From Blautia sp. (lineage in GTDB: Bacteria; Bacillota; Clostridia; Lachnospirales; Lachnospiraceae): a stretch of DNA of 37,675 nt. This document shows, piece by piece, positions 1 to 37,675 of the stretch. The translations under genes were made by a program, and so were the position numbers. The notes beneath the pieces are model-generated. The model saw nothing but the letters and a program-made list of their open reading frames with translations. It searched no databases and had not been told where the DNA came from. Where the stretch lies: contig JAFUCO010000054.1 of NCBI GenBank assembly GCA_017459635.1, forward strand, positions 1 through 37,675, given 5' to 3'. Numbering within the stretch: the first letter of the stretch is position 1; every line of letters starts with the position of its first letter.

Positions 1-12
1 CTCAGATGAGTG

Positions 13-40
13 CACAGGCAGCCGTCCCCTGTATAATTTA
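13..40. repeat. degenerate copy of the GGGACGGTTC palindrome family
   Basis: The plus-strand text reads CACAG, a short variable stretch, CCGTCCCCTGT and an AT-rich end. It closely matches the right half of the element at 9177-9231, and more loosely those at 34591-34652 and 37406-37449. Its left partner arm would lie upstream of the window. The first 56 bases hold nothing else I recognise. Confidence 0.5.
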
Positions 41-56
41 GAACCATCCCTGCTGG

Positions 57-273
57 CATGTATGTCATTGAGAACTATTCGCGCTGTCATATGTGTCATT
101 GAAAGCTGTCCGCGCTGTCATATGTGTCATTGAAAGCTGTTCACGCTGTCATGTGTTTCATTGAAAACTGTTCATGCTTTCATGTGTGTCATTGAAAACT
201 GTTCACGCTGTCATGTGTTTCATTGAGAACTGTTCACGCTGTCATGTGTTTCATTGAGAACTGTTCACACTGT
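57..273. repeat. seven tandem copies of a 31-bp repeat
   Basis: Seven consecutive 31-bp units start at 57, 88, 119, 150, 181, 212 and 243. Each has the form CATGTG(T/G)(T)TCATTGA(A/G)AACTGTTCACGCTGT with a few substitutions. The last unit runs into the stop codon of the transporter at 273-275, so the array forms the 3' flank of that gene. There are no spacers, so it is a minisatellite and not a CRISPR array. 31 is not a multiple of 3 and no reading frame runs through it. Confidence 0.93.
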
Positions 274-1490
274 CATGAATTTGGTCTGCGTATGCCGAGG
301 AACACTATAAATCCTGCGGCAACCACTCCTATCATCATAAATATCGTGCTCATGTAGGAGCCGCTGGCGTCATACAGTTTTCCCGCTATCGTTGACGCAA
401 ATGATGCGATCAGCAGATTCGTGTTGATCAGTGAGAAGTTCAGCGAGTAGTTGGTACGGCCGAAGAAATCGCTGATCAGCGCTGAGTTTGTGGGAGTTAC
501 ACCGCCGTAGGCGAAGCCTCCTACTATAAAACCTGCAGTTATGAGAGTAAAAGAGTTTGCCTTAAGAGCAGCTATAAGTATGGCTCCTGCTGCAATGAAT
601 GCGATCATGTCAACGATCATTGTCACACGGTAACCGCATTTGTCATACATTGATCCGAAAATAACACGTCCGATGCCGTTCAGGATAGAGATAAGTCCTA
701 CTACAGTTGCTATCGTTCCGGCACCGACTCCTTCTCCTGCCTGTGTCGCAATGCCGCTCGCCTGTGAAACCAGCGCAAGCCCTGCCGCGCTGACAAGGAT
801 CGCCCAAATATAATAAAGCCAGAATGAAGGGATTCTTATCATGGTTGCAGTATCAACGTCGCTTGCAGGCTGGCGAGCCTTCTTCTTCCCTGAAGATGCC
901 GGAGGGACAAAATCCTTTCCGGGACGCACAAAGAAAAAGCTGCAGATAACGAAAACTACACAGATCACTATTCCGAGTATGCGGAAGATGCCCTTCCAGG
1001 TTTCGTCACCGTTTGGCGGAGCTGCTGCCGCAAATATTTTGCCGATGATAAACGCCGAAAGCCCGAAGCCCATCAAAAGTATACCTGAAATAAGACCCTG
1101 TTTATCCGGAAACCAGGCTGAGATCGTGCTCATTACGGCATTATATGCAAAGCCGGCCCCCATACCGCACAGCACTCCAAAGCCCAGGTAAAGCTGGGTG
1201 GGGCTGCTGCCGGTTCCTGCAGCGATCATGAAACCTGCAAGAAAAAGAGCTGCAGAAATAAGAACATAGATGTTCGGTTTAACTGTCTTTGAAAGGACTC
1301 CTGCTATAAGGCATCCGATACAGAAAAATGCCATAACAAGCGTGAATGAGAGTGACAGCTGCGCTGCCGTCCAGTCAGGGCGGGATGCACCTATCGTTCT
1401 TGCCATTACAGACCAGGCATAAACAAGCCCGGCGAGCAGGAGCACTATAGTGCCGACGATTGCATAGATCCATCGGTTAAGATTTTTCAT
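273..1490 (-). CDS. MFS transporter, OFA (oxalate/formate antiporter) family
   Basis: This is a 405-residue membrane transporter of the major facilitator superfamily. About twelve hydrophobic segments can be followed from residue 7 onward. The stretch GFGVLCGMGAGFAYNAV followed by WFPDKQGLISGI is typical of the OFA family, whose members exchange small carboxylates; the substrate here cannot be read from sequence. I start at MKNLNRWIYAIV because GGAGGAAAAC lies directly before this ATG. A longer frame reaches 1616 but its 42 extra residues are polar and have no ribosome binding site. The gene diverges from galT, and its 3' end merges with a 31-bp tandem array. A role in sugar or acid exchange beside galT is only a guess. 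Confidence 0.88.
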   Translation of the reverse strand: MKNLNRWIYAIVGTIVLLLAGLVYAWSVMARTIGASRPDWTAAQLSLSFTLVMAFFCIGCLIAGVLSKTVKPNIYVLISAALFLAGFMIAAGTGSSPTQLYLGFGVLCGMGAGFAYNAVMSTISAWFPDKQGLISGILLMGFGLSAFIIGKIFAAAAPPNGDETWKGIFRILGIVICVVFVICSFFFVRPGKDFVPPASSGKKKARQPASDVDTATMIRIPSFWLYYIWAILVSAAGLALVSQASGIATQAGEGVGAGTIATVVGLISILNGIGRVIFGSMYDKCGYRVTMIVDMIAFIAAGAILIAALKANSFTLITAGFIVGGFAYGGVTPTNSALISDFFGRTNYSLNFSLINTNLLIASFASTIAGKLYDASGSYMSTIFMMIGVVAAGFIVFLGIRRPNS

Positions 1491-1631
1491 GTTTTCCTCC
1501 TTTTCAAGTGCGTGAGGTTGCCAGATTGACTTGCGTTTCAACTCATAACAACATTCTAAACGATAATCAGAAAAAGGAATATCCGGAATTTTCCCTGCGA
1601 AGGTGTTTTTTTTCACTTGTTGACTATCTTT

Positions 1632-1659
1632 TTTACATAACGATGTGTTAAACTATACA
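1632..1659 (+). promoter_or_regulatory. probable sigma-A promoter of galT
   Basis: A -35 box TTTACA (1632-1637) and a -10 box TATACA (1654-1659) are separated by 16 bp. Transcription would start near 1666, which excludes the ATG at 1659 as start codon and supports the ATG at 1710. Confidence 0.55.
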
Positions 1660-1709
1660 TGATTGATGTTTTTTTATCCAGTTCTGTCTTGGCTGAGGAG
1701 GATTCTCTT

Positions 1710-3221
1710 ATGACTGTACGTGAAGCTATTGAAAAACTTATGGTTTATGGTATCAGAAATGAACTGATCGAGGCGGCAGATTCCATTTACGCTGCCAATC
1801 ATGTTTATGATGTTATGGGGCTTGAGCCGGAATATGATTTTAACCCGGCTGCCGGTAATCTTGACATGAATGACGTCACCCCTCTTGAGGAAATCTTATC
1901 CTGCCTCCTTGATGACGCCTGTGATCGCGGAAGGATCGACAGCGGTGTTGCAAGCCGTGACCTTTTTGACACAAGGATCATGGGATGTCTCACTCCAAGG
2001 CCATCCGATGTCATTAAAAAATTTCACGAAAAATATCAGGAATCTCCCGAAGCCGCTACCGATTATTTTTATAAGCTCAGCAAGGATTCCGATTATATAA
2101 GAACATACCGGATCAAAAAGGACCGCAAGTGGCCGGCCGCAACACGGTACGGAAGCCTTGACATCACCATCAATCTTTCCAAGCCTGAGAAGGATCCCAA
2201 AGCGATCGCAGCTGCCCTTTCAAGAAAGCAGGAGCAGTATCCGATGTGTCTTCTGTGCCCCACCAACACAGGATATGCCGGCAGGCTGGATCATCCCGCA
2301 AGACAGACCATACGCCTTATCCCGCTGAAGCTTGACGGGGCAGACTGGTTCATGCAGTATTCCCCGTATGTCTATTACAACGAACACTGCATAGTCCTTT
2401 CCGGAGAGCATGTTCCCATGAAGATCGAAAAGGCAACCTTCCGGCGCCTGATGGATTTTTTAAAACTGTTCCCGCATTATACAATAGGCTCAAATGCGGA
2501 TCTGCCTATAGTCGGTGGATCTATCCTTACACACGAGCATTTCCAGGGCGGACGGTATGAGTTTGCCATGGAACGAGCCGGGATCCGTGAAAAAGTAAGT
2601 TTTAAGGAATTTGAAGATATCGAAGCGGGTATCGTAGAATGGCCAATGTCGGTGATCCGGCTTGATTCAGCTGATCCTGACAGGATAGTTGAACTGGCAG
2701 ATAAGATCCTGAGTGCATGGAGAAGCTATTCAGATACTGACAATGACATTTATGCAGAAACAGATGGTACTCCTCACAATACGATCACTCCTATAGCAAG
2801 AATGCGCGGGGGGCTTTTCGAGCTTGATCTGGTCCTTAGAAACAACCGTACAACAGATGAGTTCCCGCTCGGCATTTTCCATCCCCACCAGGAGCTTCAC
2901 CATATAAAGAAAGAAAATATCGGCCTTATAGAAGTCATGGGGCTTGCAGTACTGCCGGCAAGGCTGCTCGGCGAGATGGAAGAACTCAAAAAAGCAATCC
3001 TCTCAGGAGATGACATTCATAACATTCCTTCCATAGAAGCACATGCAGACTGGGCAGATGAGATATGCCGGAAGCGGAATGATATCACTCCCGATAATAT
3101 CGATCATATCATCGAAGAAGAGATAGGGCTCGTCTTTGCGAATGTACTGGAGCACTGCGGTGTATTCAAAGACAACGAGCAGGGACGCGAAGGATTCAGG
3201 ATGTTTATACAGAGCGTATAA
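1710..3221 (+). CDS. galT: UDP-glucose--hexose-1-phosphate uridylyltransferase, class II GalT
   Basis: This Leloir-pathway enzyme swaps galactose-1-phosphate and glucose-1-phosphate on UDP, giving UDP-galactose. The product has 503 residues, the usual size of the class II family of Firmicutes. Visible motifs are HEHFQGGRYEF, which carries the presumed nucleotidyl-transfer histidine, and FHPHQELHHIKKENIG near the C-terminus. The start MTVREAIEKL follows GAGGAGGA at 1695-1702; an in-frame ATG at 1659 lies inside the proposed -10 box. No galK or galE is adjacent, so the gene stands alone on the plus strand. UDP-galactose could feed the nearby glycosyltransferase locus, but that is inference. Confidence 0.93.
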   Translation: MTVREAIEKLMVYGIRNELIEAADSIYAANHVYDVMGLEPEYDFNPAAGNLDMNDVTPLEEILSCLLDDACDRGRIDSGVASRDLFDTRIMGCLTPRPSDVIKKFHEKYQESPEAATDYFYKLSKDSDYIRTYRIKKDRKWPAATRYGSLDITINLSKPEKDPKAIAAALSRKQEQYPMCLLCPTNTGYAGRLDHPARQTIRLIPLKLDGADWFMQYSPYVYYNEHCIVLSGEHVPMKIEKATFRRLMDFLKLFPHYTIGSNADLPIVGGSILTHEHFQGGRYEFAMERAGIREKVSFKEFEDIEAGIVEWPMSVIRLDSADPDRIVELADKILSAWRSYSDTDNDIYAETDGTPHNTITPIARMRGGLFELDLVLRNNRTTDEFPLGIFHPHQELHHIKKENIGLIEVMGLAVLPARLLGEMEELKKAILSGDDIHNIPSIEAHADWADEICRKRNDITPDNIDHIIEEEIGLVFANVLEHCGVFKDNEQGREGFRMFIQSV

Positions 3222-3247
3222 GAAAAACATGTGAAACAGATAATATA

Positions 3248-3275
3248 GTGGCGGCTCATGTTCGTGAGCCGCCAC
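3248..3275 (+). terminator. galT: perfect 11-bp hairpin after galT
   Basis: GTGGCGGCTCA and TGAGCCGCCAC form a perfect stem around TGTTCG, 26 bases after the galT stop. No U-run follows, so it is at best a weak intrinsic terminator, or an mRNA 3'-end stabiliser. The following 110 bases hold nothing I recognise up to the next hairpin. Confidence 0.5.
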
Positions 3276-3389
3276 GTGTTCGTAAACCGCCCCGTTACAT
3301 TCAGTCCAATAATATCAGCAGATCTATTATTTTCAGAAGATGAATGAAATAATGTTATTCATTGCTGTCAGGAACAGGCCGCGCTCAAA

Positions 3390-3426
3390 GGGGCTGTGAA
3401 AAAAGTAAACCTTTTTTCACAGCCCC
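3390..3426 (-). terminator. 16-bp inverted repeat, probable terminator of the DHHW gene
   Basis: GGGGCTGTGAAAAAAG and CTTTTTTCACAGCCCC pair perfectly around a 5-nt loop. The hairpin lies 11 bases after the stop of the minus-strand DHHW gene, and its A/T tracts are on the loop side of the stem. It may act in both directions, separating galT from the minus-strand module. Confidence 0.65.
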
Positions 3427-3437
3427 CGATTTTGTCT

Positions 3438-5072
3438 TTATACGTAGAAAAGCTCTGCGTCCTCATTTCGTATGTTGGCAGGTGTATTCTCTCCTACATA
3501 ATCGCTGTCTTCGTCATAATAACCGGATTCAGCATCTTCACTGTAGTAGTCTTCTTCGTAGTTGTCAGAGTAATCTTCCGAATCGTAACCTGTTTCGCTG
3601 TCATCGTAATTTTCTGAGACATAGCCGTTTTCGCTGTTGCTGCTTCCTTCATCACTGCTTTGGCTGCCGCTGCTTCCTTCGCTGCTTTGTCCGTCACTTG
3701 TCTCCTCGCTGCTTTGGCTGTCACCTGTTTCCTCGCTGTTTTGGCTGTCACCTGCTGCCTCGCTGCTGCTTTGGCTGTCGCCGCTTTCTGTTCCGGCTTC
3801 GCCTTCGGAGCCTGACGCTTCACCGTTGCCTGATCCTATGTCAAAGTTGTTCATTGTGTCAGGTGCTTCGGTCTCTTCTGCTGTTGCCGCATTCAGCACG
3901 TCAGCAAGAGCTGTGTCGGTCAGGAGCGTGTCGGCGCTGTACAGGAACATGACATCTGTGATGCCGTATGTGTTCATTGCAAGGGATACATCGTCGTAGT
4001 AGTATCTTGGGTCTACCATTATGATGTTCTGGTAGTATGGTGTCAGGAACTGGATGAAGCTGTTTGCGTAGGAATCCTTAAAGATAAGGAGACTGCGGCC
4101 GTTGTCGGCGGTCGTCCTTATCTCTACCAGAGGATGGTTGCCGCCGAAAAATACAGTATACTGATCCTTTTCTTCCAGCTGTTCTGACACGAACAGGGAG
4201 GCGCTTCTCTTTTGCAGGTCAGGATAATTTACTTCATAAAGTACGTCTGTTCCCTGCGGTTCGTATACGGTGATCGTATCATAATTACGATGGTCACCGC
4301 TTCGTGAGGAAAGAGTACCCTGGAAACTTTCAGAGACCACGTGTGGAGTGTATACTATCCCTTCATGGGCAAGCCTCAGTGGATCAGTGCAGGCTTCAAA
4401 CACGGCGTAGGCACCGAGTGAAGTCCAGTGATGATCTGTTTTATAGTAAATCTCCTCAGTCCTGTGAGAATTCAGGGCATTGGCAGCATCGATCCTTCGT
4501 ATACGGCTGTTCAGAGCTCCGGTAAAGCTGGTTATATCTGCCGTCTGGTTTCTTGCCGGAGCGTTTGGCGGAAGGTGATCCTTCCAGATGGTTGCGGAAT
4601 CCGGAACTATCAGTACTGAGATATCTTTGTCGGCATATTTCGCCGCAAAACGGTTGATCGCATCCGTCGTTTTATTTATCGCCTCCATATCCGGAACTGC
4701 CGGTTCCTGGAGGAGTGTTCCGTCTTTTCCAACATAAACTCCGCTGAATTCGCGCTGGTTAAGCATATAATCCACACGGAATTTGAGTGATACAAAAAAA
4801 TCGCGGAGCGGGAACTGATCGGAATAATAAGTGGTGTAATCCGAGAAGAACGAACCGTCCTTTAAGGCCTCCTGCGTCAGCTTTGGCTTTTGGGCAAGGG
4901 AGCGATTTTCGTTTGGCGAAAAGCTTTTGTCTTTCGTGATCAGATTTGCCAGGAATACAGCAGCTGCCAGAATAAGAAACATAACAAGCAGGGACCCGTG
5001 ATGGTCCCTCCTGTTCCGTATGATCCTTTTCGCTCTTCTTTCTGCTGCTCGACTCACCGCTTTGCACCTCAT
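3438..5072 (-). CDS. DHHW-family (AlgJ/AlgX-like) membrane-anchored O-acylation protein with acidic tail
   Basis: About 544 residues. A basic N-terminus precedes one membrane helix (about 27-45), placing the rest outside the cell. The SGNH-like domain carries the family motif YYKTDHHWTSLGAY (DHHW at about 213-216) and KDSYANSF, whose serine (about 334) is the likely nucleophile. In AlgJ/AlgX and relatives this fold moves acetyl groups onto an exported polysaccharide, working with an MBOAT partner, and an MBOAT gene lies just upstream in transcription order. From about residue 394 the protein is a low-complexity acidic Ser/Glu/Gly/Asp tail with 9-residue repeats. The start is uncertain: ATG at 5072 has AGGAG but only 3 nt away; ATG at 5084 or 5090, or TTG at 5102, are alternatives. 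Confidence 0.82.
   Translation of the reverse strand: MRCKAVSRAAERRAKRIIRNRRDHHGSLLVMFLILAAAVFLANLITKDKSFSPNENRSLAQKPKLTQEALKDGSFFSDYTTYYSDQFPLRDFFVSLKFRVDYMLNQREFSGVYVGKDGTLLQEPAVPDMEAINKTTDAINRFAAKYADKDISVLIVPDSATIWKDHLPPNAPARNQTADITSFTGALNSRIRRIDAANALNSHRTEEIYYKTDHHWTSLGAYAVFEACTDPLRLAHEGIVYTPHVVSESFQGTLSSRSGDHRNYDTITVYEPQGTDVLYEVNYPDLQKRSASLFVSEQLEEKDQYTVFFGGNHPLVEIRTTADNGRSLLIFKDSYANSFIQFLTPYYQNIIMVDPRYYYDDVSLAMNTYGITDVMFLYSADTLLTDTALADVLNAATAEETEAPDTMNNFDIGSGNGEASGSEGEAGTESGDSQSSSEAAGDSQNSEETGDSQSSEETSDGQSSEGSSGSQSSDEGSSNSENGYVSENYDDSETGYDSEDYSDNYEEDYYSEDAESGYYDEDSDYVGENTPANIRNEDAELFYV
3650..3790 (-). repeat. imperfect 27-bp repeats encoding an acidic 9-residue motif
   Basis: Within the 3' part of the DHHW gene, at least four units encode variants of (G/S)D(S/G)QSSEE(T/S). 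The DNA units resemble TTTGGCTGTCACCTG on the plus strand. Copy number is probably variable. They form a flexible, negatively charged tail on the outside of the cell. Confidence 0.7.
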
Positions 5073-5249
5073 ATGCTCCTGCATCTGCATGTTATAATTC
5101 AAACATACCGGAATTGTGCCGGACTATGCGCCGGCTGTCCCGGCATTTTTTTCGCATCTCTGTCAACTGTAAAAAGCAGGCGCTTTGTGCCCGTTAATAT
5201 CTGAAAAACTTTGTATGATACGTCTGACCGGATAGACATAATATTTTCG

Positions 5250-5382
5250 CGTAACTGTTCAGAACAGCCTGAAGCACTTGCTGCTGATGGCGTACGAAAA
5301 TGATTCAACAGGCAAAAATCCCATCGCCGAAGTCGATTCGCATGGATTTTTGCCCGTATCTGTTCATGTTCTGAACAGATAC
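5250..5382. repeat. 133-bp multi-palindrome element, copy A
   Basis: The element begins CGTAACTGTTCAGAACAGCC and ends GTTCTGAACAGATAC. It contains three inverted repeats: CTGTTCAGAACAG, GGCAAAAATCC paired with GGATTTTTGCC, and GTATCTGTTCA paired with TGAACAGATAC. It matches 26745-26876 in inverted orientation with roughly 90% identity by eye. A short derivative lies at 12593-12639. It fills the gap between the MBOAT and DHHW genes. The other bases of that gap (5103-5249) hold only GC-rich dyads such as GCCGG paired with CCGGC. Confidence 0.88.
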
Positions 5383-5399
5383 ATTTTCACTTCAATCGT

Positions 5400-6752
5400 T
5401 CAGAACTTTGCATAAAGGAATGATGTGTAGGTTGAACCAACTATCCCTGCCGTACAGACCAGAAACAGGGCTGTAAACACAAGGAGTGAAACTGTTTTGT
5501 ATAGTCCGCCTTCCTTGAAGGCCAGGCTTTCGTGAAGCCTGAATACCCATGGTCCGCAGAGGATCACCGCTATGATCAGAAGCGGCAGTTTTTCTACCAG
5601 CAGGAAGGTCGTTGTCCTGTTCCAGAACCCCAGGCTTCCTGCGCCAAACATCAGTCCGTAATACCTGAGGGCCTCTCCCATTGATGGTGAAAAGAACATG
5701 ACCCATCCGAAAAAGACTATAATATCTGTTACCAGAATACGTATAACATCAGGGATCTTCTCGAGTGTATCCTTCAGCAGAAATCTTTCAAGCATGGCGA
5801 AAGCGCCGTGGTACAGTCCCCATATAAGAAAGTTCAGCGTCGAACCATGCCATATTCCGGTCAGGATCCAGACCGCCAGCAGATTCCGCACCTGGCACAG
5901 AGTGCTGCAGCGGTTTCCTCCAAGCGGAATATACACATAATTTCTGAACCATGCTCCCAGTGAGATATGCCATCTTCGCCAGAAATCGTTGATACTGTTT
6001 GAAAGATAGGGATAATCAAAATTCTTTTCAAACCGAAAGCCAAACATACGCGACAGACCGATCGCCATGTCTGAGTATCCGCTGAAGTCAAAGTAAAGCT
6101 GCAGGAAATAGAAAAAAGCGCCAAGCCAGGCGGTTGCCTGCGCCATACCGGCTAATTGTGTGACCTGAGAAAAGGCCGCGCCAAGCGCGTCTGCAATAAG
6201 AATCTTCTTAAAAAGCCCCATCAGAAACAGGTACAGACCATCCTGGACTGCAATGAGTCCCGGCTTTATATTAAGAAGCTGCTCCTCGAAATCCTGATAA
6301 CGGACTATCGGCCCTGAACCGACCTTCGGAAAGAATGAGACAAACAAAGTAAAATTTATCAGATTGTCTGCTCTTCCGGCTTTTTCCATATACAGGTCAG
6401 CCAGGTATGATATTATCGAAAAGGTGTAGAAGGAAATGCCCAGCGGCAGGCCGAGTGATGTATATTTGAAGATTGCCAGCACAATGACATCTACTGCCAC
6501 GGCGCCGAAGAAAGCGATGCGTGCCGCAAGTACGCTGCCGTTCTGTTTCCACCTTATCATCTCTGAGGCCGAAAAGTAGTTAAAAAGGATGGAAAGGATC
6601 AGTACAAGAAGGTGCTGCGGATTTCCCCAGGCATAAAAAAGAAAGCTGAGCAGTATCATGACAGCTTTTTTTGCCGGCCCCGGAACCAGATTGTACAGGA
6701 GCAGAGAAGCCGGTAAAAACAGAAATAAGAAGATCAGGCTTCCAAATGACAC
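5400..6752 (-). CDS. MBOAT-family O-acyltransferase (AlgI/DltB/PatA-like)
   Basis: A polytopic membrane protein of 450 residues that would pass acyl groups from a cytoplasmic donor across the membrane to an extracellular acceptor. Family marks are WRRWHISLGAWFRNYVYIPL, then IWHGSTLNFLIWG, in which the invariant catalytic histidine sits at about residue 302. The GTG start giving MSFGSLIFLFLFLP fits the family N-terminus and follows GGGGGA by 7 nt; a TTG at 6767 would add five residues. It lies between the DUF4358 and DHHW genes, as in other AlgI-AlgJ pairs. The substrate is probably the polymer made by the glycosyltransferase locus at 9224-23453 (inference). Confidence 0.92.
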   Translation of the reverse strand: MSFGSLIFLFLFLPASLLLYNLVPGPAKKAVMILLSFLFYAWGNPQHLLVLILSILFNYFSASEMIRWKQNGSVLAARIAFFGAVAVDVIVLAIFKYTSLGLPLGISFYTFSIISYLADLYMEKAGRADNLINFTLFVSFFPKVGSGPIVRYQDFEEQLLNIKPGLIAVQDGLYLFLMGLFKKILIADALGAAFSQVTQLAGMAQATAWLGAFFYFLQLYFDFSGYSDMAIGLSRMFGFRFEKNFDYPYLSNSINDFWRRWHISLGAWFRNYVYIPLGGNRCSTLCQVRNLLAVWILTGIWHGSTLNFLIWGLYHGAFAMLERFLLKDTLEKIPDVIRILVTDIIVFFGWVMFFSPSMGEALRYYGLMFGAGSLGFWNRTTTFLLVEKLPLLIIAVILCGPWVFRLHESLAFKEGGLYKTVSLLVFTALFLVCTAGIVGSTYTSFLYAKF

Positions 6753-6849
6753 TTTTCCATCCCCCAAATTCGGTTATTCTTGCAATTAAGCTCTGTCAGG
6801 AAAGCAATGAAAAATGCCGTGCATTCTTATTGCAGGTGAAGAGCGATCA

Positions 6850-7992
6850 TCAATAGGTTTTGTCAAATGCGGTCTTCATAGGCGCTGTATCATCTGCGGA
6901 TACGAAGATTGCATAGTTTCCTCTCACTTCGGATACACTGCGGTTCAGCATAGCGGACTGCTCGATGCCGTAGCCTTCGAAGCTCTTTTTCTGTGTAGAC
7001 AGGCGGTTGTCGATAGCCTCCCGGACTTCATCCTGCTGGGATATGTCTCTAAGCCTTACAAGGAACAACTCCTCTGCCCCCATGTTGGTGAGCGGGTAGT
7101 AGAGGCTGATTCCGTCGAAAAGCGCCGGGTCAAGGCCGTAAAGTCTTTTGATCATCTGGTTGTCAGCCTGCTGCATCGTATTTATGTCAGCAGCTCCGGT
7201 GACAGCGCTCTGCATATCCGCAAAGGTTACCGTGCTCAGGCGGCTGCCTGACATCCGGGTGAACAGAAAGAATACTATTGCTGCCAGTGCTGCTGTTTTA
7301 AGAACAGTGAATATAATTGCGCTGCCTGAGGCAGGCTTCGGGCCTTTATAGATTTCTTCAGGTTCATCGGCAGTTTCACGCGCCGTGCGTCTTCCGGAAG
7401 GCCTGTCTGTATCCCTGCTGCGGATCCTATGTCTTCTCTCTTCCCCGGACTCATCATATGAATCACTGCGGGTCCTGCGGCGTCTTGCAGGTACGTCGTC
7501 ACTGTCTCGCCCGAGGCCGGACTGCTTTCTTACGGATTCCCCCTCTTCCTGACTCCCGGCGCGTTGTCTCCTTCTTACAGATCCCTGTTCCTCCCGGCCC
7601 TCAGCACGGTTTCTCCTCCGTGCAGCTCCCCGTTCTTCCTGACTCCTTGCGCGAGATCCTCTTGCTGATTCCCGCTCTTTCTGACTCGATGTGCGTTCTC
7701 TCCGGTTGTCACTCATGCTGCTCTCTTCTGATAACCTGGCACGGGTTCTCCGTACTCTGTCATCATAAGACCCTGCCCGGTTGTATTCTCCGTAAGACCC
7801 TGCCCGGCTGTATTTCCCATAAGACCCGGCCTGGCTGTTTTCTCCATAGGATCCCTCATCCGCACGCGAACGAGACTGCCTGGCAGTACCGCTATATGTA
7901 CTGGCGGAAGCATTTTTTCCTCTTGAACCGGCTTTTCCTGATGCCGTTCCTGCGGGCCTTCTGACCTGCCTGCTTCTTACTCTTTCGCTCAT
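6850..7992 (-). CDS. DUF4358-like membrane protein with a long Arg/Ser/Glu-rich cytoplasmic region
   Basis: A 380-residue protein in three parts. Residues 1-220 are low complexity and rich in Arg, Ser and Glu, with short repeats of the GSYGEYNRA and EERGSVRRR types. A membrane helix follows at about 224-246. The C-terminal 125 residues (RLYGLDPALFDGISLYYPLTNMGAEELFLVRL and onward, split here as RLYGLDPALFDG then LYYPLTNM) resemble DUF4358, a small extracellular domain often found beside MBOAT and SGNH genes in Lachnospiraceae. The positive-inside rule puts the basic part in the cytoplasm. It may organise the acylation complex, but its function is unknown. A modest ribosome binding site (AAAGG) precedes the ATG. 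Confidence 0.75.
   Translation of the reverse strand: MSERVRSRQVRRPAGTASGKAGSRGKNASASTYSGTARQSRSRADEGSYGENSQAGSYGKYSRAGSYGEYNRAGSYDDRVRRTRARLSEESSMSDNRRERTSSQKERESARGSRARSQEERGAARRRNRAEGREEQGSVRRRQRAGSQEEGESVRKQSGLGRDSDDVPARRRRTRSDSYDESGEERRHRIRSRDTDRPSGRRTARETADEPEEIYKGPKPASGSAIIFTVLKTAALAAIVFFLFTRMSGSRLSTVTFADMQSAVTGAADINTMQQADNQMIKRLYGLDPALFDGISLYYPLTNMGAEELFLVRLRDISQQDEVREAIDNRLSTQKKSFEGYGIEQSAMLNRSVSEVRGNYAIFVSADDTAPMKTAFDKTY
7767..7847 (-). repeat. three 27-bp in-frame repeats in the DUF4358 gene
   Basis: Units at 7767-7793, 7794-7820 and 7821-7847 encode three copies of a nonapeptide like GEYNRAGSY. The period keeps the reading frame, so the copy number could vary without breaking the gene. 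Confidence 0.85.
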
Positions 7993-8020
7993 ATCCGTGC
8001 CTTTATCCCTTCGTGATCAA

Positions 8021-8079
8021 CTTCCTCTGCCTGGAATTACCATCAGTTACTTCCTCTGTCCGGAATCACCTTCAGTTTA
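8021..8079. repeat. two tandem 29/30-bp repeats between SGNH and DUF4358 genes
   Basis: CTTCCTCTG(C/T)C(T/C)GGAAT is followed by (T/C)ACC(A/T)TCAGTTA in each of two adjacent units at 8021-8049 and 8050-8079. They occupy most of the 128-bp gap. No promoter is obvious there, so the two genes are probably cotranscribed. Confidence 0.6.
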
Positions 8080-8120
8080 TACTTGCAGCGAAAATAGAAC
8101 ACGTATGCTTTCAAGTTATA

Positions 8121-9065
8121 TTACCAGTCGCCCTCGTCCATTGTTTGGTTATCATCAGTTCCGGAATTGTCTTCTGTCCCTGACTCACCGTCCGAATCGG
8201 CATCTGTACCTTCTCCCGGGGCGCTGTCTGTTTCTGAATCCGTATTTTCCCCGGAAGCCTTATATGAAGTGGCTGTGGCCTGCGGTTCGGTGTTGTACAT
8301 CGTCATTATCATATTTGCCGCCCACATGGGGTAGAATTCCTTCTGCAGATGAATGCCATCTTCATCCCACAGGTAAGAGTATTTTTCCGCTATCGAATCA
8401 TTGTTCACGAAAGGAATTCCGTTCTCCTGGCACATTTTTTCCACAGCTGCGCTGTACTCCGGTATCTCATGCCATTTTTCCGCTGTGGCAAAAGCCGGAT
8501 CCCGGGCGGGAAGAATAGAGTTTACATATACTGTGCAGTTCGGGAATTCTGCCTGCAGGCCGCGCACTACTTCAAGATACTCCGCCGCATATGGCTCCGG
8601 AGTATCCCAATGTCCGATAGACGTATCATTAAGGCCGAAACACAGAAAGATCGCTGTAGGATTAAGCGCTCTCAGCTGGTCCATATAATAGGCTATGTCT
8701 CTTATTGTCCAGCCGCCACCGGCGATGACCCGGCTTTCAGGCATAAAGCCGTAATAAGAAAAGCCGACGCCGCGTGAATCTCCCATCAGAACATAATCTG
8801 TAAACAGGCTCCAGACATCAATCTCGCCACTTTCAACCTTACGCATGGTCTCATCCTTCTCTGCCTGGATCTTTGCCTGACGCTGGGAGGCCAGAATATT
8901 CTCGACAGTCTGAACATCCTGCTCTTCAAGTGTCTTCAGATAATGGACACCGTCCGAAACCTTTTCAGTTGAGGAAGGAGTATTCCCGTGCACAAAAAAA
9001 AGTACCACTACGGCAATCAAAATAAAAGCCACAGCAGGCACAATTAAACGTTGCAACTTATCCAT
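8121..9065 (-). CDS. SGNH/GDSL-family hydrolase, membrane-anchored, acidic C-terminus
   Basis: A 314-residue protein with an N-terminal membrane anchor (LIVPAVAFILIAVVVLFFV) and an extracellular SGNH domain. Catalytic blocks are visible: MGDSRG (Ser about 97), FGLNDTS (Asn about 146) and WDEDGIHLQ (Asp about 236, His about 239). This is a complete Ser-Asp-His set, so it should be an active esterase or acyltransferase. The last 45 residues are an acidic Asp/Glu/Ser/Gly tail. The gene is first in the acylation operon with DUF4358, MBOAT and DHHW. I chose the second in-frame ATG (9065), 6 nt after GGGATGGGG; the ATG at 9077 would add four residues. It could remove or transfer O-acetyl groups on the exported polymer. 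Confidence 0.88.
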   Translation of the reverse strand: MDKLQRLIVPAVAFILIAVVVLFFVHGNTPSSTEKVSDGVHYLKTLEEQDVQTVENILASQRQAKIQAEKDETMRKVESGEIDVWSLFTDYVLMGDSRGVGFSYYGFMPESRVIAGGGWTIRDIAYYMDQLRALNPTAIFLCFGLNDTSIGHWDTPEPYAAEYLEVVRGLQAEFPNCTVYVNSILPARDPAFATAEKWHEIPEYSAAVEKMCQENGIPFVNNDSIAEKYSYLWDEDGIHLQKEFYPMWAANMIMTMYNTEPQATATSYKASGENTDSETDSAPGEGTDADSDGESGTEDNSGTDDNQTMDEGDW

Positions 9066-9107
9066 CTCTAACCCCATCCCCCAAATTATGTATACCAGTT
9101 AATACAT

Positions 9108-9136
9108 AGAATACCATGAAAGAGAAATGAACACAA
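9108..9136 (-). promoter_or_regulatory. probable promoter of the O-acylation operon
   Basis: On the minus strand, TTGTGT (9131-9136) and TATTCT (9108-9113) are separated by 17 bp, and TGG just before the -10 box gives an extended -10. It lies 43 bp before the SGNH start codon, making this operon independent of the glycosyltransferase genes. Confidence 0.55.
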
Positions 9137-9176
9137 GAAAAAATAAGCAAATTTCTGTAAATGCATAATAAATAGA

Positions 9177-9216
9177 GACGTTCCTCTGCGCTGAGTGATC
9201 AGCACAGAGAACCGTC
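9177..9216 (-). terminator. palindrome of the GGGACGGTTC family at the 3' end of the triple GT gene
   Basis: GACGTTCCTCTGCGCTGA and TCAGCACAGAGAACCGTC pair at 15 of 18 positions around a 4-nt loop. The repeat text continues through CCCCTGTGTTATTTA, which includes the stop codon of the three-module glycosyltransferase at 9224-9226. It is probably the 3' boundary of the glycopolymer transcription unit. Confidence 0.6.
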
Positions 9217-9223
9217 CCCTGTG

Positions 9224-12200
9224 TTATTTAATGATCTTGTGTACCGCCTTGTAGGCAATCTTTTTCGCTTTTTGTTCGAGGCGAACGAAAGGATCTTTCT
9301 TTATATAATTCAGATCTTCTTTTTGTTTGTCGATCTTTTTCTGAAGTTCACGGATCCTGATGCCACGCTCCTGTTTTTCGCGGCGGAGTTCATGGATTTC
9401 CATGCCTCTGTCGTATTTTTCGCGGCGCAGCTGATGGATCTCAAGGCCTCGTTCACGTTTCGTTTCCCAGAGCTTTTGCCTTTCCCGTTTGAGTTTTTCT
9501 ATCTCTTTTTGAGACGCTATATCCTGTCTGTCAGAATTGTCTGCCCAGGAAGCTGTGTCAAGTCTGTAGAAGAGGTAATCATCTGCAGTTCCGCTCAGGA
9601 TCTGCTGAAGCTGTTCATATTCTCTTTCATCATTGAAATACAGTACGTCTCTGCCTGTGATCCCAAGATTATCAAGCCATTCCTCTTTCAGGATATTGTA
9701 AAGCCTGTAATAGGACTCGCCCTTTATCGTATTGAGGTTCCACAGTGTAAAGTGGAGTGCATAGTCCACAAAGTCTCTTTCGTACCTGTCGAAAAGGTCC
9801 CATTCAGTCAGCTGGTTTTTCAGGGCAATGAGAGCATCATAGAAGCATCTCCAGCTCATCTCTCTGCTGACCGAAAGGCTCTTTCCATCATCCGCCCGCC
9901 TGTGATGGGCAAGGATGGCTTCAACTATCGAAATTTTCTGAGCCTTGACAATAGCCGAAAAAACGAACAGCATGTCGTTGGTAGTTCTCTGCTCCTGGAA
10001 TGTCAGGTTGTTTTCTCTTATGAAGCCTGCTTTGAACAGCTTGTCCCATGGCCATCCTACAAATGCCCTGAAGATATCCCTCTTTATATCACTTCCTGCG
10101 AAAGGAGTTTCAACCGGAAGCAGTTCGTACTTGACAGTGAATCTGGCCGGCTGGTATGTCCTGCTCTCCATAAAATACTGGTCGCTGCGGAAGACTACAA
10201 TGTCACTGTCTTCCGTACGGGCTTTTTCATAAGCCCTGCGGAACATATCCGGATCGAAGAAATCATCGGCGTCCAGGAACATGAAGTAATCTCCTGTCGC
10301 ATACTTCATACCGGTGTTTCGGGCTGCACCGGCCCCGGCGTTCTCCTGATGGATAACACGGACACGGCTGTCCTTCTCCTCATATTCGCGGAGTATTTCA
10401 AGGGTCTCATCCGTAGAACCGTCATCAACACAGATCACCTCGGATCTGATCTCGTCTCTGACCAGTATTGAGTCAAGGCATTCTCTGATAAAGGACGCTG
10501 CATTGTATGCCGGGATGATCACCGAAATCCGGAGCTTATCATAAAATGCGTCCGGATCCTCCATTATCTCGTTCAGCATCAGCCAGAGCCTTGGCTCGAA
10601 GCAGCTTTCGTCCAGCTTGCCCTGAGCCATCGGTTCGCGAAACTCATCGTAGATGTGGTGCAGATAATCACGTTTCAGGCTTGTATCCAACCGATAATAG
10701 GTCATGCTGAAGCTGTTAAACTTTTTGAAATAAAAGATCTTTTCATATTTTTCAACCAGGTCATATTCTTTTGAGAGGAAGTCCCAGATAAACCTGTATT
10801 CCTCTGTATGAGCGTAGAACTTGCCCTTGCTGAACATGGACGCGTTGGGATTGTCCCTGCGGTACATGTACAACGCGCTGTCAAGAAACCATATCCTTTT
10901 AGCCCTGCAAAATGTCTGGAACCAGAACCCCAGATCCTGGTAAGATGCCCCCGGAGATTCATGATGGCGGATCTCCCATCTGTTCAGAAATTCCAGATTA
11001 TAGATGCCGCTCCAGGTATTCATGAGGAAGTAAAATACCTCTGTTTCCTCTGAAGGATCAATAACCCGGCCGTAATAGCTCTTATCACCGGAAAGATCAA
11101 ATCTTTTCTTGTTTACAGCACCATTCTCCATGATACCAAAGCGATAAAAATCAGCCTTTACAAGGTCGAGTTCATTCTCTGCCGCAACATCATACAGCTG
11201 CTCGTACATGGTAGAAGGCACAAAATCATCCGGTTCGAGGATGCCTAGATATTGTCCTCTGGCTGCATCGATCCCGATGTTCATTGAATGGCCGTACCCG
11301 GTATTTTTCTTATCAATGATGCGGATACGTTTGTCAATGCTTGCGTATTCCTTCAGTATAGTCATTGAAGTGTCATCAGACCCGTCATTTACGCAGATGA
11401 ATTCCATTTCCTTCAGAGTCTGCCTTGTCAGGCTCCACAGAGCCTGGTTTAAGTAATCCTCCTGGTTGTATACAGGTACCACAACTGATACTTTTGGATC
11501 TGCACACTCCTCATAGAAAACCTGCTCAGTCACTGTCTGCTGTTCTGACGGTTCTTCAGAAGCCGAAGCCACGGATTCCTTATTCTTGATTATCTTTTTC
11601 AGCCGGTTCTGGTATTTCACCATAAAGTGGTAAGGCTGGCTGTCAATGTAATCCTGCGTATGTTTTATTATCTGGTCGCCGCAGGTCTCATCTGTACTGA
11701 GACGTCCGCACCAGTACAGCAGGTCATCAAGCTCAACACACATGACCTTTTTAAAGATATCTGCGCTGATGCCCCGGGCCAGGAGCATGCTTTCTATTAT
11801 CTGCAAAGAGCTGAGCTGGCATTCAAAATGCATCGCGCGTTTGCCCACCAGCGAGGTCTCCATATTTACTCTGTGTACGACCACGGGATCCCTGGATGCC
11901 ATTATCCGTCCCGGAGTAGTTATAAGACTGATGAAGAAGGATCGGTCATTCACGCATATAAGATCGTTGAAGCTGAGATCATTTTCAATCAGGAAAGACC
12001 TTCTGTAAAGCCCTGACCATGGCACTGCGCACAGGTTGAATATCGGACTGTCATTCTCCAGAGGAAGAAGCCGAAGGAAATCACCATCCCTGAGCTTTTG
12101 AAGGGAATATCCGGAGTTAGGCACTGTCATTTTCAGAGTTTCATCGAGAGCTATCCCGCAGAACTTGAGACAGTCAAGGTCATGCTTTTTAACTTTATCA

Positions 12201-12514
12201 TAGATCGCCTCATAGGCATAAGGAGTTGCCAGATAGTCATCTGCGTCCATAAAATGTACGTATTCACCTTTTGCCAAAGCAAGGCCATTGTTCCTTGCAG
12301 GACCGGCATGCAGGTTTTCCTGTGTGAGCAGATGGATCCGCTCATCCTTTGACATGTAATCCTTTATGATCTGAGCCGAACTGTCTGTGGAACCATCATC
12401 CACGCAGATGACTTCTATCTCGGAAATCGTCTGCCCGGTAATACTGTCCAGAAGTTGTTTAAGATACTTTTCGGCATTATATACCGGGATGATTACTGAT
12501 ATTTTTAGTTCCAT
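9224..12514 (-). CDS. three-module family 2 glycosyltransferase with C-terminal coiled coil
   Basis: A 1096-residue cytoplasmic protein with three successive GT-A domains. Module 1 (from residue 3, ISVIIPVYNAEKYL, acidic motif FMDADDYL) is subclass A. Module 2 (from about 338, VSVVVPVYNQEDYL, acidic motif ILEPDDFV) is subclass B. Module 3 (from about 660, ISVIIPAYNAASFI, acidic motif FLDADDFF) is subclass C. Each keeps an N-terminal nucleotide-binding strand and an acidic metal-binding motif, so all three could be active. Residues about 1000-1075 are a charged coiled coil with repeats such as RGMEIHELRREK, ending in a basic helix. Homologous single modules occur elsewhere in the locus. GGGGAGG precedes the ATG. 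Donors, acceptors and linkages cannot be told from sequence. Confidence 0.93.
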   Translation of the reverse strand: MELKISVIIPVYNAEKYLKQLLDSITGQTISEIEVICVDDGSTDSSAQIIKDYMSKDERIHLLTQENLHAGPARNNGLALAKGEYVHFMDADDYLATPYAYEAIYDKVKKHDLDCLKFCGIALDETLKMTVPNSGYSLQKLRDGDFLRLLPLENDSPIFNLCAVPWSGLYRRSFLIENDLSFNDLICVNDRSFFISLITTPGRIMASRDPVVVHRVNMETSLVGKRAMHFECQLSSLQIIESMLLARGISADIFKKVMCVELDDLLYWCGRLSTDETCGDQIIKHTQDYIDSQPYHFMVKYQNRLKKIIKNKESVASASEEPSEQQTVTEQVFYEECADPKVSVVVPVYNQEDYLNQALWSLTRQTLKEMEFICVNDGSDDTSMTILKEYASIDKRIRIIDKKNTGYGHSMNIGIDAARGQYLGILEPDDFVPSTMYEQLYDVAAENELDLVKADFYRFGIMENGAVNKKRFDLSGDKSYYGRVIDPSEETEVFYFLMNTWSGIYNLEFLNRWEIRHHESPGASYQDLGFWFQTFCRAKRIWFLDSALYMYRRDNPNASMFSKGKFYAHTEEYRFIWDFLSKEYDLVEKYEKIFYFKKFNSFSMTYYRLDTSLKRDYLHHIYDEFREPMAQGKLDESCFEPRLWLMLNEIMEDPDAFYDKLRISVIIPAYNAASFIRECLDSILVRDEIRSEVICVDDGSTDETLEILREYEEKDSRVRVIHQENAGAGAARNTGMKYATGDYFMFLDADDFFDPDMFRRAYEKARTEDSDIVVFRSDQYFMESRTYQPARFTVKYELLPVETPFAGSDIKRDIFRAFVGWPWDKLFKAGFIRENNLTFQEQRTTNDMLFVFSAIVKAQKISIVEAILAHHRRADDGKSLSVSREMSWRCFYDALIALKNQLTEWDLFDRYERDFVDYALHFTLWNLNTIKGESYYRLYNILKEEWLDNLGITGRDVLYFNDEREYEQLQQILSGTADDYLFYRLDTASWADNSDRQDIASQKEIEKLKRERQKLWETKRERGLEIHQLRREKYDRGMEIHELRREKQERGIRIRELQKKIDKQKEDLNYIKKDPFVRLEQKAKKIAYKAVHKIIK

Positions 12515-12592
12515 TTTTTCCTCCCCTCAGCTTTTGTTATCCCATAGCTTTGTCATATTGCTTCTTTATGCATCCTGTTATCTGCTTTTATT

Positions 12593-12639
12593 GTATCTGT
12601 ACAGAACCTGAACAGATATGGGCTGTTCTGAACAGTTAC
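12593..12639. repeat. internally deleted copy C of the 133-bp multi-palindrome element
   Basis: Only the two outer palindromes of copies A and B remain: GTATCTGTACAGAACCTG at one end and GGGCTGTTCTGAACAGTTAC at the other, joined with about 85 bp missing. Its right end (GTTAC) overlaps the stop codon of the neighbouring GT2 gene at 12636-12638. Confidence 0.8.
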
Positions 12640-13592
12640 CTTTTATTCAGATATTCACAGTACTCGCTGTATTCTGCCTGGTCATAGAAGTATTCCCGGG
12701 ATTTTCCTGTTACTCCCAGCTCATCGAACCATTCTTCAAACAGCTTGTCAAATAGCTGCTGCTTTGTAGGTTCAGCGAGTGTTTTCAGATTCCATAATGA
12801 AAAATGGAGCGCATAGTTTATATAGTCACGTTCCAGCTCCCAGTATATATCTTCGTCCTCAAGCCTTTTGCGTATCGCCAGCAGGGCATCGTAGAAGCAT
12901 CCCCACGACTGTTCGCGGGTAACAGAAAGCGACTTGCCTGTCCCTCTTCTCTGATGGAGGAGCACACGCCTGTTAACAGCTATTTTTTCGGCTACAACAA
13001 GGGCGCTGAACACAAATAGAAGGTCATTGCTGGTACGCTGTTCCTGGAACCACAGGTTATGGGAAATAACAAAGTCTTTACGGTACATCTTGTCCCATGC
13101 CCAGCCGACGAAGGTCTTGAACACATTCCCGGTAAGCTGCCTGTACTTGAACGGCATATAGGGTGGGATATCCTCTGTCCTCATCACCCAGGGGTTGCGG
13201 ACATATTCCTTTGTATCCATATAGTACTGGTCGCAGCCGAAAACGATGAAGTCCGCCTTATAATGCACAATAGTCCTGTAAGCTTTTTCGAGCATTACCG
13301 GTTCAAAAAAGTCATCCGAATCAAGGAACAGCAGATATCTGCCCTTTGACTCGCGAAGTCCGTAGTTGCGGGCTGCACCTGCGCCTTTGTTCTCCTGATG
13401 CAGAAGGCGCACTCTTGAATCAGACGATACATACTCCTCAATTATCCGGGCCGAGCTGTCCGTTGAACCGTCATCTATGCACAGGATCTCAAAATCCCCG
13501 AATGTCTGACACAACAGGCTGTCCAGACAGTGCCGCAGATATTCTTCACTGTTGTAAACAGGAATGATCACAGATACTTTCGGTTTTTTCAT
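12636..13592 (-). CDS. family 2 glycosyltransferase, subclass C
   Basis: A 318-residue single GT-A domain (VSVIIPVYNSEEYL; CIDDGSTDSS; acidic motif FLDSDDFFEPVML). The second half has the subclass signature FVGWAWDKMYRKDF, then QEQRTSNDLLFVFSAL, then WGCFYDALLAI. These are also seen in module 3 of the 1096-residue protein and module 1 of the 642-residue protein. It starts 3 nt after the stop of the preceding gene, with GAGG inside that gene's last codons, so the two are translationally coupled. Its stop codon comes from the edge of repeat copy C. Sugar specificity is unknown. Confidence 0.92.
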   Translation of the reverse strand: MKKPKVSVIIPVYNSEEYLRHCLDSLLCQTFGDFEILCIDDGSTDSSARIIEEYVSSDSRVRLLHQENKGAGAARNYGLRESKGRYLLFLDSDDFFEPVMLEKAYRTIVHYKADFIVFGCDQYYMDTKEYVRNPWVMRTEDIPPYMPFKYRQLTGNVFKTFVGWAWDKMYRKDFVISHNLWFQEQRTSNDLLFVFSALVVAEKIAVNRRVLLHQRRGTGKSLSVTREQSWGCFYDALLAIRKRLEDEDIYWELERDYINYALHFSLWNLKTLAEPTKQQLFDKLFEEWFDELGVTGKSREYFYDQAEYSEYCEYLNKR

Positions 13593-13595
13593 GTT

Positions 13596-14654
13596 TTAAT
13601 TCCTCAGTGACAGAACCCGGAATACCATTCTCTTGGCCCATTCCGGAACGTAAGGTTTGACCAGGGCAAACACCTTTGCGGATTTGAGAGCCATCTCAAA
13701 GCCTCCGGCGCTCCGTATCATTGACTGAAGCTTCTTCCATTCCAGGTCGGTAAACGCCTCCCGGCTCAGCTCTCCTTTTGTCATGGCCCAGCTGTATTCC
13801 CTGCTCATTCTGTGCATGAATTCCTTTTTATATTTGTCGTCTATCCTCTCGTAGGTAAAGAAATATGAATGATATTTCACCCACCAGTAAAAGTATTTGA
13901 ACCGCTCCCAGACTTCCCGGTCTCTCATCAGCATATCGCGCAGGAAATCATACTCGATGTTCATCGCGTAGACCTTCCCTCTGTTCTTAACGGATGAATT
14001 GGGGTTATCCCGGCGGTTCATATAGTAGGCTTTGTCAATTATCATTCCTCTTCCTGCATAGGCAAAAGTCTGGAAATAAAAGCCATTGTCCTGGAAAGCC
14101 GCGCCCGGAGTCTCGTTATGGCGTATCTGGAATTCCTCCATCCATCTTCTCCGGTAAATGCCTGTCCAGGTGTTCATTTTATAGCGAAAAACCTCCGGAT
14201 CCTCCGCAGGACAGAACACTTTTCCATATCCCGTTTTTTCACTGTCGAGGCTGACATACTCTGTTTCCAGAGTGCCGTCCTCCGATGTTTTGAACCGGCA
14301 GAAGTCGGATTTTACGAAATCAAGATCGTTCTTTTCTGCCAGCTCGTACAGATCCTCATACATATGGGCATCGACATAGTCGTCCGGCTCAAGAATGCCT
14401 ATATATTCTCCTGCTGCCGCACTTATGCCCGTATTCATTGCCTTTCCATACCCGCCGTTCGGCTGGTCTATCACCCTGAAACGGCTGTCAGCGCATGCAT
14501 ATTCTTCGAGTATCACAGGTGAACCATCAGTTGAACCGTCGTTCACCAGAATGACCTCGATGTCACTCAGAGTCTGTTCTTTAAGGCTGTCAAGGGCCTG
14601 TCTTAAATAATTCTCCACATTGTATACCGGTACAATTATCGATACTTTGCACAT
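13596..14654 (-). CDS. family 2 glycosyltransferase, subclass B
   Basis: 352 residues. The GT-A domain begins VSIIVPVYNVENYLRQ, with VNDGSTDGS and the variant acidic motif ILEPDDYVDAHMYEDLY. Subclass B marks follow: NGGYGKAMNTGI, MNTWTGIYRR, RHNETPGAAFQDNGFYFQTF and YYMNRRDNPNSSV. The same set recurs in the gene at 20238-21404 and in module 2 of the triple protein. A basic C-terminal segment (WAKRMVFRVLSLRN) may bind the membrane. AGGAGG lies 6 nt before the ATG, 11 nt after the preceding stop. Confidence 0.92.
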   Translation of the reverse strand: MCKVSIIVPVYNVENYLRQALDSLKEQTLSDIEVILVNDGSTDGSPVILEEYACADSRFRVIDQPNGGYGKAMNTGISAAAGEYIGILEPDDYVDAHMYEDLYELAEKNDLDFVKSDFCRFKTSEDGTLETEYVSLDSEKTGYGKVFCPAEDPEVFRYKMNTWTGIYRRRWMEEFQIRHNETPGAAFQDNGFYFQTFAYAGRGMIIDKAYYMNRRDNPNSSVKNRGKVYAMNIEYDFLRDMLMRDREVWERFKYFYWWVKYHSYFFTYERIDDKYKKEFMHRMSREYSWAMTKGELSREAFTDLEWKKLQSMIRSAGGFEMALKSAKVFALVKPYVPEWAKRMVFRVLSLRN

Positions 14655-14665
14655 GTTTTTTCCTC

Positions 14666-15691
14666 CTACCGGTATACCAGTTTTCCCAGCGCCGAGGCCG
14701 GAAGGTACAGCGAAAAGCCGCTGCTTCTTAGAAGCTTAACGGCTTTGTTTATGTTGGCATTATATATGTCAGGATATCTGTTTTTCAGCATATCGTCGAA
14801 TTCCTTCATCCGCTTCCGGCACGATACGGACGGCTCCATGCAGAGCATTATGCGGTATTTGCCGGCAACGATACGGGCTATAAGGTTTTCAATATAAACC
14901 TTCTTTTCCGGTGTGCAGGGCACAGTTTTCCCAAGGCTCCTGTAAAACCTGAAAAGCGAGCGCAGCACCGTGTTTATGCTTTTCTCATTGCTCTGCATCT
15001 TCTCACGGCTCATGCTCTGCCCTGCAGCTCCAATACGGTACATATAAACAAAATCCGGGATGAAGGCTATCGTCCTGACATACGGTATCGGGTAAAGAAT
15101 ATACTCCGTATCCACATAATAGCATTTTTCGTCAACGCGAATTCCGTGTTCCTTAAGTATTGAAGTACGAATGGTAAGGTTATGCATTTTTATGTACAGC
15201 CGGTCTGCCACGAGGTCAAAACCGTAAACCTCTTCCCACCGTACTTCCGGAAACGGGACTGAAAACTCCGCCCTTTTGTGGAAATCATTCGGGCATATGC
15301 CCTCCTTTTCGTAAGCCCACAAAAATCCGGACCATACGATATCCGCATCTGTCTTTTTCAGGAATCCCACCAGATTGCAAAGCGCGTTTTTGTCGGCCCA
15401 GTCGTCCGCGTCCATGACTTTAAAGTACTTTCCCGCGGCAATGTCTATGCCGCTGTTGATGCCCGAGCCGTGTCCTCCGTTCGCTTTATGCATGACACGG
15501 ACGGTTCCGGGATACTTGCTGCTGTATTCTTCTGCTATATCGCCTGTACAGTCCGTCGAACCGTCATTAACTATGATCACTTCAAGATCTTCCAGCAGGT
15601 CAGGTACACAGAGCGAAGAGAGACATGTTCTTAAATATTTTTCCGCATTATAAGAGGGAATAACCACCGATAGTGTTTTTTCTTTTTTCAT
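14666..15691 (-). CDS. family 2 glycosyltransferase beside the ABC exporter
   Basis: 341 residues. The GT-A fold starts LSVVIPSYNAEKYL, with VNDGSTDCTGD, GGHGSGINSGIDIAAGKYF and the acidic motif MDADDWAD. It belongs to none of subclasses A, B or C; the second half (YGFDLVADRLYIKMHNLTI and YYVDTEYILYPIPYV) is distinct. Its ATG overlaps the TGA of the exporter ATPase by one base (TGATG), implying translational coupling. This suggests it acts at a step close to export, for example priming or a main-chain linkage, but that is inference. Confidence 0.9.
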   Translation of the reverse strand: MKKEKTLSVVIPSYNAEKYLRTCLSSLCVPDLLEDLEVIIVNDGSTDCTGDIAEEYSSKYPGTVRVMHKANGGHGSGINSGIDIAAGKYFKVMDADDWADKNALCNLVGFLKKTDADIVWSGFLWAYEKEGICPNDFHKRAEFSVPFPEVRWEEVYGFDLVADRLYIKMHNLTIRTSILKEHGIRVDEKCYYVDTEYILYPIPYVRTIAFIPDFVYMYRIGAAGQSMSREKMQSNEKSINTVLRSLFRFYRSLGKTVPCTPEKKVYIENLIARIVAGKYRIMLCMEPSVSCRKRMKEFDDMLKNRYPDIYNANINKAVKLLRSSGFSLYLPASALGKLVYR

Positions 15692-16425
15692 CAGCTCATA
15701 AAATCTTCGTACAGAGGCAGCACCTGTTCGGGTGTGCCGATCATACGGATCTCTCCATCATGGAGCCACATCACACGCGTGCAGAGCTCCTGAAGCGTCT
15801 CTGAAACGTGTGAAACGATCACCACGGTCCTGTTATTGTCACTGATCAGTTCCTTCATTTTGTTGTAGCTTTTCTTCTTAAATTTGGAGTCGCCTACGCT
15901 CAGCACCTCGTCGATCAGCATTATGTCCGATTCAAGTATCGCGGTAATTGAAAACGCGAGCTTTGAATGCATACCGCTTGAGTAAGTACGGACCGGCATG
16001 TCGATAAACTCTCCAAGCTCGGCAAAGGCGATTATCTCGTCCATTTTTGCGCGCACCTGTTCCTCAGAGAAGCCAAGAAGCATTCCCGAAAGCACAATGT
16101 TTTCTCTTCCGGTCAGTTCTCTCTGAAAACCGACACCGATAGAAAGCAGCGAGACCGAGTTTCCGTGCAGGTCGATCGACCCCTCATCTGCCGAAAAGAT
16201 TCCCGCAAGGGCGCGCAGCATTGTCGATTTGCCGCTTCCGTTCTTGCCGACTATTCCAAGGATCTCACCTTTTTTTACCGAAAAGGATACACCCCTCACT
16301 GCTTCGAACACAATCTCATTTGCCTTTTTGAAAGTAAAAAAGCTCCTTCTTATTGAAAACATGTTGAGGCATTTGTAACGTATCCTCAGGTCTTTTACAT
16401 CTAATGCTATTTTATTATCTTCCAT
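15691..16425 (-). CDS. ABC transporter ATP-binding protein, TagH/Wzt/KpsT-like polysaccharide exporter
   Basis: 244 residues from MEDNKIALDVKDL. Walker A is GIVGKNGSGKST (about 60), the signature is YSSGMHSKLAFS, Walker B is IMLIDEVLSVGD, and the switch histidine is in VIVSHVSE. The stretch DIMLIDEVLSVGD with ELTGRENI is characteristic of teichoic-acid and O-antigen exporters. It stops after the ATPase core and lacks the extra C-terminal domain of long TagH and of carbohydrate-binding Wzt, so recognition of a modified chain end by this subunit is unlikely. A longer frame extends upstream to 16572 but overlaps the permease. The start lies 5 nt after the permease stop. Confidence 0.92.
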   Translation of the reverse strand: MEDNKIALDVKDLRIRYKCLNMFSIRRSFFTFKKANEIVFEAVRGVSFSVKKGEILGIVGKNGSGKSTMLRALAGIFSADEGSIDLHGNSVSLLSIGVGFQRELTGRENIVLSGMLLGFSEEQVRAKMDEIIAFAELGEFIDMPVRTYSSGMHSKLAFSITAILESDIMLIDEVLSVGDSKFKKKSYNKMKELISDNNRTVVIVSHVSETLQELCTRVMWLHDGEIRMIGTPEQVLPLYEDFMS

Positions 16426-16430
16426 CTTTA

Positions 16431-17216
16431 TCACATGACCTTTACGTAGCTGTTCTCGTAACTGTAGATAAGCCTTATCCCAATTGTACACAGGATAAAT
16501 GAGATGAGCCCCCATACGGCCAGCATCTTTCTGTACGGAAGTGTACAGTAAAGCATACAGTTTCTGGTACACTCAATAAGCATTGACATAGGATTGCAGT
16601 ACAGCAGCAGACTCCTGAAAGGTTCTTCCAGCCTGTCTCCGATCGAGTAGAAAATACCGGAAAGGTAGAAAAGCATGCGGAGAATAACCATCATCACGTT
16701 GTGCAGGTCATCCACAAATACTCCGAAATGAAGGACAATGCAGCTGAGTCCGAAGGTAAGAAGTACCAGCACCACAAGAATAGGAAGAACATATATGATC
16801 CTCCATGTGACCGGCACCCTGTACAGTACCATCATAATCCCCACCAGACCGAAGGAAATGAGCATCTTGAAGCCGTTCTCCAGCATCTTTTGAAGTATAA
16901 GGATATATTTTGGAATATATACCTTTGAGACAATGCTGCTGTTCTGTCTTACCATCTTTACGCTTCCCTGAACATTTTTGTTGAAGAAGTTCCACAGGGT
17001 AAGTCCTATGAATACAAAAACCGGAAAGTACTCGATCTTGCTGCGGAAAACTATAACTGCTATGAAGGTATAAACCATCATGAAAAGCAATGGATCCAGA
17101 ACCCACCAGAGCCAGTTAAGATAGGAGCTGGCAACCTCCGATTTCAGATCGGATTTGGCGGAGTATTTTGCATATGAGAAGTATTTCTTCATATCATTGA
17201 TAAAGCGTGTCATCAT
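16431..17216 (-). CDS. ABC-2 permease of a polysaccharide or teichoic acid exporter (TagG/Wzm-like)
   Basis: 261 residues with six predicted membrane segments, beginning with the amphipathic KSEVASSYLNWLWWVLDPLLFM typical of TagG/Wzm (shown here as two pieces, KSEVASSYLNW and LWWVLDPLLFM). It forms the pore through which a lipid-linked polymer leaves the cytoplasm, as a dimer with two ATPase subunits encoded next door. AAGGA lies about 8 nt before tandem ATG codons at 17216 and 17213. It is 14 nt after the stop of the 996-residue protein. Confidence 0.93.
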   Translation of the reverse strand: MMTRFINDMKKYFSYAKYSAKSDLKSEVASSYLNWLWWVLDPLLFMMVYTFIAVIVFRSKIEYFPVFVFIGLTLWNFFNKNVQGSVKMVRQNSSIVSKVYIPKYILILQKMLENGFKMLISFGLVGIMMVLYRVPVTWRIIYVLPILVVLVLLTFGLSCIVLHFGVFVDDLHNVMMVILRMLFYLSGIFYSIGDRLEEPFRSLLLYCNPMSMLIECTRNCMLYCTLPYRKMLAVWGLISFILCTIGIRLIYSYENSYVKVM

Positions 17217-17230
17217 AGTTTTTTTCCTTT

Positions 17231-20221
17231 TTACATCAGCCGTATTTTATGAAGTCCTTTGTACGCAATTGATGAGTGCACAGTCCGGAGATTTTCTTCC
17301 AGTTCCGCATTTTGCTTTTCCAGAGTGGATATTTTTTGCATAAGCTCTTCTGTTTGCTTCTTAAAAGCGTCTCTGTCCTTAACGAGTTCTGATCTCTCTT
17401 TCCGGTATTCTTCCTCACGGGCAGCTGTCTCAGCCTTTAAGCTGTTCAGTTCTTTCTCCAGCCGGTTCTTGGTCCTGGAAGTGCCGGCCCTGGCTTTGTC
17501 GGATTCTTCCTTTGCTTTTGAGAGTTCTTTGTTGAGGGCAGACAGTTTGTCATTTTCTGCCATAAACGCCCGGACTTCATTATCCTTCTTCAGAATGCGG
17601 TTCAACAGGGCAACCCTCTCATTTTCAAGGCGGGTCACCCGAACGGCGCGGTTGTTTACAATAAGCGACCTGAAGATCAGCTGATCCTCCGGATCCATTG
17701 ACTTGTATCCGTTCCTCTCGCTCCATTTGGAAAGATTTGCGTAGGTGTATTTGACACTATTAAGTGTTTTTTCTGTCTGGATCAGAGCGATATGCCTGAC
17801 TTCATCTGAAAAACCGCTTTCGCATGTGATCCTGTACATTTCCATAAAGCAGCGGAAATAGCCCTCAACATTCCGGAATGTCACATTCGATGTCATTATT
17901 GAACCGCCGGAAAGCCTCCGCTGGTGATATACCTCAGGCTCATAAGCAGCCCTTCCGGCCCCCAGCAGCAGACGGAACATGAACAGGTTATCCTCATGGA
18001 GGATACCCTCATAAAACGGTTTTTCCAGCTTTTTAATACAGGAAAGCCGTGAAAAACAGGCAGCTGTATTGACTATATACTCATTATTGCCTGTCATCAG
18101 TCCCATAAGCTCTGCTCCTGTATATACATCAGGATAGCTGTGACAACGTTTGTAGGACTTACGGAACTTCTCAAGAGTGGATTCGAACGAACTGTCATCC
18201 TCCTCTTCGGTGATATAAGGATGCATATTGATGAGACATACGTCCAGTTCGTCCTCTTCCATCCGCCTTACGAGTTTTTCGATATGATGCGGTGTAATGG
18301 AATCGTCACTGTCAAGATAGCTTATATATTTCCCGGATGCATGGTCTGTCCCGTTGTTACGGCTTCTTGAAAGGCCTCCGTTTTTCTGGGTTATTATGTG
18401 AATTCTGGCATCTCTCCCGGCATATTCTGCAAGTATGCGGGGGCTCTCATCTGTTGAGCCGTCATCGACGCATATGATCTCCAGGTTTTTGTAAGTCTGG
18501 GCAAGAAGACTGTCCAGGCATTCTCCCAGATATTTTTCCTCATTGTAGACCGGCACCACTACTGTGACGAGAGGTTCTGTCTCTTCAGTTTTCCTTTTTT
18601 GGGCAGCTGCTTCCTGCATCATTGCTGCGGCAGACTCAAGAGTCTCATCATATCCGGCATCCTTCGGGAAGTGCATGGAAGCCCCGGCATTCTTCCTTAC
18701 CTTTTCAAGCCTTTCACGGACTTCTGCGATGCTGTCATTCTCATGCACAAGTACGCATGGAACTCCTGCCGCGTTCGAAACAGTAAATGCTTCAGGGTCA
18801 TCTGTCAGTACTGCTTCCCTTTCCCGCAGCTTCGACAGCTCATATTCAATAATCATACCGCGGTTAGTACGATTAACAGGTTTCGATGGAACAAGGCTAC
18901 CGACACTGACCGCAACCTGAGCACCATATGCCGCCCTGTAGAGCATGCTTTCCTCCGGCGTTTCAGGAACTGCGTCATCTTTAAAAAGCAGCAGGATACC
19001 TGCGCTATCCGGTGCCACTGTTTCAGTCCGTCTGTTAAAAAGCATAATGTCCTGCACGATGTATGTTCTATTTTCATTTCCGGACATCCTGATCGTCATA
19101 CGACCGTTTTCTGTGTCCGGCCTGAAGCATATAAATGGATTATCCGGAAAATCGTGACAAATCTGATCCTCTCCCTGTACTGCAAGAATGTCACACGGGC
19201 GGATCATAAGCATTCCTTTGTCCTTTTTATCCGAAAACTCTTCACGGCTCAGTTCCGTTATCCTTATCGAAGGAGAAACTGCTTTCAGGAAACTTGTGAT
19301 GCCTTCTGTCCGCATAGCGCCTGCAACAGTGTCCTCCGCCGGCATACCTGTGAGATAAATGCGGATACCGGTGTCCCGGCCTTCTGCGCCTGCTTTCTCT
19401 TCTTCAGTTCCTTTCAGGTCTGATATTCCTTTTTCACAGTGGATCACCTGAGTGCCGCAGATTTTTATAAGGCTCTCTGCAATATCCGCCAGATCATCCT
19501 CCTCGCATGGGAACATAAGATACGCCGCCCTGCTCTTAAATGTACATGGAGCCGCTGCGGCTGCTTTGGCAATACAATCCCTGAGCCTGCAAAAATCACG
19601 TTTTTCATAGTTTCCGGCTTCTTTCAACAATTCATCATAATCGAAGATACCGGTCTGATCCAAAGTACATGTAACAAGGCTGCTTCCCACAGATGAAGCA
19701 GCCTCAATAAGGCGTGCGCTTTTTTCCTTTGCTTTGACCCCGCCCCACTTACTCTCTGGTTCTTCCATGGCAAAGAGCACATTCGAATAAGAGCATGTCT
19801 CCTTAAGCACTTCATCATAGCCCGGTCTGTCTTCATATAGCAGGACAGCTCCGGAAAGTTCCTTATTTGCGTCTCTGTTATCATTACTGTGACGGCAGTT
19901 CACAAGGCATTCCTTTAAGAAGCCCGGATACCTGTTCTCAAAGGTTTCTCTGACTTCTTCAAGTGATGAAAGGAAATCCGGATCACCGAATTCCGTAATT
20001 ATCTCGGCCCCGCACAGCCAGGCTGCAGGAAAAATGCGCCCGATGAGCGGCACCATCAATATCTCGAACGGCAGCTCTTCCAGAGCAAAGGAATACTCTG
20101 CGGAGTAAGAATCTGTCTTAAGAAATTTTTCCAGGGGGCCGCAGACTTTGAAGGAGTATGTGATTTTCCTGTTGTGAACCTGCGGAGTCTGTAATGTTAA
20201 AATGTTTTTTGATTCCGACAT
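17231..20221 (-). CDS. large fusion: unknown N-terminal region, family 2 glycosyltransferase, long coiled coil
   Basis: A 996-residue protein. Residues 1-545 are not a family I can name with confidence. The part EELPFEILMVPLIGRIFPAAWL and the following GAVLLYEDRPGYDEV region (ending WGGVKAKEKSARLIEAA) faintly recall the N-terminal layout of MurL-like or ATP-pyrophosphatase-like proteins, without the SGG loop; this is a weak impression. Residues about 550-800 are a GT-A domain (VTVVVPVYNEEKYLGECL, VDDGSTDES, YLDSDDSI). Residues about 860-985 are a coiled coil rich in Lys/Glu/Leu, ending IAYKGLHKIRLM. No strong ribosome binding site precedes the ATG (AAAGG is 14 nt away). It lies directly before the exporter genes, so a scaffold or length-control role is possible but unproven. 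Confidence 0.85.
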   Translation of the reverse strand: MSESKNILTLQTPQVHNRKITYSFKVCGPLEKFLKTDSYSAEYSFALEELPFEILMVPLIGRIFPAAWLCGAEIITEFGDPDFLSSLEEVRETFENRYPGFLKECLVNCRHSNDNRDANKELSGAVLLYEDRPGYDEVLKETCSYSNVLFAMEEPESKWGGVKAKEKSARLIEAASSVGSSLVTCTLDQTGIFDYDELLKEAGNYEKRDFCRLRDCIAKAAAAAPCTFKSRAAYLMFPCEEDDLADIAESLIKICGTQVIHCEKGISDLKGTEEEKAGAEGRDTGIRIYLTGMPAEDTVAGAMRTEGITSFLKAVSPSIRITELSREEFSDKKDKGMLMIRPCDILAVQGEDQICHDFPDNPFICFRPDTENGRMTIRMSGNENRTYIVQDIMLFNRRTETVAPDSAGILLLFKDDAVPETPEESMLYRAAYGAQVAVSVGSLVPSKPVNRTNRGMIIEYELSKLREREAVLTDDPEAFTVSNAAGVPCVLVHENDSIAEVRERLEKVRKNAGASMHFPKDAGYDETLESAAAMMQEAAAQKRKTEETEPLVTVVVPVYNEEKYLGECLDSLLAQTYKNLEIICVDDGSTDESPRILAEYAGRDARIHIITQKNGGLSRSRNNGTDHASGKYISYLDSDDSITPHHIEKLVRRMEEDELDVCLINMHPYITEEEDDSSFESTLEKFRKSYKRCHSYPDVYTGAELMGLMTGNNEYIVNTAACFSRLSCIKKLEKPFYEGILHEDNLFMFRLLLGAGRAAYEPEVYHQRRLSGGSIMTSNVTFRNVEGYFRCFMEMYRITCESGFSDEVRHIALIQTEKTLNSVKYTYANLSKWSERNGYKSMDPEDQLIFRSLIVNNRAVRVTRLENERVALLNRILKKDNEVRAFMAENDKLSALNKELSKAKEESDKARAGTSRTKNRLEKELNSLKAETAAREEEYRKERSELVKDRDAFKKQTEELMQKISTLEKQNAELEENLRTVHSSIAYKGLHKIRLM

Positions 20222-20237
20222 GACTGTTTAGTGACCT

Positions 20238-21404
20238 TTACCTCCTGTTTCTAAGGACTTTTTTCACGGTCTCTTTCATGTAACGTGGAACTGCTGTCAG
20301 GGTGAAGCCCAGCTTGTATGAATTTGAATTCAGTATATCATTCAGCCTGCGGCTGTCGCGGCGAAGCTTGTCTATTTCAGCGCTGGAGGCTGAAGATTTG
20401 TTCTTGGAGGATTTTCCGCCTGACTCCTCCCCCATCTTCATAATTGCAAAGGAATCAGGATCCTTGAGGATCATCTGCATTCTCTCCCACTGGAAATCCT
20501 CATAATCCTTACGGCGCACAAGCCCGTCGTTTTTAGCAGCGTTAAATTCCCTGGAAGCATTGCGGCAGTATTCCTTTTTGTACTCCGGAGCAATGCGGTT
20601 CAGAGTCATAATGGTGTTGGTAAACCGTTTCTTCCAGTACATATATTTGAAGCGGTTCCAGGTGTCCGGATGCTCCATAATAATGTCACGGATATAATCA
20701 TATTCGATATTTGCCGCGTATACCTTTCCCGGATCCTTGACAGAAGAATTAGGGTTGTCCCGGCGGTTGCGGTAATATGCCTTATCAATTATCATGGCTC
20801 TCCGGCCAAAGGCGAAGGTCTGGAAGAAAAATCCATTGTCCTGGAAGCTGGCTCCGGGAGTTTCATTATGGCGGATCCCGAACTCATCAAGGAAGCTCTT
20901 CCTGTAAATACCGCACCAGGTATTTACCACATAGTTCATTGCATAGGGTGTTTCGCTCGGGTTGAAGACCTTATTATAGTCATCCGGATCCTTGGAAAGA
21001 GCAAAATACTTGAAATTTACATCTCCGTTATCGCTTGTCACGAAGCGGTAGAAATCAGATTTTACAAAGTCAAGGTCATTTTCCTTTGCGACCTTATAAA
21101 GATCCTCGTACATCTCAAGCCCCACGTAATCATCAGGCTCGACAATTCCTATGTATTCCCCTGTGGCCCTGTCCATACCGGCGTTCATCGCTTTTCCATA
21201 GCCGCCGTTCGGCTGGTCCACGATAATTATCCGCTCGTCCCTTTCCGCATAGCGTTTCAGGATTTCAAGCGAGGAATCCGTTGACCCGTCATTGACACAC
21301 ACTATCTCAATATCGGAAAGAGTCTGTCTCACAACACTCTCAAGGCATTCCTCAAGATATTCCTCAACATTATATGTAGGTATGATAATTGATACTTTTG
21401 CCAT
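20238..21404 (-). CDS. family 2 glycosyltransferase, subclass B, with basic C-terminal tail
   Basis: 388 residues from MAKVSIIIPTYNVEEYL; GGAGA lies 5 nt before this ATG, so the 20 upstream in-frame residues are left out. Acidic motif VEPDDYVGLEMYEDLY and the subclass B marks NGGYGKAMNAGM, VNTWCGIYRK, RHNETPGASFQDNGFFFQTF and YYRNRRDNPNSSV are present. It is very similar to the gene at 13596-14654. After the catalytic part come a Ser/Lys linker, a short coiled coil and SNSYKLGFTLTAVPRYMK, a tail common in membrane-associated GT2 enzymes. The two B enzymes may make the same or related linkages. Confidence 0.92.
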   Translation of the reverse strand: MAKVSIIIPTYNVEEYLEECLESVVRQTLSDIEIVCVNDGSTDSSLEILKRYAERDERIIIVDQPNGGYGKAMNAGMDRATGEYIGIVEPDDYVGLEMYEDLYKVAKENDLDFVKSDFYRFVTSDNGDVNFKYFALSKDPDDYNKVFNPSETPYAMNYVVNTWCGIYRKSFLDEFGIRHNETPGASFQDNGFFFQTFAFGRRAMIIDKAYYRNRRDNPNSSVKDPGKVYAANIEYDYIRDIIMEHPDTWNRFKYMYWKKRFTNTIMTLNRIAPEYKKEYCRNASREFNAAKNDGLVRRKDYEDFQWERMQMILKDPDSFAIMKMGEESGGKSSKNKSSASSAEIDKLRRDSRRLNDILNSNSYKLGFTLTAVPRYMKETVKKVLRNRR

Positions 21405-21433
21405 ATCTGTCTCCAATCTGTTCACTTGTAAAT

Positions 21434-21459
21434 TAAGAAACTGCTGATGCAGTTTCTTA
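21434..21459. other. 11-bp perfect hairpin in the leader of the subclass B gene
   Basis: TAAGAAACTGC and GCAGTTTCTTA pair perfectly around TGAT, 30 bp before the GT2 start codon. There is no U-run after it on the minus strand. It could be a processing site or a weak attenuator in the polycistronic message. Confidence 0.45.
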
Positions 21460-21497
21460 TCCAATGCCTTTTGGGAAGCCTAAGGAGAGCATCTCAA

Positions 21498-21515
21498 AAC
21501 CCACTTAAGCGGGTT
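21498..21515 (-). terminator. weak terminator-like hairpin after the C-A glycosyltransferase
   Basis: On the minus strand AACCCGCTTAAGTGGGTT is followed by TT and GAG, ten bases after the stop at 21525. The stem is only about 5-6 bp, so partial readthrough into the rest of the locus is expected. Confidence 0.35.
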
Positions 21516-21524
21516 CGCGCTATC

Positions 21525-23453
21525 CTATACACCTGTCAGTTCGCGGTATTTGAGCCACTGGCTGTCGGCTTCCCGTTTTTCAAACAGGCTAAGATCCACA
21601 TATTTTACGGTAAAATCATGCAGATCCTTTTTAAGCTGTTCCGTCACTGCATTTTTATCCAGGATCTTGCGGTACCAGTTGATGAGGTCGTACATTTCCG
21701 CGTCCAGTATACGGAAACGTACATTTTCGCTGACATTGTTGTCATCACAAATCTTCATCATTATCTTATACGATTCAAACTGGCAGTCAAAATGCTCAGC
21801 GCGTTTATCAACCAGGGAACCGCTGACATTTGTACGGTGGCGCACTATATCGTGCCGGGTCAGCATCATGCGCTGTCCCTTTACACAGGTCTCTACAAAG
21901 AATGAACGGTCGTTGATGCAGAACAGATGATTAAACCTGATATTATTCTCAAGCAGGAAGGTCCGTTTGTATAGCGCGTTCCATGGTACCAGGCTCATCC
22001 CGGTCAGGAATTTTGTCGGTGAACGGTGGAAATCAAGAAGCTTTTCATCATACCCGTGCTCAAGATTTTTCATTGCATATCGCGGATTATCCACTTCTTT
22101 TCCGTTCTGATCGTCAAAGGCTGCAGCTGTTGTCTTGATAAAATCCAGATCGTTATCCATGGCGATCCTGTATATTTTTTCATATGAATCCGGGACTACG
22201 TAATCATCAGAATCAAGAAAGTGTATGTAGTTACCTCTGGCGGCTTCTATTCCACGGTTCCTGGATGCTCCGGCATAAAGATTCGTGCTGTTTTTAAGTA
22301 TATGGACATTAGGATATTTCGCTGCATATCTGCGCAGGATACGAAGTGTGTCATCCGTGGAGCAGTCATCAACACAGATCACCTCGAGTCCGATATTCTG
22401 CTGCTTAAGTATGCTGTGAAGCGCCTGCTTAATGTATTTTTCCGCATTATGGATCGGAATGACCACGGATATCTTGATCAGGTAGTCCTCCGAGCTTCTC
22501 TGCATTATCTCCTGATACTGGCTGTACTCTTTTTCATCATAGAAATATTCCCGGTCATGAGAAGTGATCCCCAGATCCTCAAACCATTCTTCTTTTAGCT
22601 TGTTATAGAGCACATGATAGGTATCACCTGTGATAGTATTAAGATTCCACAGGCTGAAATGAAGAGCATAATTGACAAAATCTTTTTCCAGTTCTTCATA
22701 GCGCCCGATCCTCACAAGAAAATCCCGGAGCGCCGTGAGCGCATCGTAGAAACAAAACCAGGATTTTTCACGCGTATTTGAGAGCGAGTCATTATTATTA
22801 CGTCTCTGATGAGCCAGAACATCCTCAAAATATGATATCCTCTTTGCAAGGACCACTGCACTGAAAACGAACAGCATGTCGTTGCTTGTCCTCTGCTCCT
22901 GGAATTTCAGCTTGTTCCTGCGGACAAAATCCGCGTCATAAAGCTTATCCCAGGCCCAGCCTACGAAGGCCCTGAACACGTTGTTTGTAATCGTACGGCA
23001 TGAGAACGGGGTGTATGGCGGAAGATTCGCTGTTTTCAAGGTATAAGCGGCCTTCTTGAACTTCCCGGTATCCTCCATGTACTGATCACACCGGAATACT
23101 ACGAAATCCGCCTGATCCTCCCTGATCTTCTCAACCGCTTTTTCAAGCATATCAGGCTCAAAAAAATCATCAGAATCCAGGAATGACAGATACCTGCCCA
23201 CGGCGTGCTTAAGTCCGGTATTCCTGGCGCTTCCTGCTCCGCCGTTTTTCTGGCGCACAACATGGACACGGGGATCCTTGTCAGCATATTCTTTAAGTAT
23301 AATTACAGAATCATCCTCGGATCCGTCATCCACGCAGATGATCTCTATATTTTTAAGTGTCTGGTTGATCACACTGTCCAGGCACTGCCTTAGATGGTCA
23401 TGCCCGTTATACACCGGCATGATTACAGATACGACTGGTTTCACAGAGGTCAT
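21525..23453 (-). CDS. two-module family 2 glycosyltransferase (subclass C then A)
   Basis: 642 residues with two GT-A modules. Module 1 (from residue 7, VSVIMPVYNGHDHL; FLDSDDFFEPDMLEKA; FVGWAWDKLYDADF; QEQRTSNDMLFVFSAV) is subclass C. Module 2 (from about 324, ISVVIPIHNAEKYI; FLDSDDYV; VPWNALYKRTFLLENNI; CINDRSFF; SLVDKRAEHFDCQ) is subclass A. It therefore carries two of the three modules found in the 1096-residue protein, in a different order. It is the first gene of the locus, with GGAG 8 nt before the ATG and a promoter-like site about 90 bp upstream. Bifunctional polymerising activity is possible but cannot be shown here. Confidence 0.93.
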   Translation of the reverse strand: MTSVKPVVSVIMPVYNGHDHLRQCLDSVINQTLKNIEIICVDDGSEDDSVIILKEYADKDPRVHVVRQKNGGAGSARNTGLKHAVGRYLSFLDSDDFFEPDMLEKAVEKIREDQADFVVFRCDQYMEDTGKFKKAAYTLKTANLPPYTPFSCRTITNNVFRAFVGWAWDKLYDADFVRRNKLKFQEQRTSNDMLFVFSAVVLAKRISYFEDVLAHQRRNNNDSLSNTREKSWFCFYDALTALRDFLVRIGRYEELEKDFVNYALHFSLWNLNTITGDTYHVLYNKLKEEWFEDLGITSHDREYFYDEKEYSQYQEIMQRSSEDYLIKISVVIPIHNAEKYIKQALHSILKQQNIGLEVICVDDCSTDDTLRILRRYAAKYPNVHILKNSTNLYAGASRNRGIEAARGNYIHFLDSDDYVVPDSYEKIYRIAMDNDLDFIKTTAAAFDDQNGKEVDNPRYAMKNLEHGYDEKLLDFHRSPTKFLTGMSLVPWNALYKRTFLLENNIRFNHLFCINDRSFFVETCVKGQRMMLTRHDIVRHRTNVSGSLVDKRAEHFDCQFESYKIMMKICDDNNVSENVRFRILDAEMYDLINWYRKILDKNAVTEQLKKDLHDFTVKYVDLSLFEKREADSQWLKYRELTGV

Positions 23454-23540
23454 AAGGGTTCTCCTTCTGAAAAGCGGCTGATCACTGTCCGCTTGGTTAT
23501 GTCAGTTACCCCGTTTTTTGCCCCATATGAAGCAAAATAC

Positions 23541-23569
23541 AGTTTAAAATATCAGTAACATAATGTGAA
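23541..23569 (-). promoter_or_regulatory. probable promoter of the glycopolymer locus
   Basis: On the minus strand TTCACA (23564-23569) and TAAACT (23541-23546) are separated by 17 bp. It is the best promoter match in the 187-bp gap between nadE and the first glycosyltransferase. Confidence 0.5.
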
Positions 23570-23619
23570 CATGATTGTAACATTTCTGCACGACAGATGC
23601 AAGCACTTTTACCACATGC

Positions 23620-23633
23620 GGCGCTTTCGCGCC
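23620..23633 (-). terminator. nadE: small GC hairpin after nadE
   Basis: GGCGC and GCGCC pair around GAAA (minus strand), 7 nt after the nadE stop. No U-run follows, so it is a weak candidate. Confidence 0.3.
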
Positions 23634-23640
23634 TGAGTGT

Positions 23641-25665
23641 CTACTGAACGGCGCTGTACCATGCAGCGCTTTCCGCATCAGAAGGCATTCTGAAATCCCC
23701 GCGCGGGCTTAAGGCTATCGAACCTATCTTGACTCCGTCCGGCATACAGCTGCGTTTAAACTGCTGGGTAAAGAAGCGGCGGTAGAAATTTACAAGCCAT
23801 TTCCTTATTGTGCCTTCGTCATAGGCCCCTTCAAAGGCGATACAGGCAAGCCCGAATATCTTTTCCGGTCTGTATCCATAGCGGATCGCATAGTACAGGA
23901 AGAAATCATGAAGCTCATAGGGGCCGACCAGGTCTTCTGTCTGCTGAAGTATATTTCCGTCCTTGTCAGGCGGAAGCAGCTCCGGAGAGATAGGTGTGTC
24001 CAGAATGTCAAGCAGCACTGCTCTTGCATCGATGAATTCCGGAAGATCCGAGGCAGTCTTTACGACCCAGCGGACCAGGGTTTTGGGTACTCCGCTGTTG
24101 ACGCCGTACATGCTCATATGGTCGGCATTGTAGGTGCACCAGCCGAGCGCGATCTCGCTCAGGTCTCCTGTACCGAGCACAATGCCTCCAAAGTCGTTTG
24201 CAAGATCCATAAGGATCTGTGTACGCTCCCTTGCCTGGGCATTCTCGTATGTGACGGAGTGATCTGACTCATCATGCCCGATATCCTGAAGATGTACACG
24301 TACTGCATTTTTGATGTTCACTTCTTTCGCGGTGACTCCCAGCTTTTCCATCAGTTCCCAGGCGTTATTGTGGGTGCGGTCTGTTGTCCCGAAGCAGGGC
24401 ATCGTAACTCCAAGGATATTCGTCCGCGGAAGTCCCATGATGTCCATCGCCTTGCACGCCGCGAGAAGCGCCAGAGTTGAGTCAAGCCCGCCCGATATCC
24501 CAACGACAAGTTTTCCGCCGGTTACGTTAAGCCTTTTTACAAGTGCATTCGCCTGTAGGTCAAATATCTGTGCGCACCGCATTTTGCGGAGCTCGTCATT
24601 CTCCGGTATAAATGGATGCCTGTGAATATTGATCTGAGGCTTTTCGGAATCCTGCAGGGCTAAAGATATTTCATCCGGAAGGGATACTGTTACTGTGTTT
24701 TCCGTCAGACGGCTGTTCAGCAGTGCCGCGTCACGGAAGCTTGAGCTTTTAAGCCTGTCAGCGCGGATACCGTCGATATCGATATCGCCTGTGATCAGAT
24801 AGTCGTCGTCGATATAGTTTTCGTTCTCCTTTATTATCCTTCCGCATGAAGCGGTAAGGCAGTGTCCTGAGAATACAAGGTCTGTGGTAGATTCATTCTT
24901 TCCGGCGGAAACATAAACATACCCGCAAAGGCACCTTGCACTTTGCTGGCTTACCAGTTCACGCCGGTATTCTCTTTTTGCTATCAGCTCATTGGAGGCG
25001 GAAAGGTTGAGGATCACATCTGCCCCGGCAAGCGAAAGGACCGTTGACGGAGGAAGAGGCGACCACAGGTCCTCGCACAGTTCGATGCCGAAGCTTACGC
25101 CGTCCCGTGAGCGGAAAATAAGGCTTCCGAACGGGACCTCACCTTTATCACTGTTTTGTGTCGTTTTCAGGATCTCAGGAGTAGCGTGTCTGCCGACTGA
25201 CAGGACCGGACCGCTTTCGAACCACCGTTTTTCGTAGAATTCGCTGGTGTTTGGGAGATATGTCTTTGGCACGATCCCCGCAATACCGGCGCCTGTCAGG
25301 ACCACGGCACAATTGTAGAGGCCCGGAGCTGCTCCGGAAACGTAAGAATCCAGCCCCGGCATGGTCAAAGTGCCGGAGACGTTTCCGCCTGTCGTCCTTA
25401 TCGGGGCACCGACCGTAACAACAAGCCCCTCCGGACAGTTTGCGCACAGCTCTGATAGTCCCAGGATCACTTCGTCAAGAAGCGTCTTCTGGAAAAACAG
25501 ATCGGCGCAGGTATAACCGGTCAGCGACAGTTCCGGAAAAACGACCACTTTGGCATTTTTCTCTGCTGCCATCTTCATCATTTTTATGTGTTCGCCTACA
25601 TTTGCCTTCACGTTGCCGATATGAACATGAGGTACTGCCGAGGCAATGCGTACAAATCCTTCCAT
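23641..25665 (-). CDS. nadE: glutamine-dependent NAD+ synthetase
   Basis: A 674-residue two-domain enzyme that amidates nicotinic acid adenine dinucleotide to NAD+, using ammonia released from glutamine. The N-terminal nitrilase-type glutaminase has its triad in FPELSLTGY (Glu45), VPKTYLPN (Lys) and ELCEDLW (Cys about 197). The synthetase domain has the ATP-pyrophosphatase loop GISGGLDST (about 390) and the substrate segment GTGDLSEIALGW. Length and ending (SCMPDGVKIGSIALSPRGDF) match the long bacterial family. AGGA lies 7 nt before the ATG. It follows psuG after 88 bp (25666-25794 holds no gene) and precedes the glycopolymer promoter. Confidence 0.97.
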   Translation of the reverse strand: MEGFVRIASAVPHVHIGNVKANVGEHIKMMKMAAEKNAKVVVFPELSLTGYTCADLFFQKTLLDEVILGLSELCANCPEGLVVTVGAPIRTTGGNVSGTLTMPGLDSYVSGAAPGLYNCAVVLTGAGIAGIVPKTYLPNTSEFYEKRWFESGPVLSVGRHATPEILKTTQNSDKGEVPFGSLIFRSRDGVSFGIELCEDLWSPLPPSTVLSLAGADVILNLSASNELIAKREYRRELVSQQSARCLCGYVYVSAGKNESTTDLVFSGHCLTASCGRIIKENENYIDDDYLITGDIDIDGIRADRLKSSSFRDAALLNSRLTENTVTVSLPDEISLALQDSEKPQINIHRHPFIPENDELRKMRCAQIFDLQANALVKRLNVTGGKLVVGISGGLDSTLALLAACKAMDIMGLPRTNILGVTMPCFGTTDRTHNNAWELMEKLGVTAKEVNIKNAVRVHLQDIGHDESDHSVTYENAQARERTQILMDLANDFGGIVLGTGDLSEIALGWCTYNADHMSMYGVNSGVPKTLVRWVVKTASDLPEFIDARAVLLDILDTPISPELLPPDKDGNILQQTEDLVGPYELHDFFLYYAIRYGYRPEKIFGLACIAFEGAYDEGTIRKWLVNFYRRFFTQQFKRSCMPDGVKIGSIALSPRGDFRMPSDAESAAWYSAVQ

Positions 25666-25794
25666 CTGTTTTTCCTTTCCCTGTCAGGCGACCTTTAGCC
25701 ATTCACAATATAACAGTTTTTTCATCGGACAGGCTTATACCCGTCCACAGTGTGCTGCCTTCTCTGCCGCCGGCTTATGTTCATTTACAGTGCC

Positions 25795-26706
25795 TTATTC
25801 ACAGTATGCCGCAGCTATCCTGGCTGCCAGTCCTGCATTGTTATATACCAGCTGAATGTTTGAGTCAAGGCTGTCGCCGCCGGTGAGTTCTTTTACCTTT
25901 GCGAGCAGGAACGGTGTACACTCTTTTCCGTGAATGTCTTTACGGTTCATCTCGTCTATCGCCTCATCGATGGCTTTGTTGATTACAGCAGGATCCATTG
26001 AATATTCTTCAGGGATCGGATTTGTTACCAGCATGCCTCCCTCAAGCCCCAGGGATGTCTGTACACGGAAAGCCGCTGCGATCTCTTCAGGAGAGTCCAT
26101 CCTGTAATCCACCTTAAGGCCGGAAGAGCGGCTGTAGAAGGCCGGAAGCTCTTCTGTACCGTAACCTATCACCGGAACGCCGTGGGTTTCCAGATATTCA
26201 AGCGTAAGGCCGAGGTCAAGTATGGCCTTTGCGCCGGCGCACACAACTACTACAGGTGTACGGGCAAGCTCCTCAAGGTCTGCGGAGATGTCCATTGTGG
26301 TCTCCGCTCCCCGGTGCACTCCGCCTATTCCGCCTGTAGCAAAGACTTTGATACCGGCCATATGAGCTATCATCATCGTGGTAGTAACGGTGGTTGCGCC
26401 ATCCTCCCCCTTCGCGCAGAGTATCGAAAGATCCCTGCGGGAAGCCTTGGTTATGGACATTCCCTTTTTTCCAAAGTATTCTATCTCCTCCGGGGAAAGG
26501 CCGGCCTTGAGACGTCCGCCTATGATCGCGATGGTTGCCGGAACCGCTCCAGCCTCGCGGACTATTCTTTCTACATTCAGGGCGGTCTCCACATTTTGCG
26601 GATAGGGCATACCGTGAGAGATGATAGTGGACTCAAGTGCAACCACCGGGCGGCCTTCTGCGACAGCACGGGCAACATCTTCTTTAACGTCAAGATATCT
26701 GTTCAT
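25795..26706 (-). CDS. psuG: pseudouridine-5'-phosphate glycosidase
   Basis: 303 residues. The enzyme splits pseudouridine 5'-phosphate to uracil and ribose 5-phosphate, breaking a C-C glycosidic bond, in RNA-nucleoside recycling. Family motifs are VALESTIISHGMPYPQN (active-site Glu25), MSITKASRRD (Lys87, which forms the covalent intermediate in the family) and FATGGIGGVHRGAE. The start MNRYLDVKEDV follows AAGGAG by about 8 nt. A longer in-frame extension to 26826 is only sequence of repeat copy B. The kinase that makes its substrate, psuK, lies upstream, but 240 bp of repeats separate the two. No dedicated pseudouridine transporter is adjacent. Confidence 0.96.
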   Translation of the reverse strand: MNRYLDVKEDVARAVAEGRPVVALESTIISHGMPYPQNVETALNVERIVREAGAVPATIAIIGGRLKAGLSPEEIEYFGKKGMSITKASRRDLSILCAKGEDGATTVTTTMMIAHMAGIKVFATGGIGGVHRGAETTMDISADLEELARTPVVVVCAGAKAILDLGLTLEYLETHGVPVIGYGTEELPAFYSRSSGLKVDYRMDSPEEIAAAFRVQTSLGLEGGMLVTNPIPEEYSMDPAVINKAIDEAIDEMNRKDIHGKECTPFLLAKVKELTGGDSLDSNIQLVYNNAGLAARIAAAYCE

Positions 26707-26744
26707 GAAATCTCTCCTTCTTATATATGAAACCGGGTAAACCG

Positions 26745-26876
26745 GTATCTGTTCAGAACCTGGACAGATACGGCAAAAATCCATGCAAATCGCCGCCGGC
26801 GATGGGATTTTTGCCTGTTGAATCATGTTCGTACGCCCTCAGCAGCAAGTGCTTCGGGCTGTTCTGAACAGTTACG
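26745..26876. repeat. 132-bp multi-palindrome element, copy B
   Basis: It is inverted relative to copy A at 5250-5382. The central hairpin pairs GGCAAAAATCC with GGATTTTTGCC through an inner ATCGCC/GGCGAT stem. The ends carry GTATCTGTTCAG and CTGTTCTGAACAGTTAC. Differences from copy A are about a dozen substitutions and a one-base gap. It lies between psuK and psuG, on the 5' side of the psuG ribosome binding site. Confidence 0.88.
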
Positions 26877-26890
26877 TAAATTGTACAAAA

Positions 26891-26990
26891 CTGCTGCTTT
26901 TCTTTCTCAGCTGCCGATTTTCTTTCTCAGCTGCTGCTTTTCCTTCTCAGCTGCCGATTTTCTTTCTCAGCTGCTGCTTTTCCTTCTCGA
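26891..26990. repeat. five tandem 20-bp repeats at the psuK 3' end
   Basis: Units start at 26891, 26911, 26931, 26951 and 26971 and alternate between CTGCTGCTTTTC(T/C)TTCTCAG and CTGCCGATTTTCTTTCTCAG, a 40-bp higher-order unit. The array overlaps the last 15 codons of psuK, whose stop at 26947 falls inside it, and continues beyond. Because 20 is not a multiple of 3, copy changes would alter the protein's end. Confidence 0.9.
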
Positions 26991-27906
26991 CTGCTTTCGA
27001 TACCGACAGTTCCGGATTTATGGTTTCTTCACTTTCGGCCGCCACCGATGCGCATGCCAGAGCGAAGGAGGCTGTCCTGTCCTGCGGCATGTTCTGCAGA
27101 TATGCGTGGACCAGCCCTGCCATAAATGCATCTCCGGCTCCTGTCGTATTTTTTATATTTGCCGGTATCACAGGGTATTTTTTCATATGCCCTGCCTCTG
27201 CGGCAAAAATACCATCCGCCCCCATCGAAATAAACACCCTTTTAATGCCTTTTGAAAGGAGAACTTCCGCCGCCTCCATAAGGGACTCCTCGTCCACTAT
27301 CTTCACTCCTGAAAGCATCTCGGCTTCGGACAGGTTAGGCTTTAATGTGTGGATCTTATCAAGGACCGGAAGGAGTTTTGCCGCTTTTACTGTTGACACC
27401 GGGTCCGCAAAGACCGGCACACCGGCGTGGACAGCCAGGTATTTCACCGATTCTTCGGGGATATTTGTGTCAAGTACCAGCACATCGGCTCTGTTTATTA
27501 TGTCAAGGTGTTCCATAAGATAATCCGGTGTTATGGCCTCGCAGATCCTCATATCAGAAAGTGCGAGGGTCATATCCCCGTCTGCGTCATTAATAAAAAT
27601 GTAAGTAGAAGTGCTCCCGCCCGGTACTATCCTGGCACGGCTGATATCGATTCCAAGCCTTGCACAGCCTGCCTCAATCTGTCCGGCATATATATCGTCA
27701 CCGAAGGCGCTGAGGAAGCAGACATCATCACCAAGCAGGCGGATATTGTGGGCTATGTTCCTGCCGACGCCGCCAAGCGAGGGATGAATTTCACCGGGAT
27801 TTGAGGTTTTTGCGGTAAGCGGCCGAAACGACCTGCCGCCTATGTCTATATTGACACCACCCACAACTACCACAAAACTGTTCTTTTCATAAGCATTTGT
27901 GTGCAT
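26947..27906 (-). CDS. psuK: PfkB-family pseudouridine kinase
   Basis: 319 residues of the ribokinase/PfkB fold. It would phosphorylate pseudouridine to the 5'-phosphate used by PsuG. Motifs are VVVGGVNIDIGGRS at the N-terminus, PSLGGVGRNIAHN (substrate binding) and NTTGAGDAFMAGLVHA (anion hole and catalytic Asp) near the C-terminus. Pairing with psuG gives the specific name. The ATG at 27906 has its purine-rich GGGAGAG about 14 nt away, farther than usual; an ATC or CTG slightly upstream would be better spaced. The last residues (KEKQQLRKKIGS) are encoded by a 20-bp tandem array. Confidence 0.9.
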   Translation of the reverse strand: MHTNAYEKNSFVVVVGGVNIDIGGRSFRPLTAKTSNPGEIHPSLGGVGRNIAHNIRLLGDDVCFLSAFGDDIYAGQIEAGCARLGIDISRARIVPGGSTSTYIFINDADGDMTLALSDMRICEAITPDYLMEHLDIINRADVLVLDTNIPEESVKYLAVHAGVPVFADPVSTVKAAKLLPVLDKIHTLKPNLSEAEMLSGVKIVDEESLMEAAEVLLSKGIKRVFISMGADGIFAAEAGHMKKYPVIPANIKNTTGAGDAFMAGLVHAYLQNMPQDRTASFALACASVAAESEETINPELSVSKAVEKEKQQLRKKIGS

Positions 27907-27933
27907 CAGGATGTTATTCTCTCCCTTCCAAAA

Positions 27934-27962
27934 CCGGGAACTGCAAAAACTGCAGCTCCCGG
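27934..27962 (-). terminator. hairpin between secA and psuK: terminator or attenuator
   Basis: On the minus strand CCGGGAGCTGCA and TGCAGTTCCCGG form a 12-bp stem with one G-U pair, loop GTTTT, followed by TTTTGG. It fits an intrinsic terminator for secA, yet its end is only 28 bp before the psuK start codon, too close for a promoter in between. Confidence 0.65.
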
Positions 27963-28014
27963 CATGGTGATATAATGAAGGCAATGAGCCTTATGAATAC
28001 CAGGAATCATGCCG

Positions 28015-30594
28015 TCAGGCTTTGGCAGCTTTCCTCCCATGGCATTGTTTGTATTTTTTCCCGCTTCCGCAGGGGCAGGGATCGTTGGGGTAAACCTTGA
28101 CCTCTTTGCGCTGTACAGGCTTCTTCGGTCCGGCACTGTCATCCTTGTTGGTGCCGGTGACCTTGGCAACCTGTTCACGCTCGATCTTCTGCTCGACATG
28201 GACGCGGTACAGCATGCGGACCGTATCCTCTTTGATGGATTCAGTCATACCCTCGTACATATCGAATGCCTGAATACGGTATTCTACGACCGGATCCCTC
28301 TGTCCGTAGGCGGCAAGGCCTATACCCTGACGGAGCATTTCCATGTCGTCTATATGATCCATCCACTTGCTGTCGATCGACTTAAGCAGTACAACACGCT
28401 CGATCTCGCGAAGCTGCTCCGGATTCTCGAACTCTTTCTCTTTTGCATCGTAGAGAGCCAGGGCTTCTTCCTTCAGTTCCTCTTTTACCTTGTTCTTGCT
28501 CTTGCCTTTTACTCTTTCTTCTGTAAGAGGCGAGATCGGGATGATCGGAAGCAGGACGGAATTAAATTCGGCAAGATCCCAGTCTACCGAATCCACATCG
28601 TCAGACAGAACAAGGTCAGCTGTGCTGTCCACAATGTCGGTTATCATCTTTGTGATGTCGTCCTTCATGTTTTCCCCGTCAAGAACGAGGCGGCGCTCAC
28701 GGTAGATATCCTCACGCTGCTCATTATTGACCTGGTCATAATCGAGAAGATTTTTACGGATACCGAAGTTGTTGAACTCAATCTTCTCCTGCGCTTTCTC
28801 GATGGCGCTTGAGAGCATCTTGTGCTCTATCTGCTCATTCTCCGCAACGCCGAGGGATGTGAATACCTTCATCAGTCTTTCAGAACCGAACAGGCGCATC
28901 AGGTCATCCTCGAGGGAAATGTAGAATCTTGACTCACCGGGGTCGCCCTGACGTCCGGAACGTCCACGCAGCTGATTGTCGATACGGCGGGATTCATGGC
29001 GCTCGGTGCCGACTATCTTGAGGCCGCCGGCTTCCCTTGCCACGTCATCAAGCTTGATGTCCGTACCACGGCCTGCCATGTTGGTAGCTATGGTCACGGC
29101 GCCTGCCTGTCCGGCCTGGGCGACTATCTCAGCCTCTATCTCATGATACTTGGCATTCAGCACGTTATGCGGAATGCCTTCCCTCTTGAGCATGCGGCTG
29201 AGCAGCTCCGATGTCTCGATGGTGATGGTACCGACAAGTACCGGCTGCTGCTTTGCATGCGCTTCCTTGACGGATTCAACTACTGCGTTGAATTTTTCCT
29301 TCTTGGTCATGTATACGGCGTCATCGAGGTCCTTCCTCTGCACCGGCTTGTTGGTCGGGATCTCCACAACGTCCATTGCATAGATATCACGGAATTCCTT
29401 CTCCTCGGTGAGAGCCGTACCGGTCATGCCGCATTTTTTGTCAAATTTGTTGAAGAAGTTCTGGAAGGTAATGGTCGCCAGAGTCTTGCTCTCACGTTTG
29501 ACCTTCACATGCTCCTTGGCCTCTATCGCCTGATGCAGACCGTCCGAATAACGGCGGCCCGGCATAATACGTCCTGTAAATTCATCTACTATGAGGATCT
29601 CGTCATCCTTGACCACGTAGTCCTGGTCCTTGTGCATCAGGTTGTTCGCGCGGAGCGCAAGGATGATATTATGCTGGATCTCAAGATTTTCAGGATCCGC
29701 CAGGTTTTCGATACTGAAGAATTTTTCTACCTTCTCAACACCCTGTTCTGTCAGGTTGACGATCTTGTCCTTTTCATTAACGACAAAGTCTCCTGTCTCT
29801 ACTACTTCCTCGCCCATGATTGCGGCCATTTTTGTCATCTCATGGCTGGCTTCGCCCCGCTCCAGCTGACGGGCAAGAATATCGCAGACCTCATAAAGCT
29901 TGGTAGACTTGCCGCTCTGGCCTGAAATGATAAGCGGAGTACGGGCTTCGTCTATAAGAACAGAGTCGACCTCGTCGATGATGCAGTAGTGGAGCTCTCT
30001 CTGTACCAGCTGCTCCTTGTATATTACCATGTTGTCACGCAGATAGTCGAATCCCAGCTCGTTATTGGTGACGTAGGTTATATCACAGGCATATGCGGCG
30101 CGGCGTTCTTCAGGCTTCATGTCATTCAGGACAACGCCGACCGTAAGGCCCAGAAATTCGTGAACCTTGCCCATCCATTCCGCGTCACGCTTTGCCAGGT
30201 AATCATTGACGGTGACGATATGCACGCCTCTTCCTTCTAGAGCATTGAGGTAAGCCGGAAGTGTCGAGACCAGAGTCTTTCCTTCACCGGTCTTCATCTC
30301 GGCGATACGGCCCTGATGAAGAATGATCCCGCCGATTATCTGTACGCGGTAGTGCTCCATCCCGAGGACACGCACTGCGGCTTCGCGCACTGTCGCAAAG
30401 GCTTCAGGCAGGATGTCGTCAAGTGTTTCACCGTTTGCCAGCCGCTGTTTGAACCATTCTGTCCTGGCGCGCAGCTGCTCGTCAGAGAGGCCCTGCATCT
30501 CTGAACGGAGGCTCTCGGTTTTCTCCACCAGCGGCATGATACGTTTTACTTCACGCTCACTGTGTGTTCCAAAAAATTTTGTAAAAATGCTCAT
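28015..30594 (-). CDS. secA: preprotein translocase ATPase SecA
   Basis: 859 residues. This motor pushes unfolded secretory proteins through SecYEG. Visible are Walker A ([10 protein letters not shown], about residue 100), the DEAD-type motif [17 protein letters not shown], the second RecA-like domain with [12 protein letters not shown] and [16 protein letters not shown], and the zinc-binding end [17 protein letters not shown]. Length is normal for a housekeeping SecA with the zinc tail. GGAG lies 8 nt before the ATG. It sits downstream of hpf, an order common in Clostridia, but has its own promoter. Confidence 0.98.
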
Positions 30595-30676
30595 TTATAA
30601 TACTCCATTCCTGTTTCACTCTGTAAAAGCGTCTTGTAACTGCTTCAGATCATACTGAAAAGTTACAGCATTTTAT

Positions 30677-30705
30677 ATTCTATCACTTAAACAGGAATAT
30701 GGCAA
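30677..30705 (-). promoter_or_regulatory. secA: promoter of secA
   Basis: On the minus strand TTGCCA (30700-30705) and TAGAAT (30677-30682) are separated by exactly 17 bp, giving a leader of about 75 nt before the secA ATG. Confidence 0.65.
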
Positions 30706-30715
30706 GCAAAAGAAA

Positions 30716-30736
30716 GGAGCGCCGAAATGGCGCTCC
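30716..30736 (-). terminator. hpf: intrinsic terminator of hpf
   Basis: GGAGCGCC and GGCGCTCC pair perfectly around a 5-nt loop and are followed on the minus strand by TTTCTTTTG. The hairpin starts 8 nt after the hpf stop codon and lies just upstream of the secA promoter. Confidence 0.85.
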
Positions 30737-30743
30737 CTGATTT

Positions 30744-31271
30744 TTATACTTCCGGTTCGATCAGACCGTAAGTGTTTCCTTTTCTCTTATATACTACATT
30801 CACCTGATCCGTCTCTGCATTACAGAAGACAAAGAAGCTGTGGCCCAGAAGCTCCATCTGAACGCAGGCATCCTCCGGATACATCGGTTTGATGTCAAAC
30901 TTTTTGGAACGGATGATCTTAACGTCCTCGTTCTCATCATAGTCGTTGTCGATGTAGGCTTTCTGGAAGTTTCCTGCTGACTGTTTCTTCTGGATCAGCT
31001 TGTTTTTGTACTTGCGAAGCTGGCGTTCAATAACCTCCTCTACGAGGTCGATGGATACATACATGTCATTGCTTGTCTGCTCTGAACGTATGATGTTTCC
31101 CTTCACAGGGATAGTCACTTCGATCTTCTGACGCTCTTTCTCGATGCTGAGCGTCACATGGACATCTGTGTCAGGTGTGAAATACCGCTCCAGCTTGCCA
31201 AGCTTGTCCTCAACAGCTGTTCTGAGTCCATCAGATACCGGAATGTTCTTGCCACTGATAATAAAATTCAT
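30744..31271 (-). CDS. hpf: ribosome hibernation promoting factor, long form
   Basis: 175 residues. The N-terminal domain (MNFIISGKNIPVSDGL; about 1-100) binds the decoding centre of idle 30S subunits. After a linker, the C-terminal domain (SKKFDIKPMYPEDACVQMELLGHSFFVF onward, with FDIKPMYPEDA and VVYKRKGNTYGLIEP) dimerises two copies, joining 70S ribosomes into 100S. This two-domain form is standard in Firmicutes. AAGGGGA lies about 10 nt before the ATG. The gene stands alone between its own promoter and terminator. Confidence 0.97.
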   Translation of the reverse strand: MNFIISGKNIPVSDGLRTAVEDKLGKLERYFTPDTDVHVTLSIEKERQKIEVTIPVKGNIIRSEQTSNDMYVSIDLVEEVIERQLRKYKNKLIQKKQSAGNFQKAYIDNDYDENEDVKIIRSKKFDIKPMYPEDACVQMELLGHSFFVFCNAETDQVNVVYKRKGNTYGLIEPEV

Positions 31272-31302
31272 AAATCCATCCCCTTTACTGATTGATATGA
31301 AT

Positions 31303-31311
31303 AGTATAACA
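31303..31311 (-). promoter_or_regulatory. hpf: extended -10 promoter of hpf
   Basis: On the minus strand TGTTATACT gives a TGn-TATACT extended -10 about 32 bp before the ATG. The -35 region (TAGGAA at 17 bp) is poor, which is common with an extended -10 and leaves room for another sigma factor or an activator. Confidence 0.45.
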
Positions 31312-31386
31312 CATATCTCGGAGATTTCCTATATTTTTTATGAAATTTTCACAAATGCTTTTATTTTTTTGTTACTATTCACGGCC

Positions 31387-31447
31387 GTAAGGAAATATAC
31401 TCTTCTCTGCCCTGCTTGCATGAGCAGAGAAGAGTATATTTCCTTAC
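31387..31447. repeat. 24-bp perfect inverted repeat with 13-nt loop
   Basis: The arms 31387-31410 and 31424-31447 are exact complements (GTAAGGAAATATAC then TCTTCTCTGC in the left arm). It lies between hisA and hpf and directly abuts the multi-hairpin element at 31454-31528. It could terminate the dap-his operon, although no U-run follows on either strand. Confidence 0.75.
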
Positions 31448-31453
31448 AGGGTC

Positions 31454-31528
31454 TGAGCCCTTCATGAGGAATTCAGCCGCGAAGCGGCGGTGAAGCCCGT
31501 AAGGGCGAGATTCCGAATGGAGGGCTCA
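31454..31528. repeat. cloverleaf-like multi-hairpin element at the hisA 3' end
   Basis: An outer stem pairs 31454-31472 with 31510-31528 (16 of 19 positions; TGAGCCCT with AGGGCTCA at its base). Inside are two small hairpins: GCCGC-GAA-GCGGC (31476-31488) and GCCC-GTAA-GGGC (31495-31506). The right arm ends with the stop codon of hisA. Confidence 0.7.
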
Positions 31529-32320
31529 GAACCCAGCCGCTTGCGGCTGGGACGTGAATTGTAACATTTTTATGAAAGGAATCGTTCCACCGAACAGGTC
31601 AAGAGCGCTCCCTACGGTAAAATCAAGACGGTTTTTGCCATAAACGCTAAGATCCTCTATGTCAGACATGCTCCCTATTCCTCCCGCATAGGTCACCGGG
31701 ACAGCTGAATGCGCTGCCAGCAGAGAAGCCAGAGGCCTCTCAACTCCTGACGCCTTCCCCTCCACATCAACTGCGTGTACCAGAAATTCACTGCAGAAGC
31801 TCTCGAGCGAGTGCAGTGTTTCAGGTGTTATGCATGTGTCTGTGAATTTCTGCCAGCGATCCGTCACGATATAATAGCTGCCGTCCTTTTTCCGGCAGCT
31901 GAGATCAAGGACAAGTCTTTCCCTGCCTGTTGTTCTCAGCATTTTTTCAAGATTCTCCCATGAGATGCGGCCGTCCTTAAACACATAGGACGTCACTATA
32001 ACGTGGGAGGCGCCGGCTTCAAGATATTCGCAGGCATTGTCAGGATTTACGCCTCCGCCAAGCTGAAGTCCTCCGGGATATTCCCTGAGAGCCAGAAAAG
32101 CCTGACGTCTTGTCTCTTCGTAATAGGGGGAAGAGACGGGGTTTAGCAGTATCACATGCCCGCCCTTCAGTCCTTCTTTTTTGTAAAGCGCCGCATAATA
32201 TGAGGCGTCCTGCTCTGATATATAGTTTTCAACGGCGCTGTCCGCCTCGTCGCGGAGGGAGCTGCCGACTATCTGTTTTACTTTCCCGTTATGGATGTCA
32301 ATACAAGGCCGGAATCTCAT
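31526..32320 (-). CDS. hisA: ProFAR isomerase, eukaryotic (HIS6)-type HisA
   Basis: 264 residues of a TIM-barrel isomerase of histidine synthesis, which opens the ribose of ProFAR to PRFAR. The sequence follows the eukaryotic HIS6 type and not the usual bacterial HisA: FRPCIDIHNGKVKQIVGSSL, SQ/EQDASYYAALYK, LDLSCRKKDGSYYIVTD, HAVDVEGKASGVE, TYAGGIGSMSDI and GSALDLFGG all have clear counterparts in yeast HIS6 as I remember it. No other his gene is near. It is last in the CobO-like/dapA/dapB operon, 7 nt after dapB, with only a weak ribosome binding site. Its last eight residues are encoded by a palindrome at 31532-31551. Confidence 0.88.
   Translation of the reverse strand: MRFRPCIDIHNGKVKQIVGSSLRDEADSAVENYISEQDASYYAALYKKEGLKGGHVILLNPVSSPYYEETRRQAFLALREYPGGLQLGGGVNPDNACEYLEAGASHVIVTSYVFKDGRISWENLEKMLRTTGRERLVLDLSCRKKDGSYYIVTDRWQKFTDTCITPETLHSLESFCSEFLVHAVDVEGKASGVERPLASLLAAHSAVPVTYAGGIGSMSDIEDLSVYGKNRLDFTVGSALDLFGGTIPFIKMLQFTSQPQAAGF
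31532..31551. other. hisA: 9-bp perfect hairpin in the last codons of hisA
   Basis: CCCAGCCGC and GCGGCTGGG pair perfectly around TT. It encodes part of the SQPQAAGF tail, which lies beyond the conserved barrel, so it may be repeat sequence that extended the gene. Confidence 0.6.
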
Positions 32321-32327
32321 AAGATGC

Positions 32328-33086
32328 TCAGCCGCCTATCACATCGGACATGTCATAACGCCCGGCCGGCTTCCCGGCAAGGAATTTGGCTGCCTCAAGG
32401 GCGCCCTTGGCAAAAATGGCACGCGAAAATGCAGTGTGGCGAAGCTCGATCACTTCGTCCGTCCCGGCAAAGATCACATCATGCTCGCCCACTATCGAGC
32501 CGCCCCTGACCGCAGAAATGCCTATTTCCTCAGGATCGCGCTTCTGCGAACGGGTGCTGCGGTCGTAAACATAATGATATCTGCCGTCCATCGCCTCATT
32601 CAGGCTGTCCGCAAGCGCAAGCGCAGTACCACTGGGGGCATCAAGCTTGCGGTTGTGATGCTTTTCGACGATCTCCATGTCAAAACCGGAGGGTGCAAGA
32701 ACCCTGGCTGCGTCTTTAATAAGTTTGAGCAGGATATTTATCCCAAGGGACATGTTGGCAGATTTAAGAACTGCAGTTTTTCCGGCAGCCTCGCTGACTC
32801 TGGACAGCTGAGCCTCCGAAAGTCCTGTCGTACAGAGGACCACCGGGATTTCCTTTTTTTCACAGTAATCAAGAAGTCCGTCCACTGCCTTTGCAATGGA
32901 AAAGTCAACGATTACGTCAGCATCTTCCTTTACATCAAAAAGTGATGTATATACCGGATAACCGCAGGACTCATTTCCGGAAACATCTACGCCGGCAACT
33001 ATCTCAATGTCCGGGTCGCTTTTAGCCATGTCAGTTATGACCCGGCCCATATATCCGTTGCAGCCATGCATGATGATCTTTGTCAT
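32328..33086 (-). CDS. dapB: 4-hydroxy-tetrahydrodipicolinate reductase
   Basis: 252 residues. It reduces the DapA product with NAD(P)H in lysine and diaminopimelate synthesis. The N-terminal Rossmann motif is MHGCNGYMGRVI. The catalytic segment is EIVEKHHNRKLDAPSGTALALA, given here as EKHHNRK followed by LDAPSGTA, with the histidine pair and lysine of the family. The ribosome binding site AAGGAGG lies inside the last codons of dapA, and only 3 nt separate the two genes, so translation is coupled. Confidence 0.97.
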   Translation of the reverse strand: MTKIIMHGCNGYMGRVITDMAKSDPDIEIVAGVDVSGNESCGYPVYTSLFDVKEDADVIVDFSIAKAVDGLLDYCEKKEIPVVLCTTGLSEAQLSRVSEAAGKTAVLKSANMSLGINILLKLIKDAARVLAPSGFDMEIVEKHHNRKLDAPSGTALALADSLNEAMDGRYHYVYDRSTRSQKRDPEEIGISAVRGGSIVGEHDVIFAGTDEVIELRHTAFSRAIFAKGALEAAKFLAGKPAGRYDMSDVIGG

Positions 33087-33089
33087 AAA

Positions 33090-33989
33090 TTATGCCTCCT
33101 TAAGAGTGATCCCGAAATCCTTCATCGCTTTCGCGAGAACCGCCTTGTGCTCATCTTCCATCTCGGTCAGAGGACCGCGGAGCGGGCCAACCTCAAAGCC
33201 CATCATGTTAAGGGCAGCTTTCACCGGAATAGGATTTACTTCGCAGAACAGCGCGCTGCAGAGCGGAATAGCCTTGAGCTGCAGGTCTGCCGCGCCTTTT
33301 ATATCACCCTGGTGGAATTTTGCCACCATATCATGAGTCTCTTTGGGAGCCACATTTGAGAGCACCGAGATAACGCCGAGTCCGCCGAGTGACAGTATCG
33401 GCAGGATCTGATCGTCGTTTCCCGAATAGAGCTCAATGCAGCCGTCAGCCAGGGACATGAGCTTTGCTATCTGCGAAAGGTTTCCGCTGGCTTCCTTGAT
33501 TCCGACGATGTTCTTTACATTCTGTGCCATGTATACAGCGGTTTCCGGGGCAATATTGCAGCCGGTCCGGCTTGGGACGTTGTAAAGGATGACCGGTGTG
33601 TCCGGAATTGATTCGGCAACCGTCGTAAAGTGGCGGATAAGCCCCTTCTGAGTAGCCTTGTTATAATATGGCGTCACAAGCAGCACTGCGTCAGCACCGT
33701 AGGACGCGGCTTCAGCGGAAAGCATAACTGCCGTATCGGTCGCGTTTGAGCCTGTGCCCGCAATTACCGGAATACGGTGATTGACGGTTTTTATGGCAAA
33801 ATCTATCGCTTTAAGGTGTTCGCCATGAGTCAGTGTAGATGACTCGCCTGTAGTACCGCAGATAATGATGGCATCCGTCCCGCCGGCGATCTGATATTCA
33901 AGCAGTTCTGCAAGCTTATCATAGTTGACTCGTCCGTCGTCATACATAGGAGTAACAATTGCGCATCCAGCGCCTTTGAATACCGGCAT
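33090..33989 (-). CDS. dapA: 4-hydroxy-tetrahydrodipicolinate synthase
   Basis: 299 residues, a TIM-barrel class I aldolase condensing pyruvate with aspartate semialdehyde. The Schiff-base lysine is Lys165 in GIKEASGN, the proton-relay tyrosine is Tyr136 in LYNVPSRTG, and Thr46-Thr47 lie in GTTGESSTL. GGGAGG lies 6 nt before the ATG, which is 2 nt after the stop of the CobO-like gene. I see no lysine riboswitch ahead of the operon. Confidence 0.97.
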   Translation of the reverse strand: MPVFKGAGCAIVTPMYDDGRVNYDKLAELLEYQIAGGTDAIIICGTTGESSTLTHGEHLKAIDFAIKTVNHRIPVIAGTGSNATDTAVMLSAEAASYGADAVLLVTPYYNKATQKGLIRHFTTVAESIPDTPVILYNVPSRTGCNIAPETAVYMAQNVKNIVGIKEASGNLSQIAKLMSLADGCIELYSGNDDQILPILSLGGLGVISVLSNVAPKETHDMVAKFHQGDIKGAADLQLKAIPLCSALFCEVNPIPVKAALNMMGFEVGPLRGPLTEMEDEHKAVLAKAMKDFGITLKEA

Positions 33990-33991
33990 TT

Positions 33992-34501
33992 TTATTCCTC
34001 CCTTTCAAGATAGTAGTCGTGGGTCGAAAGTTCTGTGAAGCTGTCAATATCAGGTATCAGTTCTTCCGGAAATGTACTGCCCGTAAGCACTATGTGCATA
34101 CTCTCATCCTTCATTTTTATAATGTCTGCGATGGTACCGGCATCTACAATGCCTTTTTCAGGAAGACCCAGGATCTCATCCAGCAGCAGGAAATCGCACT
34201 CATTCGTGCTTACTACTTTGCGCGCAAAATTAACTCCGTTTAGAATGTTTCGACGTTCTTCCTCTTTTTCCTGCTCATTCAGTTCCTCGTACCGTTTATC
34301 CTGCTTCTCAAAGCGGAATATTTTAATGTCATGCCCGTCCAGCTCCTCGAGAAAGTCAAGCTCCTTTCTCTCGCGCCCCTTCAGGAACTGAATAATGATA
34401 ACGCTCTTTCCCTGAACCGAAGCCCGGAGGCTCTGTCCGATGGCAAGTGTAGTCTTACCCCTGCCCATGCCACTGTAAATTTCCGTGAGTCCTTTACTCA
34501 T
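33992..34501 (-). CDS. CobO/CobA/BtuR-like P-loop protein (corrinoid adenosyltransferase family)
   Basis: 169 residues. Walker A is SGMGRGKTTLA (about 10-20), Walker B is FLLLDEILGL, and IIQFLKGRER and VLTGSTFPEELIPDIDSFTEL match the layout of ATP:corrinoid adenosyltransferases of the CobA/CobO type. It is shorter than the usual 190-200 residues and lacks the C-terminal RPVKHxFDxGxxA segment, so loss of corrinoid activity or another nucleotide-dependent role is possible. It is first in the dapA-dapB-hisA operon and no cobalamin genes are near. GAGGAAATAAC precedes the ATG. Confidence 0.8.
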   Translation of the reverse strand: MSKGLTEIYSGMGRGKTTLAIGQSLRASVQGKSVIIIQFLKGRERKELDFLEELDGHDIKIFRFEKQDKRYEELNEQEKEEERRNILNGVNFARKVVSTNECDFLLLDEILGLPEKGIVDAGTIADIIKMKDESMHIVLTGSTFPEELIPDIDSFTELSTHDYYLEREE

Positions 34502-34549
34502 GTTATTTCCTCATTCAAAAAAGACAATCCCTTAAATAGAATCACGACT

Positions 34550-34578
34550 ATCTTAACCCAGAACCCTAAAAAAAGCAA
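34550..34578 (-). promoter_or_regulatory. probable promoter of the CobO-like/dapAB/hisA operon
   Basis: On the minus strand TTGCTT (34573-34578) and TAAGAT (34550-34555) are separated by 17 bp, about 50 bp before the first start codon and just after the palindrome at 34591-34652. Confidence 0.5.
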
Positions 34579-34590
34579 GCAATTCATCAA

Positions 34591-34652
34591 GTAAGACAGG
34601 GGACGGTTCTCTGTCTTATTTTCATAAGACAGAGAACCGTCCCCTGTCTTAC
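34591..34652. repeat. perfect 29-bp palindrome of the GGGACGGTTC family
   Basis: The arms 34591-34619 and 34624-34652 are exact complements around TTTC. Each arm also contains AAGACAG and CTGTCTT as an internal dyad, so two alternative folds exist. It lies 39 bp after the typA stop and just before the next operon's promoter, and can serve as typA terminator. Confidence 0.9.
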
Positions 34653-34691
34653 ATGAAAGGATGGATCAACGGAATTTATTTTCGCTCTCTG

Positions 34692-36527
34692 TCATCCCTT
34701 ATTATGGAATGCTGCTCTTTTCCTCTCACGCGGATCCAGTATCCTCTTCCGGATTCTCAGGCTTTTTGGGGTTACTTCCAGGAGCTCGTCCCAGTCGATG
34801 AATTCTATCGCCTGTTCAAGGCTGAGTATCTTAGGCGGTGTCAGCTTGAGCGCTTCATCTGCGTTTGAGGAACGTGTGTTTGTCAGATGCTTCGTCTTGC
34901 ACACATTCAGCTCTATATCTTCACCTTTACCGCTCTGGCCGATGACCATTCCGCCGTACACCTTTTCGCCGGGGCCGACAAACAGCGCGCCGCGCTCCTG
35001 GGCGGAGAAAAGGCCATAGGTCACCGCTTCACCTGCTTCAAACGCTATCAGTGAGCCCTGTTTGCGGAACGGGAAGTCCCCTTTGTATTCGGAGTATCCG
35101 TCAAACATAGTGTTGAGAATACCTGTACCTCTGGTTGAAGTAAGGAAGTCTCCACGGAACCCGATAAGTCCCCTTGAAGGGATGTGAAATTCCAACCGCA
35201 TGGAGCCGTCCGAGAGCGTTGTCATACCCTGCAGCTCACCTTTTTTCTCGCTGAGCATACGTATTACTGTACCGGAAAACTCTTCAGGCACATCAACATA
35301 GGCGATCTCCATCGGTTCAAGCTTATGCCCTCTGTCATCAAAATGATACAGTACTTCCGGCTTGCTGACCGCAAACTCATAGCCCTCCCGGCGCATGTTT
35401 TCTATAAGGACGGACAGATGCAGTTCGCCTCTGCCTGAGACCCTGAAGCACTCAGTGCTGTCGGTATCCTCAACCCGAAGGCTGACGTCTGTATTCAGCT
35501 CCCGATAAAGCCTGTCCCGGATGTGACGGGAAGTCACGTATTTACCTTCCTGCCCTGCCAGGGGGCTGTCATTCACCATGAAATTCATGGCTATCGTAGG
35601 CTCGGATATCTTCTGGAACGGGATCGCCTCCGGAGAATCTCCTCCGCACAGAGTATCGCCTATATGCAGCTCGGCAATACCGGAAATGGCGACGATCGAT
35701 CCGACCTCGGCGCTTCGCACATCAACCTTCTGCAGTCCGTCAAACTCATAGAGCTTGCTGATCTTTACCTTCTGGCGTTTGCTGCTGTCATGATGATTGA
35801 GAAGTGTAAGCTCCTGATTAACGGAAATAGTACCGTTCTCGACTTTTCCGACGCCTATACGGCCTACATATTCATTATAATCGATCGTGCTTATCAGAAC
35901 CTGTGTATCTGCATCCGGATCCCCCTCAGGCGCAGGGATATATTTCAGGATAGTCTCGAACAGAGGCTCCATGTTTTCGGGTGTGTCTGACAGGTCAAGG
36001 ACCGCGCAGCCTGTTTTGGCCGATGCGTACAGGAACGGGCAGTCAAGCTGCTCGTCCGAAGCATCAAGATCCATCAGCAGCTCAAGGACCTCATCTATGA
36101 CCTCATTGGGCCTTGCTTCCGGCCGGTCTATCTTGTTGATGCATACTATCACATGAAGGTCAAGCTCGAGGGCTTTCTTAAGCACAAACCTGGTCTGCGG
36201 CATTGCTCCTTCAAAGGCATCGACCAGAAGGATGACCCCGTCTACCATCTTGAGCACACGTTCTACTTCGCCGCCAAAATCGGCATGTCCCGGTGTGTCA
36301 ACGATATTGATCTTTACACCCTTGTAATGTACTGCCGTATTTTTCGAAAGGATAGTGATACCGCGCTCACGCTCGATATCATTTGAATCCATTACACGCT
36401 CCTGGACCTCCTGGTTTTCACGGAATACTCCGCTCTGCCGCAGCAGCTGGTCCACAAGAGTAGTTTTCCCATGGTCAACATGGGCTATAATCGCAACATT
36501 TCTGACATCTTCTCGTTTAGTGATCAT
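34692..36527 (-). CDS. typA: translational GTPase TypA/BipA
   Basis: 611 residues. A ribosome-binding GTPase of the EF-G/LepA group involved in ribosome assembly and stress adaptation. The G motifs are clear: [10 protein letters not shown] (G1), GITI (G2), [11 protein letters not shown] (G3), [10 protein letters not shown] (G4) and ASAK (G5). The C-terminal TypA-specific part includes [19 protein letters not shown], given as GLIGFRGDF and TSTRGTG. I start at [10 protein letters not shown], 6 nt after GAGG; an ATG four codons upstream (36539) has no ribosome binding site. Confidence 0.98.
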
Positions 36528-36563
36528 AAATAACCTCATCCATTCTTAATTACAATGAGTTTT

Positions 36564-36591
36564 ACTATAGCACATTTTTCAGGGATTACAA
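36564..36591 (-). promoter_or_regulatory. typA: promoter of typA
   Basis: On the minus strand TTGTAA (36586-36591) and TATAGT (36564-36569) are 16 bp apart, with TGC before the -10 box (extended -10). It lies about 37 bp before the start codon. In the rest of the divergent gap (36592-36752) I see no convincing plus-strand promoter. Confidence 0.65.
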
Positions 36592-36752
36592 GATTTTTAT
36601 AAAAAAATAAATTTTTCAGGGTCTAAAAACCGGAGTCCGTGCATATATATTAAGTGTAGCAGTAAATTTCAGTTTTTTAAGGCCAAAGATGCCAGAGTAT
36701 ACGACAGCAGACAGCGGTGCTCTGAAGTCTTAAAAGGAAGGAGAAACGAACA

Positions 36753-37400
36753 ATGGAAGAAAATATTGAGAACAGAACAAAAAATGAAGTGTCAGTAGTC
36801 GGCAAGGTCGACAAAGAGTTTTATTTCAGCCATGAATATGAGGGGGAAGGGTTTTATAAGACAAATATCCTGGTCGACAGACTGAATGATACGAATGACC
36901 GTATTCCTGTGATAGTGTCTGACCGGCTCCTTGACATGGACAGCTGCTATGCCGGCAAGTACATCGCCCTGAACGGAGAATTCCGCTCATACAACTCCAG
37001 AGACGAAGAAGGAAAGCCTAAACGTCAGCGCCTGTTCACCGTATTTGCTCATGATGTGCAGCTGCTTCCAGGCACGGAAGGTAAGAAAATGGCAAAAGGT
37101 GAGAATATTTATATAGAAGGATTTCTAAGCAAGCCCCCGATCTACCGTGTGACTCCGCTCGGACGCGAGATAACAGAGCTCTGCATAGCCGTACGCCGGA
37201 ATTACGGCCGCACCGACCATATCCCCTGCATCTGCTGGGGCCGCAACGCCCGCTTTGCCTCCGGCTTCCACACAGGCGACAGAATATCCGCCTGCGGAAG
37301 GATTCAAAGCCGCGATTACACAAAACACGAAGGGGACAATGATATAAAACATACAACATGCGAAGTCTCTGTAAAAAGGATATCAAGGGAAGAGGGGTAA
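36753..37400 (+). CDS. SSB-like protein with two OB-fold domains
   Basis: 215 residues. Two related segments are visible: residues about 10-105 (NEVSVVGKVDKEFYFSHEY, KTNILVDRLNDTNDRIPVIV) and about 116-212 (ENIYIEGFLSKPPIYRVTP, ITELCIAVRRNYGRTDHIPC, WGRNARFA). The second has the typical SSB strand pattern with YRVTPLGREI and DHIPCICWG. It lacks the acidic DDDIPF-type tail of a replicative SSB, so it is probably a paralogue or a specialised factor. GGAG lies about 10 nt before the ATG. It diverges from typA and is followed at once by a palindrome. Confidence 0.8.
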   Translation: MEENIENRTKNEVSVVGKVDKEFYFSHEYEGEGFYKTNILVDRLNDTNDRIPVIVSDRLLDMDSCYAGKYIALNGEFRSYNSRDEEGKPKRQRLFTVFAHDVQLLPGTEGKKMAKGENIYIEGFLSKPPIYRVTPLGREITELCIAVRRNYGRTDHIPCICWGRNARFASGFHTGDRISACGRIQSRDYTKHEGDNDIKHTTCEVSVKRISREEG

Positions 37401-37405
37401 ATCAG

Positions 37406-37449
37406 ACAGGGGACGGTTCTCTGTCTTAAATAAGACAGAGAACCGTCCC
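37406..37449. terminator. palindrome of the GGGACGGTTC family after the SSB-like gene
   Basis: GGGACGGTTCTCTGTCTTA (37410-37428) and its exact complement (37431-37449) form a 19-bp stem with loop AA, starting 9 nt after the stop codon. It is the third good copy of the family and probably ends this transcript. Confidence 0.8.
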
Positions 37450-37546
37450 AATGTCACTTAGTTAACGTTTGGAATCATGATTGGTGGGACTGTGAGCATA
37501 CCTTCAGACGACCAATAAACAGACAACAGGGAGCCGCGATAGTGCT

Positions 37547-37675
37547 GTACGGGAGCGTTGTGCCTGCTCCGGCGAGACAGAGTCCTACTGAGACTTAGGC
37601 GGGAAGGCTCTTCCTGAGCGTCTTAGTCTCAGTTGGACTCTGGCTCGACGCGCAAGCAGGCACCGTCTCCCGTAC
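37547..37675. ncRNA. long rod-like inverted repeat, candidate structured RNA (window edge)
   Basis: Successive complementary blocks nest around one apex: GTACGGGAG with CTCCCGTAC, GTGCCTGCT with AGCAGGCAC, CGAG with CTCG, AGAGTCC with GGACTCT, ACTGAGACT with AGTCTCAGT, and apex GGAAG-GCT-CTTCC. Small symmetric internal loops separate them. The 129-nt rod ends on the last base of the window. I cannot assign it to 6S RNA, SRP RNA, tmRNA or RNase P RNA by conserved motifs. The bases 37450-37546 before it hold nothing I recognise. Confidence 0.55.

Follow-up and report, generated by a model that had tools for sequence, protein, structure and literature searches.

What kind of machinery is encoded where the same glycosyltransferase modules recur in different orders within one gene run, and where did the copies come from? 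Both questions are raised by a stretch of 37,675 nucleotides from Blautia sp., called the window below. Its relevant features, from the highest coordinate downwards, are the following (aa, amino acids; basis of each assignment in brackets).

21525..23453, minus strand: C-A, a two-module GT2 protein, C3 (aa 1-322) and A2 (aa 323-642) (open frame, Pfam, motifs, identity, tree)
20238..21404, minus strand: B3, a single-module GT2 of the ExDD/QD type, following C-A (Pfam, motifs, identity)
17231..20221, minus strand: X-E, an N-terminal part of 540 aa, GT2 module E (about aa 545-860) and a charged segment of 119 aa (Pfam, sequence features)
16431..17216, minus strand: Wzm-type ABC-2 permease (Pfam above cut-off; NCBIfam match below its cut-off)
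15691..16425, minus strand: Wzt-type ABC ATPase (Pfam above cut-off; NCBIfam matches below their cut-offs)
14666..15691, minus strand: D, a single GT2 module outside A, B and C (Pfam, identity, tree)
13596..14654, minus strand: B2, a single-module GT2 adjoining C2 (Pfam, identity, profile matches)
12636..13592, minus strand: C2, a single-module GT2 adjoining B2 (Pfam, identity)
9224..12514, minus strand: A-B-C, a three-module GT2 protein, A1 (aa 1-335), B1 (336-655) and C1 (656-985) (open frame, Pfam, motifs, identity)
8121..9077, minus strand: GDSL/SGNH hydrolase (family match)
6850..7992, minus strand: DUF4358 protein (family match)
5400..6767, minus strand: MBOAT O-acyltransferase (family match)
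3438..5102, minus strand: DHHW/AlgX-like protein (family match)

The five proteins that a first-pass annotation had described as built from shuffled GT2 modules are indeed open frames at the coordinates it gave. Pfam recognizes three GT2 stretches in the protein at 9224, one each in those at 12636, 13596 and 20238, and two in that at 21525; two further modules, at 14666-15691 and in the C-terminal half of 17231-20221, bring the number at 9224-23453 to ten. The seven GT2 proteins of this run match PF00535 over its nucleotide-binding half with bit scores of 110.9 to 360.8 (cut-off 23.3). For the gene at 20238 an upstream TTG start exists, the ATG at 21404 being likelier, and the Wzt-type frame is open up to 16572, its start at 16425 being predicted from sequence.

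Pairwise identities are 45–56% among B modules, 46–56% among C modules and 38% between the two A modules, compared with 26–35% across the three subclasses. In a tree built on a sample of 125 out of 382 modules, with subclasses assigned by score thresholds of our choosing, a single branch sets A apart (17 rows, SH-aLRT 99) and another sets B apart (31 rows, SH-aLRT 100), and C groups with its weaker relatives c and two others (54 rows: 34 C, 18 c, 2 other; support 98). The tree thus sorts modules by subclass and not by protein, as had been predicted, and the same parts are joined in different orders in the window and in other loci. The motifs first noticed in the window are present in its modules and common across the family (NDRSF[FY] in 16 of 17 A modules, GW.WDK in 78 of 79 C modules). 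A, B and C are most likely three old GT2 subfamilies of the GT-A type, as judged from sequence comparison. A mixed alignment of A-B-C with single modules was discarded, most singles having landed on the C position. Duplicate loci (L039, L056, L043) were left out of the tree and of the counts of A neighbours, B:C pairs and Wzm/Wzt; L199, L200, L202 and L218-L226 were additionally left out of the distance, pair-order and mutase/dehydrogenase counts. L030 and L033 lie outside the scanned loci, the viral-contig loci L115-L158 and L035 lie outside the analysed set, and near-identical loci such as L071/L072 were retained.

The acidic motif of B had been given as EPDD throughout. In EPDD, Glu replaces the first Asp of DxDD and the last two Asp are retained, so that the canonical DxD metal/donor motif is altered in B rather than absent. 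The acidic variant is real, with ExDD in 96 of 97 B modules (DxDD in 17/17 A and 79/79 C), a count biased by the fact that most B loci were fetched by two patterns, one of which contains EPDD; the degenerate B3 of L029 lies just below the score threshold and outside the 97. In a sample of the family gathered through protein similarity (L199-L215), Glu occurs in 20 of 21 B/b modules and EPDD in only nine, so the full motif is not universal. The second motif reads QD in B and ND in A and C. The hallmark of B, read from sequence, is ExDD plus QD with an optional proline; the suggestion that the variant marks a distinct donor is a hypothesis. Among solved glycosyltransferases the B profile matches 3bcv (1e-45, positions 2-216), with EPDD aligned to DSDD, as well as 8bz4 (2-299) and 6h1j (1-301), profile matches that would fit a predicted GT-A fold.

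The main pattern to emerge is that B and C form a pair. Across 82 loci, a C-type neighbor (C or c) lies beside 78 of 97 B modules, compared with a mean of 50 and a maximum of 62 in 1000 within-locus label shuffles; such a neighbor is found in 75 of 81 B loci, the other six being without a direct pair. The distribution of both subclasses is patchy, with B present in 15 family genomes and C in 14 out of 299, and among the 298 other family genomes B occurs in 14, C in 13 and both in eight, against 0.6 expected (P 2.5e-9). The distances of B and C correlate over 75 pairs (r 0.63, permuted maximum 0.26). These pairs comprise 49 separate BC, 16 separate CB, seven fused BC and three fused CB, and the B tree requires at least five changes of fusion with C and at least six of order; counting well supported branches alone gives fewer forced fusion changes, three fused rows sitting on long branches, and neither pairing nor fusion counts are independent, because the loci are related. 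In the family sample, C stands beside close B modules in 5/5 loci and beside divergent ones in 2/12. Around the 17 A modules the upstream GT2 module is C in 12 cases and the downstream one B in 10, degenerate C3 and B3 included. Wzm/Wzt occurs in only 33 of 81 B loci within the fetched stretch (24 of 53 among loci at least 18 kb long), so the pair and the ABC export route are not bound to each other. One scan of species genomes returned 306 stretches with B relatives, of which 78 loci were kept, their titles nearly all Bacillota; a plasmid search for B at E up to 1e-30 returned one Collinsella replicon.

The recurrence of three B, three C and two A modules in a single gene run, in an order (C, A, B ... 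B, C, A, B, C) that could derive from tandem A-B-C units, had suggested that local duplication, fusion and fission within the locus made the copies, which would jointly polymerize one repeat unit. The trees reject a recent local duplication: A1, B1, C1 and C3 have their nearest rows outside the Blautia sp. genome, and A2, B2, B3 and C2 are likewise placed among modules from elsewhere. Identity between B1 and its counterpart from other genomes is 76%, against 45–46% with B2 and B3; a separate clade of five (support 100) unites the B modules found in A-B-C proteins. The A-B-C gene of genome G003 moreover lies in a different chromosomal context, and the matching site of the Blautia sp. genome is without it. 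We therefore consider this origin very improbable, a recent duplication being largely refuted and a very old one, predating the spread of the family, possible. Among 63 further genomes of the genus, the A-B-C order, whose conservation in relatives was to be checked, is kept in three (G003, G065, G043); an x-B-C protein with a degenerate first module occurs in another genus (G178). Within the fetched stretches, none of the three A-B-C genes is accompanied by Wzm/Wzt. The A-B-C gene is most likely a transferable cassette.

Two sister genomes, G003 and RUG14852, illuminate the pair from another side. Donor-site motifs are degenerate in both C3 and B3, the latter taken as the partner of C3, and the fused A2 is intact. 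The decayed B3 retains the last two Asp of its motif, and both frames are still open and under purifying selection (dN/dS 0.29 for C3 and 0.18 for B3, the latter rough because its dS is about 1, compared with 0.10–0.13 for A2, X-E and D). The two genomes being sisters, this joint decay counts as a single event. It could be read as the mark of a heteromer that can dispense with catalysis in one partner, one module serving mainly to position the acceptor or as a scaffold, and other fused modules without motifs (the first of L203, B of L213, the second of L081 c-. and of L036 A-.) would fit. Against this, nearly all B and C modules retain their motifs, the B3 estimate is rough at that dS, and degenerate modules are possibly en route to loss, which makes such a heteromer improbable. 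A farther-reaching scheme, speculative and rather unlikely, would have B and C as an obligate couple with a partly structural role that tolerates paired active-site loss, and 14-residue (42-bp) repeat tails as slippage-tunable rulers, loci retuning glycan length and composition through fusion state, repeat number and live pairs. The A-B-C tail is coiled-coil-like and built of 14-residue repeats, and that of B3 carries an S.SYKLG..L..P.R piece.

The remaining genes place the modules in context. Wzm, Wzt and the acylation genes lie in the same gene run as the GT2 modules, and MBOAT usually works with a DHHW/AlgX-like protein when polysaccharides are O-acylated. To judge by its gene content, the most likely product of the operon is an acylated surface glycan that is exported. 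The charged segment of X-E (aa 864-982 with bounds of our choosing, 119 aa, free of Pro) is likely a coiled coil, making X-E a candidate scaffold or ruler. Its N-terminal 540 aa drew no match from Pfam families (E up to 1) or from PDB sequences, and for this reason no terminator was recognized in it.

We lean, somewhat beyond an even chance, towards an ABC-transporter-dependent assembly operon with B and C as a coupled pair, A between them, fusible modules and a transferable A-B-C. A, B and C would probably each add one kind of linkage; B and C would act, perhaps in one complex, on successive steps of one growing chain, and A between them, in the order C, A, B. If the modules do act as a complex, their fused or separate state would matter little, and fusions and gene orders could have changed repeatedly. 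The window operon, presumably one transcript, would hold three B:C pairs (C3+B3, B2+C2, B1-C1) plus two A modules; the coil-bearing X-E may act as a scaffold for the complex at the membrane, Wzm/Wzt would export the glycan and MBOAT, DHHW and GDSL would acylate it. Alternatively, the modules could be ordinary non-processive single-addition transferases, two sets making a linker or side chain and A-B-C being a self-contained trisaccharide synthase of a different glycan, acquired by the operon. Single-addition GT2 enzymes are common, ten GT modules exceed the needs of a simple repeat, and Wzm/Wzt is missing near A-B-C in three genomes; recurrent B:C pairing and co-occurrence suggest a coupled step, although two successive single additions would be compatible with them. 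We regard this alternative as doubtful, if far from negligible.

As to donors, B, or B and C, might be galactofuranosyl- or glucuronosyltransferases: a UDP-galactopyranose mutase gene lies directly beside B in 17 of the 32 cases where it is found (35 of 1000 GT2-label shuffles as high), a UDP-glucose dehydrogenase gene in 15 of 34 (39 of 1000), and both gene families are present elsewhere in the Blautia sp. genome. However, 40 of 96 B loci contain neither gene in the fetched stretch, C shows no enrichment next to mutase (4/32, shuffle mean 8.0), and genome-level presence of mutase is uninformative because 273 of 299 family genomes have it. GlfT2 and PamC are reported to need DXD plus DD motifs (PMC12269835); B resembles them in being GT2 and in having a mutase gene in 32 of 96 loci, and differs in carrying ExDD and QD instead of that set. 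The Pfam matches of the A/B/C proteins include no N-terminal domain of the GlfT2 kind. These donors are thus possible and on the whole unlikely. Rhamnose was also considered as a donor; weak evidence against it is that no rhamnose-synthesis family is among the 25 families listed (of 100, from 120 sampled neighbors of 414).

The two GT modules in one chain of chondroitin synthase (2z86/2z87) invite comparison, and the B profile matches both structures. Chondroitin synthase alternates two known donors and makes its polymer alone; unlike it, the proteins of the window each carry between one and three modules, which belong to other subfamilies. WsaE/WsaF of the Geobacillus S-layer glycan are similar in that a multi-domain GT belongs to a Gram-positive ABC-transporter-dependent pathway, and differ in being rhamnan enzymes. 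Closer parallels come from Klebsiella O antigens, whose assembly is described as using GT modules spread over proteins with one or several of them, together with an ABC transporter and a coiled-coil ruler (PMC11231755). The window likewise has a Wzm/Wzt pair (16431-17216, 15691-16572), as expected of ABC-dependent modular assembly, alongside its GTs, as in Klebsiella pneumoniae O4, O7, O12 and O3/E. coli O9, as well as modules variably distributed over single- and multi-module proteins and a protein with a long coil-like segment. The window differs in its Gram-positive host, other GT2 subfamilies and three B:C pairs in one gene run; no terminator domain, which a coiled-coil protein of that type would carry at its far end, was recognized. 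As to the earlier impression that no described system has exactly this set, B has relatives in many genomes, though B and C are patchy among family genomes, and the modular principle is described for Klebsiella O antigens (PMC11231755). Literature on Blautia capsule clusters, GT2 pseudo-enzymes and GT2 module shuffling yielded nothing on point; publication elsewhere is possible. Modular GTs in ABC-dependent pathways are thus a known principle, and the B:C pairing with several separate fusions into larger proteins seems to be what is new here.

Surface glycans of gut Lachnospiraceae, such as the glucorhamnans of Ruminococcus gnavus, act on host immune cells (PMC12413058), and few assigned assembly enzymes for such glycans were found. 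The pairing rule for close members of B and C, together with the series of fused, split, relocated and degenerate versions, offers a handle for assigning linkages. The same natural series lets one test why glycosyltransferases get fused, and the joint decay of partners in two genomes offers a natural test of whether modules have structural roles at all.

The run of genes on the minus strand from 23453 to 3438 is taken here as an operon and contains ten GT2 modules belonging to subclasses designated by letters (three B, three C, two A, one D, and one E), together with export (Wzm/Wzt) and acylation genes. Its source genome measures 2.67 Mb in 109 contigs with a completeness of 66.8%, and the window is one entire contig of 37,675 bases. 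Top named matches in an alignment search with the B modules were assemblies of Blautia and other Lachnospiraceae. In the direction of the run, the genes are:

23453-21525, minus strand, two-module GT2 protein C3-A2
21404-20238, minus strand, GT2 protein B3
20221-17231, minus strand, X-E protein
between X-E and D, minus strand, Wzm, then Wzt
15691-14666, minus strand, GT2 protein D
14654-13596, minus strand, GT2 protein B2
13592-12636, minus strand, GT2 protein C2
12514-9224, minus strand, three-module GT2 protein A1-B1-C1
from there to 3438, minus strand, GDSL hydrolase, DUF4358, MBOAT, and DHHW/AlgX-like genes

Several short repeats lie in the same contig: a 31-bp tandem repeat (7.3 copies, 52-277) in the stretch from the contig end to an MFS gene, 27-bp repeats inside the DHHW (3655-3767) and DUF4358 (7764-7856) genes, and, where the PfkB gene ends, a 20/40-bp repeat (26891-26988).

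The first-pass annotation was right in observing A, B, and C modules that recur in different proteins. Within a subclass, window modules share 45–56% (B), 46–56% (C), and 38% (the two A modules) identity, compared with 26–35% between A, B, and C. Of 382 modules, 125 were sampled for a tree, three duplicate loci and non-window modules below 250 aa being excluded. In this tree, A, B, D, and E are each separated from the rest by a single branch supported at 99–100, and C groups with its weaker relatives (c) and two other modules with support of 98. A, B, and C thus separate as subclass clades, the outcome that the annotation had named as support. In ordinary enzymes of GT2 type, Glu precedes the presumed catalytic Asp, and ED is found at this place in several other GT2 modules of these same proteins. 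The motif triads are DD.S, DxDD, ND in A, mostly NDGS, ExDD, QD in B, and mostly DDGS, DxDD, ND in C, and therefore differ by Asn in A and C and Gln in B. Subclass B deviates twice, through this Gln and through Glu for Asp in DxDD.

Glu is present in 96 of the 97 B modules and EPDD in 91, in loci fetched by two patterns, one of which contains EPDD. In a family sample found by protein similarity (L199–L215), 20 of 21 B modules or weaker relatives carry Glu and nine carry EPDD. The exceptions are otherwise degenerate too: FPDD in B3 of RUG14852 (locus L038), NSSD in L213, and FPDD in B3 of the related genome G003 (locus L029), a module just below the chosen B threshold and hence left unclassed. 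By a simple pattern, two of 167 non-B GT2 modules have Glu at this place, 17 being unreadable. The annotation's reading of the B variant as the mark of a distinct donor is hypothetical.

Pairing was assessed in 82 loci (85 minus three duplicates) with 97 B modules, a pair being defined as C or c fused to B or encoded by the neighboring co-directional GT2 gene at a distance of up to 300 bases. C or c lies directly beside 78 of the 97 B modules, whereas labels shuffled within loci (1000 times) averaged 50 and never exceeded 62; at least one pair occurs in 75 of the 81 loci with B. Six of the 19 unpaired B modules, among them B3 of the window, have the form C-A then B or come close to it. Distances among B modules correlate with those among their C partners (75 pairs, r 0.63, permuted maximum 0.26). 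Among 298 further family genomes, 14 contained B, 13 contained C, and eight contained both, versus 0.61 expected (P 2.5e-9, without correction for relatedness). C adjoins B in five of five loci with close B modules versus two of twelve with divergent ones in this family sample, indicating that pairing characterizes one section of the B family rather than all of it.

The 82 loci encode 39 multi-module GT2 proteins (c-., where the point is an unclassed module, 9; C-A, 6; A-c, 3; C-c-B-c, A-B-C, C-B, c-B, and B-C, 2 each; others, 11). A tree of the 74 C-partnered B modules, with long branches for L213, L111, and L055, implies at least five changes of fusion and at least six of order, fewer being forced by highly supported branches alone. 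Counting degenerate C3 and B3 and using no criterion of intermodule distance, the 17 A modules have C as the upstream GT2 module in 12 cases and B downstream in 10, and the opposite order (B proper upstream or C proper downstream) never occurs among them. Lone GT2 modules without the usual motifs were seen in multi-module proteins of L203 (4959-8231), L213 (4923-7139), L081 (1317-3809), and L036 (11820-14039).

G003 (L029 11726-14507) and RUG14852 (L038 2225-5015) carry the same gene run with degenerate C3 and B3, their frames open. DDGS, DSDD, and ND of C3 have become CEDL or CEDF, NPED, and QD, and its C-terminal part is gone; in B3, NDGS is replaced by YCSR or FGGE, EPDD by FPDD, and QD by RS or RD. 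A2, fused to the degenerate C3, has DDCS, DSDD, and ND intact, and B2 and C2 of both genomes retain ExDD and DxDD, respectively. From these motif changes, C3 and B3 would be expected to have lost activity. A simple counting method gave dN/dS values between the two genomes of 0.29 (C3) and 0.18 (B3, with dS about 1), versus 0.10, 0.13, and 0.11 for A2, X-E, and D. The decay, a single event in two relatives, fits a coupled pair under relaxed but continuing constraint.

Shuffling had been attributed to duplication with fusion or fission inside one locus; recent copying of this kind does not hold. B1 shares 76% identity with the corresponding modules of G003 and G065 versus 45–46% with B2 and B3, and C3 and B2 are 75% and 69% identical to modules of L065 and L037, respectively. 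The order A-B-C, whose conservation was to be checked in relatives, is kept in three of the 63 additional genomes searched within the genus (E up to 1e-90), and G178, from another genus, encodes an x-B-C protein whose first module is degenerate. Together with the window protein these make five, whose B modules fall into a single clade (support 100). In G003, the A-B-C gene is preceded by genes for a metallophosphatase and a Bmp-domain protein (L028). Both are present on contig C80 of the window genome, where they are followed by a gene for a Cys/Met PLP enzyme; the matching site (L238, G000:C80:1-9000) has no A-B-C. The A-B-C gene has therefore changed place as a unit, in either direction.

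The N-terminus of X-E (17231-20221, aa 1–540) matched no Pfam or PDB family, and a partial match was found in two of the 298 other family genomes sampled. Relatives of the entire protein occur in G003, L037, and L038, with a much shorter N-terminal domain in L029 and L038; in four orthologs, the coil-like segment measures 119, 52, 129, and 136 residues, within bounds chosen by us. Coiled-coil-like C-terminal tails of several GT2 proteins consist of 14-residue (42-bp) tandem repeats of the type RG.EI..LRREK or TYREKSEINRKLQI (window 9360-9439; L031 10884-11038; GT2 tails in L047, L051, L061, L064, L070, L087, and L096), and copy number varies among related proteins. These tails are candidate tunable rulers or scaffolds. 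A study on Klebsiella describes a coiled-coil protein as chain-length ruler, and single and multi-module proteins that share out the GT modules (PMC11231755). By analogy, X-E may likewise act as a ruler. Wzm/Wzt lie within the fetched stretch in only 33 of 81 B loci.

UDP-glucose/GDP-mannose dehydrogenase was the commonest family among 120 sampled neighbors (13), and galactopyranose mutase was found six times. Mutase and dehydrogenase genes adjoin B somewhat more often than in label shuffles, of which 35 and 39 per 1000, respectively, gave counts as high. C shows no such enrichment beside either, and 40 of 96 B loci have neither gene. Literature searches met no description of a variant with a fusible B:C pair and A. 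Modular glycan assembly is itself a known kind of system, and the locus is better read as an instance of it in which B and C form a recurring pair that can be fused, joined by A as a third partner.
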